From the NCBI GenBank assembly GCA_020723325.1, contig DYJD01000020.1, positions 1 through 64,000 on the forward strand: a DNA stretch of 64,000 nucleotides, in the 5' to 3' direction. Origin of the DNA: Desulfosudis oleivorans (lineage in GTDB: Bacteria > Desulfobacterota > Desulfobacteria > Desulfobacterales > SURF-7). The number at the start of each line of letters is the position of its first letter. Position 1 is the first letter of the stretch. The notes under the pieces are model-generated. The model made no database searches. It saw only the letters and a program-made list of their open reading frames with translations, and was not told the origin of the DNA. Of this stretch, positions 1-64,000 are shown one piece after another. A program made the position numbers and the translations under genes.

Positions 1-3
1 GCA

Positions 4-25
4 GGGGCGGTTCGCGAACCGCCCC
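4..25. repeat. Perfect GC-rich palindrome (REP-like)
   Basis: Two 11-base arms, GGGGCGGTTCG and CGAACCGCCCC, meet with no loop and extend by one A/T pair on each side. It lies outside any gene at the window edge. This looks like one unit of an intergenic palindromic repeat; no other copy is present in this window, so the family assignment is inference. Confidence 0.6.
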
Positions 26-182
26 TACGGAAAGGCCATGGTGTTGGGTCTTGGGAAATAATTGGGGCGTCTATGTTTTTATGCTCTGCAGGGAGGATAG
101 CATTTGGTAAAAGAACACGATCTTCATTTGATCGATTAAAAAGGCATGAAGGGACGTCGTCCACAGTCTATCTCATACATCG

Positions 183-1283
183 CTATACCCATTCAGCCAT
201 TATCGATGAATAATTATCAATCCCGTCTGAAACCACATGAATGTTTTCGGGCCCACGTCCGAGATTCAACTCAATGGCCCTTTGTATCTGTGCTTGATCC
301 CATACGGATTTCTGTACATAAGGGCGGTCAACACCCATTACCTTTGCATAATGTTTTAAAACTGCTACAGCCAGAGAATCGCAGGCGACACGATCTTTAC
401 CGGCAATTACACAACCAGGCTCTACGTATTGCATGTTCCATGCCGCCGGCCCTCCGCTTAAAACCACAGTCAATGCGTCAACCACATTCATGGTACACTT
501 GGGAACCGCCAAGTTGATCTCAGCGCAGATCTCACCCAAATTGGGGGTATGAATTCCAATCACGCCGTTCAATCGATTCATGGGATTTAAAACACCCACA
601 TGATTTTTGATGCAACAGGTATAATCCGCATTGGCTCCTAAAACCATTTCGTGGTTTTTCAGCATGGGCACATTGATAAAATGGTCAAATTCTAAGAGTG
701 ATTGAGGAACAAGCAGGTCAAATGTTAAATAATTGAACCATTCGTGGGTAACATAGACATATTGTCCGGTTTCCCAGGCTAAAAACTGAACGCCCTCACT
801 TTCAATAACGTCATACAATCCACTTTTGGCAGCCACTTCCTTAGTGGAAAAATTGAAAGCACAGGCATCTGCAATCGTGATATTCGCGGCACCGGTTTTC
901 TCTTTAACGGCCCGAATTACTCCCCGCATAACTTCAGGATGGGTTGTGACCCGTACATTAAACATGCAGGAAAATGCTGTAAGGTTTGGTTTAATAAGAA
1001 CTTTATCACCAGGACGAATTTCATCAATTCCTCCCGCCATGTCTATTGCGGAAAAAACCATATCCGTTACATTTTCTTTTTTTACAATGGATACTGTCGT
1101 ATTGCCTTCAGGTGGATCAATCAGGGGCAGTTCGATCGGCACGCACCCTGTCATAGTCATGGGCATTGATAATAATGCCAGCGATGCACCGGTTGTTTTC
1201 AAGAAATCACGTCTGGTAAAATTGAGACACATAGCCTTACCTTGCTCGAATATACCGTTTGATGACAATTTAGAGTTATCCAT
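183..1283 (-). CDS. Tat-exported DUF362 domain lipoprotein
   Basis: 366 aa. The ATG at 1283 is chosen because a GGAGG ribosome site lies 5-6 bases upstream; a longer reading from 1322 has none. Residues 18-35 carry a twin-arginine signal (FTRRDFLKTTGA), followed by a lipobox-like TGC near residue 47, so the protein is probably exported folded and lipid-anchored. The rest matches the DUF362 fold (KPNLTAF near the start, later GxHTPNLGEIC and CxxSLA stretches), a family often encoded beside Fe-S and redox genes but with no settled reaction. A second, distant DUF362/Tat protein lies at 29012-30247. It diverges from the thioesterase gene, with a strong inverted repeat at 1321-1362 between them. 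Family call is firm; function is unknown. Confidence 0.85.
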   Translation of the reverse strand: MDNSKLSSNGIFEQGKAMCLNFTRRDFLKTTGASLALLSMPMTMTGCVPIELPLIDPPEGNTTVSIVKKENVTDMVFSAIDMAGGIDEIRPGDKVLIKPNLTAFSCMFNVRVTTHPEVMRGVIRAVKEKTGAANITIADACAFNFSTKEVAAKSGLYDVIESEGVQFLAWETGQYVYVTHEWFNYLTFDLLVPQSLLEFDHFINVPMLKNHEMVLGANADYTCCIKNHVGVLNPMNRLNGVIGIHTPNLGEICAEINLAVPKCTMNVVDALTVVLSGGPAAWNMQYVEPGCVIAGKDRVACDSLAVAVLKHYAKVMGVDRPYVQKSVWDQAQIQRAIELNLGRGPENIHVVSDGIDNYSSIMAEWV

Positions 1284-1320
1284 GTCTGCCTCCAAAGTTT
1301 GAATGTGGAATCGACTTGTC

Positions 1321-1362
1321 AAAACATACGTTATGTAACAATCGTTATGTAACGTATGTTTT
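1321..1362. promoter_or_regulatory. Candidate operator: 13-bp inverted repeat between divergent genes
   Basis: Arms AAAACATACGTTA (1321-1333) and TAACGTATGTTTT (1350-1362) are perfect reverse complements around a 16-base centre, and CGTTATGTAAC occurs twice as a direct repeat inside. It lies 38 bases upstream of the DUF362 start and about 130 upstream of the thioesterase start. The position between divergent genes favours a regulator-binding site over a terminator. No regulator gene is adjacent. Confidence 0.5.
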
Positions 1363-1494
1363 CTAATTGGTCAATACCTAATCCAACCCGGGACGCAGAA
1401 TTTAATTTATTTATTAAAATTTCTTGCCGCTTATGATAAAGCCCGATAAAAATAATTGCGCAAACCAAACCGGCGATGATCGGAAAGGGAGACC

Positions 1495-2292
1495 ATGCAC
1501 ACCTTTGACCAAGACCTGATGCTGACAAAAATCCAAAACCGGACTTATCACACAACCCTGAGCGACAACTGGTCCATCAACGGGATTGCCAACGGCGGCT
1601 ATCTCCTGGCCCTGGCAGCAACGGCCATGTGCCGGCACAGCGAAAAACGCGGGACACCTATCTTGACCGCCAATTATATTTCACGCTGCCTACCCGGGGA
1701 AGCCATCTTCATGGTAGAAGAAATCACCCAATCCAACCAATTTGATCGCCTGCAAGTACGGCTACTCCAGGACGGCAAGGAAAAAATCCGAGCCATGGGT
1801 ACCTTTGCCCTGGAAACCGATACCTGTTTTACCACCCGCTATGAAGCCCCGGTGCCAGAGATGCCTCCATTGGCAGACTGCTACCCCATTCCGCCGATTC
1901 CCAAGTATACACTTTATGATCACATGGATGTCCGCCTAGATCAGACCTGCGCCGGCTGGCTCCAGGGAAAACCCCTTGCGCAAAAATCCGAACACAAAGG
2001 CTGGATCAAATTCAAGGATGATCGGCCCTTTGACCTTTTTGCCGTGGCCTTGGCAGCCGACGCCTTTCCACCGCCAGTATTGGCCAGCCATGGACTCGTG
2101 GCCTGGGTGCCCACCATCGAGTTTTCCGTGAACATCCGCAGCATTCCCCGTACCGCATGGCTTAAATGCCTGTTCCGCACCCGTTTCATCAATTGCGGGT
2201 TGTTGGAGGAGGACGGCGAGGTCTGGGACGAAAACGGTGAACTGGTGGCCATTTCCCGCCAGATCGCCCAATTCCGGCCGGTTAACTCATAG
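1495..2292 (+). CDS. Acyl-CoA thioesterase-like protein (double hotdog)
   Basis: 265 aa, with a strong GGAAAGGGAG ribosome site just before the ATG. The N-terminal half has the hotdog signature: WSINGIANGGYLLALAA forms the central helix, followed by TANYISRCLPGEA strands. The second half (VAWVPTIEFSVNIR, then CLFRTRFI) is the second hotdog. This arrangement and length fit the Thioesterase-like superfamily (TesB-related, PF13622), which hydrolyses acyl-CoAs in the cytoplasm. Substrate chain length cannot be read from the sequence. It stands alone, diverging from the DUF362 gene, so its pathway is unclear. Confidence 0.75.
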   Translation: MHTFDQDLMLTKIQNRTYHTTLSDNWSINGIANGGYLLALAATAMCRHSEKRGTPILTANYISRCLPGEAIFMVEEITQSNQFDRLQVRLLQDGKEKIRAMGTFALETDTCFTTRYEAPVPEMPPLADCYPIPPIPKYTLYDHMDVRLDQTCAGWLQGKPLAQKSEHKGWIKFKDDRPFDLFAVALAADAFPPPVLASHGLVAWVPTIEFSVNIRSIPRTAWLKCLFRTRFINCGLLEEDGEVWDENGELVAISRQIAQFRPVNS

Positions 2293-2330
2293 AAGTCTAC
2301 AGACCAATTCGGCAATAAAAAAAGATTTTC

Positions 2331-2344
2331 TTGACATAAATCAA
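2331..2344. promoter_or_regulatory. FNR/CRP-family binding box
   Basis: TTGACATAAATCAA matches the FNR consensus TTGAT-N4-ATCAA at 9 of 10 fixed positions. Its centre is about 42 bases upstream of position 2380, and a weak TACAGT -10 element lies at 2368-2373. That is class-II activator geometry for a transcript covering the small ORF, the CBS gene and the HPP gene. Inferred from sequence and spacing only. Confidence 0.5.
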
Positions 2345-2379
2345 GGAACAAGCCTAGTGCTATCCGGTACAGTCACTTC

Positions 2380-2472
2380 ATGGAAAATCTCCTTTTTAAA
2401 ATGTTTGGGTCGACCATTGAACGGCCGGAAGGCTTCACGCAGCCGGTCTTTCAGAAAGCGAGACGGCAATGA
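2380..2472 (+). CDS. Possible 30-aa leader or small protein coupled to the CBS gene
   Basis: An ATG-initiated ORF (begins MENLLFKMFG, ends QKARRQ) sits directly below the FNR-like box. Its stop overlaps the CBS-protein start in an ATGA tetranucleotide at 2469-2472. The CBS gene lacks a clear ribosome site of its own, so translational coupling would explain its start. No clear ribosome site precedes this ORF either, and the product resembles no family I recognise. It could equally be untranslated leader. Confidence 0.3.
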   Translation: MENLLFKMFGSTIERPEGFTQPVFQKARRQ

Positions 2473-3074
2473 TCGGCAATGATCCATGGGAAGATTGCCC
2501 GCTCCCCTTTGCGGATGAAGATGTCTTAACCGCCATGCAGGCCATTCCGGGCTATATCGACATCACTCTTGAAGATTTCAAGGAATTGTATCGCATTGCC
2601 TATGACCGCGCTGTTAAAAGAATTCGGGAGTCTACCAAGGCCGCGGATGTCATGACCGCGCCGGTGATCACAGTAACATCCGGAATGAGCCTGGCCCAGG
2701 CCGCCGAACTGCTGGCCGTGAAGGGTATTTCCGGCGCGCCGGTGGTTGCGGAGGAGGGGGGGATTATCGGCGTCATATCCGAAACGGACTTCCTGTTGCA
2801 AATGGGCGCAAGGCCCAACCGCTCTTTTATGGCCGTCATCGCCCAGTGCCTGAACAACCAAGGCTGCATTGCCCTTCCCGTGCGAAAACAAATTGTGGCC
2901 GACATCATGTCCAAACCGGCTATTACCGCGTTTGAATCAACAACGATCATGGATATTGCCGCAACCTTTTCCCAGCGGAATATCAACCGCATCCCGATTC
3001 TCGGAGCAAGCGGCGAAATCACGGGAATCGTGACGCGCAGGGACATTGTCCATGCCGTTTGTAAAATTTCATAG
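2469..3074 (+). CDS. CBS-domain pair protein
   Basis: 201 aa. After about 60 residues of unassigned N-terminus come two CBS motifs, roughly residues 60-115 (ADVMTAPVITVTSGMSLAQAAELL, then GVISETDFL) and 145-198 (VADIMSKPAITAFESTTIMD, then GIVTRRDIV). Such pairs (Bateman modules) bind adenosyl nucleotides and act as energy or redox sensors, here probably cytoplasmic. The next gene encodes an HPP membrane protein 39 bases on. HPP and CBS modules occur fused in other bacteria, so this looks like the split form, with the CBS protein gating or sensing for the HPP protein. The start overlaps the small upstream ORF. Confidence 0.8.
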   Translation: MIGNDPWEDCPLPFADEDVLTAMQAIPGYIDITLEDFKELYRIAYDRAVKRIRESTKAADVMTAPVITVTSGMSLAQAAELLAVKGISGAPVVAEEGGIIGVISETDFLLQMGARPNRSFMAVIAQCLNNQGCIALPVRKQIVADIMSKPAITAFESTTIMDIAATFSQRNINRIPILGASGEITGIVTRRDIVHAVCKIS

Positions 3075-3113
3075 TAGTAGTTGCAGCTATCAATTTCCGG
3101 AAGTGGAATCGCC

Positions 3114-3650
3114 ATGCACTATTTTGCCAAAATGAAAGGCGGGGCCCAAAGCCCGCCGCGGGTCGGCATCTCCGAAATCCTCTGGTCCTGGGTCGGTTCC
3201 TTTTGCGGCATATCTTTGGTGACTTTGATTCACTACCGCTTCCTGGAACCCATGGATATGCTCATGGTCATCGGCTCCTTCGGCGCTTCGGCCGTGCTGA
3301 TTTACGGTGCTATCCGCAGTCCCCTGGCCCAGCCGCGCAATCTTGTGGGCGGCCATATGCTTTCCGCCGCGGTGGGTGTTGCGGCCTATCAATGCTTTCA
3401 TCATGAGATGTGGCTGGCCGCGGCCTTGGCGGTCTCTTTCGCCATCGCCCTGATGCACCTAACCAAGACCCTGCATCCCCCCGGCGGCGCCACGGCCCTT
3501 ATTGCAGTGATCGGCGGACCCAAGATTCATGCTTTAGGCTTCGGCTATGTTTTATTGCCCACCGGCCTGGGGGCCGTGTTGATGATGCTGGTGGCATTGC
3601 TCATCAACAATATCCCCAAAAGCCGGAAATACCCTGAATTCTGGGTTTGA
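3114..3650 (+). CDS. HPP family integral membrane protein
   Basis: 178 aa. Four to five hydrophobic segments follow a short cytoplasmic N-terminus. The family signature LHPPGGATAL is near residue 125, in a conserved loop before GxGYVLLPTGLGAVLMML. HPP proteins are small inner-membrane proteins; a cyanobacterial/chloroplast branch has been linked to nitrite transport, but most bacterial members have no proven substrate. The ATG at 3114 is preferred over an upstream TTG because the family begins near this point. It follows the CBS protein in the FNR-box transcript, so anaerobic control is plausible. Confidence 0.8.
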   Translation: MHYFAKMKGGAQSPPRVGISEILWSWVGSFCGISLVTLIHYRFLEPMDMLMVIGSFGASAVLIYGAIRSPLAQPRNLVGGHMLSAAVGVAAYQCFHHEMWLAAALAVSFAIALMHLTKTLHPPGGATALIAVIGGPKIHALGFGYVLLPTGLGAVLMMLVALLINNIPKSRKYPEFWV

Positions 3651-3670
3651 TTGATCTTTGAATAGACCGC

Positions 3671-3743
3671 GGCCTTGATCATGGTTCGGCCCATCCTGTC
3701 CCCCCACCTTTTTGGCAGGAAGGCGGAATATATGATCAAGGCC
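3671..3743. repeat. REP element, GGCCTTGATCAT family (copy A)
   Basis: GGCCTTGATCAT at 3671-3682 is repeated in inverse orientation as ATGATCAAGGCC at 3732-3743, each followed inward by a TTCGGCC/GGCGGAA segment. The same termini occur at 20713-20791, 51371-51449 and as halves elsewhere in the window. It lies just after the HPP gene and could fold into a hairpin that also ends transcription. Confidence 0.75.
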
Positions 3744-3939
3744 CGCTTCTTATAAATTCTATATTATCTAAAAAACCTCAAAATCCCTAAACATACTGCC
3801 TTTAATGAAGAATGCATTTAATTTATTTAAAATATATAAAATTTTTCTCAAAAAAATTTTATTGACAAACTAAAAATTCTATAATATCTACAAATCAACG
3901 AAATAATTTCCCCGCCATGATCAACCAAAGGGGGTGTTT

Positions 3940-4512
3940 ATGGAAGATATCCTCACCGTTGCCAAAGCCAGCAAATACTGCAATGTTTCCCCGCAGACCA
4001 TCATTAATTGGATCGACTTAGGCCATATTGAAGCGTATAAAACCGTGGGCGGCCACCGCCGCATTAAAAAGTCGACTCTGGAAACCTTCATGATCAAGCA
4101 GGGAATCCCCATTCCCGACAAAGAGCCCCAGGACCAACGCAAGCGGATTTTAGTGGTGGATGACGACCCCATCATCGTGGAAACCCTTGTCCAGGCATTG
4201 GAGGAAGATGAATATGATTACGAAGTGATCTCAGCCTCGGATGGTTTTGAGGCCGGACTGCAGATCAATCATTTCAAGCCCCATGTGCTGATCCTCGACA
4301 TCATGATGCCGGATATCAAAGGCTACGAAGTGTGTAAAAAAATCAAATCCAATCCGGAGACCAGAGACACGAAGATCATCGTGCTGTCGGCCTACCTGGA
4401 TGAGGAACGCTTTAAACAAATGAAGGATAATGGTGCGGATGTCTGTTTTTCAAAGCCCCTGCCCCTGCCCCAGTTGAAGGAAGAAGTTGCGCGCCTGTTG
4501 GAATTGAAGTGA
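3940..4512 (+). CDS. Response regulator with N-terminal MerR/excisionase-type helix-turn-helix
   Basis: 190 aa. The ATG at 3940 follows an AAAGGGGGTG ribosome site. Residues 4-50 form a BldC/MerR-like winged helix (LTVAKASKYCNVSPQTIINWIDLG, then GGHRRI). Residues 70-188 form a receiver domain with acidic pocket DDD near 76-78, phospho-acceptor in LILDIMMPD, Ser/Ala in VLSAY and Lys in FSKPLPL. The order (DNA-binding first, receiver last) is the reverse of the usual layout. No partner kinase is adjacent, so it is an orphan regulator likely controlled by phosphorylation. The upstream 100 bases are very AT-rich; see the rejected promoter at 3862-3885. Confidence 0.85.
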   Translation: MEDILTVAKASKYCNVSPQTIINWIDLGHIEAYKTVGGHRRIKKSTLETFMIKQGIPIPDKEPQDQRKRILVVDDDPIIVETLVQALEEDEYDYEVISASDGFEAGLQINHFKPHVLILDIMMPDIKGYEVCKKIKSNPETRDTKIIVLSAYLDEERFKQMKDNGADVCFSKPLPLPQLKEEVARLLELK

Positions 4513-4578
4513 TCTTTGGTTTTTTAATGATTCGGCATCCATGTCCAGCGCGGTTGGAAAACCGCCGGGGAGGTCGGT

Positions 4579-5454
4579 ATGAAACTGAAAGATGCGCTCA
4601 AGAACGGCAAATTCGTGGTCACTTCCGAGGTCCAGTCACCCCTGGGTGAAGGCCCGGACGACCTGATCAACAGCCTGAAACTCATCCGGGGAAGAGTGGA
4701 CGGGGTCTCCATCTCCGAGATTGAACTCGAGGGGGTGGTGGGGGATACCATCAAGACCTGCGACATCCTCCAGCAGAACCGCTTCGAGGCCATTTACCAA
4801 ACCACCACCCGCCCAAAAAACCGTTTGCAACTGCAGAAAGACCTGCTCAATGCCCACCAAGCCGGTGTGGAAAACCTCCTGGTATTCACCGAAGACTACC
4901 GCATCACCGGCGACAGCCTTCAGGAGATGATGTTTTTCCATGTGGATGCCGGCAAACTGGCCTCGGTTCTGGAACATCTCAAGGCCGGCCAAACCGTGGA
5001 AGGCCAAGCTTTGCCCAAGGCCGCGGAATTTGTCCTGGGCTCAGGGGTGGAATCCGCCTGGGGCAAGAATGTGCCCGAACTCGAACTAAAAGAAATGGAG
5101 GAAATGACCCGCCTGGGCACCGGCTATTTCCTGACTACGCCGGTGTTTGACCTGGATCGTTTTGAAAAGTTTCTGAAGCAGACCAAGACTTTTGGAATTC
5201 CGGTGATCGCCGAGGTTATGATCCTCCAGACCGCCGGGGTGGGCCAATTTTTGAACCGTCATCTCAAATCCGGCCTGGTGCCGGACTGGGTCATTAAAAA
5301 GCTGGCCGGCGCCCCGGATAAAAAAAAGGCCAGCATCGAATTATTCACCGATATCGTCAATGGCTTGAAGGATCTTTGCCAGGGCGTGCACATCATCACC
5401 ATCGGCGGCGAAGACAAGCTTAAACTTTATCTGGATGCGGCAAAATTGAAATAG
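4579..5454 (+). CDS. Divergent methylenetetrahydrofolate reductase-like protein (MetF paralogue)
   Basis: 291 aa, with a GGGGAGG ribosome site. It aligns end to end with the MetF at 12816-13718: both start LKDALKNGKFVVTSEV / FKKALVSGKFVVTCEL, share KNRLQLQKDLL / RNRLALQADLL and end GVHIITIGG / GVHIMAIGK. The catalytic-type Glu (TSE) is kept, but the flavin/folate loop LTGDS of MetF is LVFTEDYR here and the Asp-rich NLTDH segment is ISEIEL. It may therefore use another pterin or C1 carrier, or be a non-catalytic partner of the downstream operon, from which a palindromic element separates it. It has a TIM-barrel fold without an obvious N- or C-terminal extension. Confidence 0.75.
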   Translation: MKLKDALKNGKFVVTSEVQSPLGEGPDDLINSLKLIRGRVDGVSISEIELEGVVGDTIKTCDILQQNRFEAIYQTTTRPKNRLQLQKDLLNAHQAGVENLLVFTEDYRITGDSLQEMMFFHVDAGKLASVLEHLKAGQTVEGQALPKAAEFVLGSGVESAWGKNVPELELKEMEEMTRLGTGYFLTTPVFDLDRFEKFLKQTKTFGIPVIAEVMILQTAGVGQFLNRHLKSGLVPDWVIKKLAGAPDKKKASIELFTDIVNGLKDLCQGVHIITIGGEDKLKLYLDAAKLK

Positions 5455-5489
5455 ATCGCTCAGCCGTCATTAGCAATTAATAATTAGCA

Positions 5490-5735
5490 ATTGGACCTTA
5501 GTTATTATTTCGGCCATAAAAAATTAAATTCGAATATCGAAGCCCGAAATTCGAAACAAATTCAAAATTTCAATGTTCAAATAACCAAAACTAAAAGCAG
5601 CAGCTCAATGACAGTATTGTTTGCCGATGTTGTTTTATTTGAATTTTGGTAATTCGAATTTGTTTCGTGTTTCGATATTCGAATTTCGGATTTTTCTGAT
5701 CAGTCGAAAAAGACGATTAAAGCCATAATTATTGA
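5490..5735. repeat. Composite palindromic element (MITE-like), copy 1
   Basis: The 309-base gap between the MetF paralogue and the Fdh-like gene holds a long imperfect palindrome. ATTCGAATATCGAA near 5528-5541 is mirrored by TTCGATATTCGAAT near 5671-5684, and CGAAACAAATTC by GAATTTGTTTCG. Outside these lie degenerate versions of the GGCCTTGATCAT/TTCGGCC termini (about 5497-5517 and 5712-5725). A second copy with the same layout lies at 48597-48795. It encodes nothing, is AT-rich compared with its flanks, and looks like a non-autonomous mobile or REP-type element. Confidence 0.65.
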
Positions 5736-5763
5736 TTTCGTGGATGCAAAAGGAGGCGGTCCT

Positions 5764-8415
5764 GTGGAAGTCATCACCCTGACCATCAACGGCAAAACCA
5801 TCAGTTGCGATCCGGGTGTCAGTGTGCTGGATGCTGCCGCCAAGAACGGTTTCAGCATCCCCACCCTTTGTCACCATCCGGATCTCAAGCCTTTCGGCGC
5901 CTGTCGCGTCTGCCTGGTGGAAGACGAAAAAACCGGTCGGCTTATGGCGGCTTGTGTAACTCCCGTGGCCCAGAACATGGCCGTCAGGACCCATACTCCC
6001 CGGATTCTTACCCATCGCCGCAACATTGCGGCCTTGATGCTGGCGGCCCATCCGGAGTCCTGCATTGTCTGCGACAAGGGCAACCGCTGCCGGCTGCGCC
6101 GGGTGGCGGCGGAGCTCGGGGTGGGAGAAATCCGGCTGGACCCCATGCCCAGCGACCAAACTCCGGACCAGCTCAATCCCTTCATCTACCGGGATCTTTC
6201 CAAATGTATCCTGTGCGGCAAATGCATCCGCGCCGACCACGAACTGGTGGTCACCGGCGCCATCGACTATTCCATGCGGGGCATCAAGGCTTATCCCGCC
6301 ACCCTCCAGGACAAACCCCTGGAGCAGTCCGGCTGCACCTTTTGCGGAACCTGTGTGGCCCTTTGTCCCACCGGCGCCTTGACCACCCGTTCCACATATG
6401 TGGGTGTGCCGGAGCGGGAAGTGGATACCGTCTGCGGATTTTGCGGAGTGGGCTGCCGGCTGCGGCTGGGGGCCGCAGACAGCCAGGTGGTGGAGGCCAA
6501 TCCGGCCATGGACGGCAAATCCGTCAACGGAGCCACACTGTGCATCAGAGGCCATTTCGGCCATGACTTTCTAAACAGTGTCAAACGCCTCACCCGGCCC
6601 ATGCTTCGCCAAAACGGAACCATGACACCGGTGACCTGGGATGAGGCCCTGCAGGAAACCGCCCGGCGCCTGCTGATGTTGAAGGAACAATACGGTCCCC
6701 AGAGTATCGCTTTCCTGGGCTCCTCCAAATGCACCAACGAGGAAAACTATCTGTTTCAAAAAATCGCCCGCAGTCTGCTGAAAACCAATAATATCGATAA
6801 CGGCGGCTATGCCCTGGGACGCGGTTTGCTGAGCTGCATTGAAAAACGCACCGACGGCAGCGGGCGCTTCCACTTTTTTGCCGGGTCCCTGGCCGGCCTG
6901 GAAAAATGCGACGCCATCCTGGTGATCGGCGCAGATCCCACCCATTCCATGCCGGTGGCCGGATACTACCTCAAACGCGGCGCCGTTAAAGGCATCCCCC
7001 TGATTGTCGTGGATCCGCGCAGAACCGAGCTTGCCAAATACAGTGCCCTTTGGCTGCCGGTCCAGCCCGGAGCCGACACGGATCTGGTCAACGCCGTGGC
7101 TGCTTTAATCCTGGCCCGCAAAAGCCACGATGCCTCCTTTGTGGAGCGCTTCACCGCCGGTTTCCGGGAATATGCCGCAAGCCTGCGCGCCCTGGACTTT
7201 GAGCAAATCAAAAAAAGCACCGGCCTGGAAAAAACCGCCCTGGAAAAAGCCGCTACCCTGCTAAGTCATAAGAAAATCGCCTTTGTGCTTGGCGACGGCA
7301 TCCTGAAACAGCGCTCCGGTCTCGAAGCCGTGGAAGCCTTGCTCAATCTGGCCATGCTTACCGGCAGTATCGCCCATAAAGGCGCCGGCTTCTATATTCC
7401 GGCCAAGGAAAACAATCTGGTGGGAGCCTGGGACATGGGCAGCGTGCCCACCACTCTGCCCGGCAGAAGAGCCGTGACCGACCCGGAAGCCCGCGGGGAA
7501 TGGGAAAAGATCTGGCAGACCGCTCTGCCCACTGAGCCCGGCCTGGATTTGGTTCAAATAATCCAGGCGGCTGAAGCCGGACGCCTGAAGGGCATCTTCA
7601 TCATGGGTGAGAACCCCTTGCGCAGCCTGCCCCAACCGGAACGTGTAAAAGCCGCCTTTGCCAAGCTCGAACTCCTGGTCACCCAGGATATCCTGTTTAC
7701 CGAAACCGTTGAAGCCGCCCATATCGTATTGCCCGGCGCCGCCTTTTCAGAAAAGGAGGGGGCCTTTATCAACATGGAGGGCCGCCTCCAGCAACTGGCG
7801 GCCGTGGTGCCGCCGCCCGGCCAGGCCAAAGCGGATCTTGAAATTCTACTTGCCCTTGCGCGGTATTTGGAAGACGGCAATGGACCGGCTTCCCTGGCCC
7901 AAGTGCGGGCTGAAATCGGCCAGGTGCTGCCGCTCTATTCCCCAAGCGCGCGCAGCCGCCATTTGGTCTGGATTCAAAAAAAAGAAGGCCGGGAAGCAGC
8001 CATACCCTTTTCACCTGTTAAAAGCGCGGCCCCGGATCAGGTTGAAACCGGCCGGCCGTATATGGCCGTCTTGGGCTCCCGGCGCCATCAACTGGGCTCT
8101 GGAACCCGCACCGGTCTTTCGGCACGCATTGCCGCCTTCAGCACACAAGGCGGTATCGCCGTGGCTGCGGCGGACGCATTGAAATGGGGGGTCGCGGATG
8201 GGCAAATGATCCGGCTGACCTCAGCCAACGGAATAATGAACGGCCGGGTCCGGATTGATGCCAAAGTCCGGCCCGGCTTCATCTTTGTACCCCATGGGGA
8301 GGATTCCAACCAAGCCCGTTGTTTGCTTGGGCTGACAGCCCTGATGGACTCGGCTTCGCCCGGCTGGAATACCTGTCCGGTCAGCATTGAAAAAATTGAA
8401 GGGGGCTTGCCATGA
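5764..8415 (+). CDS. NuoG/FdhA-like Fe-S molybdopterin-fold subunit lacking the Sec/Cys ligand
   Basis: 883 aa. GTG start at 5764 after AAAGGAGG; an upstream in-frame GTG at 5740 lacks a site. Ligand sets in order: [2Fe-2S] C36/C47/C50/C64; His-Cys3 cluster H96/C100/C103/C109; two ferredoxin-type clusters (C148, C151, C154 and C191, C194, C197, C201); [4Fe-4S] of the molybdopterin domain C224/C227/C231/C260; then the bis-MGD fold and a C-terminal dinucleotide-binding barrel. Two oddities: the fourth Cys of the first ferredoxin motif is Asp158, and where formate dehydrogenases have Sec/Cys-His after NNxD, this protein has Leu351-Gly352. Formate oxidation by the usual mechanism is therefore unlikely. 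It opens an operon with NuoE, NuoF-GltD, MetV and MetF and is probably their electron-wiring subunit. Confidence 0.85.
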   Translation: MEVITLTINGKTISCDPGVSVLDAAAKNGFSIPTLCHHPDLKPFGACRVCLVEDEKTGRLMAACVTPVAQNMAVRTHTPRILTHRRNIAALMLAAHPESCIVCDKGNRCRLRRVAAELGVGEIRLDPMPSDQTPDQLNPFIYRDLSKCILCGKCIRADHELVVTGAIDYSMRGIKAYPATLQDKPLEQSGCTFCGTCVALCPTGALTTRSTYVGVPEREVDTVCGFCGVGCRLRLGAADSQVVEANPAMDGKSVNGATLCIRGHFGHDFLNSVKRLTRPMLRQNGTMTPVTWDEALQETARRLLMLKEQYGPQSIAFLGSSKCTNEENYLFQKIARSLLKTNNIDNGGYALGRGLLSCIEKRTDGSGRFHFFAGSLAGLEKCDAILVIGADPTHSMPVAGYYLKRGAVKGIPLIVVDPRRTELAKYSALWLPVQPGADTDLVNAVAALILARKSHDASFVERFTAGFREYAASLRALDFEQIKKSTGLEKTALEKAATLLSHKKIAFVLGDGILKQRSGLEAVEALLNLAMLTGSIAHKGAGFYIPAKENNLVGAWDMGSVPTTLPGRRAVTDPEARGEWEKIWQTALPTEPGLDLVQIIQAAEAGRLKGIFIMGENPLRSLPQPERVKAAFAKLELLVTQDILFTETVEAAHIVLPGAAFSEKEGAFINMEGRLQQLAAVVPPPGQAKADLEILLALARYLEDGNGPASLAQVRAEIGQVLPLYSPSARSRHLVWIQKKEGREAAIPFSPVKSAAPDQVETGRPYMAVLGSRRHQLGSGTRTGLSARIAAFSTQGGIAVAAADALKWGVADGQMIRLTSANGIMNGRVRIDAKVRPGFIFVPHGEDSNQARCLLGLTALMDSASPGWNTCPVSIEKIEGGLP

Positions 8416-8900
8416 AACCGCCTGAAATCGACTGGCAGAAACTGAATGCACTCATCGAATCCCATAAAACCGAGCAATGGGGCTTGATCCCTTTGTTGCA
8501 GGAGATTCAAAAAGCCTTCGGCTTCATCCCACCTGAATCCGTTGAGCCCATTGCCGAAGCCCTGGGCCTGTTTCCAGCCCAGGTCCAGGGGGTGATCACT
8601 TTTTACGCGGGTTTTTCCATGGTCCCCCGGGGCAAATACGTGCTGCGGGTTTGTTGCGGCACCGCCTGCCATGTCAAAGGCGGCCGCAGCATTCTGCGTT
8701 TGGTGCAGCAGGATCTGAAACTCAAGGAAGGTGAAACCTCGCCGGATTACAAGTTCTCCCTGGAGTCGGCGGCCTGTCTGGGGGCCTGCGCCCTGGCACC
8801 CACCATGATGGTGAACCGGGATTATTTCGGCAAGCTCTCACCGCCCAAGGTGGCGAGTATTTTAAACTACTTTGGCAAGGAAGGCCGGGAAGAGGGCTGA
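8412..8900 (+). CDS. NuoE-like [2Fe-2S] subunit (24-kDa type)
   Basis: 162 aa, start overlapping the previous stop by ATGA, so translation is coupled. The N-terminal helical bundle (LIPLLQEIQKAFGFIPPESVEPIAEALG) and thioredoxin-fold C-half are typical of NuoE/HylC/HydC proteins. Cluster ligands are visible in CCGTACHVKGG and CLGAC. In related complexes it relays electrons between the NuoF flavin and the next Fe-S subunit. It lies between the Fdh-like and NuoF-like genes as in HylABC and NADH-linked formate dehydrogenase operons, and is expected in the cytoplasm. Confidence 0.9.
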   Translation: MKPPEIDWQKLNALIESHKTEQWGLIPLLQEIQKAFGFIPPESVEPIAEALGLFPAQVQGVITFYAGFSMVPRGKYVLRVCCGTACHVKGGRSILRLVQQDLKLKEGETSPDYKFSLESAACLGACALAPTMMVNRDYFGKLSPPKVASILNYFGKEGREEG

Positions 8901-8908
8901 ATGGGAGT

Positions 8909-8944
8909 CGAAAATTTGAGATTTGAAATTTGAGATTTGAGATG
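8909..8944. repeat. Tandem TTTGAGA-rich spacer repeat
   Basis: The spacer between the NuoE and NuoF-like genes is a run of TTTGAGAT / TTTGAAAT units. The same motif in the opposite orientation occurs at 47172-47206 and a related ATTTCAAATTT stretch at 17905-17925, so it is a dispersed short repeat rather than a gene-specific signal. Confidence 0.5.
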
Positions 8945-8981
8945 CTGCTGGATGCAAGATACGGCTAAAAGGAGGATCGGT

Positions 8982-11900
8982 GTGAAACAGATACATGCTC
9001 CCGAAGATCTGGCCGCCTTGGCCCAGGCTGTCAAGGAAAGGAAGGCGACGGATAAACGCGTCGTGAAGGTCTGCTGCACCACCGGCTGCCGGGCCGGCGG
9101 GTCCCTCAAAATCATCCACGCCATGGAACAGGAACTTGCAGCCCAGGGGCTTTCGGATCAAATCGTGATCAAAAAAACCGGCTGCCGTGGTTTTTGTGAA
9201 AAAGGGCCGGTGATGAACATCGAGCCGGACGATATCTTCTACAACCAGGTGGATCCCCGGGACGTTCCGGATATCGTGGGCCTGACCGTGAAACATGGTG
9301 AAAAAGTGGAGCGGCTGCTCTACACGGATCCGGACACCCATGCCAAAATCCAGCGGGAAAAAGACATTCCTTTTTTTAGCAAGCAGGTGCGCCGGGTCCT
9401 GGCCAACTGTGGCCAGATCGACCCCACCGACATCGAGGACTACATCGCCGCCGGCGGGTACCAGGCCCTGGTCAAGGCCCTGACCCGCATGCAGCCCGAT
9501 GAAATCATCGAAGAAGTCATCGCCGCCAAACTGCGCGGCCGAGGCGGGGCCGGTTTCCCCACCGGCTCCAAATGGAAATTCGCGCGCCAGGCCGAAGGAA
9601 CCCCCAAGTACATCATCTGCAATGCCGACGAAGGCGACCCGGGCGCCTTCATGGACCGGGCCGTGCTGGAAGGCGATCCCCATGCCGTACTGGAGGGCAT
9701 GCTCATCGGCGCCTATGCCATCGGCGCGGAATACGGCTATGTGTATGTGCGCGAGGAATACCCCATTGCCATCGAGCATCTCACCATTGCCATTGAACAG
9801 ATGCAAGCCCTGGGACTGTTGGGCGACAATATCCTGGGCAGCGGCTTCCGCTTTCATCTGGCCTTGAAAAAAGGGGCCGGCGCCTTTGTCTGCGGTGAGG
9901 AAACCGCCCTGATGGCCTCCATTGAAGGCAAACGCGGCATGCCCCGGGCCCGGCCGCCCTTCCCGGCCCAGGCCGGCCTCAACGGCAAGCCCTCCAATAT
10001 CAACAATGTGGAAACCTGGGCCAATGTGCCCCTGATCATCAACCACGGGGCCGCCTGGTACAGCGAGGTGGGCACGGAAAAAAGCAAGGGCACCAAGATC
10101 TTCTCCCTGGTGGGCAAGGTCAACAACACCGGCCTGGTGGAAGTGCCCATGGGGGTCAGCATCCGCGAAGTGGTCTTCGACATCGGCGGCGGCATACCCA
10201 AAGGCCGCAAGTTCAAGGCCGTGCAGATGGGCGGGCCTTCCGGGGGCTGCGTGCCCGCCAACTACCTCAACATTCCCATTGACTACGACACCCTCCAGCG
10301 CATCGGCGCCATCATGGGCTCCGGCGGCATGGTGGTGATGGATGAAAACAACTGCATGGTGGAAATCGCCCGCTTTTTCCTGGAATTCACCCAGTCCGAA
10401 TCCTGCGGCAAATGCGCGCCCTGCCGCCTGGGCACCACCCAACTTCTTTCCATCCTGACCCGCATCACCCGGGGCCAGGGCACCCCCAAGGATTTGGAAC
10501 GCATCCGGGAAATCGGCGCCACCATCACGGAAACTTCCCTGTGCGGCCTGGGCCAGACCTGCGCCAAGCCGGCCATCTCCACCCTCCAGTATTTTGCCAG
10601 GGAGTACGAGGATCATATCAAGGAGCACCGCTGCACCGGCGCCGTCTGCGATGCCATGGTCATTTCCGCCTGCCAGCATGCTTGCCCGGCGGGCATCGAC
10701 GTGCCCAATTATGTGGCCGCCGTGGCCCACGGTCAGTATCAACAGGCCGTGGACATCATCCGGGAACGCAACCCCTTCCCGGCGGTGTGCGGCCGGATCT
10801 GCATCCATCCCTGCGAAACCAAATGCCGCCGGGGTGAGCTGGATGATCCGGTGGCCATCCGCTCCCTCAAGCGTTATGCAGCGGATTGGTATTTTGAAAA
10901 TATCGGGCCGGAACGGGAACCCTTCCCCGTCACCCGCAAACAGACCGTGGCTATCGTAGGCGCCGGTCCGGCCGGCCTCACCTGCGCGTATTACCTGGCC
11001 AAGAGCGGCTATAAGGTCACGGTGTTCGAATCCCAGGACCGAGGCGGCGGCATGCTGGGCATTGCCCTGCCGGAATTCCGGCTGCCCCGGGAGATCATCG
11101 AAAAGGAAATCGCCTATATTGAAAACTGCGGGGTGGCGATCCACTACAACGCACCCATCGACGCCAAGCACACGGTGAACGATCTGATGGCCGAAGGCTA
11201 CGGCGCGGTCTTCATCGCCGCCGGGGCCCAGGCCAGCATGCGCATGGGTATTGCCGGCGAAGGCGAAGACATTGAAGGATTGTATTACGGCCTTCAATTC
11301 CTCACCGATGTGCGCACGGGCGGAAATGTACCCTTGTACGGAAAAGTGCTGGTCATCGGCGGCGGTAACGTAGCCCTGGATGCGGCCCGCACGGCCCTAC
11401 GCATGGGCGCCAAGGAAGTCGCAATCTACTACCGCAGAACCATTCAGGAAATGCCGGCCTGGATCAAGGATATTGAGGAGGCCGAGGAAGAAGGCATCCA
11501 CATTCATCCCATGTGGGCGCCCAAAGCTGTTCTGCAAAAAGACGGCCGGGTAATCGGCATGGAATTCGCCCGCTCCAAGACCGCCTATGACGCCGACGGC
11601 AGGTCGCGCCTGAGCGTGGATGAGGACAACCGCATCAGCGTTGAGGCCGGCGCGGTGATCATCGCCATCGGCCAGGCTCCGGATATTTCCTTCCTTTCCA
11701 AGGACAGTCAGATCGAGCGTTCTCTTTGGGGCAGTCTGGAAGTGGATGCCAACCGCTTGTCCACCAATGTGCCGGGCATTTTTGCCGGCGGCGATTTCAC
11801 CACCGGCCCCAGCACGGTCATTGCCGCCATTGCTTCCGGCCGTCGGGCGGCCATTGCTGTGCATAGATACCTGAGCGGCGACACCGGCCGCATCACCATC

Positions 11901-12113
11901 ATTGATGAAAAAACCCGCACACCCGTGGACGCGGGCCTGGCCCTGGAAGAAGAATCCGCCGCGGAAAAACCCCGGGTGCGGGTGTCCCTGGAAAAGCCGG
12001 AAGACCGTGTAAGGGACTTTCGCGAAGTGGAAAAAGGCTTCAGCAGCGCGGATGAGGCCTGCCGGGAAGCCTATCGCTGCCTGCGGTGCGACCTGGAAAA
12101 AGAGAGGAGATAG
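8982..12113 (+). CDS. NuoF-GltD fusion: NAD(P)H-binding FMN/FAD/Fe-S flavoprotein
   Basis: 1043 aa, GTG start after AAAAGGAGG. Residues 25-105 form a thioredoxin-like [2Fe-2S] domain (C31/C32, C36, C68, C72). Residues 130-545 are a full NuoF: FMN/NADH site GRGGAGFPTG (186-195), CNADEGDPG (213-221), SLBB region, and [4Fe-4S] ligands C475/C478/C481 with C521. Residues 550-1035 are a GltD/NfnB-like module: two Fe-S clusters (C564, C568; C603, C607, C611, C615), FAD site [14 protein letters not shown] (659-672), and pyridine-nucleotide site VIGGGNVALDAARTALRMGA (791-810). A last CxxC sits at 1033-1036. NuoF and GltD are normally separate chains; joining them gives two flavins and two nucleotide sites in one polypeptide, as electron bifurcation or NADH/NADPH exchange would need. 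The following MetV and MetF point to methylene-THF reduction as the terminal reaction. Confidence 0.88.
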   Translation: MKQIHAPEDLAALAQAVKERKATDKRVVKVCCTTGCRAGGSLKIIHAMEQELAAQGLSDQIVIKKTGCRGFCEKGPVMNIEPDDIFYNQVDPRDVPDIVGLTVKHGEKVERLLYTDPDTHAKIQREKDIPFFSKQVRRVLANCGQIDPTDIEDYIAAGGYQALVKALTRMQPDEIIEEVIAAKLRGRGGAGFPTGSKWKFARQAEGTPKYIICNADEGDPGAFMDRAVLEGDPHAVLEGMLIGAYAIGAEYGYVYVREEYPIAIEHLTIAIEQMQALGLLGDNILGSGFRFHLALKKGAGAFVCGEETALMASIEGKRGMPRARPPFPAQAGLNGKPSNINNVETWANVPLIINHGAAWYSEVGTEKSKGTKIFSLVGKVNNTGLVEVPMGVSIREVVFDIGGGIPKGRKFKAVQMGGPSGGCVPANYLNIPIDYDTLQRIGAIMGSGGMVVMDENNCMVEIARFFLEFTQSESCGKCAPCRLGTTQLLSILTRITRGQGTPKDLERIREIGATITETSLCGLGQTCAKPAISTLQYFAREYEDHIKEHRCTGAVCDAMVISACQHACPAGIDVPNYVAAVAHGQYQQAVDIIRERNPFPAVCGRICIHPCETKCRRGELDDPVAIRSLKRYAADWYFENIGPEREPFPVTRKQTVAIVGAGPAGLTCAYYLAKSGYKVTVFESQDRGGGMLGIALPEFRLPREIIEKEIAYIENCGVAIHYNAPIDAKHTVNDLMAEGYGAVFIAAGAQASMRMGIAGEGEDIEGLYYGLQFLTDVRTGGNVPLYGKVLVIGGGNVALDAARTALRMGAKEVAIYYRRTIQEMPAWIKDIEEAEEEGIHIHPMWAPKAVLQKDGRVIGMEFARSKTAYDADGRSRLSVDEDNRISVEAGAVIIAIGQAPDISFLSKDSQIERSLWGSLEVDANRLSTNVPGIFAGGDFTTGPSTVIAAIASGRRAAIAVHRYLSGDTGRITIIDEKTRTPVDAGLALEEESAAEKPRVRVSLEKPEDRVRDFREVEKGFSSADEACREAYRCLRCDLEKERR

Positions 12114-12117
12114 CATC

Positions 12118-12774
12118 ATGATTCGATCCATCACCCAGCCCAAGCCGGAAGAAGAATTGAACCGGCTCCTGTCGGACTTCAACCGCATTTTCATCATCGG
12201 TTGCGGCACCTGCGCCACCCTCACCCGCACCGGCGGCCTGGAACAGGTGGCGGCCATGAAGGAGCGCCTGTCCCAGGCCGGGAAAATGGTCACGGGTCAG
12301 ACCGTGGTACCCGTGGCCTGCGACAACCTGACCCTGGAAATGATGAAGGAATACGATGCCGGCATCCAGCAAGCCGCGGCCCTGCTGGTAATGAGTTGCG
12401 CCTTCGGGGTCCAGACCCTGGCCCGCCAGATTCCCAAGAACGTCATCCCGGCCCTGGACACCCTATTCATCGGCAAGGAGACCGGCGCCGGAAAGTTCCA
12501 GGAAATCTGCACCCAGTGCGGCACCTGCGTCATCGGCGAAACCGGCGGAATCTGCCCGGTGACTTCCTGTCACAAAGGCTTGGTGAACGGCCCCTGCGGC
12601 GGCACCGACAAGGGCAAATGCGAAATCGACAAGAACAAGGACTGTGCCTGGACCTTGATCTACAACCGTTTGAAGGCCCTGGACCGGCTGGATGCCATGC
12701 GCAAACTGTTCGGGCCCCGGAATTATCTCGGTGAACCCAAACCCGGCAAGTTCGAGATCAAGGCCGAAGCCTGA
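12118..12774 (+). CDS. metV: MetV: Fe-S/zinc-finger partner of MetF
   Basis: 218 aa; ATG at 12118 after AGAGAGGAG. This is the MTHFR C-terminal family (PF12225). The N-terminal half is a Rossmann-like domain (FIIGCGTCATLTRTGG). The C-terminal half holds a cysteine block (CTQCGTC, GGICPVTSC, LVNGPCGG, GKCEID, CAW) that in acetogen MetV binds Fe-S clusters. MetV pairs with MetF in the reductase that lacks its own NADH site and receives electrons from a partner. Its position between the NuoF-GltD fusion and metF makes it the likely electron bridge between them. Confidence 0.92.
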   Translation: MIRSITQPKPEEELNRLLSDFNRIFIIGCGTCATLTRTGGLEQVAAMKERLSQAGKMVTGQTVVPVACDNLTLEMMKEYDAGIQQAAALLVMSCAFGVQTLARQIPKNVIPALDTLFIGKETGAGKFQEICTQCGTCVIGETGGICPVTSCHKGLVNGPCGGTDKGKCEIDKNKDCAWTLIYNRLKALDRLDAMRKLFGPRNYLGEPKPGKFEIKAEA

Positions 12775-12815
12775 CGATCATCAACCCAACCGTTTCAGAA
12801 AAGGATGGATGAGCC

Positions 12816-13718
12816 ATGGTTTCTGAATTCAAAAAAGCACTCGTTTCCGGCAAATTCGTGGTTACCTGCGAACTGGCTCCGCCCAAGGGCGCCCATGTGG
12901 ACAAGATGAGCCATCACATCGATTTGCTCAAAGATAAAGTGGATGCCATGAACCTGACCGATCACCAGAGTTCGGTCATGCGCTATCCTTCCCTGGGGGG
13001 CGCCATCCTGGTAAAGGAAAAGGGCGGGGAACCCATTCTGCAGATGACCTGCCGGGACCGCAACCGCCTGGCCCTCCAGGCCGACCTGCTCTTTGCCTGG
13101 AGCCGGGGAGTGCGCAACGTGCTCTGCCTCACCGGCGACTCGGTCATGCTCGGAGACCACAAGCAGGCCAAGCCGGTCTTTGACCTGGATTCCAGCCAGC
13201 TCGTGGCCGCCATCCGCACCCTGGAAAAAGGCAAGGATCTGGGCGGCAATGACCTGGACGGCCAGGTCAACTACTGCGCCGGCGCCATCGTCACCCCCGA
13301 AGCCGATCCCCTGGAGCCCCAGCTCATCAAGTTTGAAAAAAAGATCGAGGCCGGCGCCGAATTCATCCAGACCCAGGCGGTCTATGATCTGGACAAGCTC
13401 AAATCCTTCATGGACTATGCCCGCCAGTTCCCGGTGAAGATCCTGGCCGGCGTCATTCTGCTCACCTCCGCGCCCATGGCGCGTTTCATGAACAAAAACA
13501 TCGCCGGTGTGAATGTGCCCCAGAACCTCATCGACGAAATGGCTGCCGCGCCCAAGGGCGGGGCCCTGGCCAAGGGCATCGAGATCGCCGGCCGTATGAT
13601 CCGGCGCATTCACGAGGAAAAGATCTGCGACGGCGTGCACATCATGGCCATCGGCAAGGAGGAAACCGTGCCGGACATCATGGCCGCCGCGGGCGTGAGC
13701 CGGGCTATGCCGTCTTGA
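12816..13718 (+). CDS. metF: Methylenetetrahydrofolate reductase
   Basis: 300 aa, with an AAAGGATGG ribosome site. TIM-barrel flavoprotein that reduces 5,10-methylene-THF to 5-methyl-THF in the methyl branch of the Wood-Ljungdahl pathway. Visible family residues include the catalytic Glu in VTCELAPPKG, the folate/FAD loop LCLTGDS and FIQTQAVYDLD. It closes the operon that begins at 5764. With MetV beside it, it belongs to the MetVF type found in acetogens and sulfate reducers, which takes electrons from a partner rather than directly from NADH. Direction in vivo (CO2 fixation or acetyl-CoA oxidation) cannot be told from sequence. Confidence 0.95.
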   Translation: MVSEFKKALVSGKFVVTCELAPPKGAHVDKMSHHIDLLKDKVDAMNLTDHQSSVMRYPSLGGAILVKEKGGEPILQMTCRDRNRLALQADLLFAWSRGVRNVLCLTGDSVMLGDHKQAKPVFDLDSSQLVAAIRTLEKGKDLGGNDLDGQVNYCAGAIVTPEADPLEPQLIKFEKKIEAGAEFIQTQAVYDLDKLKSFMDYARQFPVKILAGVILLTSAPMARFMNKNIAGVNVPQNLIDEMAAAPKGGALAKGIEIAGRMIRRIHEEKICDGVHIMAIGKEETVPDIMAAAGVSRAMPS

Positions 13719-13754
13719 TTTCGATGGTTTAGTATTTTTAAATAATATTGTGGT

Positions 13755-13916
13755 TTAGTGATTGCCGGTATTCTCTATGAGAGCACCCAGTCGAGTCTCA
13801 ATAACTGTTCGATTGAGTTCTTCCAAACGCATTTGAGGGCGTTTGTAAATTGTTCTGCTTAGAACTCTCTTGATGTACTGGGTCGTTCCCGCTCGACTAT
13901 ATCGTCTATTTTTCAT
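13755..13916 (-). CDS. Possible 53-aa basic small protein
   Basis: ORF from ATG at 13916 to TAA at 13755. The product is rich in Arg/Lys (begins MKNRRYSRAGTT; later RVLSRTIYKRPQMRLEELNR) with an amphipathic-looking C-terminal helix. It lies 17 bases after the small zinc-ribbon gene and on the same strand, so the two could share the transcript of the AlbA-type regulator. The ribosome site is weak (GAAG). I recognise no family. Confidence 0.35.
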   Translation of the reverse strand: MKNRRYSRAGTTQYIKRVLSRTIYKRPQMRLEELNRTVIETRLGALIENTGNH

Positions 13917-13933
13917 CTTCTTTTTTGATAAAA

Positions 13934-14119
13934 TTAAAAAAAATCAGTGGGTTCAAACGTGCCGCCGCAACCACATTGTTTTAGCCCAATATCATCTTCC
14001 TTATAGCACTTATTGCAAACCTTGAATACATAGCTGTCTATAAGAGATCTTCCTCTTACGATCTGAAAAACAAGCGTAAATATCGAAAGTGATATGGCTG
14101 ATATGATAATCATTTTCAA
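13934..14119 (-). CDS. Small membrane-anchored zinc-ribbon protein
   Basis: 61 aa. Residues 3-20 form one hydrophobic segment (IIISAISLSIFTLVFQIV). The C-terminal half has CNKC and CGCGG spaced 15 residues apart, a compact zinc ribbon, followed by an acidic tail. The start overlaps the stop of the larger upstream gene by ATGA (14116-14119), so it is probably co-translated with it. Base composition is richer in A+T than the genes on either side. No family name can be given. Confidence 0.55.
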   Translation of the reverse strand: MKMIIISAISLSIFTLVFQIVRGRSLIDSYVFKVCNKCYKEDDIGLKQCGCGGTFEPTDFF

Positions 14120-15549
14120 TCACGCGCCATTTGATTCAGCACGCTTTGCCCTCTTGCCGTCAGCCGATATCTCTGGAAACGGCTCTGTGGTTTATCCGGG
14201 ATGGTTGCTTCGATAAGCCCGAGTTCAATTACCTTGGCCAATATGGTGGAGCGAAAATATTCTCTGTGTTTGATATTAAAATGAGCCATCATTTCCTTCG
14301 TACTTTTGGTTTCCACACAAAATGAAAGGAGCTTCAGTATGCTATCGGTGACTTGCTCGGTGACTTGCTCGGTGACTTGCTCGGTGACTTGCTCGGTAAC
14401 CTTCGTATGAATCGCTTCACTGAAAACCGTAACGCGGAAGCCGTCGCCTATCTCTTCAAATTTGGGCGCAGGCAGGCCTTTGGCCTCGAACTCCCGCAAC
14501 ACCCGCCGGATACCGGTCCCATATTTCTCTATCAGGCCCGCTTCCTTAAAGACGTCGGCAATTTTCCTATTACGGATGGCCGAGGTGTAATCGCCTGAGA
14601 GCAGGCGCTCCACACTGAGACCTGAAGGGAGTTTACCAGGATTAAAGATCTCGATGCGGTCGTTATAAATTTTTACAATCGAATCCGACGAGCTGGAATA
14701 ATCCCTGTGGACAATAGCATTGATGATAATTTCGCGTACTGCCTCCAGCGGATATTCCCAGCGCTCCTCCCGTTGTGGTTCGCCGGTAATAATGTAGGCT
14801 TTATTGATATGCTTGCGGATAAACGCCATCACGCCATCCACTTCGGCGAAAAGATCCGTCTTAAGTCTGGCTCCATCCTTGATGATAGTGGGTGTCTGAA
14901 AGCGCCCCAATTCTATGGTACTCAGGCTCGACTCACCGGCCATGAAAAGAAAAAAGGCTGCGCGGGTGATCCGACCATCTCGAAGCAACTCGAATTTGCG
15001 CAGCAAAGTCAGCGGATCATCCTGGATGGGAACTTCCCGGGTCCGGTTGACCCGTTCGATAAACGCCTGCACCTTCTCAAAGGAAATGTCGGCTTCCGTA
15101 TGGAAATCGTCGATATAGTAGTCCCAACTGGTGTTGAATGTTTTCAAATGTTCGTTGACCACTTCCGAGACAGTCATTTGGTGGTTGGCGTTTTTCACCC
15201 GCTTAAAATACCTTCCCCGGCAGGCTACCGGCTTGATGGGGTATTCCGGGACAGACAGAATGATTATATCTTGCTTTCTGAACCGGACGACATCCACATC
15301 CGGGATGAGTGCATTGGAGGTGCTCAGTTTTACCTGATTGATCCAGTTCTGAACGGTTTCCTTGCCCACATCCACACCAACCACCTCCCCCGTATCCGCA
15401 ACGCCGATCAAAACCTGTCCGCCATGGGTATTGGTAAAGGCGGTCAATGTTTCGACGGCCTCCCGGTCAAAAACCTTCTTGAACTCAATGGTTTCAGATT
15501 CACCGCGCCTGAGAAGCGCCGAAATTTGTTTTAGTGTCAAAGGTTGCAT
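14116..15549 (-). CDS. AlbA/Schlafen-domain ATP-binding transcriptional regulator
   Basis: 477 aa from the ATG at 15549 (a TTG lies two codons upstream; neither has a strong ribosome site). The N-terminus is an AlbA_2/Schlafen domain (RGESETIEFKK, then NTHGGQVLIGV). The middle is the HATPase_c_4-type module (EAVREIIINAIVHRDYSS, IFNPGKLPSGLS, KYGTGIRRVL). The C-terminus is a winged helix (residues about 415-475). The two domains are joined by a linker of four exact 12-base repeats encoding VTEQ units (14347-14394). Such proteins act as regulators and are common in defence or mobile regions; the target here is unknown. Low-GC small genes follow in the same transcript. Confidence 0.8.
   Translation of the reverse strand: MQPLTLKQISALLRRGESETIEFKKVFDREAVETLTAFTNTHGGQVLIGVADTGEVVGVDVGKETVQNWINQVKLSTSNALIPDVDVVRFRKQDIIILSVPEYPIKPVACRGRYFKRVKNANHQMTVSEVVNEHLKTFNTSWDYYIDDFHTEADISFEKVQAFIERVNRTREVPIQDDPLTLLRKFELLRDGRITRAAFFLFMAGESSLSTIELGRFQTPTIIKDGARLKTDLFAEVDGVMAFIRKHINKAYIITGEPQREERWEYPLEAVREIIINAIVHRDYSSSSDSIVKIYNDRIEIFNPGKLPSGLSVERLLSGDYTSAIRNRKIADVFKEAGLIEKYGTGIRRVLREFEAKGLPAPKFEEIGDGFRVTVFSEAIHTKVTEQVTEQVTEQVTEQVTDSILKLLSFCVETKSTKEMMAHFNIKHREYFRSTILAKVIELGLIEATIPDKPQSRFQRYRLTARGQSVLNQMARD
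14347..14394. repeat. Four perfect 12-base tandem repeats inside the AlbA-type gene
   Basis: The unit GGTGACTTGCTC is repeated exactly four times and continued by a diverged fifth unit starting GGTAAC. On the coding (minus) strand it encodes VTEQ repeats in the linker before the winged helix. Twelve bases keep the frame, so slippage would change linker length without inactivating the protein. Confidence 0.9.
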
Positions 15550-15793
15550 GGTCAAAACTTTAATTTTCTTACAGGATCCAAAATCAGATCCCCATTATTT
15601 GCAGTTTTAACCCCACATACTCAAACCAAATAAAACCTGAATAAAAATCTTTGCATTTTTGAATGCTATTACGTAAAAATAACTCAAAAACGCGAAACTG
15701 AATCGCGATTCAAAATCCGTTAATTACGATTACAATCCCTCATCGACGCTTAAAAAGCAAGAGATAGGAGCCCGGAATAAACGGAAGCGGAAA

Positions 15794-16801
15794 ATGATCT
15801 CGAATAATAATAACCTTACCAACATCTGTATTTACGGCGTCGGCGGCGTGGGCGGCTATTTCGGCGGCAAGATTGCGGATGCGGATCAGCCGCGGCCCGA
15901 AAAATTGTCCGTTGCTTTCATCGCCCGGGGCGCCCATCTTGCAGCCATCCAAACCAATGGGCTGAAAGTCATCACCCCGGAAAAAACCATCTTCGCCAGG
16001 CCCACCCTGGCCACAGCTCAAATGGAAGCAATCCCCTTCCCGGACCTGGTGCTCCTGTGTGTGAAAAGCTATGACCTGGAAAAGGCCCTCACCGATATCC
16101 GCGCCAAGACCACTGAAAAAACCATCATCATCCCATTGTTGAACGGCGTGGATATTTATGATCGTGTGCGCGCCCGCCTGGATCAGGGTATCGTCCTGCC
16201 GGCCTGCGTCTATGTGGGGACGCATATTCAGGAACCCGGGGTCATCGCCCAGAAAGGCGGTTCCGGCATGATCCTGCTGGGAAAGGATCCTATGCATCCC
16301 GAAGTCGGTCCGGAGCGGATTATGCCCTTTTTCAATTCCGTGAACATCGCCTTCCAATGGAACGATGATCCCTACCCGGCCATCTGGTCCAAATATATCT
16401 TCATCGCCGCTTTCGGCCTGGTGAGCGTCCATACTGGAAAAACGCTGGGCGCCATCGTGAGAGACAAAGCCAGCATTGAGTTGGTACGCAATATCATGGA
16501 AGAAATTCGCACCATCGCCCGCGGGAAAGGTATCTCTTTACCCCTCGATATTGTCGCCCAATCCATTCAAAAGGCCACGGACTTCCCCTTTGAAACCAAA
16601 ACCTCCTTCCAGAGGGATGTGGAGAGCAAAGGCCCGCTGCATGAGGGCGATCTGTATGGCGGTACCATCCTCCGCATCGGCGCGGAACTCGGCATCCCCA
16701 CGCCCGCAACACAATCGGTATATACGGCGATTCGAGACTTGACGAATAACCACCGCACTCATAATAACAAACAAGTGTTCTCAATGAGTAGTCACTTTTG
16801 A
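15794..16801 (+). CDS. panE: Ketopantoate reductase (2-dehydropantoate 2-reductase)
   Basis: 335 aa, ribosome site GGAAG. Rossmann NADPH motif YGVGGVGGYFGGKIA is at residues 14-28, with a CVKSYD segment after strand five and the catalytic-type Lys and Asn in IPLLNGVD and WSKYIFIAAFG. ApbA_C helical domain follows. It reduces 2-dehydropantoate to pantoate in coenzyme A synthesis. No other pantothenate gene is near and the ApbA family includes enzymes on other 2-keto acids, so the substrate is likely rather than certain. About 30 residues longer than E. coli PanE, mostly an insertion after the glycine-rich loop and a ragged C-terminus. Confidence 0.82.
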   Translation: MISNNNNLTNICIYGVGGVGGYFGGKIADADQPRPEKLSVAFIARGAHLAAIQTNGLKVITPEKTIFARPTLATAQMEAIPFPDLVLLCVKSYDLEKALTDIRAKTTEKTIIIPLLNGVDIYDRVRARLDQGIVLPACVYVGTHIQEPGVIAQKGGSGMILLGKDPMHPEVGPERIMPFFNSVNIAFQWNDDPYPAIWSKYIFIAAFGLVSVHTGKTLGAIVRDKASIELVRNIMEEIRTIARGKGISLPLDIVAQSIQKATDFPFETKTSFQRDVESKGPLHEGDLYGGTILRIGAELGIPTPATQSVYTAIRDLTNNHRTHNNKQVFSMSSHF

Positions 16802-16820
16802 ATTCCAAGATAGCGAATTT

Positions 16821-17399
16821 ATGCCTTCGGCAGTAGGACATTTCATCATGGGCGCCACCATCGCCCTGCCCATTAGTACTGTTCCGGCTATCCAAAGGAC
16901 AGTCCGGCAGGCAGGCTTGTTGTTGTGGAGCGGCCTGCTGGCGGCGGCTCCGGATCTGGACACCCTCTTTTTCGGCGTAATCCCATATGCCCATTTTTTC
17001 GGGCACCGCGGCTTTTTCCATTCCCTGTTTTTTGCCGGATTGCTGGCTTTGGCCTTATCCGCATTGATTGCCGGTGTTGCCCGGCATTTTGATCACAGAA
17101 GTTTTTTCGGCATTACTGCCGCCTTTGCTTTGGCGCTGGTCTCCCATGGTCTGCTGGATGCCATGACCGACGCAGGACTGGGCGTCATGCTGTTCTTCCC
17201 CTTTTCCCAAGAGCGCATATTTCTGCCCTGGCGGCCGTTTCACGCGCCGCCCATCAATGTGGCCAAGCTGTCCATGCACCAACTGCAATTGATCGCCCAT
17301 TCCGAATGGCCGATTTTATTGGGTTGCACGGTTTTTACGATTGTGATCAAATTCCATAGAAGATGGATACGCAATAAAATTGTGAATTGTGAGTTGTAA
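16821..17399 (+). CDS. YdjM-family membrane-bound metal-dependent hydrolase
   Basis: 192 aa. Several hydrophobic segments carry conserved His/Asp motifs of the YdjM/LexA-binding membrane family (PF04307): an early HFIMGA, APDLDTL near residue 46, HRGFFHSLF near 62 and SHGLLDAMTD near 110. These suggest a metal site at the membrane; members are linked to stress or phospholipid-type hydrolysis, but no reaction is proven. It follows panE by 20 bases. The last residues (NKIVNCEL) run into repetitive AT-rich sequence, so the true C-terminus may have been altered. Confidence 0.78.
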   Translation: MPSAVGHFIMGATIALPISTVPAIQRTVRQAGLLLWSGLLAAAPDLDTLFFGVIPYAHFFGHRGFFHSLFFAGLLALALSALIAGVARHFDHRSFFGITAAFALALVSHGLLDAMTDAGLGVMLFFPFSQERIFLPWRPFHAPPINVAKLSMHQLQLIAHSEWPILLGCTVFTIVIKFHRRWIRNKIVNCEL

Positions 17400-17417
17400 G
17401 AGGTGAAATAGGTTCCA

Positions 17418-17936
17418 ATGTCGAATTCCATGCGCATGAAGGCGGTTCAGGGCTTGCGGGCCGGTGATTCGTTCTGCTACCGCCGCTGTTTTTCACAGAG
17501 CGAAACCGAAGTCTTCGGTCAGATTACCAGGGATTATAATCCGGTTCATTACGACGCCCGCTGGGCTGCCGCCAAGGGCTATAGCGGATTGATCTGTCAC
17601 GGCCTGTTGGTGGGCTCCATGATCTGCGAATTCGGCGGCCAGGTGGGCTGGCTGGCAACCGGCATGAACTTCAAATTCATCAAGCCCGTCTATTTCGGGG
17701 ATACGATCCAATGTGATTTGAAGATCACCCGGATCGATCCCAACGGCCGGGCCGCAGCAGAAGCGGTTTTCACCAACCAGGCCGGTGAACAGGTCTGTTC
17801 GGCCCATATTACCGGGCGCCTGCCCCTTGGGCCGGAACAGGAGCTGCTGCAGCAGATAATCGATGAAGGCGACCCCAACAATCCGCTCTCTAACGAATTA
17901 CCCAATTTTCAAATTTCAAATTTGGAACGCGCTTGA
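17418..17936 (+). CDS. MaoC-like (R)-specific enoyl-CoA hydratase
   Basis: 172 aa. The hydratase 2 motif is plain: ITRDYNPVHYD gives the catalytic Asp and His, and LICHGLLVGSMI the following helix. Single hotdog fold, as in PhaJ. It hydrates enoyl-CoA to (R)-3-hydroxyacyl-CoA or works on related acids. The C-terminal 25 residues pass into an ATTTCAAATTT repeat and overlap the converging VapC gene by 47 bases, so the end looks extended by read-through into repeat DNA. Confidence 0.82.
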   Translation: MSNSMRMKAVQGLRAGDSFCYRRCFSQSETEVFGQITRDYNPVHYDARWAAAKGYSGLICHGLLVGSMICEFGGQVGWLATGMNFKFIKPVYFGDTIQCDLKITRIDPNGRAAAEAVFTNQAGEQVCSAHITGRLPLGPEQELLQQIIDEGDPNNPLSNELPNFQISNLERA

Positions 17937-18294
17937 ATTCTTTTTCATTATTGGTGACCAAAATGCAATCAACAGATAAAGCATGTGCCGCGATGAGCAT
18001 ATCGAGGGCGCCGATGGGGGTGTTTTTCTTTTCCAGATAAGATCTTAGACTGCCGTAATATTGGGCCGCCTCCTCCCCGTATGACAGTATTTCCAAAGGG
18101 GCGACAAATTGTACCAGGGCGGCCTGATTTTGAGACGGGTACGCGCTTTTCATGACGCCGTAAACCAGCTCACTTAATGTTATGGATGAAATTCCAATTT
18201 GGGAAATAGCGGCGCGCTGAAAGCGCTGAACGATATTTTCCGACTTGCGCCTGATGATATAAATGCAAATATTGGTATCCAGCATAAATTTCAT
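17890..18294 (-). CDS. vapC: VapC toxin, PIN-domain ribonuclease
   Basis: 134 aa. PIN acidic residues are visible: Asp in FMLDTNICIY, Glu in LSELVYGV, Asp in IGALDMLIAAHA and the late acidic residue in LVTNNEKEF. The ATG at 18294 shares one base with the antitoxin stop (TGATG), the usual coupled arrangement. VapC toxins cleave tRNA or rRNA and are neutralised by the cognate VapB. It converges on and overlaps the MaoC gene. Confidence 0.93.
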   Translation of the reverse strand: MKFMLDTNICIYIIRRKSENIVQRFQRAAISQIGISSITLSELVYGVMKSAYPSQNQAALVQFVAPLEILSYGEEAAQYYGSLRSYLEKKNTPIGALDMLIAAHALSVDCILVTNNEKEFKRVPNLKFENWVIR

Positions 18295-18521
18295 CAAAGG
18301 GCGTCCCTTTCGCTTTGCCCTGGTTGATTTCTGGTTACCATGAAATCGTCGGTGAATTGATCAAGACTATTAATAAGAGAAAGCCACGGGTCGTCTTTGG
18401 GGATTAAAACGACGATGCTGCCAATTTTTTTAATAAATACATCATTGCCCGGCAACCGGAATTCCTTGGGCAAACGTACAGCTTGACTCCGGCCGTTGGT
18501 AAAAATTTTGGCGGTTTGCAT
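18294..18521 (-). CDS. vapB: VapB antitoxin, AbrB/SpoVT type
   Basis: 75 aa; strong AAGGAGG ribosome site. N-terminal swapped-hairpin DNA-binding domain: AKIFTNGRSQAVRLPKEFRLPGNDVFIKKIG. The acidic, Trp-containing C-terminal tail (DDPWLSLINSLDQFTDDF) is the part that usually wraps the toxin. Expected to bind its own promoter with VapC; a matching promoter and small inverted repeat lie just upstream. Confidence 0.92.
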   Translation of the reverse strand: MQTAKIFTNGRSQAVRLPKEFRLPGNDVFIKKIGSIVVLIPKDDPWLSLINSLDQFTDDFMVTRNQPGQSERDAL

Positions 18522-18544
18522 AAAAACCTCCTTGCATTTATGGT

Positions 18545-18583
18545 ATATATCAGAGTATATATTTAGTGCTGTAATCTTGTCAA
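18545..18583 (-). promoter_or_regulatory. Promoter and candidate operator of vapBC
   Basis: On the minus strand, TTGACA (18578-18583), an 18-base spacer and TATACT (18554-18559) form a good sigma-70 promoter. ATATAT-N6-ATATAT (18545-18562) overlaps the -10, where an autorepressing VapBC complex would bind. Confidence 0.6.
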
Positions 18584-18659
18584 GCTTGTCAGCACGGGCA
18601 TCCTGGGCAAGCTGCCATCAACCACACGCCCAGCTTTTGGGTGCGCCATTGGATGACTG

Positions 18660-19466
18660 ATGAAAAACAATTACGTTCATGGATATGATCCACTCGAAAG
18701 CATCCGCTTGCAGGACCAGGCCAATACTCTGGTTGATTTGCTGCATGCGGATACGGTTTACCCGGCCGGCAGTCTGGTTCTGGAAGCGGGTTGCGGCGTC
18801 GGGGCCCAAACCGTGACCCTGGCCGCCAACAGCCCCGGGGCGGAGATTACGGCAGTGGATATTTCGGCGGATTCCATTGTCCAAGCCGCCCAAAAAATTA
18901 CCGACGCTGGTATTACCAATGTCCGCTTCCAACAGGGGGATATCTTTCATCTTCCTTTTAAACCGGAAACTTTTGATCATGTATTTGTCTGTTTTGTGCT
19001 GGAGCATCTGGCCGAGCCGGTTAAGGCCTTGCAGACTTTGAAAACCCTGCTTAAGCCCGGCGGCACCATCACCGTCATCGAGGGGGACCACGGCTCGACC
19101 TATTTTTATCCGGACAGCCCGGCGGCCCATCAGGCCATTCAATGCCAGGTGGAACTGCAGAAAAGGGCCGGCGGCAACGCCAATATCGGCCGGGAGCTTT
19201 TCCCTCTTTTGAACCAGGCCGGTTTCAGCTCCGTTAAGGTTTCCCCTCGCATGGTCTATGTAGACAGCTCCAGGCCCCAACTTGTGGAAGGATTCACCCA
19301 AAAAACATTTACCGCCATGATCGCGGGAGTTCGTACAGCGGCCATTGCCGCCGGTCTTATTGATCCCGCGACTTTTGATCAGGGCATTCAGGGACTGCTC
19401 CGGGCCGCGGAGGTGGACGGGGTTTTTTGTTATGCTTTTTTCAAAGCAGTGGCCCTGAAAGATTGA
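18660..19466 (+). CDS. Class I SAM-dependent methyltransferase (UbiE/MenG-like)
   Basis: 268 aa. Motif I LVLEAGCGVGAQT, acidic motif II ITAVDIS, motif post-I NVRFQQGDIFHLPF and motif IV FVLEHLAEPVKALQ followed by LLKPGGTITVIEGDH are all present in the methyltransferase 11/25 layout. The C-terminal third (residues about 170-268) is helical and may form the substrate lid. It has no close operon partner; the Fe-S protein gene starts 162 bases on. The substrate cannot be predicted. A clear ribosome site is missing. Confidence 0.82.
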   Translation: MKNNYVHGYDPLESIRLQDQANTLVDLLHADTVYPAGSLVLEAGCGVGAQTVTLAANSPGAEITAVDISADSIVQAAQKITDAGITNVRFQQGDIFHLPFKPETFDHVFVCFVLEHLAEPVKALQTLKTLLKPGGTITVIEGDHGSTYFYPDSPAAHQAIQCQVELQKRAGGNANIGRELFPLLNQAGFSSVKVSPRMVYVDSSRPQLVEGFTQKTFTAMIAGVRTAAIAAGLIDPATFDQGIQGLLRAAEVDGVFCYAFFKAVALKD

Positions 19467-19628
19467 AACCTCCCCATTTTCCCATCGATGATTTCGATGC
19501 AACGGCGCATCTCTATAGAAAATATATATCATACTGGAATTACGCAAGATATCATTTGACAGAAGCAAAAAGCTCTGGCATGGTGTGCTCTTTTATCGCC
19601 ACCAGATGATGAAGGATGGTTTAGGCCC

Positions 19629-20708
19629 ATGAGTCCGGAGCTTCTGCATTCAGAGCAGCAGATCATTGAAAAATGCAACCTCTGCGGTGTCTGCCAAAAG
19701 CATTGCCCTTTTCTACAACAATACGGCTTGCCCAAAACCATTGCGGCAAATCACTGCTCCGTCGCCGCGCTTGTGGCCTTTGAGTGCAGCCTGTGCGGCC
19801 TGTGTGCCGCCGTCTGCCCGGAAAAACTGTTTCCTGAAAAGCTCTTTCTTGCCATGCGCCGGCAAGCGGTGGAAGCAGGGGTGGTGGATTTCAGCCCATA
19901 CCGGCGGGTCCTGCGCTATGAACAATGGGGGCGTTCAGCCCTGTTTTCCTACTATGGATTGCCGGACGGAGGCGACACAGTTTTCTTTCCCGGCTGCACC
20001 CTGCCCGGGACAAGACCAAAAACCACCCTGGCATTGTTTGAACATCTCCGAAAAAGCATACCGTCCTTGGGGATTGTTTTCGACTGCTGCAGCAAGATCT
20101 CCCACGATCTGGGAAGAAAGGTCTATTTCACCGAAGCCTTTTCCAAAACCTGTGCCCGCTTGAAGAAACACGGTGTTCGCAACCTGCTGACCGCCTGCCC
20201 CAACTGCCATGTTGTCTTCCGTCAATACGGCACGGATTTCAACGTACAAACTATCTACGAATATCTGAACCAGGCCTGTCCACCGCCGGGAGATGCGATC
20301 AAGGGCACAGTCACGATTCATGACCCCTGCCCCTTGCGCAGGGATGATGCAGTCCAGACCGCGGTACGGACATTGGTGGCCCGCATCGGACTAACCCTAC
20401 AGGAAATGCCCCATTCCCGTTGCAAGACCATCTGCTGCGGCGAAGGCGGATCCGTAGGCTTTCTGCGATCGGATCTGTCCCGGAATTGGACCTTCCTGCG
20501 CAAGCAAGAGGTCGCCGGTCTGTTGGTTGTTACCTATTGCGCCGGTTGTGCCGGCTATTTAAAAGGCATGACTCCGGCGGTTCATATCGCCGACTTGCTC
20601 ATGAACCCCGAAAAAAAATTGAACGACAGCATCCAAGTCGCCCGGGCGCCTTGGACTTACTTGAACCGGCTGGGACTCAAACGGATCCTGAAAAAACGTT
20701 TTGGATAA
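19629..20708 (+). CDS. Fe-S oxidoreductase with two CCG domains (HdrD/GlcF type)
   Basis: 359 aa. Two ferredoxin motifs at the N-terminus (CNLCGVCQKHCP near 16-27 and CSLCGLCAAVCP near 54-65) are followed by two cysteine-rich CCG domains (FFPGC, FDCCSKISHDLG, TACPNCH; then HDPCPLR, ICCGEGG, YCAGCAGYL). This is the architecture of HdrD and GlcF-type subunits, which pass electrons to disulfides or flavin partners. The CCG clusters can hold non-cubane Fe-S centres. No flavoprotein partner lies next to it, so the partner and substrate are open. Confidence 0.85.
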   Translation: MSPELLHSEQQIIEKCNLCGVCQKHCPFLQQYGLPKTIAANHCSVAALVAFECSLCGLCAAVCPEKLFPEKLFLAMRRQAVEAGVVDFSPYRRVLRYEQWGRSALFSYYGLPDGGDTVFFPGCTLPGTRPKTTLALFEHLRKSIPSLGIVFDCCSKISHDLGRKVYFTEAFSKTCARLKKHGVRNLLTACPNCHVVFRQYGTDFNVQTIYEYLNQACPPPGDAIKGTVTIHDPCPLRRDDAVQTAVRTLVARIGLTLQEMPHSRCKTICCGEGGSVGFLRSDLSRNWTFLRKQEVAGLLVVTYCAGCAGYLKGMTPAVHIADLLMNPEKKLNDSIQVARAPWTYLNRLGLKRILKKRFG

Positions 20709-20712
20709 AACA

Positions 20713-20791
20713 GCCTTGATCATCATTTCGGCCATGGTGCTTAGTCGGAGAGGCTTCCAGCCGCGATTCGGCCGACAAGACGATCAAGGCC
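20713..20791. repeat. REP element, GGCCTTGATCAT family (copy B)
   Basis: Left end GCCTTGATCATCATTTCGGCC; right end is the inverse GACGATCAAGGCC; between them is the core AGGCTTCCAGCCG-CGATTCGGCC, which recurs at 51397-51411 and 60613-60643. It lies 5 bases after the Fe-S protein stop and may serve as its terminator. Confidence 0.75.
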
Positions 20792-20796
20792 GATAA

Positions 20797-21384
20797 AATC
20801 CATGCTTTCGTATTTATCAGCAAAGGCATGGCAGTTGTGGAGCTGTTTGACAATTTTTGTCTCCAAAAGGCGACAATGTTTGTCATTTCCCACTTCCAAA
20901 CGAATCCAAATTATTTCAACAGATTGAATATACAACAGAACAATCAACATAGATTATTGGTATATTTTCTGCATGTTATACGGTAAGGACAGAAATAATT
21001 ACAGGCTGGATGGTCGAAAGGTCGGATATGAATCGCACAAAAAAAGAACACATATGGGGGGTGACACGGCAACGATATATCCGGCAGGGACCGGCCCAGG
21101 CCGTTGTTCTTTGGTATATTTGAATAGCGTGTCTGCGTTCATTTTGCAGTGATTCAGCTTTCTTTTCCCTACAGAATTCCTTGCGGAATCTGATTCTTTC
21201 AATTCCCCAGCGGCTCTTATCCAAACCGCATTCTCTTGATACCACATCTCCTCATTGTGAAACAGTCCACCGGCTGTAGTCATTTTGCTTCCACTCTCAT
21301 GGATTGGCGGCGCGCAATAAGTATCTACAACAACCCGGCCATAGCGGTCGTTTATAAAATACCTCTTTTCAGGAGGTAAAGGCC
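20797..21384. other. Long intergenic region with paired GACAA-N3-TTGTC palindromes
   Basis: About 590 bases without a gene I can support. Two perfect 5-3-5 inverted repeats, GACAATTTTTGTC (20849-20861) and GACAATGTTTGTC (20872-20884), have centres 23 bases apart. The rest contains only short ORFs of poor composition. The histidine-kinase gene starts at 21385. Confidence 0.4.
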
Positions 21385-23409
21385 ATGACAGAAAAACCCC
21401 CTTATAAAGGTTTGGAAACCCGCACCAACGAGGTAAAAAGAGCCGAATTTGAGTGCCAAAAAACCCTGGAAACGTTGCGGCAAAACGAAGCCCGCTTCCG
21501 TTCCACAATCAGAGAATGGCGATATCTCTTTGATAAAACCAACAGTGCCATCTGGATTCTGGGTCCGGATCACATTATCCTGCGATCAAACAAAACAGCG
21601 GAGCGGATTTTTCAGCGTTCCCGCCGGGAAATGCTCGGCAGACACTGCTGGGAAATCGTGCATGGCACGGAAAAGCCAATCCCCGAATGCCCGTTCCTGA
21701 GAACCCGGGAAAGTCTGAGCCGTGAAAGCATGGAACTCCCGGTGGGAGACAACTGGTTTGAAGTCACCACCGATCCGCTCCTGGATGAGTCTGGCCGTTT
21801 CTGCGGCGCCATCCATATCGTCAATGACATCACCGATCGTAAACAAATTGAAGATGCCCTTCATCAGCGCGAGTCCTACCTTTCCGCCATCATTGAAAAT
21901 CTGCCCGGACTGGTTTGGTTGAAAGACACGGAAAGCCGGTTTCTCACTGTAAATCAGGCCTTCGCCGCATCCTGCGAAAAAAACAATACGGAGGATCTCA
22001 TCGGTAAAACGGATCTGGATATTTGGCCGAGGAATCTGGCAGAGAAATACCGCCGGGATGACTTCGATATCATGAAGACGGGCAAGTCCGTCACTATAGA
22101 GGAGCAGATCTTTGACAAGGGGGTGACACGCTGGTTTGAAACCTATAAAACCCCTGTGCGCAACCGACAAGGAACGGTCATCGGCACCACCGGCTACGCC
22201 CATGACATTACCGATCGCAAAAAAGCCGAAGAAGAAAGGTACGAATTCCAAAAACGGCTTCAGCAACTTCACAAGGCGGTGAGTCTGAATCGCATGGCCG
22301 GGGCCGTATCCCATCATTTCAACAACCAACTTCAAGCAGTGATGGGTAACCTGGAACTAGCCATGGAAGACCTGCCTCGCGATGGGAATACTGCCGCAAA
22401 CCTGACCCACGCCATGCAGGCGGCCCAGAAAGCCGCCAATATATGCAGTTCCTTGCTCACTTATCTCGGACAGACAACCAATTTTCAAGAAGCCTTGGAT
22501 CTTTGCGAGATTTGCAGGCGCAGCCTACCCGTCATCCAGGCTGCCATACCGAAAAATATTACTCTTGAGATCGACTTCCCCACTCCGGGACCGGTAATTC
22601 GTGCCAATGCGAACAACATCCGGCAAATACTGACCAATCTGATCACCAACGCCTGGGAGGCCATGGACAAAAATCCCGGCAACATTCATTTGGCCGTTAG
22701 AACGATTCCTTCAGCGGATATTCCGGCATGGAATAGATTTCCCATCGACTGGCAACCCCAAGGCCTAAGCTATGCCTGCCTGGAAGTGAAGGACAACGGC
22801 TGCGGGATTGCCTCCAAAGACCTTCCATATCTTTTTGACCCGTTTTTCTCCAGCAAATTCATCGGCCGAGGGCTTGGCCTGCCGGTAACTTTGGGAATCT
22901 TGCGCATGCATAATGGGGCGGTAGCCGTAGATAGCGAAATCGGCCGGGGAAGTATTGTCCGGATCTACTTCCCCATATCCGATGAAAAAGTAGACAAGCC
23001 ATTTCTTCCAGAACGTGCGATTCAGGAATTTAAATGGGAGGGCACAGTGCTCCTTGTGGAAGATGAGGAGATACAGCGCCAGTTAACTACAAACATGCTT
23101 ATGCGCCTCGGCTTTACTGTCCTCATCGCGAAAGACGGCGTTGAGGCCGCTGAAATTTTTAAACAAAACATAGATATTATCCGATTCGTGATCAGCGACC
23201 TGATCATGCCGAATATGAACGGTTGGGAAACAATGGCGGCCTTGCACAAACTATCCCCGAATATCAAAGTGATTATAGCCAGCGGTTGTGAACAGGATTT
23301 TGTCAAGAAGAGTGCACGGCTTGGACGGGATTTTCAGATTTTTCTCCAAAAGCCTTATGTTTTTGCGGATCTAGCCGCTGCAGTCCGCCAGCTATTGGAG
23401 CAAGGATAA
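21385..23409 (+). CDS. Hybrid histidine kinase: PAS-PAS-HisKA-HATPase-receiver
   Basis: 674 aa, strong AGGAGG ribosome site. No membrane segment, so it senses in the cytoplasm. PAS domains at about 45-150 and 165-275, each ending in the PAC motif ITDRKxxE. His310 in AVSHHFNNQ is the phosphorylation site. ATPase boxes: N (NLITNAWEAM), G1 (DNGCGI), G2 (GRGLGLP). Residues about 550-670 form a receiver with SDLIMPN as acceptor and LQKPY Lys. The first PAS domain contains Cys residues (RHCWEI, ECPF) in a pattern seen in redox or metal-responsive PAS domains, but that is suggestive only. No separate response regulator is adjacent. Confidence 0.9.
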   Translation: MTEKPPYKGLETRTNEVKRAEFECQKTLETLRQNEARFRSTIREWRYLFDKTNSAIWILGPDHIILRSNKTAERIFQRSRREMLGRHCWEIVHGTEKPIPECPFLRTRESLSRESMELPVGDNWFEVTTDPLLDESGRFCGAIHIVNDITDRKQIEDALHQRESYLSAIIENLPGLVWLKDTESRFLTVNQAFAASCEKNNTEDLIGKTDLDIWPRNLAEKYRRDDFDIMKTGKSVTIEEQIFDKGVTRWFETYKTPVRNRQGTVIGTTGYAHDITDRKKAEEERYEFQKRLQQLHKAVSLNRMAGAVSHHFNNQLQAVMGNLELAMEDLPRDGNTAANLTHAMQAAQKAANICSSLLTYLGQTTNFQEALDLCEICRRSLPVIQAAIPKNITLEIDFPTPGPVIRANANNIRQILTNLITNAWEAMDKNPGNIHLAVRTIPSADIPAWNRFPIDWQPQGLSYACLEVKDNGCGIASKDLPYLFDPFFSSKFIGRGLGLPVTLGILRMHNGAVAVDSEIGRGSIVRIYFPISDEKVDKPFLPERAIQEFKWEGTVLLVEDEEIQRQLTTNMLMRLGFTVLIAKDGVEAAEIFKQNIDIIRFVISDLIMPNMNGWETMAALHKLSPNIKVIIASGCEQDFVKKSARLGRDFQIFLQKPYVFADLAAAVRQLLEQG

Positions 23410-23485
23410 AAAATATGCTTGTAGATTTGTCGCCCCATAGAGCACTTCATAAGTCTTTTTGCTTATTCCTAAAAGGAGAATGTTT

Positions 23486-23887
23486 ATGAAGCCAGCAGCC
23501 GTTGTACGAATTTTCATTATCCTCTGCTTGGTTCTCGCATGCGCCCCCCCTCCTCCAAAAAATGAACTAGCCGCTACGCTTATCACCCAATTTATGGAAA
23601 ATTATGTCGGCCTCAATAACGCCAGCGGATTTTCCAATCCATCCGATCCGGACAGAGAAGCCGCAAAAACTGTCATAGTGGATAAGCTCACCATCGGCCC
23701 CTATGATAAAGTGGGTGACTATTTTCCAGTCAGTGCCGATATATATGTGGGCTGCAAAAAGAAAAGGGATCTTAAAAAAACCTCGGAAATGACCATCTCA
23801 TTCGGCAAATACAACATTCCCGGCAATTGGAAGTTCAAGCTGAAACCCATGAAAAATGAAGAATGGACGGTTGACACCCTGGAATAG
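23486..23887 (+). CDS. Small secreted lipoprotein of unknown function
   Basis: 133 aa. ATG at 23486 fits the AAAAGGAGA ribosome site; an ATG two codons earlier is too close to it. The signal peptide ends in a lipobox, LVLAC, before a proline run (APPPPK), so it is probably lipid-anchored. The mature part is a compact beta-rich stretch (VIVDKLTIGPYDKVGDYFPVSADIYV, in two pieces) without recognisable catalytic residues. It sits between the hybrid kinase and the Cys/Met enzyme with no operon logic visible. Confidence 0.7.
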   Translation: MKPAAVVRIFIILCLVLACAPPPPKNELAATLITQFMENYVGLNNASGFSNPSDPDREAAKTVIVDKLTIGPYDKVGDYFPVSADIYVGCKKKRDLKKTSEMTISFGKYNIPGNWKFKLKPMKNEEWTVDTLE

Positions 23888-23940
23888 AGAATGGTAATGG
23901 GCGGGGAAATGAACTGAAACCAACAGAGGGGATGGCCAGC

Positions 23941-25071
23941 ATGAAAAAGGAAACCCAATGCATCCACAGCGGCAATTACCGGGACGAGGCCACCCGCGGC
24001 CTGAATACACCCATTTTCACCTCTTCATCCTTTGAATATCTGGATCGAACGGCGATCCCCTACCCCCGTTATTTCAATACGCCCAATCAGGATGCGGTTA
24101 TCCGCAAAATGTGCGCCCTGGAGGGTGCGGCCGACGGAGTGCTCTTCAGCTCCGGCATGGCCGCCATGAGCACGGCCATCCTCAGCGCGGCGGGCAGCGG
24201 CGACCATCTGGTGATGATGGATGAACTTTATGGCGGCACCCATAATTTCGCCACGGAGGATTTCCAGCGCCTGGGCATCCGCTGTTCCTTTGCGGCCACC
24301 GAGGCCGAGGCTATTATTGCAGCCGTTCTGCCGGAGACGAAAGCGATTGTCATCGAATCGCCCACCAACCCCCTGCTCAGCATCGTCGACATCCTCAAGG
24401 TGGCGGATTTTGCCCGGCAACGGGGTATCACTACTATCATTGACAATACTTTTGCCAGCCCCATGAATCAGAATCCCATCGCCTTGGGCATCGACATAGT
24501 GGTCCACAGCGGTACCAAGTATATGGGCGGGCACAGCGATTTATGCTGCGGAATCGCGTTGGCTTCTACAGAAAAAACCGCCGCTGCCATCCGCAAGCTG
24601 GCCTGTCACCTAGGTGGTAGTCTGGATGCCAACGCCTGTTATCTGCTGGAGCGCAGTTTGAAAACTTTGGCCCTGCGCATGGAAAGGCAATGCCAAAACG
24701 CCCAGTGCGTCGCCGAGCACCTATCGGCCCACCCGGCAGTGCAGACTGTGAATTATCCGGGACTGCCCGGATTCAAGGGGCATGCCACTGCTCGGCAGCA
24801 GATGCAGGCGTTCGGGGCCATGCTGTCGTTTGAACTGGATGAGAGCGTTGTATCAGCCCAACGCTTTCTAAGACGGCTCCAGCTCATTCGGCCGGCCGTA
24901 AGTTTGGGCGGGGTGGAAACCATCATCTGCGCACCGGCGGAAACCTCCCATGCTAAAATGACGCCGGCTGAGCGCGCCCGGGTGGGGATCTCTGACTCCC
25001 TTTTACGCCTGTCGGTGGGCATTGAACATGTGACGGATCTCATCGCCGATCTAGACCAGGCCATGGGATAA
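23941..25071 (+). CDS. Cys/Met-metabolism PLP enzyme (cystathionine/methionine gamma-lyase type)
   Basis: 376 aa from the ATG at 23941, which is better spaced from AGAGGGG than the ATG at 23932. The PLP lysine is Lys193 in VVHSGTKYMGGHSD. Other family landmarks: SSGMAAMS loop (phosphate binding), DELYGGT, ESPTNPLL and DNTFASP (Asp168 holding the pyridine nitrogen). Members split or build sulfur amino acids: cystathionine gamma-lyase, gamma-synthase, O-acetylhomoserine sulfhydrylase and methionine gamma-lyase are hard to separate by eye. Nothing nearby decides between them, so the reaction stays general. Confidence 0.88.
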   Translation: MKKETQCIHSGNYRDEATRGLNTPIFTSSSFEYLDRTAIPYPRYFNTPNQDAVIRKMCALEGAADGVLFSSGMAAMSTAILSAAGSGDHLVMMDELYGGTHNFATEDFQRLGIRCSFAATEAEAIIAAVLPETKAIVIESPTNPLLSIVDILKVADFARQRGITTIIDNTFASPMNQNPIALGIDIVVHSGTKYMGGHSDLCCGIALASTEKTAAAIRKLACHLGGSLDANACYLLERSLKTLALRMERQCQNAQCVAEHLSAHPAVQTVNYPGLPGFKGHATARQQMQAFGAMLSFELDESVVSAQRFLRRLQLIRPAVSLGGVETIICAPAETSHAKMTPAERARVGISDSLLRLSVGIEHVTDLIADLDQAMG

Positions 25072-25094
25072 TGTAATGGGGATCCCCGTCTCCT

Positions 25095-25703
25095 TCATTG
25101 CGTGCTTGCGTAAGCAAACAGAAACGCCGGCCGCCGCAAATTTTCTGACAAGGCCATAAAACCCTGCCTGCTCAGCACAAAACAACCTTCGCTGCGGCCG
25201 ATGCGAAAACCCTTAAGAGCGTTTATCAACATGGTCTTGCCGGAGACATAGTCGGCGGAATGAATGATGATCCCGCGTTGTTCGGCATTGCAATTCAAAT
25301 CACGGCTGACGCCAATCAGCCGAAGGGACAATCCATTTTTTCCCTCATATTCCTCTTGGACACGAAAAAGTCCAAGCGAGCTCATGTTGGATCCGATTGT
25401 GTCGGAAAAACGAGTAGCAAAAAGACTACCGGAATTCCGGCCATGGGCTACTTGATGAAATGACTTGCCGCCGGTTTCCAAATCAATAATCGCAAGTCTT
25501 TTCCGAAATGATGGTTGGGAAAAATCAACAACCATGAGGGTGCCTTCTACTGGCAAAAGGCCGATCTCAGCTTTGACGGCATATATGGCGCTTTCTATTG
25601 CGGTGGATGAAACCCCTGGCAGAATCACCATCCAGGTGGCAAGCACTGTCACGCATAGTAAAGCAAAAGCCGATGCCAACAGGATAAGTCGTTTGGCTTT
25701 CAT
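25095..25703 (-). CDS. Murein L,D-transpeptidase catalytic-domain protein (YkuD_2 family)
   Basis: 202 aa from the ATG at 25703. A longer reading from a GTG at 25772 would be made of REP-like sequence, so it is rejected. Residues 5-28 are a signal or anchor helix. The catalytic segment has His148 (IIIHSADYV) and Cys174 (GRSEGCFVLS), the pair expected in PF13645 proteins, with ARF/GSNMSSLGLF before. It should act on the periplasmic face on peptidoglycan, or belong to the uncharacterised branch of the family. It converges on the Cys/Met PLP gene. The upstream gap carries half of a REP element. Confidence 0.82.
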   Translation of the reverse strand: MKAKRLILLASAFALLCVTVLATWMVILPGVSSTAIESAIYAVKAEIGLLPVEGTLMVVDFSQPSFRKRLAIIDLETGGKSFHQVAHGRNSGSLFATRFSDTIGSNMSSLGLFRVQEEYEGKNGLSLRLIGVSRDLNCNAEQRGIIIHSADYVSGKTMLINALKGFRIGRSEGCFVLSRQGFMALSENLRRPAFLFAYASTQ

Positions 25704-25721
25704 CAATGTTAAGGCTATATC

Positions 25722-25757
25722 GCGGATAGAAGCCGCTCCCACAGAAAAAAACGGCCG
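25722..25757. repeat. Half REP element (AGCCGCTCCCAC / CGGCCGAAA)
   Basis: GCGGATAGAAGCCGCTCCCAC followed shortly by CGGCCGAAA resembles the right half of the element at 51371-51449, without the terminal ATGATCAAGG. A degenerate copy. Confidence 0.5.
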
Positions 25758-25857
25758 AAAATATAGTCGCACGAAAATAGCGCATCTTTAATTTCAGCTC
25801 ACAGACCGGAAGTTGTGTCCACAAGGCAGCGGCTTGTCCGTTCGTTGCGAGAGCTGT

Positions 25858-26586
25858 CTAAATATCCTTCAGTTTTCCTTCCTTGCGCAGTTCTTCAAAG
25901 GCCCTTTCCAGTTTGTCCACCAGTTCCTGGCCATTGGGGGTCTGTTTGGATACAATGATCACGATATCCAAAAGGGATAAGGAATTGTTCTGCACACCCG
26001 TGAGGGTGAGCGCTTTGATGGCGTCATCTGCCGGTTGTCGGTAGTCCAGAAGATAATCCGCCCGTTTGGCCTGCAATTTTTTAAAGGCAATCTCATGATT
26101 GTCCGATTCATCGACCTCGATCTGGTTGGCCGGGTCCTGAAGATATTTAATGAAACCGCCGTAACTATAGCCCCTGATCACGATGATCTTTTTGCCTTTC
26201 AGTTCATCCTTGGTTTTGGGAGTCGGCGTTTCCGCGCGGGTATAAACCCGCATGTCGATTGTGGTGATTTTGGAACGGCCATATAGAACCCTGTCCTCCA
26301 GTTCCGGAACGCCTTTAATACCCAAAAAGAGTTCAGACTTGCCTTCCGCCAGGTTCTGGTAGAGCCTCTTAGGCGGATAATCCTTGATCTCATAGGCAAA
26401 GCCGGCCTTGGTCATGGCAATTTTCAAGGCCTCCAATACCAGACCAGTGGGTTCCTTGCCCTCTTCAATCACATAAAACGGCGAAAAATCCAGGATGCCG
26501 ATCTTGACGACACCTTCGGCCAGAACGATTCCCGCTGACAAAACAGATAGGACAACCAGGGCGATCAAAGCAGACGGCTTTTTCAT
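25858..26586 (-). CDS. Periplasmic solute-binding protein, family 3
   Basis: 242 aa. Signal peptide at residues 1-23 (ALIALVVLSVLSAGIVLAEG), then the two-lobed SBP_bac_3 fold: VKIGILDFSPFYVIEEGKEPTG, with GLVLEALKIAMTKAG and late VDKLERAFEELRKEGKL. The family binds polar amino acids or similar small ligands for ABC uptake, or serves as a sensor module. No permease or ATPase gene lies nearby, and the ligand-anchoring Arg/Asp positions are not clearly kept, so it may be an orphan sensor rather than a transporter component. Confidence 0.8.
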   Translation of the reverse strand: MKKPSALIALVVLSVLSAGIVLAEGVVKIGILDFSPFYVIEEGKEPTGLVLEALKIAMTKAGFAYEIKDYPPKRLYQNLAEGKSELFLGIKGVPELEDRVLYGRSKITTIDMRVYTRAETPTPKTKDELKGKKIIVIRGYSYGGFIKYLQDPANQIEVDESDNHEIAFKKLQAKRADYLLDYRQPADDAIKALTLTGVQNNSLSLLDIVIIVSKQTPNGQELVDKLERAFEELRKEGKLKDI

Positions 26587-26679
26587 GGAACCTCCTAATC
26601 ATTGTTTTTATCCTACCGGTCTTTGCGGAACATGTCAAATTCTATCAAAAATGGACTCAATGTCACTCTGATTTCAACA

Positions 26680-27068
26680 TTAGCCAGGGCCGATCAACAT
26701 GATCCGCAAATCCATGACATTGGTGTTGGTGGGACCGGTTTTAAACAGATCCCCGGTTTTTTCAAGGAAATGATAAGCATCATTATTGCGCAGGTATTCA
26801 CCGGGGTCCGCTCCGGCTAAGGCGGCCCGGCCGATGGTTTGCGGATCCACAATGGCGCCGGCCGCGTCGGTGGGTCCGTCCGTGCCGTCCGTGCCTGCGC
26901 TCAATACCACCATTCCCTGTTCCCCAGCCAAATGCATGGCCGCCGCGAGTCCGAATTCCTGATTGCGGCCGCCCTTGCCCGGACCGGTAATGGTGACCGT
27001 GGTTTCGCCGCCGGAAAGAATACAGGCCGGACACCGGCATAAAATATTTTTTCAATGTCTTGCCGCAT
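26680..27068 (-). pseudogene. Glycerate 2-kinase (MOFRL) remnant with internal deletion
   Basis: Reading the minus strand, 27068-27035 encodes a kinase-like start (MRQDIEKIFYAGVRP). This joins directly, one frame off, to the C-terminal MOFRL domain: ILSGGETTVTI, GKGGRNQEFGLAAAM, VLSAGTDGTDGPTDAAGA, then TGPTNTNVMDLRI. Full-length enzymes are about 420-450 aa, so some 300 codons are missing between the two parts. The deletion and frameshift leave no functional ATP/glycerate site. The surviving C-terminal frame has no internal stop, which suggests the loss is recent. Confidence 0.85.
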
Positions 27069-27215
27069 TTTTTCCACAGGATATGAATTCGTCACAATCA
27101 CCGTCCCCTTATCGGTTGATAATTGTCATAAGGATTTGACAGTTCCCCCTTCCTGCAATTATACTACGCCTTTATAGCCGCCACAACCACTGATCCTTCA
27201 TGCATAGAGGTGAAC

Positions 27216-28778
27216 ATGCGGGTATTTCAAAACGCCGTATTCCTTTCCTGTGAGGATGAAAATCGCATTTTCCACTGTCTGGTGGAAGACAATGGACGGA
27301 TCGTATTCACCGGCGACCGGCTGCCGGAAGACTATGCCCAGGCCGAATCCGTGGACCTGAAAGGCGCCTGCGTCCTGCCGGCCTTCGGCGACACCCACAT
27401 GCATTTTGAATCCTTTGCCTATTTCCGGGCCGGTCTGGACTGCCGGCATGTCAAGGATTTTCAGGAACTGGGTGACCTGCTGCGGGACTATCTCAGCAGT
27501 CATCCCCATGAAAAAGTCCTGGTGGGCTTCGGTTGCTCGGCCCATACGGTGGCGGAAAAAAGGCTGCCCACCCGAGACGACCTGGATGCCGTCACCCGGC
27601 ATCCCCTGCTCATCGTCAAGTATGACGGCCATGCGGCCGTGGCCAACAGTGCTTTAATCCAAAAACTACCCAAATCCGTCTTGAAGGAAGAAGGTTTTGA
27701 TGCCGCTTCCGGCTGGTTCTATCTGAATGCCTTTTATAAGGCCGTCAATCACATCACCAAATCCGTGTCCATTCCGCGGGTTTTTAAGAATATGCTGGGC
27801 GGCAGCGATTATCTGGCCCGCAACGGCATCGCCCTGGTTCACACCACCGAAGGCGTGGGCTTTCCCTTGGACCTGGATGTGGATATCATGCGCCTGACTT
27901 CCCGGGGACTGCCCCAGACCTTCCGCACCTTTTTCCAGACCATGGACGTAAACAAAGTCCTGCGCCGCAAGCTGCCCCGCATCGGTGGGTGCTTTGCCAC
28001 GGCCCTGGACGGCTGTTTCGGCTCCGAAGACGCGGCCTTGACAAAACCTTATACCAACCGCCCGGACAACCTCGGCACCCTTTTCTATTCCCAGCAGGCC
28101 GTCACCGACTTTGTCAAAACCGCCCACGGCAAAGGGCTGCAAATCGCCCTGCATGCCATCGGTGATGCCGCCGTCCAGCAGGCTCTTGCCGCCTTTGAGG
28201 CGGCCTTGAAGGACTTGCCCCGGGAGGACCACCGCCACATCATCATCCATGCCGACCTGATGAGTTCGGCCATGATTGAAAAAGCGGCCCGCCTGGGCAT
28301 CTGCATCGCCCTACAGACCCCTTTCCTCCACTGGGAACAGGAACCCGAGACATATCTGCGTTCCATCCTGGGAGAACGCATGGACCAAATGCTTCCCTTG
28401 AAAAGCATGCTTGGCGCCGGACTTACCCTGGCCGGCGGTTCGGACGCGCCCTGCACCCTGCCCGACCCCGTTGCCGGCATTTATGCAGCCTGCAACCATC
28501 CCAATCCGGCTGAAAGTATTTCCGTATTGGATGCCCTGCGCCTGCATACCAATTGGTGCGCAAAACTCTCCTTTGATGAGGGGCAACGCGGCACCCTGAC
28601 CAATGGGAAGCTGGCCGACTTTGTGGTTCTGAATCAAAACCCGCTGGATCTGCCGGTAACACGGCTCAGAGAATTGAAAGTCGCAACCTTGTATTTGCAG
28701 GGGCAAGCCTATACCGGACAACATTCAAGCGCATTTTCGCTGCTGAGGGATGCCCTCGGCAATAAATACCCTTTTTAA
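27216..28778 (+). CDS. Amidohydrolase family protein (YtcJ-like)
   Basis: 520 aa; ATG at 27216 after AGAGGTG. The metal-dependent amidohydrolase barrel shows the HMHF motif (GDTHMHF, residues about 63-69), a central His (LHAIGDAA), IHADLMS and the late Asp in AGGSDAPC. The composite beta domain is built from the N-terminal strands and the C-terminal GKLADFVVLNQNP. Members hydrolyse cyclic or linear amides; YtcJ-type proteins are mostly uncharacterised. The helical insert near 150-200 is typical. It is followed with tight spacing by a coiled-coil protein and a DUF362 protein, suggesting a three-gene transcript. Confidence 0.87.
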   Translation: MRVFQNAVFLSCEDENRIFHCLVEDNGRIVFTGDRLPEDYAQAESVDLKGACVLPAFGDTHMHFESFAYFRAGLDCRHVKDFQELGDLLRDYLSSHPHEKVLVGFGCSAHTVAEKRLPTRDDLDAVTRHPLLIVKYDGHAAVANSALIQKLPKSVLKEEGFDAASGWFYLNAFYKAVNHITKSVSIPRVFKNMLGGSDYLARNGIALVHTTEGVGFPLDLDVDIMRLTSRGLPQTFRTFFQTMDVNKVLRRKLPRIGGCFATALDGCFGSEDAALTKPYTNRPDNLGTLFYSQQAVTDFVKTAHGKGLQIALHAIGDAAVQQALAAFEAALKDLPREDHRHIIIHADLMSSAMIEKAARLGICIALQTPFLHWEQEPETYLRSILGERMDQMLPLKSMLGAGLTLAGGSDAPCTLPDPVAGIYAACNHPNPAESISVLDALRLHTNWCAKLSFDEGQRGTLTNGKLADFVVLNQNPLDLPVTRLRELKVATLYLQGQAYTGQHSSAFSLLRDALGNKYPF

Positions 28779-28794
28779 CAACCGGAGATTGAAA

Positions 28795-29001
28795 TTGTCT
28801 GAAGAAAAAATTCTGCTGGAAATGGAAGAAATGATGAAATTGGTCAAGGATGAAACCAAGGCCTTACAGGAATTGTTGACCGTTATCGAAGAAGAGATCA
28901 AGGCGGAAGCCCAAAGCCCCCCCAACCAGGAGAATCGCCTGGATGCGGACGAAGACCTTAGCCTGCGTTTGCAAGTGAAATGGGGCCGAATGAACAATTA
29001 G
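28795..29001 (+). CDS. Small acidic coiled-coil protein
   Basis: 68 aa. TTG start at 28795 matches the CCGGAGA ribosome site; an upstream ATG would overlap the previous gene and lacks a site. The N-terminal 45 residues are one heptad-rich helix (ILLEMEEMMKLVKDETKALQ, then ELLTVIEEEIKAEA), the tail is charged. It lies 16 bases after the amidohydrolase stop and 10 before the DUF362 gene, so it is translated with them. No family recognised. Confidence 0.6.
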   Translation: MSEEKILLEMEEMMKLVKDETKALQELLTVIEEEIKAEAQSPPNQENRLDADEDLSLRLQVKWGRMNN

Positions 29002-29011
29002 GAGGCGAAAC

Positions 29012-30247
29012 ATGAATCAACCCGAATATCCTGGTCTTCATCATTGCCCAGGCCGGCGCCGATTTCTGAAAGCGGCCGGCCTTACCGGCGCAGGCATGCT
29101 CGCGCTCAACACTTTTGGATGCGCCGGTTCCACGCCGCAAAAAAAGCCGGCAGCACCGCCGGACATTTCGGATCTGGCCGTCCGGGTGGGTGTCCAGGCC
29201 ATTCCCAAAGGAACGGCCGACGCGGATATTTTCAAGGCGATCCAGCGCACCGCCGAGGCTGCCACGGATTTTGCATGGCTCTCCAAAGGTGATGTGGTTT
29301 TCATCAAACCCGTGGCCAATTCGCCCAACCCCTATCCGGCCACCACCGCACCCATGGCCGTGCGCGCCATGACATCGCTGCTGCTCAGCAAAGGCGCCGG
29401 CAAGGTCATCGTGGGCGACAAGCCCGGGGTCATGTCCGTTTACCATGAAAAAGACAAACGCCGCGGCTCCAGCCGGGAAATCATGACCCGCCTGGGCCTG
29501 CATGCAGCGGCGGACGAAGCCGGCGCGGAAGTCCATTATTTTGACGAAGCCGGCTATGACGCTTATTCCGGCTATCGCCCCATGAACCCAGGGCACTGGA
29601 AAGGCGAGCTCATGCTCCCGGATATTTTGAATCATGTGGATCATATCGTGCTATTGCCCCGGGTCAGCCGCCATGTGCTGGCCGGCACCACCCTGGGCCT
29701 CAAGGCGGCTGTGGGCTGGCTGCGGGACGACAGCCGCCTGGAATTCCACCGGGATGCCGACAGCTTTTTCGAAAAGATCGCTGAGATCAACGACACCTCG
29801 GTCTTACGCCAGAAACTTAGGCTGACCCTCAGTTTGGCCACGGAGGTTCTTTCCACCTACGGGCCGGACAAAGGCTATGCCGCCCAACCCAATACCGGCC
29901 TTGCCTTTGCTTCGGAATCACTACTGGCCCACGACATGACCGCCCTGGGCTGGCTGCTGTGGAACCGGGAATTTGAAACACCCCAGGGCCAAATCTCCTG
30001 GTTCGGCGATCCCTATACCGGCATTCCCTCATCCCTTAACCGCGGCTTCGTGGGCTATATCTGGGGCCTATCGCATTGGCTGGATTATACCCATTACGAC
30101 CCGGTGCCCATCACCTCGGTTCAGACAGACCCGGTGATTACCAGGGCCGCCCAACTCTGGGGCGGTCTGCCCCGGCTAGAGCTTGAGGATGTAAACGGAA
30201 ATCTGCCCCATACCATCCGGGATTATCTTCTGGCCAAGGCGACTTGA
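29012..30247 (+). CDS. Tat-exported DUF362 domain lipoprotein
   Basis: 411 aa, with a TAGGAGG ribosome site. The twin-arginine signal is RRRFLKAAGLTGAG at 15-28 and the lipobox-like FGC near 36-37, so export is folded and probably membrane-anchored. DUF362 landmarks: GDVVFIKPVANSPNPYPATT, SKGAGKVIVGDKPG, HVDHIVLLPRVSRH and TLGLKAAVGWLRDD. It lacks the CxxC-rich ferredoxin tail some DUF362 proteins carry. With the amidohydrolase and coiled-coil gene just upstream it forms a compact unit that ends at the terminator at 30266-30306. Reaction unknown. Confidence 0.85.
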   Translation: MNQPEYPGLHHCPGRRRFLKAAGLTGAGMLALNTFGCAGSTPQKKPAAPPDISDLAVRVGVQAIPKGTADADIFKAIQRTAEAATDFAWLSKGDVVFIKPVANSPNPYPATTAPMAVRAMTSLLLSKGAGKVIVGDKPGVMSVYHEKDKRRGSSREIMTRLGLHAAADEAGAEVHYFDEAGYDAYSGYRPMNPGHWKGELMLPDILNHVDHIVLLPRVSRHVLAGTTLGLKAAVGWLRDDSRLEFHRDADSFFEKIAEINDTSVLRQKLRLTLSLATEVLSTYGPDKGYAAQPNTGLAFASESLLAHDMTALGWLLWNREFETPQGQISWFGDPYTGIPSSLNRGFVGYIWGLSHWLDYTHYDPVPITSVQTDPVITRAAQLWGGLPRLELEDVNGNLPHTIRDYLLAKAT

Positions 30248-30265
30248 AATACAATTTAATTTGAC

Positions 30266-30306
30266 AACTCGCATGGAATGGGGTTTGCTGTGCGCGAGTT
30301 TTTATT
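30266..30306 (+). terminator. Intrinsic terminator after the DUF362 gene
   Basis: Stem AACTCGC (30266-30272) pairs with GCGAGTT (30294-30300), followed by a T-run (TTTTTATT). It lies 18 bases after the stop of the DUF362 gene. The loop is rather long (21 bases). Confidence 0.6.
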
Positions 30307-30330
30307 CATTTCCCAAATGGAGGCATTCCC

Positions 30331-30696
30331 ATGAAACAAGCCGGACAAAATCAGGAAATCAATTTCACCGTGGACAAAAACAATCTTTACCGGGAGGAGT
30401 CCATTACGGATCTGAAGGTAGCCACCATCCGGCAACTGATTCCCATTAAAACAGACGGCAGTCGCGACCAGAGCCGCACCATCATATTCGTCGGCCATAC
30501 CCAGCTCATGTCCCCGGAAGGCCCCTTACCCATCCAAGCCAAACTAGAAGCCAACAGCCTGAACGAGGCCATGGAGATTTTTCCGGCTGCCATGGAAAAA
30601 GCCCTTGGGGAAATGATCGAGACCATCCGCCGGCTTCAGCAGGAACAAAAGATTCAGCAACGGAACGATTCCCGCATCATCGTGCCTGGAAGATAA
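30331..30696 (+). CDS. Conserved small cytoplasmic protein, function unknown
   Basis: 121 aa, ATG after AATGGAGG. No signal peptide or membrane segment. The middle has a short beta-rich stretch (KVATIRQLIPIKTDG, RTIIFVGHTQLMSPEG) and the C-terminal third is a long helix (NEAMEIFPAAMEKALGEMIE). Similar short proteins are common in Desulfobacterota and Geobacter genomes as unnamed cytoplasmic proteins. No catalytic pattern is visible and its neighbours give no clue. Confidence 0.6.
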   Translation: MKQAGQNQEINFTVDKNNLYREESITDLKVATIRQLIPIKTDGSRDQSRTIIFVGHTQLMSPEGPLPIQAKLEANSLNEAMEIFPAAMEKALGEMIETIRRLQQEQKIQQRNDSRIIVPGR

Positions 30697-30744
30697 AAGA
30701 ACACCATCCGGAATTTTCCGCAGCCAACACCCATAAAATTTATA

Positions 30745-30774
30745 TTGTCATTTGATTTTCATTTGTTATATAAT
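30745..30774 (+). promoter_or_regulatory. Sigma-70-type promoter ahead of the PilZ hybrid kinase
   Basis: TTGTCA (30745-30750), 18-base spacer and a perfect TATAAT (30769-30774). Predicted start near 30781, which leaves a leader of about 280 nt before the kinase start at 31062, or a separate short transcript. Confidence 0.55.
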
Positions 30775-30780
30775 TCGGAT

Positions 30781-30915
30781 GAGTCAATGGGGGCGATGGC
30801 AAATTTCCTGCGAAACTAGTAATATCGAACATTATTGTGGAATTGGGATTTTTTCGTTTTGTTGCTCATCCGGCACACCGTGTTGTCCGACCTTTGCCCA
30901 CAGCCCCCACAACGG
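30781..30915 (+). ncRNA. Possible structured leader or small RNA
   Basis: The region below the promoter could fold by long-range pairing: TGGGGGC (30788-30794) with GCCCCCA (30903-30909), then, across a 2x2 internal loop, GGCAAA (30798-30803) with TTTGCC (30893-30898). The enclosed 90 bases are AT-rich with a smaller hairpin near CGGCAC/GTG. It matches no RNA family I know by eye; a 62-codon ORF also spans it but has an unlikely composition. Structure is inference from complementarity. Confidence 0.25.
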
Positions 30916-31061
30916 CCTCAACATCATACAAAAACAGCACTTTTCAGCGATCTTGATCCCAAACTGATAACTATGAACCCACTCCTTCACAGATAGCAAA
31001 CAAAGCAGTGCCGGCAGTGGTGTTAACTGGTTTCCGCGCGGTTGACAAAGCGAGGTTGATG

Positions 31062-33185
31062 ATGGATCCGAAACCCTCCTTGGAAGCGTTGCAGCAGCGA
31101 ATTCAGGAACTCGAAACAGAACTGGCCACCCAAAAAAAACTCGTCCATTATTATCAAAAAAAAGAATACCAGCGCCAGCGCCTGAAGGAAAACCACCGGG
31201 AGACCCAGGAATATCTGGAGCAACGGGTGGCGGAAAGAACCAAGGCCTTGGCCGTATCCAATGAGCATTTGCGCCAGGAGATTTTTGAACGGCGCATGGC
31301 AGAAAAGGCCCTGCGGGAAAGCGAGGAAAAGTACCGGCTGCTCATCAACAACGCCAATGACGCCATTTTCATCGCCCAAAACGGATATGCAAAATTCCCC
31401 AACCCCAAGGCTGTTCAAATGATCGGCTACAGCCAGGAAGAACTGGCGCAAATCCCCTACCTTGATCTGATTCATCCCAACGACCGCAGCCTGGTGATGG
31501 CCAGAAAAGATAAAAAGCGTGAAGGGGAATCCATAACCAGCACTTACTCCATGCGCATCATCAATCGCAGCGGCAAGGAAGTCTGGGTGCAACTGAATGC
31601 CACCCCCATCACCTGGGAAGGCAGGCCCGCCACCATCAATTTTCTGCGGGACATCACCGAACAAAAGCAACTGGAGGCCCAGCTTCAGCAGGCCCAGAAA
31701 ATGGAAGCCATCGGCACTCTGGCCGGTGGCATTGCCCATGATTTCAACAACATCCTGTATCCCATTATCGCTTATACCGAATTGCTGAAACTCGACCTGG
31801 CCGAGGACAGCCAGGCCCTTGAAAGTTTGGATAAAATCTTGAGCGCCACCCATCGGGCCAAGGAGCTGGTTCAGCAGATCCTCACCTTTTGCCGCAAAAC
31901 CCCCCAGGAACTCAAACCCGTTCAAATTCAACCGGTGATTCATGGGGCCCTGAAACTCTTGCGGGCTTCCTTGCCTTCCACGATTACCTTTGAAGTCAAT
32001 ATTGCCGATGATTGCGGTGTGATCCTGGCCGATCCCGGCCAGATTGAAAGGCTTTTTGTCAATCTCTGCACCAATGCCTTCCATGCCATGGAACAGGAAG
32101 GCGGCCGGCTGACCGTTACCATCTGTCGCGAAACCATTCAGACCGGCAACCCTTCGGTTCCCAGACCGGGGGAATATTTGCACCTGGCGGTGACCGATAC
32201 CGGCCACGGGATTCCCAAAGAACATTTGGAACGGATCTTTGACCCCTACTTTACCACCAAAGAATCGGGCAAGGGCACCGGCCTAGGTCTTTCGGTGGTG
32301 CATGGAATCGCCAAAAGTCACGGCGGCGAACTGGCGGTTGACAGCCAGATAGGCAAAGGCAGCACCTTTCACACCTACTTTCCCCTGATCGATGCCGGTG
32401 TGGACCAAAAGATATCCATCTTTCCAGAGCCGATTCCCAAGGGTTCCGAGTCCATTCTGTGTGTGGATGATGAAACCGAAATTGCCGAAGTGGTTTGTCT
32501 GATGCTGGAAAGTCTCGGCTACCAGGTCACCCAGATGACCAGCAGCCTTGCGGCCCTGGAAGACTTCAAGCGTCAACCCGATGCCTACGACTTGGTCATC
32601 ACGGATTTGACCATGCCGGATTTGACCGGCGACCGTCTGGCACGGCAGATCCTATCCATCCGTAACGACATTCCCATCGTCCTGTGTACAGGTTACAACC
32701 ATCGCCTGACCAAAAAAGATTCCCAGGCCATCGGCATCCGGGAGCATCTGATAAAACCGATCACCATGCTGGATCTGGCCAAGGCCGTGCGCAAAGCCCT
32801 GGATACCAAAATTTCGGAACGTAGGCATGCTTTTCGCCATAAGGCCGCCCCCGGCACCATTGCCTTTCCACTCTACTCCCCTTCCTGCCGGGGACAAGTG
32901 CTGGACATCAGCAAGGGCGGGCTGGCATTTCAATTCATGGAGAATTGCGCCTCGGCACCCATGAAAAAAAACGACCAATTCACCATCCATGTCCAGGACT
33001 CCGGGCAGGCCGAACCCCTGCAAGTGCAATGCCGGATTGTTTCCCTGTCGGCCGCCGACGGCCACCCGGAAGCCGTGGCACCGGCCGGCCATAGATGCTC
33101 TGTCCAATTCTCGGCTTTAACCGCGGAGCAAAACGGCCGCCTGGAACATCTCATCAACCGGCAGGCGTTCACCAAAAATCGTTGA
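31062..33185 (+). CDS. Hybrid histidine kinase with C-terminal PilZ domain
   Basis: 707 aa. ATG at 31062 (the second of two adjacent ATGs) fits the GAGG site best. Order: N-terminal coiled coil (1-80), PAS (about 85-200), HisKA with His226 in AGGIAHDFNN, HATPase (NLCTNAFHAM, DTGHGI, GKGTGLGLS), receiver (CVDDETE, VITDLTMPD, LIKPI; about 445-565), and a PilZ domain (about 585-695). The PilZ c-di-GMP motif is complete: RRHAFRH supplies RxxxR and DISKGG supplies DxSxxG. A kinase whose own receiver is followed by a c-di-GMP receptor would let the second messenger gate phosphotransfer. Cytoplasmic; no partner gene nearby. Confidence 0.9.
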   Translation: MDPKPSLEALQQRIQELETELATQKKLVHYYQKKEYQRQRLKENHRETQEYLEQRVAERTKALAVSNEHLRQEIFERRMAEKALRESEEKYRLLINNANDAIFIAQNGYAKFPNPKAVQMIGYSQEELAQIPYLDLIHPNDRSLVMARKDKKREGESITSTYSMRIINRSGKEVWVQLNATPITWEGRPATINFLRDITEQKQLEAQLQQAQKMEAIGTLAGGIAHDFNNILYPIIAYTELLKLDLAEDSQALESLDKILSATHRAKELVQQILTFCRKTPQELKPVQIQPVIHGALKLLRASLPSTITFEVNIADDCGVILADPGQIERLFVNLCTNAFHAMEQEGGRLTVTICRETIQTGNPSVPRPGEYLHLAVTDTGHGIPKEHLERIFDPYFTTKESGKGTGLGLSVVHGIAKSHGGELAVDSQIGKGSTFHTYFPLIDAGVDQKISIFPEPIPKGSESILCVDDETEIAEVVCLMLESLGYQVTQMTSSLAALEDFKRQPDAYDLVITDLTMPDLTGDRLARQILSIRNDIPIVLCTGYNHRLTKKDSQAIGIREHLIKPITMLDLAKAVRKALDTKISERRHAFRHKAAPGTIAFPLYSPSCRGQVLDISKGGLAFQFMENCASAPMKKNDQFTIHVQDSGQAEPLQVQCRIVSLSAADGHPEAVAPAGHRCSVQFSALTAEQNGRLEHLINRQAFTKNR

Positions 33186-33202
33186 GCCGGGCGGCCCGCC
33201 TT

Positions 33203-33868
33203 TCATTCGAACTGCTTTTTGAATTCACTGAATTGATCTTTCAGGGCCATCAATTCAGCCCGCAATTCTTCCAGGCCGGCTTCCAGCAGAGCCATGCGCT
33301 CCTCCCTGCCGGCAGCAGTCTCTTCCACAATCCCGGACCAATCTTTTTCCAGGCCTTCATCTTCGGGCCCGCGATGGAACAATTGCGTATAACGGCATTC
33401 CTTATGACCGGGGCGCCGTGGGAGTTTGGCCACAAATGGTCCTTTTTCGTGCTCCATTAATTTCCGCAGCACATGCTCCACTGCCGGAAGGCCGTGAAAT
33501 TCCGTCAGGCGCGCGGTTCTGGCGCGCAATTCTCCGGCTGTCTGGGGGCCGCGTAAAAGCAGTTCACACAGGATGCCGAGCTCGCTCACGGAAAATTCGG
33601 CCACCTCCTTGAGGTTGTGCTCGTATTTTGCAGCCCGGCTGCCGGCGGTCTTGATCTGCCAGACAAGATGCTGCTTTTTTAATTCATCCAGGGCGCGCCC
33701 GATGGTCTCCTCGTCCAAGTCCATTACCGGATCACGATTGGTCTTTTGATTACAGCCTGCCACAAGCGCGTTCAAGGTAAGGGGATAATAATCCGGTGTT
33801 GCCATCTGCTTTTCCAGCAGGACCCCTAGAATCCTGGCCTCAACCGCATTCAAAGAAAATGAGAGCAT
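33203..33868 (-). CDS. UPF0502 (YceH/DUF480) protein
   Basis: 221 aa. Clear DUF480 layout: two winged-helix repeats, the first starting LNAVEARILGVLLEKQMATPDYYPL with NALVAGCNQKTNRDPVMDL (family hallmark), the second at ELGILCELLLRGPQTAGELRAR, then a C-terminal coiled coil (EERMALLEAGLEELRAELMA). The family is widespread and DNA-binding-like in fold but without proven function. It converges on the PilZ kinase with 17 bases between stops. Confidence 0.9.
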   Translation of the reverse strand: MLSFSLNAVEARILGVLLEKQMATPDYYPLTLNALVAGCNQKTNRDPVMDLDEETIGRALDELKKQHLVWQIKTAGSRAAKYEHNLKEVAEFSVSELGILCELLLRGPQTAGELRARTARLTEFHGLPAVEHVLRKLMEHEKGPFVAKLPRRPGHKECRYTQLFHRGPEDEGLEKDWSGIVEETAAGREERMALLEAGLEELRAELMALKDQFSEFKKQFE

Positions 33869-34009
33869 GATCCGCCGTCTCCTTGCAAATTCGAAAATTT
33901 ATGAGCGAGATTGATAATTCCGCTGCAAAAAACATTTGACAGGTAATTGTACTCCCCGTTACAACCAAAAGCAATAACCACAAAAGCCGATCCACCCAAA
34001 GGTTGAATC

Positions 34010-34783
34010 ATGAAAAGAAAAAAAATGATCGTCATGGCCGGGGTAGCAGTTTCAGCCCTGCTTGTGCTTGCCGCCTGGGCTTGGAACAGCATGGGGCATA
34101 CCGGGAAGAGGAGCAAAAAGCCGGAAATACCCTTCTATTTCGGGATTCAGAAGGAAATTTACTCCAAATCCATAGTCCGTGATTTTGAAAGCGAATACAG
34201 CTTCGAGCCTGCGCTCCAATTCGATCTTATCAAGCACGACTTCCTGATTCAAAATCCTGCCAAGGAGCCCCTTAACCTGCGCAACGTGACAGGTTGCTGC
34301 GGCAGTATAGTGGAAAGATTCAGCCGCCAAATTCCTCCGGGACAGGAAGGCGTCATTTCCATTGTTCTGATAACCGATCAACGCGGCGGCGAGGAAATCA
34401 AAGGCATCATAAGGGCGGAAACCGACAGCGCGGCTCATCCAGAGCTGAAAATCCATATTTCCTGCCCGGTGAAAAAATTTGCGGATATTTCGGTTTATAA
34501 AATCATGCTAGACGGATCGGCCCAAGCAGATATTCAAGGCTCTTCCCTGGTTTTTCCAACAGTGGAATACCCGTTCTCCATTACGGGCATCAAACCCAAA
34601 AAGGCCGTGGATATAACCTACAAATATGAGCCGGTCGAAAGGGACGGCAGAAAAGGCTATTTAATCACTGCAAAAAATCTCCGCAAAAGAAGCGGCGGGA
34701 TTCGGAACACCCTCTTTATCCAAACCGACAATCCGCAACGGCCGGAATTCTTTATCCGGGTTCAGGGCAAGATCACCGATTGA
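34010..34783 (+). CDS. Membrane-anchored DUF1573-like protein
   Basis: 257 aa. One N-terminal hydrophobic anchor (residues 6-24), then two immunoglobulin-like beta domains. The first carries the DUF1573-type core: HDFLIQNPAKEPLNLRNVTGCCGSI followed by IPPGQEGVISI. The second ends NTLFIQTDNPQRPEFFIRVQG. DUF1573 domains occur in exported proteins of anaerobes and Bacteroidota, role unknown; the Cys pair in TGCCG may be a metal or disulfide site. Probably periplasmic. It converges with the next gene 3 bases away. Confidence 0.65.
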   Translation: MKRKKMIVMAGVAVSALLVLAAWAWNSMGHTGKRSKKPEIPFYFGIQKEIYSKSIVRDFESEYSFEPALQFDLIKHDFLIQNPAKEPLNLRNVTGCCGSIVERFSRQIPPGQEGVISIVLITDQRGGEEIKGIIRAETDSAAHPELKIHISCPVKKFADISVYKIMLDGSAQADIQGSSLVFPTVEYPFSITGIKPKKAVDITYKYEPVERDGRKGYLITAKNLRKRSGGIRNTLFIQTDNPQRPEFFIRVQGKITD

Positions 34784-34786
34784 CCA

Positions 34787-35548
34787 TCATTCATACTGTT
34801 CCGGCGTTTTTTGATAGATGTCCAGGGTGACCTTGTGACCGCTGATCAACATCATGGCCAGCACGTTGTCATTAATGAATTTGGCCTTGTGGGTGATGGT
34901 CTTGCCGTAGTAATCCTCTTCCCAGTAGAACTCCCTGCGCTCCTCATCATAGGTGTAGGTTTTGGGGGACTCAAAAAATGTATAGGTCCTGGCGGTTTCT
35001 TCGTCCGGATAAAAAATAAAGGTTCCATCCTGCTGGGGTTTCAAATTGAAGCCGTTGTCCTCACCTTTGAAATCATCCACGCTGATCCACTCCCCGCTCC
35101 AAAACGGCTTGGTATCGGCATCCCCGGTTTGGACGACTTCATCCAACAGCACCATATCTTCAACATATTCGATGTCCAGGTCGTAGATCCGCTTTTTAAT
35201 TTCGTTGATGTCCTTGGGGTGATCCACCGGCGCTGCGTCATGGCTTTCCTCCGCGGCCCCGGCCGGCACTTGCCCTGTTTCCTTTTTGATCATCTGCGCT
35301 GTTTTTCGCTTTTCCTTTGCATGTTCCCCGACCTGAAAGACCGGTGCCCCCCCTTTGTCTTTATCAAGGACCGTGGGCATTGGCTCGCGCTTGGCCTGAG
35401 AAAGGACTTGAGTATTTGAAAGATCTTTATCACTATCGAAGAAGAGCGCGGCACCCATCAAGGCGACGATGGTCAAGCTTAGAATGGCAGCAATCTTTTT
35501 GCCTTTCGAGGCTCCGGACCCTTGTGTTTTAGACTCTTTGGCAAGCAT
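34787..35548 (-). CDS. Membrane-anchored acidic protein of unknown function
   Basis: 253 aa. A basic cytoplasmic N-terminus precedes one transmembrane helix (about 20-37, IAAILSLTIVALMGAALFF), then a charged, Lys/Glu-rich linker (to about 115) and a beta-rich C-terminal domain with many aromatic residues (TFFESPKTYTYDEERREFYW). The topology suggests the C-domain faces the periplasm. No family recognised. The start has a poorly placed GGAG site. Confidence 0.6.
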   Translation of the reverse strand: MLAKESKTQGSGASKGKKIAAILSLTIVALMGAALFFDSDKDLSNTQVLSQAKREPMPTVLDKDKGGAPVFQVGEHAKEKRKTAQMIKKETGQVPAGAAEESHDAAPVDHPKDINEIKKRIYDLDIEYVEDMVLLDEVVQTGDADTKPFWSGEWISVDDFKGEDNGFNLKPQQDGTFIFYPDEETARTYTFFESPKTYTYDEERREFYWEEDYYGKTITHKAKFINDNVLAMMLISGHKVTLDIYQKTPEQYE

Positions 35549-35667
35549 TCGTTTTCAAACATCTCCATATGGAAAGCAAACTCTCATGAAAGCAAGCGGC
35601 TCTGGATGTTTTTTCATCCAGCCGTCGCAGCGAACAGATGCGCTGATTGGATGAAATCTACCACTGT

Positions 35668-36345
35668 CTAGCGGTACATGTTCTCCGCCACCATCACATT
35701 CCAGACCATATTTGCCAATATCTGGGAGCCTTGCAGGGTGGGATGAATATCATCGGATTTGATATGGGACGGCTGGATATTGGCACGCGGGTCCACCAAA
35801 TAGGCCGACATATTCGTGGAGCCGAAGATGCCCGGGTAGATATCCGAATAGCAATAATCAATGGCTTCGTTCTTTTCGATTTCACTGCCTTTGACATGAT
35901 AATAGCCGAGCCATACACAGTCATCCGGCGATTTCTGATACATGGACTCCAGCATGGCTTCCATTTTATCTGCGATGTAATCAATGGTGCCGAGGCAGCC
36001 GGCGGTCAACGGATCCGAATCGCAATCCATGGAGCCTTGCAGAATATCATTGGCGCCGCCGTCGGCAATCACTGTTTTAAGGGTTGTGCGGCCCAGCGCC
36101 GTGTTTAATTGGCTTTGAATGGCCGCGATCTTGGCACCGCTTACGGATCTGTCCTTGTACATCTTGCCGGATAACGTTTTCAGGGTCTTTTGAATGTCAC
36201 CGGATAAATCAAAAACCGAATCACCGACAATCTGGACATCATACTCACTGGCGGTGGGGTTATTGAAATCCCAACTGCAGCCCGTCATTGACAAAGTCAG
36301 GCCCGCTGTCATGCAGATCGCCAAAAAAATCTTGAATAGTTTCAT
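35668..36345 (-). CDS. SGNH/GDSL hydrolase lipoprotein (copy 1)
   Basis: 225 aa; AGGAGG ribosome site. Lipoprotein signal ending SMTGC at about residues 19-23. SGNH blocks: I with the nucleophile Ser (IVGDSVFDLSG), III (DGGANDI), V (SDDIHPT) with Asp and His. This fits a small esterase or acyl hydrolase on the outer face of a membrane. Its neighbour at 36675-37361 is a near-identical copy; the two share an unbroken block of about 70 residues from VQIVGDS to SDPLT. The 5' leaders are also similar, so the duplication included control sequence. Confidence 0.85.
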   Translation of the reverse strand: MKLFKIFLAICMTAGLTLSMTGCSWDFNNPTASEYDVQIVGDSVFDLSGDIQKTLKTLSGKMYKDRSVSGAKIAAIQSQLNTALGRTTLKTVIADGGANDILQGSMDCDSDPLTAGCLGTIDYIADKMEAMLESMYQKSPDDCVWLGYYHVKGSEIEKNEAIDYCYSDIYPGIFGSTNMSAYLVDPRANIQPSHIKSDDIHPTLQGSQILANMVWNVMVAENMYR

Positions 36346-36674
36346 AAGACCTCCTCCCGTTTAAATGCGTTGATTTATTTTCAGTGCCGCTTGCTTTTGA
36401 TGAACACCAGGATGGAAGACCACATGTGCTCGGCACCTTCAAAAAACGGCCCGGCTGAAATCCCCGTTTTTGAAATGCCGATGGCTGCGCCGCCTTAAAA
36501 ATATGCGTTTTTCTATGTGAACATTGTTTTTTGCATAATACTATCCTACAGAATCAATTCAAAAGGCAACACGAAAAAAGCAGGGGGAAATTAGGGGGAA
36601 CCTGCCCCCAATTTCCCCATACTACAAGGCTCAATGCATTAAAATTATTATGGGCAAGCGGCACTGTCCGGTGT
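36346..36674. other. Intergenic region with duplicated leader and a strong hairpin
   Basis: 329 bases. The first 70 repeat the sequence upstream of the second SGNH copy (both contain AGTGCCGCTTGCT), and ACATTGTTTTTT near 36521 matches the one near 37541. At 36584-36618, GGGGAAATT-A-GGGGG pairs with CCCCCAATTTCCCC (one bulged A, 6-base loop), a REP-like or terminator hairpin placed downstream of the second copy. Confidence 0.6.
36584..36618. terminator. Hairpin between the two SGNH genes
   Basis: A 14-bp stem with a single bulge and loop AACCTG. It lacks a clean U-tract on either strand, so termination is possible but not assured; the GGGGG-rich arms resemble known REP-type palindromes. Confidence 0.4.
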
Positions 36675-37361
36675 TTACCGATACATATTTTCAGCCACCA
36701 TGACGTTCCAAATCATGTTGGCTAGTACTTGCGAGCCGGTCAGTGTTGGGTGAATGTCATCGGATTTGATATAGCCGGCTTCATGACCGGTAAAAGCCGC
36801 CCGGGGATCCACCAGATAGGCCGACATATTGGTGGCGCCGAAAATACCCGGGTAGACATTGGAATATGCATAATCAATGGCTTCGTTCTTTTCCACTTGA
36901 CCGCCTTTTACATGATAGTAGCCCAGCCATACGCAGTCATCCGGTGATTTCTGGTACATGGCTTCCAGCATGACTTCCATTTTGTCGCCGATGTAATCCA
37001 GAGTGCCGAGGCAGCCGCTGGTCAATGGGTCGCTGTCGCAATCCATGGAACCCTGGAGAATATCATTGGCCCCGCCGTCGGCAATAACCGTCTTCAGCGT
37101 AGTGCGACCCAAGGCCGTGTTCAACTGACTTTGAATGGCTGCTATTTTGGCACCGCTCACGGATCTGTCCTTGTACATTTTACCGGACAGGGTTTTCAGG
37201 GTCTTTTGAATATCGCCGGATAAATCAAAGACCGAGTCGCCCACAATCTGCACATCCCACTCGGTAGGGGTAGGATTGTTGAAATCCGCGCTGCATCCGG
37301 TAAGGGATAATGCCAATCCTGCCGCCATACTGATTGCCAATAAAAGCTTCAACAACCGCAT
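36675..37361 (-). CDS. SGNH/GDSL hydrolase lipoprotein (copy 2)
   Basis: 228 aa from the ATG at 37361, which follows AGGAGG; a longer reading has no site. Lipobox LSLTGC. Same SGNH blocks as copy 1 (IVGDSVFDLSG, DGGANDI, SDDIHPT). Differences cluster around residues 145-185, where this copy has VKGGQVEKNEAIDYAY and a 3-residue insertion (FTGHEAGY for IQPSH), so the active site is conserved while a surface region drifts. Likely the source or product of a tandem duplication with copy 1. Confidence 0.85.
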   Translation of the reverse strand: MRLLKLLLAISMAAGLALSLTGCSADFNNPTPTEWDVQIVGDSVFDLSGDIQKTLKTLSGKMYKDRSVSGAKIAAIQSQLNTALGRTTLKTVIADGGANDILQGSMDCDSDPLTSGCLGTLDYIGDKMEVMLEAMYQKSPDDCVWLGYYHVKGGQVEKNEAIDYAYSNVYPGIFGATNMSAYLVDPRAAFTGHEAGYIKSDDIHPTLTGSQVLANMIWNVMVAENMYR

Positions 37362-37658
37362 AAAACCTCCTCTTGTAATAGTGAATGGATTTATTTTCCA
37401 GTGCCGCTTGCTGTTGGAAGAATGTATCCGACGGGAAAACCGCATTGACTTTCAATTCATTTGAAAAGCCGGTTAGGGTTTACATTTGTATACAAGCGAA
37501 TACGTTCGCTAAAAAATAATCGTTTTTTTAACTAAACATTGTTTTTTTAATAATATTATTGTATAAACAAAGTTCAAATATCAATATGGAAAAAATCTGG
37601 GGATAACATGGGGCTTTTACCCATAATATCCCATACAAAAATTGGTTAGGAGGAAATT
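37362..37658. promoter_or_regulatory. Divergent AT-rich control region with adjacent palindromes
   Basis: Lies between the SGNH gene (minus) and the PAS-LuxR gene (plus). TTGTATACAA (37486-37495) is a perfect palindrome and abuts GCGAA-TACG-TTCGC (37496-37509). Together they resemble operator DNA, and the LuxR-type protein encoded next door is a candidate binder. No clear -35/-10 pair stands out. Confidence 0.4.
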
Positions 37659-38993
37659 TTGGGATCTGCATCACCGAAAAGCAAAAATGCCAATATCATT
37701 GATAAAAATCAAAGCGCAAAAAAACTGTTGCTTGAAAACGATAAAAAATACCGCCTGTTGGCCGACAGACTGACGGACATTATCTGGGCTTTGGATCTCA
37801 TCACCTTTCGTTTTGAATATATCAGCCCCTCTGTGGAAATGGTGGCAGGGTATACCCTGGAAGAAACCATCGGCCAGCGCCTGGACTATTTTTTGACACC
37901 CACTGCCCTGACCACAATTCAAGAAATTTTTTTACAAGAATATGCCAAGGAAAGACAGGGGCAATGCAAAGGACAGACCCTTGATTTCCAGGCCTATCAC
38001 AAGGATGGCCGCATCATTTGGCTGGAGGCCACTGCCGCTTTCTACAGGAACGATTCCGGTGAAATCATCGGCATTGTCGGGGTAGCCCGGGATTGCACCA
38101 AGCGGAAAGAAGCCGAGCTGAAACTGCAGCGCAACGAGGAAAAATATCGGAATATCCTGTCGAATATCCGGGAAATCTATTATGAAACCGATCTGGACGG
38201 CAATATTCTGTACGGCAATGATGAGGCTGTCAGCATTTCCGGATATAAAATCAGGGAACTCATCGGCAAGAATTACCAAGAATTTTTAGACAAGGAAACC
38301 AGCCGCCGGATTTATGACACCTTTTTGCACATTTATCAAACCCATGAACTGGCCAAACGCTTTGAATGCGAAATCAAGGACAGAAACGGCATAAGAAAGC
38401 AACTGGAATTATCCGCCATGTTGCTGAAAGATCATGAGGGCCGGCCCACCGGCTTTTGCGGTTTCGGTCGAGATGTCAGTGAGCTGAAAAAAGCCAATGA
38501 AAAAATGGATGCGTTGTTGCAGGAAAAAACCAGCAAACTGAGCCACGCTTACCAGGCCATTGAAAAAACCAATATTGCCTTGCAGGTTTTGCTGGAAAAA
38601 AAAGACGAGACCAGAAACAAGCTGGAAGAAAAAATGCGTTTTAATGTAAGCGAATTGATCCTTCCGACCCTGGAAAAACTTGCCAGCAGCGGCCTGAACA
38701 GCAAGCAGAAAGCCTATATCGATATCCTGGCCCGCAATATCAATGAAATCGTCAAACCCTTTTTAAACGGCATCCCCCAAAAATTCTTGGAGCTTACCCC
38801 CAATGAGATCCAGGTGTTGAATTTCATCAAGCAGGGCAAGACCTCCAAGGAAATTGCCGCGCTCATGAACATCGCCGCTTGCACAGTGGATTTTCATCGG
38901 GACAATATCCGCCGCAAACTGAGTCTCAACAATAAAAAGGTCAATCTGCGGACTTATCTCCAGTCCCTGGATCTAGGCCACCCGCCGCAATAA
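37659..38993 (+). CDS. PAS-PAS-LuxR transcriptional regulator
   Basis: 444 aa. TTG start at 37659, five bases after AGGAGG. Two PAS domains (about 30-150 and 160-280, with PAC motifs [13 protein letters not shown] and [12 protein letters not shown]), then a coiled coil (285-330) and a GerE/LuxR helix-turn-helix at the C-terminus ([20 protein letters not shown], then [20 protein letters not shown]). Cytoplasmic one-component sensor-regulator. A similar PAS-coil-LuxR layout is frequent in sulfate reducers. It may act on the divergent SGNH gene. The 3' end overlaps the converging flavoprotein gene by 21 bases. Confidence 0.85.
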
Positions 38994-40223
38994 AAAGGAG
39001 ATGAGCCGCCAGCGGCTGTTGATGCGCTCGGCCGTGCGCAGGTGTTTGAACACATACCATTCAAATTTGCCGATGCGGGCGTAAGACTTGCGGATGTGCC
39101 GATAAATACCGGTCCTGCGAAACACCTTCTTGTATTTGGCGATCCTGCCGGGCCGCCACAATTCCGTAGGATTCACTTCCCCCTTACGTTTGGCGGCAAT
39201 TTTTTTGCTTTCATTGGACAGCAATTCCGTCCAGAAAGTGGCCATGGCCATGCTGGAATAAATTCCGGACGAGCCGAAGGGGTCCACGAAACCGGCGCTG
39301 TCGCCGATGAGCACCAAACCTGGGGCCGGGATCACGGAAGAAACCATGCCGGCATTGGTAAGGGCGGTGACCGCTTCGTATTCCATTTCCGCCCCTTTAA
39401 AAAAACTGCTGAATCCCGGATACTCCTCCTTCAAACGGGTCCATACCAGGGAAAAAGTTTTATTGCCGGGAATGCGCACAGTGTTGCCCATCTGGGACGC
39501 CTGCCCCATGCGCAGCATCAGGCCTACTTCCATCTTCCTGCCGCCCAGGGGAAAAGCATAGGCCACGCAAGGGGGCAGATTGGGCGCATAGCGCAAATCG
39601 CCGTTGCCGACCAAAAAGAATTGAAGCACAGGCTTTTGGCTGATGTCTATATTGGCGTTGCGGATGATACCTTTGACCATGGCGCAGTTCAAACGATCGT
39701 AGTCCACTCCGTAATGCCGCCCCATAACGCTCTTATGCCCGTCACAGGCCAGCACGGCTTTTCCATAAATCTCACGCACGGCCCCGTCTTCCTGGCGGCA
39801 GCGCACGCCGATGCAAATCTGGGTTTTGTTCACCAGGGGCCCGATCACCTTGGAATTATACCGGATGGAAACCCCGCAGGAAACAGCCATTTCCACCAGC
39901 CTGTCCATGAACTGACGCCACTCAAAAAAATAAATATCCTTATTACCGGCCAGTAAAACCTGCTTGCGATCAAAAGGACTATGAAATTCCAGGCTGCCGT
40001 CCATGCGATAACAACGGGTTTCTAGGAAATCACTCCCAAGCAAGTCATCAAAAAGCGGATAGCGGTTGACGCCTTCACCCCTTGGCAAGGGACCGGCCAC
40101 CGCCCCTTTTTCCAATACCACCGCTTTCATGCCTTTGCGGGCAGCGGCAATGCCCGCGGCCAAACCGGCAGGACCGGCACCCACGATCACAAAATCATAG
40201 GGTTGTTCAGAGTCAATGCGCAT
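38973..40223 (-). CDS. FAD-dependent oxidoreductase, geranylgeranyl-reductase-like
   Basis: 416 aa. FAD-binding [20 protein letters not shown] at 12-31 and the second FAD site [19 protein letters not shown] near 305-323 define the GGR/FixC-like group. [13 protein letters not shown] is the middle NAD(P)/FAD segment. Such enzymes reduce isoprenoid double bonds or act as lipid/quinone oxidoreductases. The C-terminal 60 residues are basic and helical and may rest on the membrane. It follows the DsrE-like gene by 20 bases and is probably co-transcribed with it. Confidence 0.82.
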
Positions 40224-40243
40224 GGCTGGTTCCTATTCTAAAA

Positions 40244-40603
40244 TTACAGGCTGATAACCGCCGCATCTGATATTAATTTAATCAATTCTGCGGCGGTGGC
40301 CATGCGCGCCCCTTCGATCAGGTCTTCCGCCCCGATCCGACGGGCTGCGGCACACGGCGTGCACACCAAAATAGGCACCTGATTGGCTTGCAAATAACTC
40401 AAATGGTCATCGGCATTATCACCTGTCGCCGCCCGCAGGTGATCGGTAATTCCCGGGCGGGCCAGATACACCCCTTCATCCAACAAAAACAGCGTGGCCT
40501 GCTTGCCTTCCTTATGGGCGGCCATGGCCAGAAAAAATGCACGGGTGGATCGGTTGGGATTGTCGGTTCCACAGGAAAGTACAATTACAACATTATTGGT
40601 CAT
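40244..40603 (-). CDS. DsrE-family sulfur-relay-like protein
   Basis: 119 aa. DsrE/DsrF-like fold: VVIVLSCGTDNPNRSTRAFF start, then ATLFLLDEGVYLARPG and VPILVCTPCAAARRIG. The CxxC and the preceding hydrophobic strand place Cys residues where DsrE proteins carry the persulfide cysteine. It probably handles sulfur or acts as a thiol relay in the cytoplasm, consistent with a sulfur-metabolising anaerobe. Head of a two-gene unit with the flavoprotein. Confidence 0.75.
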   Translation of the reverse strand: MTNNVVIVLSCGTDNPNRSTRAFFLAMAAHKEGKQATLFLLDEGVYLARPGITDHLRAATGDNADDHLSYLQANQVPILVCTPCAAARRIGAEDLIEGARMATAAELIKLISDAAVISL

Positions 40604-40786
40604 TATTCATTCCTCCATGGTTTGGATTGGTTGCCGATGTTCCCAGACCTAACAGAAACAGTCGCCCTTTGTCAATTGCCGTACCAGGGGAATCACTGTT
40701 GCGCCCTTGTTTTCAAGAATGGATTGGTATATAAAAAACAACTCCGGTGGAATCGGAGTATAAAATTACAGAATGGAACTACACCA

Positions 40787-42358
40787 ATGATTACCTTACT
40801 GGATTACGGCGCCGGCAATGTCCGTAGCGTCATCAATGCCATTGAACGCCTGGGAGAAACGGTCCGCAGCGTGCGCTCCGGCGCGGATATCTCAGCAGCG
40901 GAAAAGCTGGTTTTTCCAGGCGTGGGCGCTTTCGGCAGCATGATGCAGATCCTTCACCAAAAGCAATATGTTGACCCCTTGCGGGAATATTTAAAGGCGG
41001 ACCGCCCTTTTCTCGGGATCTGCCTGGGCCTGCAAGCGTTGTTCCAAGGCAGCGAGGAAGCCGCCGGCATTGACGGACTCGGTTTAATCCCCGGAATGGT
41101 CAAGCGCTTCGACATCCGCCGCTCGGTGCCGCACATCGGCTGGAACGGACTGATAGCCAAGCAACCCTCCCGGATTTTCAATGGTCTCACTGGTGAGGAA
41201 AAATTTTATTTTGTCCATTCCTACCATGTGGTTCCCCAGGATGAAAGCACGGTCCTGACCTATACTGATTATGACTGCCGTTTTGTCAGCAGCATCCAGA
41301 TGGGCAACATCATCGCCACTCAATTCCATCCGGAAAAGAGCGGCGACGCGGGCTTGCGCATTCTGAAAAACTTCATGGATACCGATACACAGAAGGTTCA
41401 GCCGGCCCGGTCCCCCCAACAAACCAACCTGGCCAAACGCATCATCGCCTGCCTGGATGTGCGCTCCAATGATCAAGGGGACCTGGTGGTCACCAAAGGC
41501 GACCAGTACGATGTGCGCGAAAAAGGCGCGGTACGCAATCTGGGAAAACCGGTGGAACTGGCCGGTCGTTATTACACGGAAGGCGCGGATGAGATCACTT
41601 TTTTAAACATCACCGGGTTCCGGGATTTCCCTCTGAAAGATATGCCCATGCTCAAGGTGTTGGAAGCCACCTCCAAACATGTATTTGTGCCCCTGACCAT
41701 CGGTGGCGGCATTCGGGACTATACGGATGAGTCCGGACGGGAATATACCGCCCTGGAAGTGGCCTCCGCGTATTTCCGTTCCGGGGCGGACAAGGTCTCC
41801 ATCGGCAGTGATGCGGTTTTGATCGTGGAAGACTATCTGCAACAAGGCAGACCCAGCGGCCGCAGCGCCATTGAGGAGATTGCCCGGGTCTACGGCAACC
41901 AGGCCGTGGTCATTTCCATTGATCCCCGACGGGTGTATGTGGATTCCCCGGCCGCGGTCCGCCACCCGGTCATTGAAACCGCTTGGCCGGGTCCGAAAGG
42001 GGAGCGTTTCTGCTGGTACCAGTGCACCATCAAAGGCGGACGGGAAGGCCGCGACCTGGATGCCGTCACCCTGGCCCAAGTCTGTGAAAAACTCGGCGCC
42101 GGTGAAATCCTGCTGAACTGCATCGACCGCGACGGCACCAATTCCGGCTTTGATCTTGAGTTGATCAATGCCGTGAAATCCGCGGTCTCTATCCCGGTCA
42201 TCGCTTCCAGCGGGGCTGGTTGCCCGGAGCATTTTCTTGAGGTCTTTACCCGAACCCAGGCTGAATCCGCCCTGGCCGCAGGTATTTTCCACCGCCGGGA
42301 AGTGCCCATCACGACAGTAAAACAATTTCTGGCATGCAAAGTGGAAATTCGCCCTTGA
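40787..42358 (+). CDS. hisHF: Bifunctional imidazole glycerol phosphate synthase, HisH-HisF fusion (HIS7-like)
   Basis: 523 aa. Residues 1-198 form the glutaminase: DYGAGNVRSV, nucleophile Cys79 in FLGICLGLQ, His181-Glu183 in QFHPEKSG. Residues about 215-520 form the HisF cyclase barrel: Asp224 in ACLDVR and the second Asp in NCIDRDGTNSGFDL. Together they make IGP and AICAR from PRFAR and glutamine in histidine synthesis. Bacteria usually have separate hisH and hisF. This protein also carries the eukaryote-type inserts of yeast HIS7 (SNDQGDLVVTKGDQYDVREK, YTALEVASAYFRSGADKVSI). No other his gene is near. The start at 40787 is where HisH family members begin, although the ribosome site is weak. 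Confidence 0.93.
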   Translation: MITLLDYGAGNVRSVINAIERLGETVRSVRSGADISAAEKLVFPGVGAFGSMMQILHQKQYVDPLREYLKADRPFLGICLGLQALFQGSEEAAGIDGLGLIPGMVKRFDIRRSVPHIGWNGLIAKQPSRIFNGLTGEEKFYFVHSYHVVPQDESTVLTYTDYDCRFVSSIQMGNIIATQFHPEKSGDAGLRILKNFMDTDTQKVQPARSPQQTNLAKRIIACLDVRSNDQGDLVVTKGDQYDVREKGAVRNLGKPVELAGRYYTEGADEITFLNITGFRDFPLKDMPMLKVLEATSKHVFVPLTIGGGIRDYTDESGREYTALEVASAYFRSGADKVSIGSDAVLIVEDYLQQGRPSGRSAIEEIARVYGNQAVVISIDPRRVYVDSPAAVRHPVIETAWPGPKGERFCWYQCTIKGGREGRDLDAVTLAQVCEKLGAGEILLNCIDRDGTNSGFDLELINAVKSAVSIPVIASSGAGCPEHFLEVFTRTQAESALAAGIFHRREVPITTVKQFLACKVEIRP

Positions 42359-42364
42359 AAAAAG

Positions 42365-42380
42365 GCGGCCTTGATCATCC
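42365..42380. repeat. Single terminal half of the GGCCTTGATCAT REP
   Basis: GGCGGCCTTGATCATC just after the hisHF stop; no matching inverse end follows. Probably a decayed copy. Confidence 0.5.
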
Positions 42381-42491
42381 GCTTGGATGAATGCGCAAAT
42401 TTTGTACTTCATTGACACCCTTTTGTAACCCCATGGTGGTCCGGGTCCTGCGGAAAATTCATTTTTTTATGCAATCCAGGCATATATATTT

Positions 42492-42507
42492 TTGGTACGG
42501 CTGTTGC
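42492..42507 (+). promoter_or_regulatory. Sigma-54 promoter (-24/-12)
   Basis: TTGGTACG-GCTG-TTGC keeps the invariant GG and GC with exactly 10 bases between and matches the consensus YTGGCACG-N4-TTGC at all but one base. It points toward the pentapeptide-repeat gene, 360 bases downstream, with only the palindromic element between. Transcription would need an NtrC-type activator, none of which is encoded in the window. Confidence 0.65.
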
Positions 42508-42591
42508 AATTCCTTTTCATCGGATTGGAAATTTCGCACGAAAAAGTGCTGAGGCATATCCCGCAGCCTTTTGCAGCGAGACAACCAGCTT

Positions 42592-42720
42592 CCCTCTCCC
42601 CGGTGCGGCTGACGATGACACCACACTTGAGGCCATGGGCGCCCCCCCATCTCCCTCCCCTTACATGACCAAGGGGAGGTTTGGCGTCAAGTTGCTTACG
42701 TCAGCCCACAAGGGAGAGGG
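42592..42720. repeat. Nested palindromic element (CCCTCTCCC ends)
   Basis: Outer arms, about 22 bases, 42592-42614 and 42699-42720, are inverse repeats starting CCCTCTCCC and ending GGGAGAGGG, with GCTGACG/CGTCAGC. Inside, CCTCCCCTT (42654-42662) pairs perfectly with AAGGGGAGG (42671-42679). A MITE- or REP-like unit of 129 bases, unrelated to the GATCAT family. It sits in the predicted leader of the pentapeptide-repeat gene. Confidence 0.65.
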
Positions 42721-42865
42721 ATTTTATCCCCCCTTTACAATCCCCGGATATGTTGATAAGCATACCATGCTTACGGCAGTATTTCTGATCTTAAAAAAAA
42801 TCGACTGGTTTTACGACAGCAGCCTTGCTGTTTACCGAAGACTTTTGTTTGTGAAAGGTGATCCC

Positions 42866-44680
42866 ATGGGGCCTGATATTTCGATGATTTTACAAAATCA
42901 TATGAAATGGCTTGAATCCGGCGGCGCTGATGGAAAGCAGGCGGATTTCCGCAAGGCCGACCTTCGCGGCGTCATGATTCAAAACGGCAACTTGACGGCC
43001 GCCGATTTTCAAAACGCCAATTTGCGGGATGCGAACCTGAAAAACCTGGATCTCTCCGCCGCCAATTTGAAGGGGGCCCTCCTGGACGGCGCTGTTCTGG
43101 AAGGCGCGGTCCTGAAAAAAGCACTGCTCACAGAGGCGCGGCTGGAGGGTGCCAATCTTTCAGGCGCCGACATGACCGGCGCGGATCTGACCAGAGCCCA
43201 TTGTGAGGGCGCGGATTTTTCCCATGCTATTTTGCGAAAAGCAATTCTGGATCTTGCCGATCTGAAAGGCGCTTGTCTCCAGGATGCCGATCTTGAAAAT
43301 GCCGAGCTAAGCGGTGCCGATCTGTCCAACGCGAAGCTCCTGCGGGTGAATTTAAAAGGCGCCCTGGTGAAAAGGGCTATTCTGACCCGCGCCGATCTTT
43401 CCCATGCATCCTTGGAGCGAGCGGATCTGGAAGACACCAATTTAAAAAGGGCCTTTCTGGTCCATGCCGGCTTGCAAGGCGCCAATTTAACCGGCGCATT
43501 GCTTACAAATGCGGACCTGTCCCAGGCTGACTTGAAAAATGCCCTGCTCAAATTTGCGGTATTGACCGGCGCGGTACTGACCAAAACGGATTTGGAAAAA
43601 GCGGACATGGAAGGGGTGGATCTAACCGGCGCATATCTCCGCCAGGCCAATTTAAAGCAGGCGCTCTTGATGCGGTCCAATCTGGCTCAGGCGGACATCA
43701 ACGAATGCAACCTTGAAGGCGCCAAACTTCTCAGTGCTTGCCTGCGTGGCATCCATGCCAAAAATATCCATCTGCAGAATGCCAATTTGGACGGCGCTGA
43801 CCTGGATGGCGCGGATTTGCGGGATGCGGCCCTGGCCGGCGCCGGTCTTAACTTGGCTTCCTTGCGCGGGACCAACCTGAAAGGCGCGGATCTTAAAAAA
43901 GCTTCCTTAAAAGGCGCGGATCTGGAAGGCGCGGATTTGACCTCGGCCGTGCTTACCAATGCCTGTCTGGAAGGCGCGCGCCTGGATTATGCCGACCTTT
44001 CCAATGTGGACCTGTGCGACGCCATGCTGGCCGGAACCAGTCTCAAACGGGCCTGTCTGCGACATGCGGATTTATCAAAAGCCGCCCTGGAGGGCATCGA
44101 TCTGGTGGGCGTGGATCTCAAGGGCGTCAAAATAGATGGGGAAAACATCGATCAGGAGGTCATGCAGAACCTGATTTTACCGCCCACCTACCAGGCGGTG
44201 GATTGCTGGCTGGGCCCATCCGCCGGCCGGGAAAACGATACGATTTCCCTTTATGTCGATGCTGGAAATCATGAAAAACTGACGCCCCATTTCCTGACCG
44301 AGCAAATCGCCCCATACTTAAACGCTCTTTCCGAGCTCCAGGAATTTATCAACTCCCACCTGGGCCGGCCCCAGGAAAAAATCACCATTGCCGCCATCAC
44401 CTGCCGGTCGTCCATTTGCATTGAATTGCAGGGCGGAAAAGAGGCTTTTCACTTCCTGAACAACCACATCACTCCTTTTTGGGAAGCAAGCCTTATAACC
44501 GGAAATTCCTTGCAGGAAAGCGATGCCGGCCGGCCCTGTGAAGCCTTGATGGAACAACTGGCCCGCCAGTATGCGCCCCATCTGTCGCCCCTGGAAAAAC
44601 AAGCTTATGAGCAAAAACTGACTCCTGCGGTTCAACTTTTGCTGGCAAGCCGCGTGGGCCAAACCGCCATGGTTTTATAA
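42866..44680 (+). CDS. Large pentapeptide-repeat protein with unassigned C-terminal domain
   Basis: 604 aa from the ATG at 42866 (AAAGGTGAT site); longer readings run through the palindromic element. Residues about 28-430 are a near-unbroken run of A(D/N)LxX pentapeptides, some 80 repeats, predicting a long right-handed beta-helix. After QNLILPPTYQ comes a roughly 170-residue C-terminal domain (VDCWLGPSAGRENDTISLYV) that is not made of repeats and matches nothing I recognise. No signal peptide. Pentapeptide proteins include gyrase-protecting DNA mimics and scaffolds; the size and the extra domain argue for scaffolding. A sigma-54 promoter lies upstream. Confidence 0.85.
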   Translation: MGPDISMILQNHMKWLESGGADGKQADFRKADLRGVMIQNGNLTAADFQNANLRDANLKNLDLSAANLKGALLDGAVLEGAVLKKALLTEARLEGANLSGADMTGADLTRAHCEGADFSHAILRKAILDLADLKGACLQDADLENAELSGADLSNAKLLRVNLKGALVKRAILTRADLSHASLERADLEDTNLKRAFLVHAGLQGANLTGALLTNADLSQADLKNALLKFAVLTGAVLTKTDLEKADMEGVDLTGAYLRQANLKQALLMRSNLAQADINECNLEGAKLLSACLRGIHAKNIHLQNANLDGADLDGADLRDAALAGAGLNLASLRGTNLKGADLKKASLKGADLEGADLTSAVLTNACLEGARLDYADLSNVDLCDAMLAGTSLKRACLRHADLSKAALEGIDLVGVDLKGVKIDGENIDQEVMQNLILPPTYQAVDCWLGPSAGRENDTISLYVDAGNHEKLTPHFLTEQIAPYLNALSELQEFINSHLGRPQEKITIAAITCRSSICIELQGGKEAFHFLNNHITPFWEASLITGNSLQESDAGRPCEALMEQLARQYAPHLSPLEKQAYEQKLTPAVQLLLASRVGQTAMVL

Positions 44681-44707
44681 GTCATATAAATCTTATAAGA
44701 CCTATAA

Positions 44708-45502
44708 TCAGGCCCGCTTGCGGCCGTTCCCATTCACCCCCAACTTGGAATACAGGGCCTCGAATTCCAGGGTTAGTTTATGCCGGGGCGCCATATAGGC
44801 CATGGGCATGGCGCGCTGGTGGGATTCGCGAATGATGACCGAGGAGGACAAGTAGGCATCAATAATGGGCAACCCCTCGGCCAAGAGCTCGGAGACGATC
44901 TTCCCGGGCAGATTGGCCCTGGGTTGAAACTGGTTGACGATGATGCCTTCAATATAGAGCTTGGGGTTGTGGTCATCTTTGATTTCTTTAACGTTTTCCA
45001 GGAGCGAATACAGGGCCCGCCTTGAAAAATCGTCGCAATCAAAGGGAATCAAGCAAGTGTCTGAAGCGATCAAGGCAGAGCGTGTATAGAAATTGTAGGC
45101 CGGCGGGGTGTCGATAAAGATGGCATCATATTCTTCCATGGTTTTCAGGGCATCCCGCAGCTTGAACATTTTGTAGCGCGATTCCAGTTTGGCGGTCAAA
45201 TCCTCCAGGGAAGGATGGGCCGGCATGATATCCAGTTTTCCAAAAGGTGTTGAACGCACGCAGGCATTGGGGCTTTTGGGACGGAAAGTAAAATAGAGCA
45301 GATCATTGAAAAAATCCGCCACAGTGGCATCCAGCTCTTCAAAACCTTCCCCCAGCAAGTATTGAGAGGAATTGCATTGGGGATCCAAATCAATGAGCAA
45401 TGTGCGTTTGCCTTTCATTGCGCTTATCGCCGCCAGATTACAGGCTATCGTCGATTTGCCGACCCCGCCCTTCTGATTGAAAATCACGCGACAGATATGC
45501 AT
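44708..45502 (-). CDS. ParA/Soj-family ATPase (orphan)
   Basis: 264 aa. Deviant Walker A KGGVGKST at 11-18, Walker A' LIDLDPQCNSS and Walker B IFIDTPP. Starts at the canonical MHICRVIFNQ. A cytoplasmic partitioning or positioning ATPase that dimerises on ATP and binds DNA non-specifically. No ParB gene is adjacent, so it may position a protein complex rather than segregate DNA. It converges on the pentapeptide gene with 27 bases between stops. Confidence 0.88.
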   Translation of the reverse strand: MHICRVIFNQKGGVGKSTIACNLAAISAMKGKRTLLIDLDPQCNSSQYLLGEGFEELDATVADFFNDLLYFTFRPKSPNACVRSTPFGKLDIMPAHPSLEDLTAKLESRYKMFKLRDALKTMEEYDAIFIDTPPAYNFYTRSALIASDTCLIPFDCDDFSRRALYSLLENVKEIKDDHNPKLYIEGIIVNQFQPRANLPGKIVSELLAEGLPIIDAYLSSSVIIRESHQRAMPMAYMAPRHKLTLEFEALYSKLGVNGNGRKRA

Positions 45503-45616
45503 ACCAGCCCCCTTTATCTTTAATTTAAAAATCGATGAATCGATGTTTTTTTCTTAGGATGGGATAATCAGATAATGAGCCATATGTGAAAACCCGATCG
45601 GTGTCAAGCTCGAAAA

Positions 45617-47155
45617 TCAATTCTTGATGGTGGCAATAAAAAGGGGATTTTGCTTTGCCAGACGCAGGGCATTGGCCGGCTCCTGGAAAATACTGTCCGT
45701 GGAACGCGGGTCAAGGAGCAGGGCTGCCAAAAGACCCCGGGATTGATCAGTGGGGATCAACAAATCCCCTGGCTTGAGTCTGAGGGTGCTTTCTGTTTCC
45801 GTGATGTCCAGGCGGATTCCCAGCCTGGATTTGCCGGCGGAAGGGGGTGAAATGATCATGTGTTTCAAGCTCAATAGGAATCCCCCTCGATTTTCCGGCA
45901 CCGGCTGCAGGCTGTAATCTATGTGGTGACGGCGCAGCAGTTCCGCGACCCATTCATGTTCGCCGGTCACGGCATAAGCAGCCGGCAGGGGTATCTGTTT
46001 ATCCATCTCCACCCGTGTGTGATTGGGAAAGCGTACTTGCTCGGTTTGATCGCTGCCCACCCGGCGCAGGGGCAGCACAATGCTCGCCGCGGTTGGGTCA
46101 GGAACATAATGGGCGGAAAGGCAAACGGACCGTCCTTTTTCTACGGAGAGCGCCTTTTTTTTCGCCGCGGAAACAAGCCGGACAATGTTTCCCCGCTGGC
46201 GGATGATCTGCTCCAGGAATTGAACAATGCCCATATACTGCTTCTCCACCCGCACCCGGATGTTGCGGGGAGTGGGATATGGGCCGGGCGGATCCAGGCG
46301 GTTTTCCAGCAGCCAGGCAAAGACACCTTGAAAACCGGCATAATTCCTTAAGTTGCGCAAAGACAGGCCGCCATGCTGAATGGGCTGGTTGAGAGCGGTG
46401 ATTTCACCGATATAGCGATCGGCCTTAAGGCCTTTTGCCGACACGGCACTCAGCAAGGCCGGTAAAAAATCATTCAGGCTGAAGCGCAGCATTTCAGCAT
46501 CTGTCATGGCATGATTGGCACATTCGAACTGGGTCTCGAAATCTGTGAGATAACCCTGACCGGCCAGGGATTTTTTCTTGAGCAGGGCTGATTCATGTAT
46601 ATCCAGCAGGACCTGGGGCTGAAAACGCGAAAGGAGCCCTGCCACTGCCAGGGTCTCCGGCTGGGAAATCAGGATATAATCCGTACTGAGATTGACCCCT
46701 TCGGCATTGACCCGCAACTTGCGATCAAAACCGTCCGGATTGGAGACCGGCAACAGGATGAAATCAAGATATTCCAGCATGCCCGCCAGTTTGCCCATGG
46801 CCAGATCCCGGGCGCAGATCTGCAATGCCTCTGCCCCGGACGGCTCTGAGCCGTGCTGGGAACCCAGCAGCATGACCACGGGCTTTGCGGTTGCAACCTT
46901 TTGACCTGTATGAAAATCAGGATCATTGGAAATGCTAACAGCCACAAGCCCGCGCTGCCCGGCCGAACGCCCGGCCCATTGGATCTTCACCTTTTTTGAG
47001 GCCTCGGCCAGGGCCGTCAGAAATGCAACAACCTCCTCATTTTTGGAAGATTCCTGAAATCCATTCGCTTCCAGGGCAGTCAACAATCCCTCACCGGCCT
47101 GAGCCGCAGAAAAGCAGCAAACACTCAACACTGCCAAAACCATCCAATATTTCAT
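45617..47155 (-). CDS. Secreted M14-family zinc carboxypeptidase
   Basis: 512 aa from the ATG at 47155, which follows GGAG. Signal peptide 1-20 (VLAVLSVCCFSAAQA). Zinc ligands His101 and Glu104 in GSQHGSEPSGAEAL and His187 in LLDIHES; substrate-binding NPDGFDRKLRVNAEG at 139-153. It probably trims peptides or peptidoglycan stems in the periplasm. The C-terminal 200 residues form a separate beta-rich domain of unknown role (RVEMDKQIPLPAAYAVTGEH). M14 motif set is complete except that the usual late Glu base is not obvious to the eye. Confidence 0.82.
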   Translation of the reverse strand: MKYWMVLAVLSVCCFSAAQAGEGLLTALEANGFQESSKNEEVVAFLTALAEASKKVKIQWAGRSAGQRGLVAVSISNDPDFHTGQKVATAKPVVMLLGSQHGSEPSGAEALQICARDLAMGKLAGMLEYLDFILLPVSNPDGFDRKLRVNAEGVNLSTDYILISQPETLAVAGLLSRFQPQVLLDIHESALLKKKSLAGQGYLTDFETQFECANHAMTDAEMLRFSLNDFLPALLSAVSAKGLKADRYIGEITALNQPIQHGGLSLRNLRNYAGFQGVFAWLLENRLDPPGPYPTPRNIRVRVEKQYMGIVQFLEQIIRQRGNIVRLVSAAKKKALSVEKGRSVCLSAHYVPDPTAASIVLPLRRVGSDQTEQVRFPNHTRVEMDKQIPLPAAYAVTGEHEWVAELLRRHHIDYSLQPVPENRGGFLLSLKHMIISPPSAGKSRLGIRLDITETESTLRLKPGDLLIPTDQSRGLLAALLLDPRSTDSIFQEPANALRLAKQNPLFIATIKN

Positions 47156-47171
47156 AGCCCGCTCCACATGC

Positions 47172-47206
47172 TTGAATCTCAAATTTCAAATCTCAAATCT
47201 CAAATT
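47172..47206. repeat. TCTCAAATTTCAAAT repeat (inverse of 8909-8944)
   Basis: Tandem CTCAAAT units upstream of the peptidase start, the reverse complement of the spacer at 8909-8944. Confidence 0.5.
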
Positions 47207-47357
47207 TTCCTTTCAGATACCAAATCCCGCCGCAAATTCAAATCACCCTTTGCCCCGCATTTTTCTTTTTACCCTTCCCAGGCAAGTGTGGTAAGGATGA
47301 CCAAAGCCATCCAAACTATAACCGGCAGTGCCTTTGCCCAATTACAGAGGAGGCGTC

Positions 47358-48116
47358 ATGACTGCAAGAAAAAAGCAACCAGCAGAGTCTGATTTAAGCC
47401 GATACTGGAACAGCAAGCTTCGCATCCGGCAACTGGCCGATGATTATGTTGCCCGGCTCAACAAGGAAGAATTACGGGAAAAAGTCCGCAAATACGATCT
47501 CGAAATTTTTCCCACCATCTGTTTCTCACGCCAAATCGGCGTCGGCGCCCTGGAACTGGCGGAAGTCACGGCCAAAAAACTCGGCTACCGGGTGATTGAC
47601 CGGGAAATGATTGAAACCATATCCCAGACCACGGAGCTGAGCCGGGTGAGCATTGCCACCTTTGACGAGCGCTATCCCGGCAAACTGCGGGAATTGCTGG
47701 GCCGCATTTTGGGTGACCGGCCCTTTGACATGGATGAATACACCCGCCACTTGTTCACTGCGGCTTTCTTCCTGGCCCACATGGACAAAACCATTTTTGT
47801 GGGCCGCGGTCTGCATCTGATGCTGCCCCGCCACCGGGTCCTGGCGGTGCGCTGCATCGGCTCCAGCCGATTCCGGATTAAAAATCTGGTTTCATCCCTG
47901 AAAGTGACGGAGCGCAAGGCCCGCACCATCCTCAGCCAGGCGGAAGCCGAGCAAAAGGAATTTTTCAAAAAAGTACATGGGAAAGAAACCGCGCCGCCCC
48001 AGGAGTTTGATCTGATTCTGAATATGGATTATGTCAACCAGGCCGTCGCCGCCGAGGCCATCGTCATGTTATTTAAAAGCCGGTTTGACGACAAAAACAG
48101 AACCAGACGGAAATAA
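47358..48116 (+). CDS. Cytidylate-kinase-like protein
   Basis: 252 aa; ATG at 47358 follows AGGAGG. P-loop-like region degenerate: FPTICFSRQIGVGALELAEVTAKKLGYRVIDREMI matches the cytidylate-kinase-like family (PF13189), in which GxGxxxG varies and the lid domain is short. FVGRGLHLMLPRHRVLAVRCIG is the core strand set. These proteins are common in anaerobes and probably phosphorylate nucleotides, but no substrate is proven. Cytoplasmic; single gene. Confidence 0.8.
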   Translation: MTARKKQPAESDLSRYWNSKLRIRQLADDYVARLNKEELREKVRKYDLEIFPTICFSRQIGVGALELAEVTAKKLGYRVIDREMIETISQTTELSRVSIATFDERYPGKLRELLGRILGDRPFDMDEYTRHLFTAAFFLAHMDKTIFVGRGLHLMLPRHRVLAVRCIGSSRFRIKNLVSSLKVTERKARTILSQAEAEQKEFFKKVHGKETAPPQEFDLILNMDYVNQAVAAEAIVMLFKSRFDDKNRTRRK

Positions 48117-48121
48117 CAACA

Positions 48122-48183
48122 GACCTTGATCATCGTTGCGACCGTCAGTCAAATCCGAAATACGAATATCGATATTCGTATTT
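48122..48183. repeat. REP terminal half plus ATATCGATAT palindrome
   Basis: GACCTTGATCATCGTTGCGACCGT (degenerate REP end, 48122-48145, given here as the start of the element) is followed by the palindrome AAATACGAATATC-GATATTCGTATTT near 48156-48181. It forms the left bracket of the small gene at 48182-48577; the right bracket is at 48597-48795. Confidence 0.5.
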
Positions 48184-48577
48184 ACCTTCTGCGGCTCTTG
48201 ATCCCGTTGGCCTTGCGCACGATCTGGATCAGCTCACGAATATAAGCGAATTCGCATTTGTTTTCACAACGCTCCAGATTGAAGATATTGGCGCAATGCC
48301 CTGGACAATCCGATGAATTGAGCTTGCGCTCAGAATACACCGGCCCATGATAGAGGTCTATGAAATGACGGATTTCCAGGGCCAGGGTTGTGCCGCATCC
48401 GGGCCCGCGATGGGTGAACAGAAAAAGCCCCTTGTCCGGCGACTCGAAATCCGCCTGATATCCATTAAAAAGAAGGGTCTCGTCTGCTAAAAATTCACCC
48501 CGCGAGGACCAACGGCAGCCGCAATAGTTGCACACCTGAAACACGCTTTTTCCCTTCAGCTTATAAGTTCTGGTCAT
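48182..48577 (-). CDS. Cysteine-rich small protein, unknown function
   Basis: 131 aa. Metal-binding pattern in two groups: CNYCGCRW (about 16-21) and a later set DCPGHC with ERCENKC. Eight-plus Cys suggest one or two zinc or Fe-S sites. No membrane segment or signal. The gene is bracketed by inverse repeat halves of the REP/MITE families and has no operon partner. No family recognised. Confidence 0.6.
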   Translation of the reverse strand: MTRTYKLKGKSVFQVCNYCGCRWSSRGEFLADETLLFNGYQADFESPDKGLFLFTHRGPGCGTTLALEIRHFIDLYHGPVYSERKLNSSDCPGHCANIFNLERCENKCEFAYIRELIQIVRKANGIKSRRR

Positions 48578-48596
48578 TGTTTGGGCCGCATTAATT

Positions 48597-48795
48597 AAAC
48601 TCGAATACCGAAATCCGAAACCCTAAACAAATTCAAAATCTCAATGACCAAATAACCAAACAAAAACCAGTTATTCCATGTCCAAGCTGTTCGCCAGCGC
48701 TGTTTATTTCATTTTTGGTAATTCGAATTTGTTTCGTATTTCGATATTCGAATTTTGATTTTTCCAACTGGCCGTAAAAATGATCAAGGCCAGCT
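48597..48795. repeat. Composite palindromic element (MITE-like), copy 2
   Basis: Same layout as 5490-5735: an imperfect palindrome (left CGAATACCGAAATCCGAA, right TTCGTATTTCGATATTCG) joined to a right-hand REP end ATGATCAAGGCC near 48783-48794. About 70 per cent alike to copy 1 by eye over the shared arms. Its left REP end would be the one at 48122. Confidence 0.6.
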
Positions 48796-48800
48796 TGGTT

Positions 48801-51281
48801 TTATTCCGGCACATATCCCGGCTTACGAATAATCGCCGCAAGTTGGGTCGCAGCAGCGGCATCAATGCTGCGCAAATGCAGGTCCCGCTGGGGAAAAGGA
48901 ATCTCGATCTTGGCCTGGCGGAAACGGCTTTCGATTTCAAAGTTCAGATCACTCATGACTTGAACCTGTCTTCCGGCATCGCTGATCCAGACCCGCAACT
49001 GAAAATCCAGGGAACTTTCTCCAAAACCGATAAAAACCACTTGGGGCGGCGGTTCTTTCCGCACAGCGCTGTTGTCTTCCGCACAAGCGGTGAGAACAGC
49101 CTTCACCTTCAACACATCAGACCCATATGCCACACCGATGGGCACATTCACCCGCATCATGCGGTCGGCCAGGGTCCAGTTGGTCACCTGCCCGGAAATC
49201 AGATCGCTGTTGGGCACCACGATTTCAGCATTATCAAAGGTCTCCACAACCGTGGCGCGCAACCCCACCTTCTTGACCCGGGCCTGTTGTTGATCCAGTT
49301 GAATGATATCACCGACCTTGATGGGCCTTTCAAACAAAAGAATCAGACCGGAAACGAAATTGCTCACAATGGTCTGGAGCCCGAAGCCGATGCCGATGCC
49401 CAAGGCGCCGCCGATGATGGTGATGTTCTGAAGATTGAAGCCCAGGGCCGTAAGCGCCAGCAAAAAACCCACCGTGATAAAGGCATAATGAATCAAGCGT
49501 ACAATGGATAGGCGCACGCCCAATTCCACCTGGCGTCGTGGAAAAACCTCTTCTGTCAGAACCGTCTGCACGGCGCGGGACATCAAGATCGAGCCGTAGA
49601 AAATGATGATTGCGCCGATGACCAGGCCGAGACTCAAATGCCAGGCGCCGATGGTGATGCCCAAATTCAGAAAGGCCTGGAGGGCATCCCCCATGCGCAG
49701 GGACGGCTTCCAGGTAACCAGGATGAAAAAGAAAAAAATCAAGCCGAGCAACAGATTGACAGCTTTTTCGGTTTTGGCGATGATCAGATTGGTTCGGGTG
49801 TTCACCAGTCGGATCTTTTGCAGGAATTGGCTTTGGAGCGCCGCCGCCATCAGTCCGTTTACCATGGCGGCAAACATCCACGGGGTGATCCCCAGGAAAA
49901 AGCTTTTCAGGGCCGCATCGGTGACATGCAGGGCCAGACGGCAATAACCAAGAACCTCGGCCGCCAGCACCACTAGGAATATGATCACCCCAACCCGCAA
50001 CACCAAGGTATAGATCAGCAGGTCATTCCGCTTTCGGCCGGCTTTAATGCGCCAAAGGCACAGCAACAGACCCATGACGGAAAGCCCGAACAGAAATAAG
50101 CGCAACAGCGGAGCCGGCAGATTGAAGATGTTGAAAACCTGAAACAGGGTCAACAGGAGCGACAGGCCGTAGACCAAGCGTTTTTCCCAGGCGTCGGCCA
50201 ATAATGTTCGAATGGTGCGGGCCGCGGCCATGCTGCCGATGATCCACAGAAAGGCCGTCCAATTGGCCGGGGGCGAATCATACCGGATGGCAAGAGTCGC
50301 CGTGCTGATCAAAACCCCGGCAGCCAGGGGACTGCTCGCCAGGAACCGCAAATATTCGGAATCCGCCAGCAATCGTTTATGACGAAAAATACCTGCCCAA
50401 ACCGCCAGCATTACCAGCAAATGAAACAACAAAAGCCAACTGTTTCTTGTAAAAAACCCCTGGGAAGGCCATGCAGCGGCAGCAATTCCTTTCAGCACCG
50501 CCTGGGGCAGGCTGGTTTCAAATTGGGCAAAAAAGGCCAGGGTGTACATGGGTGGGCCGGAGAAAGCGAAAATATCCTGCTGGGCTTTGGCAAATAACTG
50601 TTCGATCTCTTCCGCCAAGGGACGGATCTGTTCCTGGACATCGGCGGTTTTTTGACCGATGGCCACCAGGACTTTCAATTGTTTGGAAACCAGAGTAAGG
50701 GCCTTTTTCACCGCCTGCTGGCCCCGAGACATCACGGATTTCACATCCGGCAGCAGAGCTTCTTTGTCGGAAATCTCCTTCCAACTGTTCAACCGATTTT
50801 TTTCTTCGCGCCAGGATTTTTCAATGGTTTCCAGACTTGTGAGGGCCGCAGTGGTTCCATCCGTGAAATTTTTCAGGGCCTCTTTTTGCTTGCGCAGATC
50901 GGTCTCAAGCTCGGTGAGTTTTTCCAGATTGACGGCATCGGCCGCCTTGAGCTGTTTCAAACGGCCGGCGATCTCCACTACGCCATTCCTGATTTCAGCC
51001 AGGGTCTTTTCCCCATTGGCTTCATCAAAGGATTCCATCAGCTTGTTTTCCAGCTCGTTTAAACGTTCGGTCAATTCACCGCTTTTGGAGACCATGTCGC
51101 TCAAACCGGGCACGGCCGGGGCCGGGGCCGGTTCCGCCTTGGGCGCCGGGGAAGGTTCCTCGCCAGGGGATTGGGCAAAGCCTGCCAGGGGAAGATGACA
51201 AACCAGGAGGCATAAAACCATTACCCAAAGACAATTGCGAAAAAAAGCTGCCCATAACGGCAATTTTGCTTGTAAATTCAT
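48801..51281 (-). CDS. MscS-family mechanosensitive channel with large periplasmic coiled coil
   Basis: 826 aa. N-terminal signal region (to about 37) followed by a periplasmic coiled-coil domain (about 55-235, DUF3772-like), then around ten hydrophobic segments, the last pairing with the MscS core: GIGIGFGLQTIVSNFVSGLIL, LFERPIKVGDIIQLDQ and a C-terminal beta domain. This is the MscK/YbdG-like long type that opens on membrane tension. The C-terminal TATTFLAAII-like tail is short. Upstream spacer holds REP copy E. No operon partner. Confidence 0.87.
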   Translation of the reverse strand: MNLQAKLPLWAAFFRNCLWVMVLCLLVCHLPLAGFAQSPGEEPSPAPKAEPAPAPAVPGLSDMVSKSGELTERLNELENKLMESFDEANGEKTLAEIRNGVVEIAGRLKQLKAADAVNLEKLTELETDLRKQKEALKNFTDGTTAALTSLETIEKSWREEKNRLNSWKEISDKEALLPDVKSVMSRGQQAVKKALTLVSKQLKVLVAIGQKTADVQEQIRPLAEEIEQLFAKAQQDIFAFSGPPMYTLAFFAQFETSLPQAVLKGIAAAAWPSQGFFTRNSWLLLFHLLVMLAVWAGIFRHKRLLADSEYLRFLASSPLAAGVLISTATLAIRYDSPPANWTAFLWIIGSMAAARTIRTLLADAWEKRLVYGLSLLLTLFQVFNIFNLPAPLLRLFLFGLSVMGLLLCLWRIKAGRKRNDLLIYTLVLRVGVIIFLVVLAAEVLGYCRLALHVTDAALKSFFLGITPWMFAAMVNGLMAAALQSQFLQKIRLVNTRTNLIIAKTEKAVNLLLGLIFFFFILVTWKPSLRMGDALQAFLNLGITIGAWHLSLGLVIGAIIIFYGSILMSRAVQTVLTEEVFPRRQVELGVRLSIVRLIHYAFITVGFLLALTALGFNLQNITIIGGALGIGIGFGLQTIVSNFVSGLILLFERPIKVGDIIQLDQQQARVKKVGLRATVVETFDNAEIVVPNSDLISGQVTNWTLADRMMRVNVPIGVAYGSDVLKVKAVLTACAEDNSAVRKEPPPQVVFIGFGESSLDFQLRVWISDAGRQVQVMSDLNFEIESRFRQAKIEIPFPQRDLHLRSIDAAAATQLAAIIRKPGYVPE

Positions 51282-51370
51282 AGGAGTTCATCCGTTTAAC
51301 AAGCTGAAGGTTTAATTGGAATGGCCCATAAAAATATGTAAAGGTTTTGGGCTTGTCAAGGCAATAATAG

Positions 51371-51449
51371 ACCTTGATCATCGTTTCGGCCGTATCGCGG
51401 CTGGCAGCCGCTCCCACTATAGAGGATGGCCGAAATGATGACCAAGGCT
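51371..51449. repeat. REP element, GGCCTTGATCAT family (copy E, best preserved)
   Basis: Left ACCTTGATCATCGTTTCGGCC (51371-51391) and right GGCCGAAATGATGACCAAGG (51428-51447) are inverse with three mismatches. The core GCGGCT-GGC-AGCCGC (51397-51411) forms its own 6-bp hairpin. Confidence 0.8.
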
Positions 51450-51493
51450 CAATAATAATTAAAAATATTGAAAAATATCGCTTATTCAGGGCA

Positions 51494-52354
51494 TCAATCC
51501 GTCCAGAAATTCCGGGCCAATCGACGCCGGTTTTTCCAACGCTCCCCTTTACCGGTGAAATCCGCAACGCCGGCCCCTTGATCCGCATCCGCAACCTGCC
51601 AGGCCCCATTGAGGGCGCCGCTCAAGGCGCCGGACAGCATTTCATAACCCTGGGCACTGTATAAATCCGTCTCGGCTCCGCGGTTGATGATGTATTTCAA
51701 TTGCCGGCAAGCCTGCTGGTTCTTGGCGCGCAGTACGGTTAAGAGCGCTTCCACCTCCTCATCCAAGCGATCGTCAGGAACCACCCGGTTCCACAGGTTC
51801 CATTCCACGGCCCGCCGGGCCGGCATCAGGGCGCCGATGATATTGATCTCCTTTGTTCTTCTTTTACCGATATATTTGACCATGCGGGTGGTGCCGCCCC
51901 AGCCCGGCGTTATACCGCTGTCCACCTCCGGCATGCCCCATACTGCCCGTTCAGTTGCGATGACAAAATCCGAGGCCATGGTGATCTCCAGGCCGCCCCC
52001 CACCGCAAAGCCGTCCACTGCGCAAATGGTGAGCTTGTCCAGTTCCTCCAGGGCATTGGCCATGTCCTGATAGATGCGCACCCGCCGCATGACGCCATTG
52101 GCCCCTTGAGTGGGGTTGCCGTGCTCGTCCAGCACCCATTTGATCATTTCCGTAATGTCGTCGCCGGCGCAAAACGTATTGCCGGCCCCTTTGATGACCA
52201 CAAATTTAACAGCGGTGGATCGTTGCAATGTTCGGATGGCATCCACCAACATATCCGACATCTCAATACTTAGGCTGTTGTGAGCCGTGGGACGATTCAG
52301 TGTGATCCGGGCCGTATCCCCCTGCATGTCCAGCAATAAAGGTTTTTCCGTCAT
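51494..52354 (-). CDS. Enoyl-CoA hydratase/isomerase family protein
   Basis: 286 aa, ribosome site AAAGGAG. Crotonase landmarks: VIKGAGNTFCAGDDI (oxyanion hole 1), AVDGFAVGGGLEITMASDFV (oxyanion hole 2), and the catalytic-position Glu region VWGMPEVDSGITPGWGGT. This group hydrates or isomerises enoyl-CoA; members with GxTPGWGG include ring-degradation enzymes, so hydratase versus isomerase or decarboxylase cannot be settled. It diverges from an HxlR regulator, with a paired operator between. Confidence 0.85.
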   Translation of the reverse strand: MTEKPLLLDMQGDTARITLNRPTAHNSLSIEMSDMLVDAIRTLQRSTAVKFVVIKGAGNTFCAGDDITEMIKWVLDEHGNPTQGANGVMRRVRIYQDMANALEELDKLTICAVDGFAVGGGLEITMASDFVIATERAVWGMPEVDSGITPGWGGTTRMVKYIGKRRTKEINIIGALMPARRAVEWNLWNRVVPDDRLDEEVEALLTVLRAKNQQACRQLKYIINRGAETDLYSAQGYEMLSGALSGALNGAWQVADADQGAGVADFTGKGERWKNRRRLARNFWTD

Positions 52355-52386
52355 GGCGTGCTCCTTTCAAATGGTTAAGTAGCATT

Positions 52387-52447
52387 GCTTGCAAATTGCA
52401 AGCTATTTATTTTGTCCGAATAACAATTTAACTTGCTTTTTGCAAGC
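52387..52447. promoter_or_regulatory. Paired operator between the enoyl-CoA hydratase and HxlR genes
   Basis: GCTTGCAAATTGCAAGC (52387-52403) is a perfect 8-1-8 palindrome. A second 17-base version, ACTTGCTTTTTGCAAGC (52431-52447), agrees at 13 of 17 positions. Their centres are 44 bases apart, about four helical turns, so both lie on one face of the DNA. A dimeric regulator such as the adjacent HxlR protein could bridge them. Confidence 0.65.
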
Positions 52448-52526
52448 AAAAAAGACATGCTTTCAAAAAATTTTTTGCATCCGGTAATTCAATCCGCTAA
52501 ACAAGACGATGTAAGGGAATTGCATT

Positions 52527-52979
52527 ATGAAACCAATACCAAAAAAACGAGTCTGCTCCGTGGCCAGGAGCATAGAAATCCTGGGGGATCGTTGGATTTT
52601 TTTAATTTTGCGGGAGGCGTTTTTCGGAGTCCGGCAGTACGATCAATTTCAAGCCAACTTGGGGATTGCCACCAATATCCTTTCCCATCGCCTGAAGCTG
52701 CTGGTTGAAAACGGAATCCTGGAGCGCAAACAAGACCCGCAAGACGGAAGACGCTTCCGATATAAATTGACGGAAAAGGGGATGGATCTTTACCCCATTA
52801 CCCTGGCCTTTATGAAATGGGGTGACCGCTGGCTGTCCGGCCAAGAAGGCCCGCCCCTCATTTTAAAGCATAAATCCTGCGGCCGGCCCCTTGCGCCGGA
52901 AATGTGCTGTGCTTATTGTCGCCAAGTCATTGATGCCCGGGATGTGGCCATCGGCGAATACAAATTTGAAAATGTTTGA
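52527..52979 (+). CDS. HxlR-family transcriptional regulator
   Basis: 150 aa, AAGGGA site. HxlR winged helix: CSVARSIEILGDRWIFLILREA, then RQYDQFQANLGIATNILSHRLKLLVENGIL and YKLTEKGMDLYPITLAFMKWGDRW. A Cys near position 11 (RVCSVAR) is the conserved HxlR cysteine, often redox-reactive. The tail has CCAYCRQ, an extra Cys group. It probably represses the divergent enoyl-CoA hydratase gene through the two operator copies. The methyltransferase gene follows 21 bases on. Confidence 0.87.
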   Translation: MKPIPKKRVCSVARSIEILGDRWIFLILREAFFGVRQYDQFQANLGIATNILSHRLKLLVENGILERKQDPQDGRRFRYKLTEKGMDLYPITLAFMKWGDRWLSGQEGPPLILKHKSCGRPLAPEMCCAYCRQVIDARDVAIGEYKFENV

Positions 52980-53000
52980 TAAATTAAGGATACGCTGAAA

Positions 53001-53966
53001 ATGCTTGACCCAGCGCTGCAAATCAAATTCCAACGCCAGGCGGAAATGCTGGCCAACAAGGTCAAAAAACGTTTCCGCCATCTTGCCAAACGCTTTGCCC
53101 GGCAGAATATCGAGGTTTTCCGGCTGTACGACTGGGATATACCGGAGATCCGTGCCGCAGTGGACTGGTATGCCGGGCATCTAGTGATCGGCGAATACAC
53201 CCGTAACCAGACCGTGGCGGAATGGCTGCCGCTCATGGGTGCGGCGGTGGCCGCGGCCCTGGATGTGCCGCCGGACAGGGTGCACCTCAAGGAGCGGCGC
53301 ACCGGCAAACATGACGGCAAACGTTACGAGCGCATTGCCCATACAAACCAAAAAATTATCGTAAGTGAGGGGGATTTGCGGTTTTATGTCAATCCTTACG
53401 ATTATGTGGACACCGGCCTTTTCGGCGACCATCGTCTTACCCGCAAGATTGTGCGGGATCTGGCCCTGGGCCGGGATTTGCTGAATCTGTATTGCTATAC
53501 CGCTGCTTTTACCTGCTATGCCGCCAAGGGCGGGGCCCGCTCCTCTGTTTCCGTGGACCGCTCGGAAACCGCCGTCACCTGGGCCGGGGAAAACCTGGCC
53601 TTGAACAATATACCCGCCGACAGCCATTTACTGATCCAGGCCCACACCCTGGACTTTCTGGAAAAAGCCCGGCGCCAGGGCCGGACCTTTGACCTGGCCG
53701 TGGTGGATCCCCCCTCCTTTTCCATGATCCGCAACAAGGATTATGAATTCGACATTGCCAAGGATCATCCCGTGCTGCTTCAGGCGGTCAAGGCGGTGAT
53801 GCGCAAAGACGCCCTGATCTTCTTTTCCACCAATCACCAGAATTTCGTTCCCTGCCTGGATGACCTGGGCTTCCGGGATATCGAGGAGATCACGGCCCAA
53901 ACCATCCCCGAGGATTATATCAGCAAGCGCCGGAGCATTCATCGCTGCTGGCGGATTCGGGTGTGA
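53001..53966 (+). CDS. RlmK-like 23S rRNA methyltransferase, stand-alone
   Basis: 321 aa. Matches the C-terminal (RlmK) half of E. coli RlmKL: AEMLANKVKKRFRHLAKRFA start, NPYDYVDTGLFGDHR, SAM motif LLNLYCYTAAFTCYAAKGGAR and catalytic VVDPPSFSM. RlmK makes m7G2069 in 23S rRNA. The N-terminal RlmL half is absent and is not encoded nearby, so here RlmK acts alone. Follows HxlR closely and may be in its transcript. Confidence 0.82.
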   Translation: MLDPALQIKFQRQAEMLANKVKKRFRHLAKRFARQNIEVFRLYDWDIPEIRAAVDWYAGHLVIGEYTRNQTVAEWLPLMGAAVAAALDVPPDRVHLKERRTGKHDGKRYERIAHTNQKIIVSEGDLRFYVNPYDYVDTGLFGDHRLTRKIVRDLALGRDLLNLYCYTAAFTCYAAKGGARSSVSVDRSETAVTWAGENLALNNIPADSHLLIQAHTLDFLEKARRQGRTFDLAVVDPPSFSMIRNKDYEFDIAKDHPVLLQAVKAVMRKDALIFFSTNHQNFVPCLDDLGFRDIEEITAQTIPEDYISKRRSIHRCWRIRV

Positions 53967-54092
53967 TATATATTTTCGGGGTCGGCAAAATACTATTGAC
54001 CTTCCCAGGTTCGTGAACTAAAGATGAGCAACTGAATTGAAGGTTGTTGTGATTCCCTAGGCTGGAGTGCGGATTCCAAAAGAGAGGAAAAC

Positions 54093-56051
54093 ATGCTCGT
54101 TTTCTGGGTGGGATTGTTGTTGATTCTTTTGGGCGGTGTTCTGGCGTTGCTTCTGAACCGGAATTTCATGTGGTTAAAGCTGACGGCGGTTGTGCTCACG
54201 GCCGCCGGCAGCCTCACGGGTTTGGGGGCAACCCTGTCCTTGTTGAACAAGGCTGCACCCGCGACCATCTCCATCACGTATCTCCATCTGCTAAGCCTTT
54301 CCTTTAAGATCGACGGCCTCGCGGCTTTTTTCCTGATCTGCATTTTCGGCGTGGCCCTGCCGGCGGTGATTTACAGTTTCCACTATATGCATCGGGCCGA
54401 AAACCCTCTGGCCGTGGCCCTGCATTACCTGTTTTTCAGTCTGCTCATCATTTCCATGGCCCTTTTGGTGAGCGCGGCCGACAGTATCACCTTCATGCTG
54501 TTCTGGGAACTCATGTCCCTTTCTTCCTTTTTCCTGGTAATTCACAAACATGAATCGGCGGACAACCGCCGGGCCGGTTATCTTTATTTGGCATTTTCCC
54601 AGGTGGGCGCCATGTTTCTGCTGGCGGCCTTCGGCCTGATTTACGGCCATACCGGCACCTTTGGCCTGGGCAACCTGTCCGGTCTGTCCCAGTCCGTAAG
54701 ACTGCTCATATTTATTTTGGCCGTGATCGGTTTCGGCTCCAAGGCCGGTGTTTTTCCCCTGCATGTCTGGTTGCCCCAGGCCCATCCCGCGGCCCCCAGC
54801 CCTGTTTCGGCGGTCATGTCCGGGGTCATGATCAAAACCGGCATATACGGAATTCTGCGCATGTACGCCCTGCTGAACCTGAATTCACCGGTCCCGGGCG
54901 GGATCATGCTCATCGCCGGCATTATCACCGGTGTTCTGGGGGGCGTTTATGCCCTGGGCCAACAGGATCTCAAACGTCTGCTGGCCTATTCCAGCATGGA
55001 AAACATCGGCATCATTCTGATCGGTCTGGGCCTGGGTATGTTGGGGGTGTCCGCCGGCAAGCCCATCATGGCGGCCTTCGGCTTTGTGGGCGGACTGCTG
55101 CATGTGCTCAACCACGCCGCCTTTAAATCCTTGCTGTTCATGGCTGCCGGCATGGTGCAGCACAGCACCGGCACCCTTTCCATGGATGCCCTGGGCGGGC
55201 TGCTCAAAAAAATGCGCCTCACTGGCATTGCCTTTTTGATGGGTTCCCTGGCCATTGCCGGACTGCCGCCTTTCAACGGTTTCATCAGCGAATTTCTGGT
55301 TTACTTCAGCGGATTTCATGGGACCGGCCTGCCGCGCCATGGGTTTGTACTGTGCCTTTTGGCCATTGTCAGCCTGGCCATCATCAGCGGCTTGGCCCTC
55401 GCGGTTTTCACCAAGGCCCTGGGGGTGGCCTTCCAGGGCGAGCCGCGCAGTGCGGCGGCCCGTTCGGCAACGGAAAAGGGCTGGACCATGCTCCTGCCCA
55501 TGTCGGCGCTGGCCGGACTCTGCCTGTTCATCGGCCTTATGCCCAAGGCTTTCATCCAGCTCGCGGTTCAGGCCGCCGCCGGACTAAACCCGGCTTACGG
55601 CGGTCTGCCCCTTGAGCCCTTCATGGAACTCATCGGTCAGATCAGCCGGTTCTCCATGCTTTTTTTGATGTTGTTGATCCTGCTCCTGGCCCTGCGCAGC
55701 CAGCTCTACCAGGGCAAGACCGTGACCAAGGCCGGAACCTGGGGCTGCGGTTTCACCAGGCCCAACACCAGGATGCAGTATACCGGCTCCTCTTTCAGCG
55801 CTTCCATTCTCGCTTTTTTCCGGCCCCTAACCAAACTGACGGAAGACCATCCCGTAATCAGGGGCCGTTTTCCCGGTGCGACCCATTACCTCAGCAAGGT
55901 CAACGACCTGGCCGAAATGTACTTGCGACCTGTGATCGTCAATCCGGTCCTGGCCTTGTTCGACAAGCTGCGCTGGATCCAGCACGGCGATGTTCACCTG
56001 TATATCGGCTACATCCTGCTCACCATCGTGGTGTTGCTGTTTTTTGTATAA
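54093..56051 (+). CDS. Ehr/Hyf complex antiporter-like subunit (HyfB/HycC type)
   Basis: 652 aa, ribosome site AGAGGAAA. About 15 hydrophobic segments; the proton/Na+-antiporter core (Proton_antipo_M) is visible with MFLMFWELMSLSSF (Glu), KAGVFPLHVWLPQAHPAAPS and KRLLAYSSMENIG. This is one of two antiporter-like subunits (the other at 57640) that carry ions when the complex is energised. First gene of the six-gene Ehr-like operon. Confidence 0.9.
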   Translation: MLVFWVGLLLILLGGVLALLLNRNFMWLKLTAVVLTAAGSLTGLGATLSLLNKAAPATISITYLHLLSLSFKIDGLAAFFLICIFGVALPAVIYSFHYMHRAENPLAVALHYLFFSLLIISMALLVSAADSITFMLFWELMSLSSFFLVIHKHESADNRRAGYLYLAFSQVGAMFLLAAFGLIYGHTGTFGLGNLSGLSQSVRLLIFILAVIGFGSKAGVFPLHVWLPQAHPAAPSPVSAVMSGVMIKTGIYGILRMYALLNLNSPVPGGIMLIAGIITGVLGGVYALGQQDLKRLLAYSSMENIGIILIGLGLGMLGVSAGKPIMAAFGFVGGLLHVLNHAAFKSLLFMAAGMVQHSTGTLSMDALGGLLKKMRLTGIAFLMGSLAIAGLPPFNGFISEFLVYFSGFHGTGLPRHGFVLCLLAIVSLAIISGLALAVFTKALGVAFQGEPRSAAARSATEKGWTMLLPMSALAGLCLFIGLMPKAFIQLAVQAAAGLNPAYGGLPLEPFMELIGQISRFSMLFLMLLILLLALRSQLYQGKTVTKAGTWGCGFTRPNTRMQYTGSSFSASILAFFRPLTKLTEDHPVIRGRFPGATHYLSKVNDLAEMYLRPVIVNPVLALFDKLRWIQHGDVHLYIGYILLTIVVLLFFV

Positions 56052-56072
56052 CCCGAGTGCCAAAGAGGCCGT

Positions 56073-56993
56073 ATGCTTCCATCCATGCTCTTTTTTCTGT
56101 CGGCCATCCTGCTGGCGCCTTTTTTTGCAGCGTTGATTTTAAAGGTCAAGGCCTTTTTCGCCGGTAAAAAAGGGCCGCCCTTGCTGATTCAATACTATAC
56201 CCTGATCAAGTTGTTTCAAAAGGGCTCGGTGTACAGCACCAGCACCACTTTCATCTTCAAACTGGGGCCGGTACTTTCATTTTGCTGCGCCCTTTCGGCC
56301 CTCATGTTTCTGCCCGTGGCCGGCCGACCGGCCCTGTTCGCCTTCCGGGGGGATGTGATCCTGGTATTGTATCTGCTGGCCCTGGGCCGCTTTTTCACCA
56401 TTGCGGCCGCCATGGACACGGCCTCGCCCTTCCAAGGCATGGGCGCGGCCCGGGAAGCCTATTTCCCAATCATTTGCGAAGCCGCCATGTTCCTGATCCT
56501 GATCCTGCTGTATGTGCTCACCTCCAATCTGCAGATCAAGGCTTTTTTCCAGGGCGGGCAGCCCCTGCTGCTCTGGCACAAGGCCGGATCGCCCTTGATG
56601 TTCGTGGTGATTGCCCTGTTCATCATCCTGCTCACGGAAAACGCACGGGTGCCGGTGGATGATCCCGCCACCCATCTTGAGCTCACCATGATCCATGAAG
56701 TCATGGTGCTGGACCACAGCGGGCCGGATTTGGCTTTCATCGAGCTGGGGTCATTTTGCAAACTGTTTTTTTATGCCGGCCTGGTGGCGCGCCTGGTTTG
56801 GCCCTTTGAAACCGGCGTTCCGGCCCTGGACCTGTTGCTGTTCTTCCTTGCCCTCCTCGCCGTATACGTGGCGGTGGGCGTGATGGAGTCGGTCATGGCG
56901 CGCTACCGCATGGATAAGGTGCCCAAATTCGTTTTAACTTCCTTTGCCCTGGCCTTTTTTGCCGTCATTGTCACCCTGGAGCTTGCCAAATGA
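56073..56993 (+). CDS. Ehr/Hyf complex NuoH-like membrane subunit (HyfC/HycD type)
   Basis: 306 aa. Eight hydrophobic segments; NuoH/HycD-type charged loops KGPPLLIQYYTLIKLFQK and TENARVPVDDPATHLELTMIHEVMVLD. It links the hydrophilic catalytic part to the antiporter arm. Separated from the previous gene by 21 bases; overlaps the next by 4. Confidence 0.9.
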   Translation: MLPSMLFFLSAILLAPFFAALILKVKAFFAGKKGPPLLIQYYTLIKLFQKGSVYSTSTTFIFKLGPVLSFCCALSALMFLPVAGRPALFAFRGDVILVLYLLALGRFFTIAAAMDTASPFQGMGAAREAYFPIICEAAMFLILILLYVLTSNLQIKAFFQGGQPLLLWHKAGSPLMFVVIALFIILLTENARVPVDDPATHLELTMIHEVMVLDHSGPDLAFIELGSFCKLFFYAGLVARLVWPFETGVPALDLLLFFLALLAVYVAVGVMESVMARYRMDKVPKFVLTSFALAFFAVIVTLELAK

Positions 56994-57628
56994 ATTATAT
57001 CGATACCCTCTTGTCCCTGGTGCTGCTTTCAATTTTGTTCTCCTTTGGTTCCAGCCGCCTGCCGGTGCTCATCCGGGTCATCGGTTTTCAGGGCGTGGTG
57101 GTTTCCGGCCTGCCCTTGTTCATCGGCAATGATCATTCCCTGGGGGGCATGGCCTTCAGCCTGATCACCATCCTGATCCGGGGCCTTGTCATCCCCCTGT
57201 GCATCTACCTGATCATTCGGCGAGTGGCCATCCGCCGGGAAGTGGCCCCCATCTTCGGCCACCATGCCTCCATGCTGGCCTGGCTGGGACTGATTGCCGC
57301 CGCGGCTTTCATCGGCAACAAATTCACCCTGCCGGTTGCGACCCAAAATGTGCTGCTCATGCCCACGGCCATCGCCCTGGTAAGCGGCGGCCTGTTCCTG
57401 CTCATGGGCCATCGCAACGCCATTGCCATGGTGCTCGGTTATATCATGATGGAAAACGGCATTTATCTGGTGGGCACCACTTTTTCCAGCCGTACCCATC
57501 ATATTGTGGAATTCGGGATTTTACTCGACGTCCTGGCCGGGGTCATGATCATGGCCATCATCCTGCAAAACATCAAGCAGACCTTTGACGATGTGGATAC
57601 GGACCTGCTGCAGACCTTAAAGGAATAG
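56990..57628 (+). CDS. Ehr/Hyf complex HyfE-type subunit
   Basis: 212 aa, ATGA overlap with the previous gene. Five to six transmembrane segments with a NuoK-like core (ALVSGGLFLLMGHRNAIAMV, GYIMMENGIYLVG, with the membrane Glu). The C-terminal tail is longer and acidic (DDVDTDLLQTLKE). HyfE-type subunits belong to group-4 and Ehr complexes and are NuoK-like. Confidence 0.87.
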   Translation: MNYIDTLLSLVLLSILFSFGSSRLPVLIRVIGFQGVVVSGLPLFIGNDHSLGGMAFSLITILIRGLVIPLCIYLIIRRVAIRREVAPIFGHHASMLAWLGLIAAAAFIGNKFTLPVATQNVLLMPTAIALVSGGLFLLMGHRNAIAMVLGYIMMENGIYLVGTTFSSRTHHIVEFGILLDVLAGVMIMAIILQNIKQTFDDVDTDLLQTLKE

Positions 57629-57639
57629 GGAACGAATTC

Positions 57640-59064
57640 ATGGTAGAATTGATTGCTTTGATTCCTTTTATCACCGGCCCCATGGCTTTTTTTCTGCCCC
57701 GTTCCGCCGGTCGCCTGCTCCTGATTCTCACCGGCGCCGTGCATCTCCTGCTTTCCCTACTGCTCTGGACCTATCGCCCCCTGCCCATGCTTTCAGCCTA
57801 TTTTGCCCTGACCGATGTCGGCCTTTTGTCCCTTTTGGTCATTTCCCTGTTGTTTTTCCTGATCTCGTTTTATACACGGGACTATCTGAAAAAATCAGGC
57901 ATCCATTTTGAAAATGTCTTCTGCGGCTCCATGCTGCTGTTCCTCGGCACCATGACCCTGGTGACCCTGGCGGATCATCTTATGGTCATGTGGATCGCCA
58001 TTGAAGCCACCACCCTGGCCAGCGCCCCCCTGATCTATACCCACCGTACGGCCGAGGCCCTGGAAGCCACTTGGAAATATGTACTGGTCTGCTCCGTGGG
58101 CATTGCCCTGGCCCTGCTGGGGTCCGTACTCATTACCATTGCCATGGATGTGGGCCGGGTGGATGTGCCGGTCTCGGTTTCCGCCCTGACCGGTGAGGCC
58201 GGGAACCTCGATCCCCTTTGGCTCAAAATCGGTTTTGTTTTCATCCTGGTGGGCTACGGCACCAAAATGGGGCTCGCGCCCATGCACACCTGGCTGCCCG
58301 ACGCCCACAGCGAGGCCCCCAGCCCGGCCTCGGCCTTGTTGTCCGGAGTTTTACTCAACTGTGCCTACCTTGGAATTTTCAGGACCCATAAAATCATGAC
58401 TGCCGCGGGCCTGGGGGCCTTTTCCGGCAGGATTCTGATGGTATTCGGCCTCATCTCCATCCTGGCGGCGGCCACCTTCATCGTTAAACAAAACGAGTAT
58501 AAAAGACTGCTGGCCTATTCCAGCATTGAAAACATGGGCATCATCGCCTTCGGCACGGGCATCGGCGGCTTGGGAGCTTACGGGGCCCTGATCTGCCTGA
58601 TCCACCACAGTCTGATCAAGTCCGCCCTTTTCCTGACTTCCGGCAATATCCTGTTGAATTACGGCAGCCGCCTGCTGAAGGACATCACCGCCCTGGTCCG
58701 GCGGATGCCCGGCACCTTTCTGGCCTTTTGCGGCGGCTTTGCCGGCATTTCCGGTTTTCCGCCCTTTGGCCTCTTCATCGGCAAGGTCATGATTATCATG
58801 GGTGCTTTCCGTGGCGGACATTATGTCGCCGTCGGCATATTCATGGCCAGCCTGAGCGTCATTTTCGCCGGGTTCGCCAACCATACCCTGAAGATTTTCT
58901 TCATGAAAAGCGCGGCCGAGCCCCTGCCCCGGGAAACGGCGGGCATGCTTCTGCCCCAATACCTGCTGCTGCTTACCTCTCTGATCTTGTGCTGCTGGAT
59001 GCCGGAAGGGTTGTCCCAGACCATCCGCAATGCCGCCAGTGTCATCACCCCCGGAGGATTTTAA
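57640..59064 (+). CDS. Ehr/Hyf complex second antiporter-like subunit (HyfF type)
   Basis: 474 aa, weak GGGAACG site. Twelve to fourteen hydrophobic segments with the antiporter fold: MVMWIAIEATTLASAPLIYT (Glu), GTKMGLAPMHTWLPDAHSEAP, KRLLAYSSIENMG, LIHHSLIKSALFL. It lacks the long lateral helix of NuoL. Its stop shares one base with the next start (TAATG), so translation of the large subunit is coupled. Confidence 0.9.
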   Translation: MVELIALIPFITGPMAFFLPRSAGRLLLILTGAVHLLLSLLLWTYRPLPMLSAYFALTDVGLLSLLVISLLFFLISFYTRDYLKKSGIHFENVFCGSMLLFLGTMTLVTLADHLMVMWIAIEATTLASAPLIYTHRTAEALEATWKYVLVCSVGIALALLGSVLITIAMDVGRVDVPVSVSALTGEAGNLDPLWLKIGFVFILVGYGTKMGLAPMHTWLPDAHSEAPSPASALLSGVLLNCAYLGIFRTHKIMTAAGLGAFSGRILMVFGLISILAAATFIVKQNEYKRLLAYSSIENMGIIAFGTGIGGLGAYGALICLIHHSLIKSALFLTSGNILLNYGSRLLKDITALVRRMPGTFLAFCGGFAGISGFPPFGLFIGKVMIIMGAFRGGHYVAVGIFMASLSVIFAGFANHTLKIFFMKSAAEPLPRETAGMLLPQYLLLLTSLILCCWMPEGLSQTIRNAASVITPGGF

Positions 59065-60575
59065 TGCATACGGAATTTGCCCGGATTGAGAACGGCGTGC
59101 TTTTCAAAAGGGAGAACCTCCCCTTGCTCGCCTTCGAAGACTTTAAAAATAAAGCCGTCGCCCTCATCCGCCGTGGCGCCAAAGTGGTGCACCATTTCGC
59201 CTACAAAGACAAGGACGGTCTCAAGTTACTGGCCGTACTCCGCACCGATAAGTTGCTGCTGGCCGCCGAATGCCCCGGGCCCCAGACCTACCCGGCCCTG
59301 AGCGCCAAATGCGAGCCCTTCCATCTCTTCGAGCGGGAAATTGCCGAACAGTTCGGCCTCCGGCCGGAAGGCCATCCCTGGTTGAAGCCGGCACGCTACC
59401 ATGCCAATTGTACCGGCGCCCCGGATGTTTTCGGCAATGACTACTCCCAGGATATCCCCGGCAACTACGACTACTACAGAGTCGAAGGCCCGGAAATCCA
59501 TGAAGTGGCCGTGGGGCCGGTGCATGCCGGCGTGATCGAGCCGGGCCATTTCCGCTTCAATTGCATCGGCGAGCGTGTTCTGCATCTGGAAATCCAGCTC
59601 GGCTACCAGCACCGCGGCGTGGAAGCACTGCTGTGTTCGGTGCCGGCAAACCGCCTGCCCATTCTTGCCGAAGGCATTGCCGGCGACACGGCCGTGGGCC
59701 ACAGCCTGTGCCTGGCTCAGGCCCTGGAAGCTTTTTGCGGCTTGCAGCCCGACAACGGCGCGCGCATCATCCGCACCATGGCCCTGGAATTGGAAAGGCT
59801 CGCCAACCATGTGGGCGATCTGGGGGCCTTGTGCGGGGACGTGGCTTTCCTGCCACCGGCCAACTATTTCGGCCGCATGCGCGGTGATTTTCTCAACATG
59901 ACCCTGCTTCTGTGCGGCAACCGTTTCGGCAAAGGCCTGGTGCGGCCCGGCGGGGTGCGCTGCCCCTTGACCGACACGGAACGTGCCGCCCTGACCAAAC
60001 AATTAGAGGCTCTGCGGCCCCAGGTGGAACATGTCATCGACCTCATGTTTTCAACCCCCAGTGTCAGGGGCCGCTTTGAAGACTGCGGCACGGTGAGCCG
60101 CCTGGACGCCGACAAGCTCGGCCTGGTGGGACCTGCAGCCCGGGCCTGCGGCATTGCCTACGATGTGCGCCGCAGTTTTCCAACGGAACACTATAGCCGT
60201 TTGTCCCTGGCCGAGACTGTTGAACTGAGCGGCGACGTCTATGCCCGGGTGAAAATGCGCACCAGGGAGGTAGTCCAATCCATGGACATCATCCAAGCTT
60301 TGCTGAAAGAGCCCATGGAAACGAATTGTGTGACGGAGAACCCTTTGCCTTTGACGCCTGCCGGCTTGGTGGTCACCATAAACGAGGCCTGGCGCGGCGA
60401 AGTATCCCATTGTATCTTGGCCGATGAAAACGGCCGGATTTTACGTTACAAGGTCAAAGATCCCTCGTTTCACAACTGGAACGGGCTCGCCATGGCCCTG
60501 CGGGATACTGGGATCTCGGATTTTCCGCTTAACAACAAAAGTTTCAATTTGTCGTATTGCGGGTTTGATTTGTAA
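59064..60575 (+). CDS. Ehr large subunit: NuoCD/HycE-like without Ni-Fe ligands
   Basis: 503 aa, GGAGG site six bases before ATG. Residues 1-115 are a NuoC/30-kDa domain (HHFAYKDKDGLKLL; FHLFEREIAEQFGLRPEGHPWLKPA); the rest is NuoD/HycE-like. Where [NiFe] hydrogenases have RxCGxC before AHS, this has EGIAGDTAVGHS (Ala and Thr for both Cys). Where the C-terminal DPCxxC should be, it has NLSYCGFDL (Ser and Gly). So no Ni-Fe site can form, and H2 chemistry is not expected. This is the defining feature of Ehr (energy-converting hydrogenase-related) complexes known from Geobacter and relatives. The remaining single C-terminal Cys is not a ligand pair. Confidence 0.88.
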   Translation: MHTEFARIENGVLFKRENLPLLAFEDFKNKAVALIRRGAKVVHHFAYKDKDGLKLLAVLRTDKLLLAAECPGPQTYPALSAKCEPFHLFEREIAEQFGLRPEGHPWLKPARYHANCTGAPDVFGNDYSQDIPGNYDYYRVEGPEIHEVAVGPVHAGVIEPGHFRFNCIGERVLHLEIQLGYQHRGVEALLCSVPANRLPILAEGIAGDTAVGHSLCLAQALEAFCGLQPDNGARIIRTMALELERLANHVGDLGALCGDVAFLPPANYFGRMRGDFLNMTLLLCGNRFGKGLVRPGGVRCPLTDTERAALTKQLEALRPQVEHVIDLMFSTPSVRGRFEDCGTVSRLDADKLGLVGPAARACGIAYDVRRSFPTEHYSRLSLAETVELSGDVYARVKMRTREVVQSMDIIQALLKEPMETNCVTENPLPLTPAGLVVTINEAWRGEVSHCILADENGRILRYKVKDPSFHNWNGLAMALRDTGISDFPLNNKSFNLSYCGFDL

Positions 60576-60612
60576 AAAGGAGGCGGACTTTTTCGACGAT
60601 ACCTTCCCTCAT

Positions 60613-60643
60613 TGTGGGAGCGGCTTCCAGCCGCGATACGGCC
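60613..60643. repeat. REP core, AGCCGC hairpin (reverse orientation)
   Basis: TGTGGGAGCGGCTTCCAGCC, with GCGATACGGCC following, is the inverse of the core at 51397-51411; GCGGCT-TCC-AGCCGC at 60620-60634 forms a 6-bp hairpin. No GATCAT ends are kept. It sits between the Ehr large- and small-subunit genes. Confidence 0.65.
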
Positions 60644-60672
60644 GCAGCGAATGTTTAGGTAAGTTGTAAGAT

Positions 60673-60738
60673 ATGAATAAAATCAGCCTGATTATTTTAT
60701 CAATATTATTGGTTTTAAGTCTATGGGTATTGAAGTAG
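60673..60738 (+). CDS. Possible 21-aa hydrophobic peptide
   Basis: ATG-initiated ORF encoding a single membrane helix (MNKISLIILSILLVLSLWVL, Lys-rich start). It lies in the 400-base gap between the two Ehr hydrophilic-subunit genes. Only a weak GTAAG precedes it, and AT-rich DNA produces such ORFs by chance, but small membrane peptides do occur in Nuo-like operons. Confidence 0.2.
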   Translation: MNKISLIILSILLVLSLWVLK

Positions 60739-60797
60739 TCAATATACCGTTTTGTTATAAAAGAAAGTTTAAATTTTTTTCTACCACCCGCTGCGGT

Positions 60798-60875
60798 GAA
60801 GTACACGAAGGACACGAAGTTTATTATAAATATTCATAAATATTTGTGTTTTTCTTCGCGACCTTCGTGTACTTC
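60798..60875. repeat. Inverted repeat GAAGTACACGAAGG (22-base arms)
   Basis: Arms at 60798-60819 and 60854-60875 are inverse at 20 of 22 positions (GAAGTACACGAAGG / CCTTCGTGTACTTC) around a 34-base AT-rich loop. A third kind of palindromic intergenic element, inserted in the gap between the Ehr large- and small-subunit genes. Confidence 0.65.
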
Positions 60876-60975
60876 GTGGTGAAAAATTTTTTTGCCCCAA
60901 AGGGAAAGATTCAAAAATAAGCGCAATATTTTAATATTATAGTGATACAAAAGCTTTATACAAAGCGAGCAATTC

Positions 60976-61722
60976 ATGTTGAACATCATTAAAAATCGAT
61001 TAGAACAAGGCCATCGGACCACCAAATATCCAAAAGAAAAAATTGAGCTGCCTCCGCGCTATCGCGGGCGGCCCCGGATTCAGAAAGACGTCCCTAATGA
61101 TCTGCTGAACGCTTGCAGTCAGGCCTGTCCCCAACAGGCCATTGATGGGCAAAGCGGCAGCATGGATCTAGGCAAATGCGTTTTCTGCGGAACCTGCGAG
61201 CGCATTTCCAAAGGGGAATTCATCACCTTTACCCAGGATTTTGAATTGGCCGTCAGCCAAAAGAAGCAATTGCTCAGATCCGATGAACCCTGGCCGGTCC
61301 TGGCCGACCATGCCAAAAAGCATTTTAAAAAGCTCTTCGGCCGTTCCCTGCAACTCCGCCAGGTTTCCGCTGCCGGGTGCAATGCCTGCGAAGCGGATTT
61401 AAACGTGCTGGCCACCCCCTTTTTTGATCTGGCCCGTTTCGGCATCAATTTCGTGGCCTCCCCCCGTCATGCCGACGCCATCGTGGTGACCGGCCCGATT
61501 TCCCGCAACATGCAAACCGCCTTGCTGAAAACTTACGAAGCTGTGCCGGCTCCAAAGGCCGTCATCGCCGTGGGCAGTTGCGCCTTATCCGGCGGACCGT
61601 TTCGCGGCAGCCCGGAAGTCGCCGAGGGACTGGACACGATCCTGCCCGTGGACCTTTTCATCCCCGGTTGCCCGCCCCATCCATTAACGAATTTGCATGC
61701 CTTGATCACCTATTTCAAATAG
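60976..61722 (+). CDS. Ehr small Fe-S subunit (NuoB/HycG type with ferredoxin domain)
   Basis: 248 aa. A ferredoxin-type [4Fe-4S] site is made from C51 (CP) with C68, C71, C74; the NuoB/HycG cluster has Cys135 and Cys138 (AGCNACEADLNVL), Cys202 (VGSCALSGG) and Cys232 (PGCPPHP). It links electron input to the large subunit. In most Hyf and Ech operons the ferredoxin (HyfH) is a separate protein; here it is fused to the small subunit. The gene is separated from the large-subunit gene by 400 bases of repeat-filled spacer. Ribosome site is poor (AGCGAGC). Confidence 0.87.
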   Translation: MLNIIKNRLEQGHRTTKYPKEKIELPPRYRGRPRIQKDVPNDLLNACSQACPQQAIDGQSGSMDLGKCVFCGTCERISKGEFITFTQDFELAVSQKKQLLRSDEPWPVLADHAKKHFKKLFGRSLQLRQVSAAGCNACEADLNVLATPFFDLARFGINFVASPRHADAIVVTGPISRNMQTALLKTYEAVPAPKAVIAVGSCALSGGPFRGSPEVAEGLDTILPVDLFIPGCPPHPLTNLHALITYFK

Positions 61723-61723
61723 T

Positions 61724-62605
61724 ATGAGATCGCCCATTGAACATCTGAAAAGAAGGCTTGCCGTTCGAAGACTTGGTTGGGCAGAAGCCCTTAAAAAAGG
61801 GGAGCAACTCCTGAAAGCCGGCAAGGCCGCTGAAAGCATCCCCTATTTCCGGCATTCCTTGAAAGCCAACCCAGGAGAGTACGGCACCGCAAACAGCTAC
61901 AAGTGGGCCCAGGAAAAACTCGCTGAGGCCCTTGGGAAAACCGGTCATAACCGTAAGGCGGCGGCACTCCTAAAGGAAATGACTCCTGCTCAGTATTGGC
62001 TGGGAGTCATCCGCGCTTCTCTACTATCCGCCGCATTCATTCTGGGTGGAGGGCTCGTCATCATTTTTGGTGCCATGTTCATTATGGCAAGGTTCTTCGG
62101 GCAAGAAATACCAGCAATCCCTGTGGTCATTTCTCGAGGAGAAACTACAACAATCGATGTGCGTTTTACTACGCCTGTAGATATCAGCGCCCGCGGAGCA
62201 ACCGTTAAACCCGCGGAGCGATACGACGGTCTGCTCCCTTGGATGGTCCGCCCCTGGGAGGATTTCGAGAACCGGTACACTGGACCCCGTATTTTAGACA
62301 GGGGCTCCTTCCATAGTTTTGAAGTTGTCATGCAAGGCAAGCAAAGCGGTTTGGGTTATGCCATCGGTGAACCGGACATAGTGAACGGCTATGGCGGCTC
62401 AAAGGTCATTATTTCAGCTCATAGCGACACTCCGCCGGGCTTGTACAAAATTTGGCTGGCCGGCGCCTATCTGGATCACACGCGGAGAATTGCGCGATTC
62501 AATCCCGATACCATAATCTGGCAGGCCGGACCGTCTGAAAAGGAAACTCTTCCAAGGGATGCAGGCGCCGGCCGGATTCCGGCAATTGAAGTGTCTGTAA
62601 AATAA
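61724..62605 (+). CDS. TPR-containing single-pass membrane protein, unknown function
   Basis: 293 aa. Stop of the Ehr small subunit and this start are one base apart, so translation is coupled. Residues 17-90 are TPR-like helices (GWAEALKKGEQLLKAGKAAESIP and QEKLAEALGKTGHNRKAAAL). A transmembrane segment follows (about 95-125), then a beta-rich C-terminal domain (ETTTIDVRFTTPVDISARG) probably on the outside. Possibly an assembly or accessory factor for the Ehr complex, but nothing in the fold says so. No family recognised. Confidence 0.6.
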   Translation: MRSPIEHLKRRLAVRRLGWAEALKKGEQLLKAGKAAESIPYFRHSLKANPGEYGTANSYKWAQEKLAEALGKTGHNRKAAALLKEMTPAQYWLGVIRASLLSAAFILGGGLVIIFGAMFIMARFFGQEIPAIPVVISRGETTTIDVRFTTPVDISARGATVKPAERYDGLLPWMVRPWEDFENRYTGPRILDRGSFHSFEVVMQGKQSGLGYAIGEPDIVNGYGGSKVIISAHSDTPPGLYKIWLAGAYLDHTRRIARFNPDTIIWQAGPSEKETLPRDAGAGRIPAIEVSVK

Positions 62606-62620
62606 AGCCGTTGGAATCAT

Positions 62621-62649
62621 TTGACTTGTTCAATAATATGGATTATCAT
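62621..62649 (+). promoter_or_regulatory. Sigma-70 promoter of the MazEF-like pair
   Basis: TTGACT (62621-62626), spacer 17, TATCAT (62644-62649): five of six matches at both hexamers, 33 bases before the antitoxin start. Confidence 0.6.
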
Positions 62650-62681
62650 AGCTATAAAATGCCACATTACAGAGGTACGAT

Positions 62682-62915
62682 ATGAGAACCATCCAGATGA
62701 CGCTTGATGATGATTTGGTAAAAGCGGTTGATCGTGTTTCGCAAGAACTCCGCACAACCCGCTCCGCTTTTACCAGAAAGGCTCTTCGTGAAGCGCTGGC
62801 CCGTTATAATCTTGAGCAGCTTGAACAAAAGCATTGCCGTGGATATAAACAATTTCCGGTAACTCATGATGAATTTTCAGTTTGGGAAACTGAACAGGAT
62901 TGGGGCGAGAAATGA
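62682..62915 (+). CDS. Ribbon-helix-helix antitoxin (MazE/CopG type)
   Basis: 77 aa, GAGGTACG site. RHH DNA-binding fold: TIQMTLDDDLVKAVDRVSQE then TTRSAFTRKALREALARY. The short acidic/aromatic tail (FSVWETEQDWGEK) is the toxin-binding segment. Overlaps the toxin start by ATGA (62912-62915). Expected to repress its own promoter. Confidence 0.85.
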   Translation: MRTIQMTLDDDLVKAVDRVSQELRTTRSAFTRKALREALARYNLEQLEQKHCRGYKQFPVTHDEFSVWETEQDWGEK

Positions 62916-63223
62916 AGCATGGTGAAATCCGATGGTATAAATTCGTCCCGCCGGATAAAAAAAGACCAGTGCTTATTCTTACTCGTGATTCTGTGATGGA
63001 GTATCTTGGTGAGGTAACCATTGCGCCCATCACCACTACTGTTCGCAATATCCCGTCTGAAGTATTTCTCTCCAAAACCGATGGTATGCCCCAAGATTGC
63101 GCTGTCAATTGTGACCACCTGCAGACAGTTTCAAAAGCCAAAATCGGACCATTGATCACAAACTTGCCACGGTTAAAAATGATTGATGTCGGACGTGCAA
63201 TTCGGTTTGCCCTCGATATTTAA
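62912..63223 (+). CDS. MazF/PemK-family toxin (endoribonuclease)
   Basis: 103 aa from ATG at 62912. PemK-like barrel: GEIRWYKFVPPDKKRPVLILTRDS, ITIAPITTTVRNIPSEVFL and DCAVNCDHLQTVSK. The Arg/Thr (RPV, ITTTVR) pair fits the catalytic site. Cleaves single-stranded RNA at specific sequences when free of antitoxin. Confidence 0.9.
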   Translation: MKHGEIRWYKFVPPDKKRPVLILTRDSVMEYLGEVTIAPITTTVRNIPSEVFLSKTDGMPQDCAVNCDHLQTVSKAKIGPLITNLPRLKMIDVGRAIRFALDI

Positions 63224-63255
63224 GGCACTTGCCATTCATAACTGTGAGAAATATA

Positions 63256-63675
63256 ATGATAAAAGAACACCTATCGAATAATTCAGGTATTTCACTTGCA
63301 AAGAAACTCGATTTCAAGCACTCGAGTCATGTCTTGCTTTTGGGTGCGCCGGTCGACTACAAAGCATTGCTCGAACCGCTGCCCGCGGGGGTGGTGTTCG
63401 AGAGCAAAGCAAGTTCGCGGATTGATATTGCCCACATATTTGTCACTCAAAAGGAAGAACTCATCAAAAACTTGAAAGCCTTGCGGCAGAAACTCAAGCC
63501 TGAGGCGGTGCTGTGGGTGTCCTGGCCCAAAAAAGCGTCCAAAATTCCTGCCACCGTCACAGAAGACATCATTCGCGAGGTTGCTCTTCCTTTGGGCTTC
63601 GTGGACATCAAAGTTTGCGCAGTTACCGATGTTTGGTCCGGGCTCAAGCTTGTGGTGCGCAAGGAACTGCGCTGA
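63256..63675 (+). CDS. DUF3052-like protein
   Basis: 139 aa; ATG at 63256, weak site. SHVLLLGAPVDYKALLEPLP start and VLWVSWPKKASKIPATVTEDIIREVALPLGFVDIKVCAVTDVWSGLKLVVRK end match DUF3052, a small SAM-methyltransferase-like fold without the usual cofactor motif. Cytoplasmic and uncharacterised. Converges with the OmpA-like gene with 18 bases between stops. Confidence 0.8.
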   Translation: MIKEHLSNNSGISLAKKLDFKHSSHVLLLGAPVDYKALLEPLPAGVVFESKASSRIDIAHIFVTQKEELIKNLKALRQKLKPEAVLWVSWPKKASKIPATVTEDIIREVALPLGFVDIKVCAVTDVWSGLKLVVRKELR

Positions 63676-63693
63676 AATTGATGGGCCGCTGGA

Positions 63694-64000
63694 TTACCGG
63701 ACAACCACCTCAACCCGACGGTTTTTGGGTTCATTGATATTGTCCTCGGTCAGGATGAGCGGATTTTCCTCTCCATGGGATGAAATTTCCAGACATTCCG
63801 GTTTGACGCCCCTTTCCACCAGCAGTTTGCCCACTGCCGCAGCCCTTTGAGATGAAAGACGCAAATTGAACTGCTTGTTCCCAATGGTGTCGGCATGACC
63901 GATAACACCGACATCCATTGAATTTCTGGAGCGGACAGTTTCCACAATTTCCGGAAGCACACGCAGCGATTCAGGGGTAAGCTTGGTGGAAACCTTTTCA
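63694..64000 (-). CDS. OmpA-family C-terminal domain protein (5' end outside window)
   Basis: Reading runs from the window edge to TAA at 63694 (102 codons visible). It holds the peptidoglycan-binding OmpA/MotB domain: DVGVIGHADTIGNKQFNLRLSSQRAAAV, LVERGVKPECLEISSHGEENP and NRRVEVVVR at the C-terminus. Anchors the protein, or an outer-membrane or motor complex, to peptidoglycan. N-terminal membrane part lies outside the window. Confidence 0.88.
   Translation of the reverse strand, partial: EKVSTKLTPESLRVLPEIVETVRSRNSMDVGVIGHADTIGNKQFNLRLSSQRAAAVGKLLVERGVKPECLEISSHGEENPLILTEDNINEPKNRRVEVVVR

Follow-up and report, generated by a model that had tools for sequence, protein, structure and literature searches.

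The window, a stretch of 64,000 nucleotides from Desulfosudis oleivorans analysed as a whole, encodes a protein that resembles formate dehydrogenases (FDHs), with other residues at the place where the active-site metal is held. This locus raises the question of what an FDH without its site might be doing. Based on sequence comparison, it is likely that the surrounding cluster encodes a MetVF methylene-THF reductase (MTHFR) in which a dead FDH serves as an electron wire, and that the site decayed beside MetV, in a descendant of a NAD-linked, Bfu-type FDH. This type of MetVF reductase is apparently undescribed.

Loss of the formate site and retention of the Fe-S ligands

The FDH-like protein has lost the metal ligand, the adjacent His and the catalytic Arg, and has kept its Fe-S ligands. 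An alignment of the ligand-less rows, E. coli FdhF and 44 rows of FDH type places residue 351 on Sec140 and residue 352 on His141 of FdhF; in the translation, residues 342-354 read NNIDNGGYALGRG and include Leu351 and Gly352. The first-pass annotation had seen Leu-Gly in place of Sec/Cys-His, and the alignment bears this out; its suggested search for a ligand at the metal position leads to Leu351 itself. The Sec/Cys-His pair occurs in 0/64 ligand-less rows and in 44/44 FDH rows. The catalytic Arg (R333 in E. coli, Arg587 in FdsA) is Ala547 in the window protein, and is present in one of the 64 ligand-less rows (L080) as against 42 of 43 distinct FDH rows. Since the loss is common to the whole clade in intact frames, it is more than chance or error; as L068, a relative with 77% identity, shows it along with the other clade members, an artefact of sequencing or frame is ruled out. 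L068, a Desulfosudis oleivorans MAG, is the closest relative that bears a name, and the named strain Desulfoluna limicola ASN36 (L064) has the operon too. The frame is also open from a GTG at 5740 (891 aa), and the start at 5764 is equally possible.

The Fe-S ligands are essentially invariant across the 64 rows of the ligand-less clade. The window protein has C36/47/50/64, H96/C100/103/109, C148/151/154, C191/194/197/201 and C224/227/231/260, the last set (proximal [4Fe-4S] cluster) being kept in 64/64 rows; the earlier statement that the other Fe-S ligands are intact was thus correct. The one substitution it listed, Asp158 for the fourth Cys of the first ferredoxin motif, is seen in the translation as the last residue of CILCGKCIRAD. 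Asp158 is also found in 3/43 distinct intact FDHs and is therefore not tied to site loss, which rules it out as a component of that loss. Cys is present at 158 in 3/49 Desulfobacterota-type and 5/10 Chloroflexota-type ligand-less rows.

In structure comparisons the protein retains the FDH fold over its whole extent, with Z 42-46 against NAD-linked FDHs, and this retention is all that they add. Rhodobacter capsulatus FdsA (PDB 6tg9; PMC7171172), for example, matches over its whole length (Z 42.0, rmsd 2.6 over 865 residues) and has the same Fe-S ligand set. In contrast, the equivalents of FdsA Cys386, His387 and Arg587 are lost in the window protein, and the operon differs.

Relatives were taken from a scan of genome contigs (best 80 of 587). 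At the tblastn threshold 6 of 122 loci were without a match, leaving 116; any of L004-L009, L013 and L016 among these do not enter the column counts, being distant or fragmentary. Two cut-offs of identity to the window protein, 38.7% and 42.5%, separated ligand-less from FDH rows and one ligand-less branch from the other, in agreement with the tree. The totals of 64 and 44 still include near-duplicates, the removal of which leaves 51 + 10 ligand-less and 43 FDH rows as distinct. L192-L203 and L205-L210 were hand-picked and do not form an unbiased sample.

A MetVF operon with a bifurcating-type NADH module

In the ligand-less clade the gene order is FDH-like, NuoE, NuoF-GltD, MetV, MetF (Table 1). 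The adjacent MetV and MetF genes (PF12225 + PF02219, 12052-13718) constitute the gene feature of a MetVF-type MTHFR. MetV lies downstream in 26 of the 27 ligand-less loci that extend 4.6 kb or more, at 3.6-4.4 kb past the FDH-like gene, as against 1/21 FDH loci. Upstream, the regulator is found in 15 of the 22 Desulfobacterota-type loci that have 2.2 kb or more of upstream sequence, and the MetF-like gene in 34 of the 44 that have 1.1 kb or more (median identity 75%). This MetF-like protein departs from the window MetF in motifs that are otherwise common; a sequence search of the PDB gave nothing for it up to E 0.001 and nothing for MetV up to E 0.1.

Table 1. Features of the MetVF cluster in the window.
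Feature	Position	Strand	Basis or remark
HTH + receiver-domain regulator, head of cluster	3934..4512	+	Pfam HTH_17, Response_reg
MetF-like protein	4579..5454	+	Pfam MTHFR, 63.6 bits
FDH-like subunit without Mo/W site, putative electron wire	5764..8415	+	Translation, 883 aa
Asp158 codon, replaces fourth Cys of first ferredoxin motif	6235..6237	+	Alignment
Leu351-Gly352 codons, at place of Sec/Cys140-His141 of FdhF	6814..6819	+	Alignment
NuoE/BfuC-like [2Fe-2S] subunit	8412..8900	+	Pfam 2Fe-2S_thioredx (PF01257); overlaps stop of FDH-like gene
NuoF/BfuB-like FMN/NADH subunit fused to GltD-like domain (FAD, NAD(P)H)	8937..12113	+	Pfam Complex1_51K, SLBB, NADH_4Fe-4S, Fer4_20, Pyr_redox_2
His560...Cys566...Cys571, Bfu B2 [2Fe-2S] cluster ligands	10614..10649	+	Comparison with PMC9304861
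MetV	12052..12774	+	Pfam PF12225, 118.5 bits; likely start MIRSITQ, first Met at 12118
MetF, methylene-THF reductase	12816..13718	+	Pfam PF02219, 136.2 bits; PDB matches are MTHFRs

The top PDB matches of the NuoF-GltD protein are 7t2r_B and other bifurcating HydB chains. PF01257, PF01512, PF10531 and PF10589, taken here as Pfam equivalents of the BfuC/BfuB domains that PMC9304861 gives under InterPro, are all found in the window. The Bfu B2 cluster is held by C438, H525, C531 and C536 (and C476 or Thr), and its His has been linked to bifurcating members (PMC9304861, section 6). The window protein has the corresponding C473, H560, C566 and C571, with Thr511 at the place of C476, and these four ligands do not vary among the 47-48 loci with coverage there. 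The C-terminal 4Fe-4S ferredoxin domain of BfuB (IPR017896) is absent from the window NuoF, in which no Fer4 family was found besides Fer4_20; its place is taken by GltD with Fer4_20.

Several known systems share parts of this arrangement. Fdh-Bfu type 1 (PMC9304861) likewise has a BfuB/BfuC core with B2 ligands and a BfuA with an FDH domain, whereas in the window the FDH site is lost and GltD replaces the ferredoxin domain; the main text of that paper makes no mention of methylene-THF, MetF or MetV. MetVF MTHFRs of types II-IV have adjacent MetV and MetF, but in the cited part of PMC8760232 they are accompanied by no NADH module, by RnfC2 or by HdrCBA-MvhD, instead of NuoE/NuoF-GltD/FDH-like. 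The seven proteins scanned between 3934 and 13718 include neither RnfC2 nor HdrCBA-MvhD. The Stn transhydrogenase StnABC (Sporomusa-type Nfn; PDB 8oh5/8oh9) is a precedent for such a wire and also combines a NuoE-like protein, a HydB-type NuoF-like protein, a GltD domain and an FDH-like domain that is called catalytically inactive, with no formate activity, in the cited parts of PMC10482914 and PMC7483475. As described there, however, the fusion partner of GltD is the NuoG/FDH-like protein rather than NuoF, the NuoF-like StnB keeps its ferredoxin domain, and the system is a transhydrogenase, while the window operon includes MetV-MetF.

Descent of the proposed wire and competing readings

The 64 ligand-less rows form a single clade with two branches, Desulfobacterota-type (including the window) and Chloroflexota-type. 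The trees are quick trees with support by SH-aLRT only, and tree 1 omits 12 named loci (fragments, distant or near-duplicates). Like the window protein, NuoG of complex I has the N-terminal Fe-S domain, and in NuoG the former molybdopterin domain is in use without its cofactor. By contrast, the window protein has MetV-MetF as neighbours and groups with FDHs, apart from E. coli NuoG, the one named NuoG in the quick tree, which groups with L005 of the window's own genome, far from the ligand-less clade. This grouping rules out NuoG of complex I; on sequence, the protein derives from FDHs. The earlier description as a NuoG-like wire rather than an FDH therefore stands as regards a wire and a non-FDH, with the site lost and the Fe-S ligands kept, and fails as regards NuoG. 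The downstream MetV-MetF genes, which are the decisive context, had no part in that description.

A sister lineage (Dehalococcoidia; SH-aLRT 100 for the joint branch) keeps an intact FDH, which in 2/4 loci has MetV as a neighbour on the same contig. In L083 the intact FDH is directly followed by MetV-MetF, and the order in L182 is FdhA-NuoE-BfuB-MetV, with a canonical ferredoxin domain in BfuB as judged by eye. Five other loci keep the N-terminal Fe-S part only, with NuoE, NuoF and MetV. The ancestor would have been a NAD-linked, Bfu-type FDH already beside MetV, whose formate site decayed afterwards.

We strongly infer a wiring role: the FDH-like protein probably carries electrons between NADH and the methylene-/methyl-THF enzyme in anaerobic bacteria. 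The Fe-S clusters of the FDH-like subunit and of MetV would form the path that links NADH/FMN, on the NuoF-like subunit, with the active site of MetF. Bifurcation is plausible: because the NuoF-like subunit keeps the Bfu B2 ligands, the complex might bifurcate or confurcate, with GltD as a third redox port in place of the Bfu ferredoxin domain, although this step is the weaker one. Tentatively, and with a little less than even confidence, we suggest a fifth type of MetVF MTHFR, bifurcating via a Bfu-like NuoE/NuoF-GltD core and born when an Fdh-Bfu complex captured MetV-MetF, formate-linked at first (as in the Dehalococcoidia sisters) and then formate-blind with a dead FDH wire (as in the window).

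It is rather unlikely that the methylene-THF reductase simply depends on NAD(P)H and does not bifurcate, with the B2 ligands as leftovers and the FDH-like subunit still a wire. The missing Bfu ferredoxin domain would fit this reading, as would the short-type NuoF beside MetV (L205, L206, L207, L209, L210; 397-409 aa), which ends before the B2 Cys pair, and the A. woodii RnfC2-MetVF enzyme, NADH-dependent without bifurcation in the cited part of PMC8760232; the invariant B2 ligands and the published tie of their His to bifurcating members argue against it. It is improbable that NuoE, NuoF and the FDH-like protein serve a membrane complex resembling complex I as its NADH module, with MetV-MetF merely next to them. 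The three subunits do occur together, NuoL/H/M-like ORFs (judged by eye) lie at 54.1-61.7 kb of the window, and a cytoplasmic NuoEFG of Desulfatiglans anilini has been recorded as a partly present complex I (PMC6129605, cited in part), but the membrane cluster is about 40 kb off, MetV follows in 26/27 loci and the subunit groups with FDHs.

A new catalytic site, in which the subunit would still carry bis-MGD and Mo or W with no protein ligand or a Ser/Tyr ligand, is very improbable. Arsenite oxidases, in which the metal has no protein ligand, are also among the structure matches (Z about 33) beside the retained FDH fold, and residue 351 is Ser in 24/51 distinct Desulfobacterota-type rows and Tyr in 10/10 distinct Chloroflexota-type rows as well as in L192-L203. 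Against this, the 51 rows of the window's branch have 11 kinds of residue at 351, which rules out a conserved replacement ligand and leaves the earlier suggestion of a "new active-site type" unsupported there; Arg333, Gln335, Arg460 and Arg581, invariant in FDHs, are all lost in this branch, and 57/176 FDH-conserved columns are retained in <20% of its rows. An active FDH has next to no probability: FDH alpha is the top NCBIfam match by E-value and the top PDB matches are FDHs, but the score (464.5 bits) is below the cut-off of 666.25, two FDH paralogues elsewhere in the genome (L002, L003) retain intact sites, and the loss of the site residues rules out a working enzyme.

Some observations weigh against the proposed wired reductase. 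The ligand-less rows being one clade, their MetV linkage counts as one association. NuoF and GltD matches adjoin in many intact-FDH loci, so that the fusion is not special to MetVF operons; FDH genes may have MetVF nearby in any case, since of the 22 intact-FDH loci whose upstream sequence reaches 7 kb or more, 4 have MetV 5.4-7.8 kb upstream, and L113 has it downstream. Two ligand-less loci, L034 and L095, have no NuoE downstream, both proteins being short. The genome also carries two further MetV loci, which could do the MTHFR job; at a separate locus (L218) MetV-MetF stand beside a 1400-aa protein, read as HdrA-like.

Implications for methyl-THF oxidation

Oxidation of methyl-THF to methylene-THF with NAD+ is uphill (about -200 against -320 mV), and its coupling in acetyl-CoA-oxidising anaerobes is, to our knowledge, an unsettled point of the Wood-Ljungdahl pathway. 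The source genome has a CODH/ACS cluster, and the complex might help to drive methyl-THF oxidation in acetyl-CoA oxidation or, in reverse, methylene-THF reduction. The conserved operon, in which MetV-MetF come together with a NADH module of bifurcating type, is a concrete, purifiable candidate for this coupling. The locus also carries a warning for annotation: since FDH alpha is the top NCBIfam match, under its cut-off, such proteins can be mistaken for FDHs, and such NuoEFG sets can pass for complex I remnants. The series from intact FDH beside MetV, through dead FDH, to absence of the FDH domain illustrates how an enzyme may become a wire. If the proposal of a fifth MetVF type is true, it would explain the orphan "NuoEFG" genes of sulfate reducers and the coupling of methyl-THF oxidation to NAD(P)+.

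Catalytic site and Fe-S ligands of the FDH-like protein

The FDH-like protein is a formate dehydrogenase without its former site. An N-terminal NuoG/hydrogenase-type Fe-S region is followed by a molybdopterin-oxidoreductase domain (Pfam, NCBIfam); the top NCBIfam match by E-value is the FDH alpha subunit, though under the model's cut-off, and the nearest PDB sequences are the formate dehydrogenases 9wxb_B and 6tg9_A. The first-pass annotation had noted Leu-Gly in place of Sec/Cys-His, and Asp in place of one Fe-S cysteine; translation bears this out, with L351-G352 lying within NNIDNGGYALGRG and D158 present. In an AlphaFold model (42 sequences, pLDDT 86.5, pTM 0.90) the FDH fold is whole, matching 8j83_A at Z 46.2 (rmsd 2.1 over 851 residues) and R. 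capsulatus FdsA at Z 42.0 (rmsd 2.6 over 865). For comparison, the model of the intact sister L083 gives Z 50.4 and 48.5, respectively.

Coordinates of the features discussed
Feature	Location	Coordinates	Strand	Remark
FDH-like protein	window	5764-8415	+	883 aa
MetF-like protein	window	4579-5454		operon head
Lipoprotein-like ORFs	window	35668-37445	-	two closely spaced, very similar ORFs, 225 and 256 aa
NuoL/NuoH/NuoM-like, NuoC-D and NuoB-like ORFs	window	54093-61722		run of ORFs, translations judged by eye; may encode a membrane complex resembling a group-4 hydrogenase or complex I
Ligand-less FDH-like protein	L064, Desulfoluna limicola	9001-11643		Cys at 351
Intact Cys-His-Arg FDH-MetV locus	L083, Dehalococcoidia	8995-13265
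Intact Cys-His-Arg FDH-MetV locus	L182, Dehalococcoidia	5003-10752
Second MetV locus	L218, own genome	8658-14938

Relatives were drawn from the order, where a survey at E <= 1e-150 gave matches in 22 of 146 genomes, own included, with the ligand-less type in 19 and FDHs only in 3 (judged by the site), and from the best 80 of 587 GTDB genome relatives; 116 of the 122 loci yielded a protein sequence. The Sec/Cys-His pair is absent in 64 sequences, including that of the window, and present in all 44 of the FDH type. Cys/Sec and His occur in each of 43 distinct FDH sequences, and the catalytic Arg (R333 of E. coli) in 42. Among 51 distinct sequences of the window's branch (Desulfobacterota-type), none has this Arg; position 351 is occupied by S (24), Y (6), F (5), G (4), N (4), A (3) and L, M, H, P or C (1 each), and position 352 by G (48), T (2) or A (1). 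In the Chloroflexota-type branch (n=10) the Arg is found only in L080, and position 351 is Tyr in all ten (L070, L071, L074-L077, L079, L080, L093, L095). The FDH-invariant Lys44 has become Arg in 50/51 and 5/10 sequences of the two branches. Tyr at 351 also recurs in 12/12 further sequences (L192-L203, one identical to L080), as against free drift in the window's branch. The Cys at 351 in D. limicola is followed by Gly and occurs without the Arg; it is probably drift.

Every covering sequence retains the Fe-S ligands examined, 18 Cys and H96 (19 in all), except for one Val at C47. Of 176 columns at least 95% conserved in FDHs, 86 are retained in at least 90% of 54 Desulfobacterota-type sequences and 57 in fewer than 20%. 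R460 and R581, which presumably help to hold the pterin nucleotides, are invariant in the alignment columns of FDHs and lost in ligand-less Desulfobacterota-type sequences. Thus, with Fe-S ligands retained and site columns lost, constraint remains on the clusters and has gone from the catalytic site.

Gene neighbourhood and potential for bifurcation

The window cluster runs on one strand in the order HTH-receiver regulator, MetF-like, FDH-like, NuoE, NuoF-GltD fusion, MetV and MetF, the widest gap (~0.3 kb) lying upstream of the FDH-like gene. Where enough sequence was available downstream (at least 1.2, 4.6 and 5.5 kb), ligand-less loci have NuoE in 51/53 cases (exceptions L034 and L095), MetV in 26/27 and MetF in 24/25; none of the 21 with 7 kb or more on the upstream side has MetV there. 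Among FDH loci, NuoE is downstream in 3/33 and MetV in 1/21, namely L113, where a second FdhA match of ~200 residues, NuoE and NuoF precede MetV. L083 is not among these 21, because just 3.1 kb lie downstream of its match. NuoF is upstream in 24/26 FDH loci versus 0/24 ligand-less loci. Fisher's p for MetV linkage (2.5e-11, ligand-less versus FDH loci) is overstated, since the ligand-less sequences form one clade. Furthermore, MetV lies 5.4-7.8 kb upstream in four (L085, L098, L100, L109) of the 22 FDH loci for which 7 kb or more of upstream sequence was available, so that FDH and MetV can cluster for other reasons, and adjoining NuoF-GltD matches are found with intact FDHs too, which counts against a reading specific to MetVF, the methylene-THF reductase (MTHFR) of MetV and MetF.

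In 34 of 44 Desulfobacterota-type loci the operon begins with the MetF-like protein, which is better conserved than the FDH-like protein (median identity 75% versus 51%). Two motifs shared with MetF are altered in it (TCRDRNR to TTRPKNR, LTGD to FTED); perhaps this is another decayed enzyme, retained for a regulatory or structural role.

PMC9304861 gives the B2 [2Fe-2S] cluster as the mark of the bifurcating Bfu family, its ligands being C438, H525, C531, C536 and either C476 or Thr; according to that paper, 8 of 1558 BfuB sequences lack the His, which non-bifurcating homologues do not have. In a gapless alignment to 7t2r_B these places correspond to window C473, H560, C566, C571 and T511, the first four invariant in 47-48 covering loci, a few intact-FDH sisters included. 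The GltD Fe-S cysteines (C579, C583, C618, C622, C626, C630) are invariant in 45 loci. Bifurcation by the complex is plausible; GltD would then provide an extra port for NAD(P)H. The complex is not assigned as a strict Bfu member, because GltD replaces the BfuB ferredoxin domain in the NuoF-like protein.

Other pathway genes of the organism

Intact sites are found in two FDH paralogues of the genome (7.2 Mb, 99.5% complete), L002 (Sec) and L003 (Cys), so formate oxidation need not rest on the window protein. A CdhC-family gene adjoins a prismane/CODH-family gene, and formate-THF ligase is also present. Two MetV loci besides that of the window point to other MTHFRs: in L218 a MetV-MetF pair adjoins a 1400-aa protein that fuses Fer4, Fer4_20 and three Pyr_redox_2 stretches and is interpreted as HdrA-like, while the small Fer4 protein alongside MetV in L219 is interpreted as HdrC-like.

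Origin of the ligand-less clade and relation to known systems

In a tree of 106 sequences, 60 ligand-less sequences form one clade (SH-aLRT 100), with the Cys-His FDH L083 from Dehalococcoidia as sister (SH-aLRT 99). MetV and MetF lie directly downstream of L083, and neither NuoE nor NuoF was found in this locus. L083 also groups with L182, L183 and L184 as the sister group of the clade (SH-aLRT 95 for this group, 100 for the branch uniting it with the clade), all retaining Cys, His, Arg and Lys. In L182, one of 30 hand-picked stretches that also include L183, L184, L192-L203 and L205-L210, intact FdhA, NuoE, MetV and a complete BfuB, whose ferredoxin domain was judged by eye, share one strand, and MetF lies on the other. 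In L184, NuoE and BfuB accompany an intact-site FdhA that is cut off by the end of the contig, which stops short of the possible MetV place. L183 (FdhA, NuoE, NuoF start) and L208 (NuoF end, GltD, MetV), two contigs of one genome, are probably though not surely contiguous, because their NuoF pieces overlap in a common stretch with one residue different. Such intact FDHs directly beside MetV, whether or not NuoE/BfuB are present, are candidates for a formate-linked methylene-THF reductase. Within Dehalococcoidia, 91 of 197 genomes match the L083 protein at E <= 1e-200. MetV at E <= 1e-15 occurs in 70 of 197, which contrasts with the restricted distribution of metV among Chloroflexi given in a 2017 paper (PMC5736913).

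Twelve ligand-less loci (L192-L203), selected for closeness of FdhA to MetV, show the full order FdhA-like, NuoE, NuoF, GltD, MetV, MetF. In five others (L205, L206, L207, L209, L210) the Fe-S N-terminus stands by itself as a 223-260-aa protein, without the FDH domain. Its neighbours are MetV, a 397-409-aa NuoF and a NuoE-like ORF (recognised partly by eye); four of the five loci also have MetF on that strand. These short proteins are candidate truncated relatives or independent HoxU-like recruitments.

Of known systems, the Sporomusa-type Nfn transhydrogenase Stn is the nearest characterised machine. MTHFR types I-IV, as given in PMC8760232, differ from the window complex in lacking NuoE, NuoF-GltD and FDH-like subunits. 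The terms methylene, MetF, MetV, MTHFR, tetrahydrofolate and GltD do not occur in the main text of PMC9304861. Orphan cytoplasmic NuoEFG of Desulfatiglans was taken as a partly present complex I in PMC6129605, and PMC13343851 points to a supplement for it. No description of a window-type complex was found in the parts of the open-licence PMC literature available, which is weak evidence of novelty.

Taken together, the intact MetV-linked sisters, the ligand-less loci and the short Fe-S loci suggest that the formate site was lost after the link to MetV had formed, and that the wire requires the Fe-S part, not the FDH site. Most likely the window protein now serves as an electron wire in a kind of MetVF reductase for which no description was found, and the complex is a new assembly from parts of known kinds.
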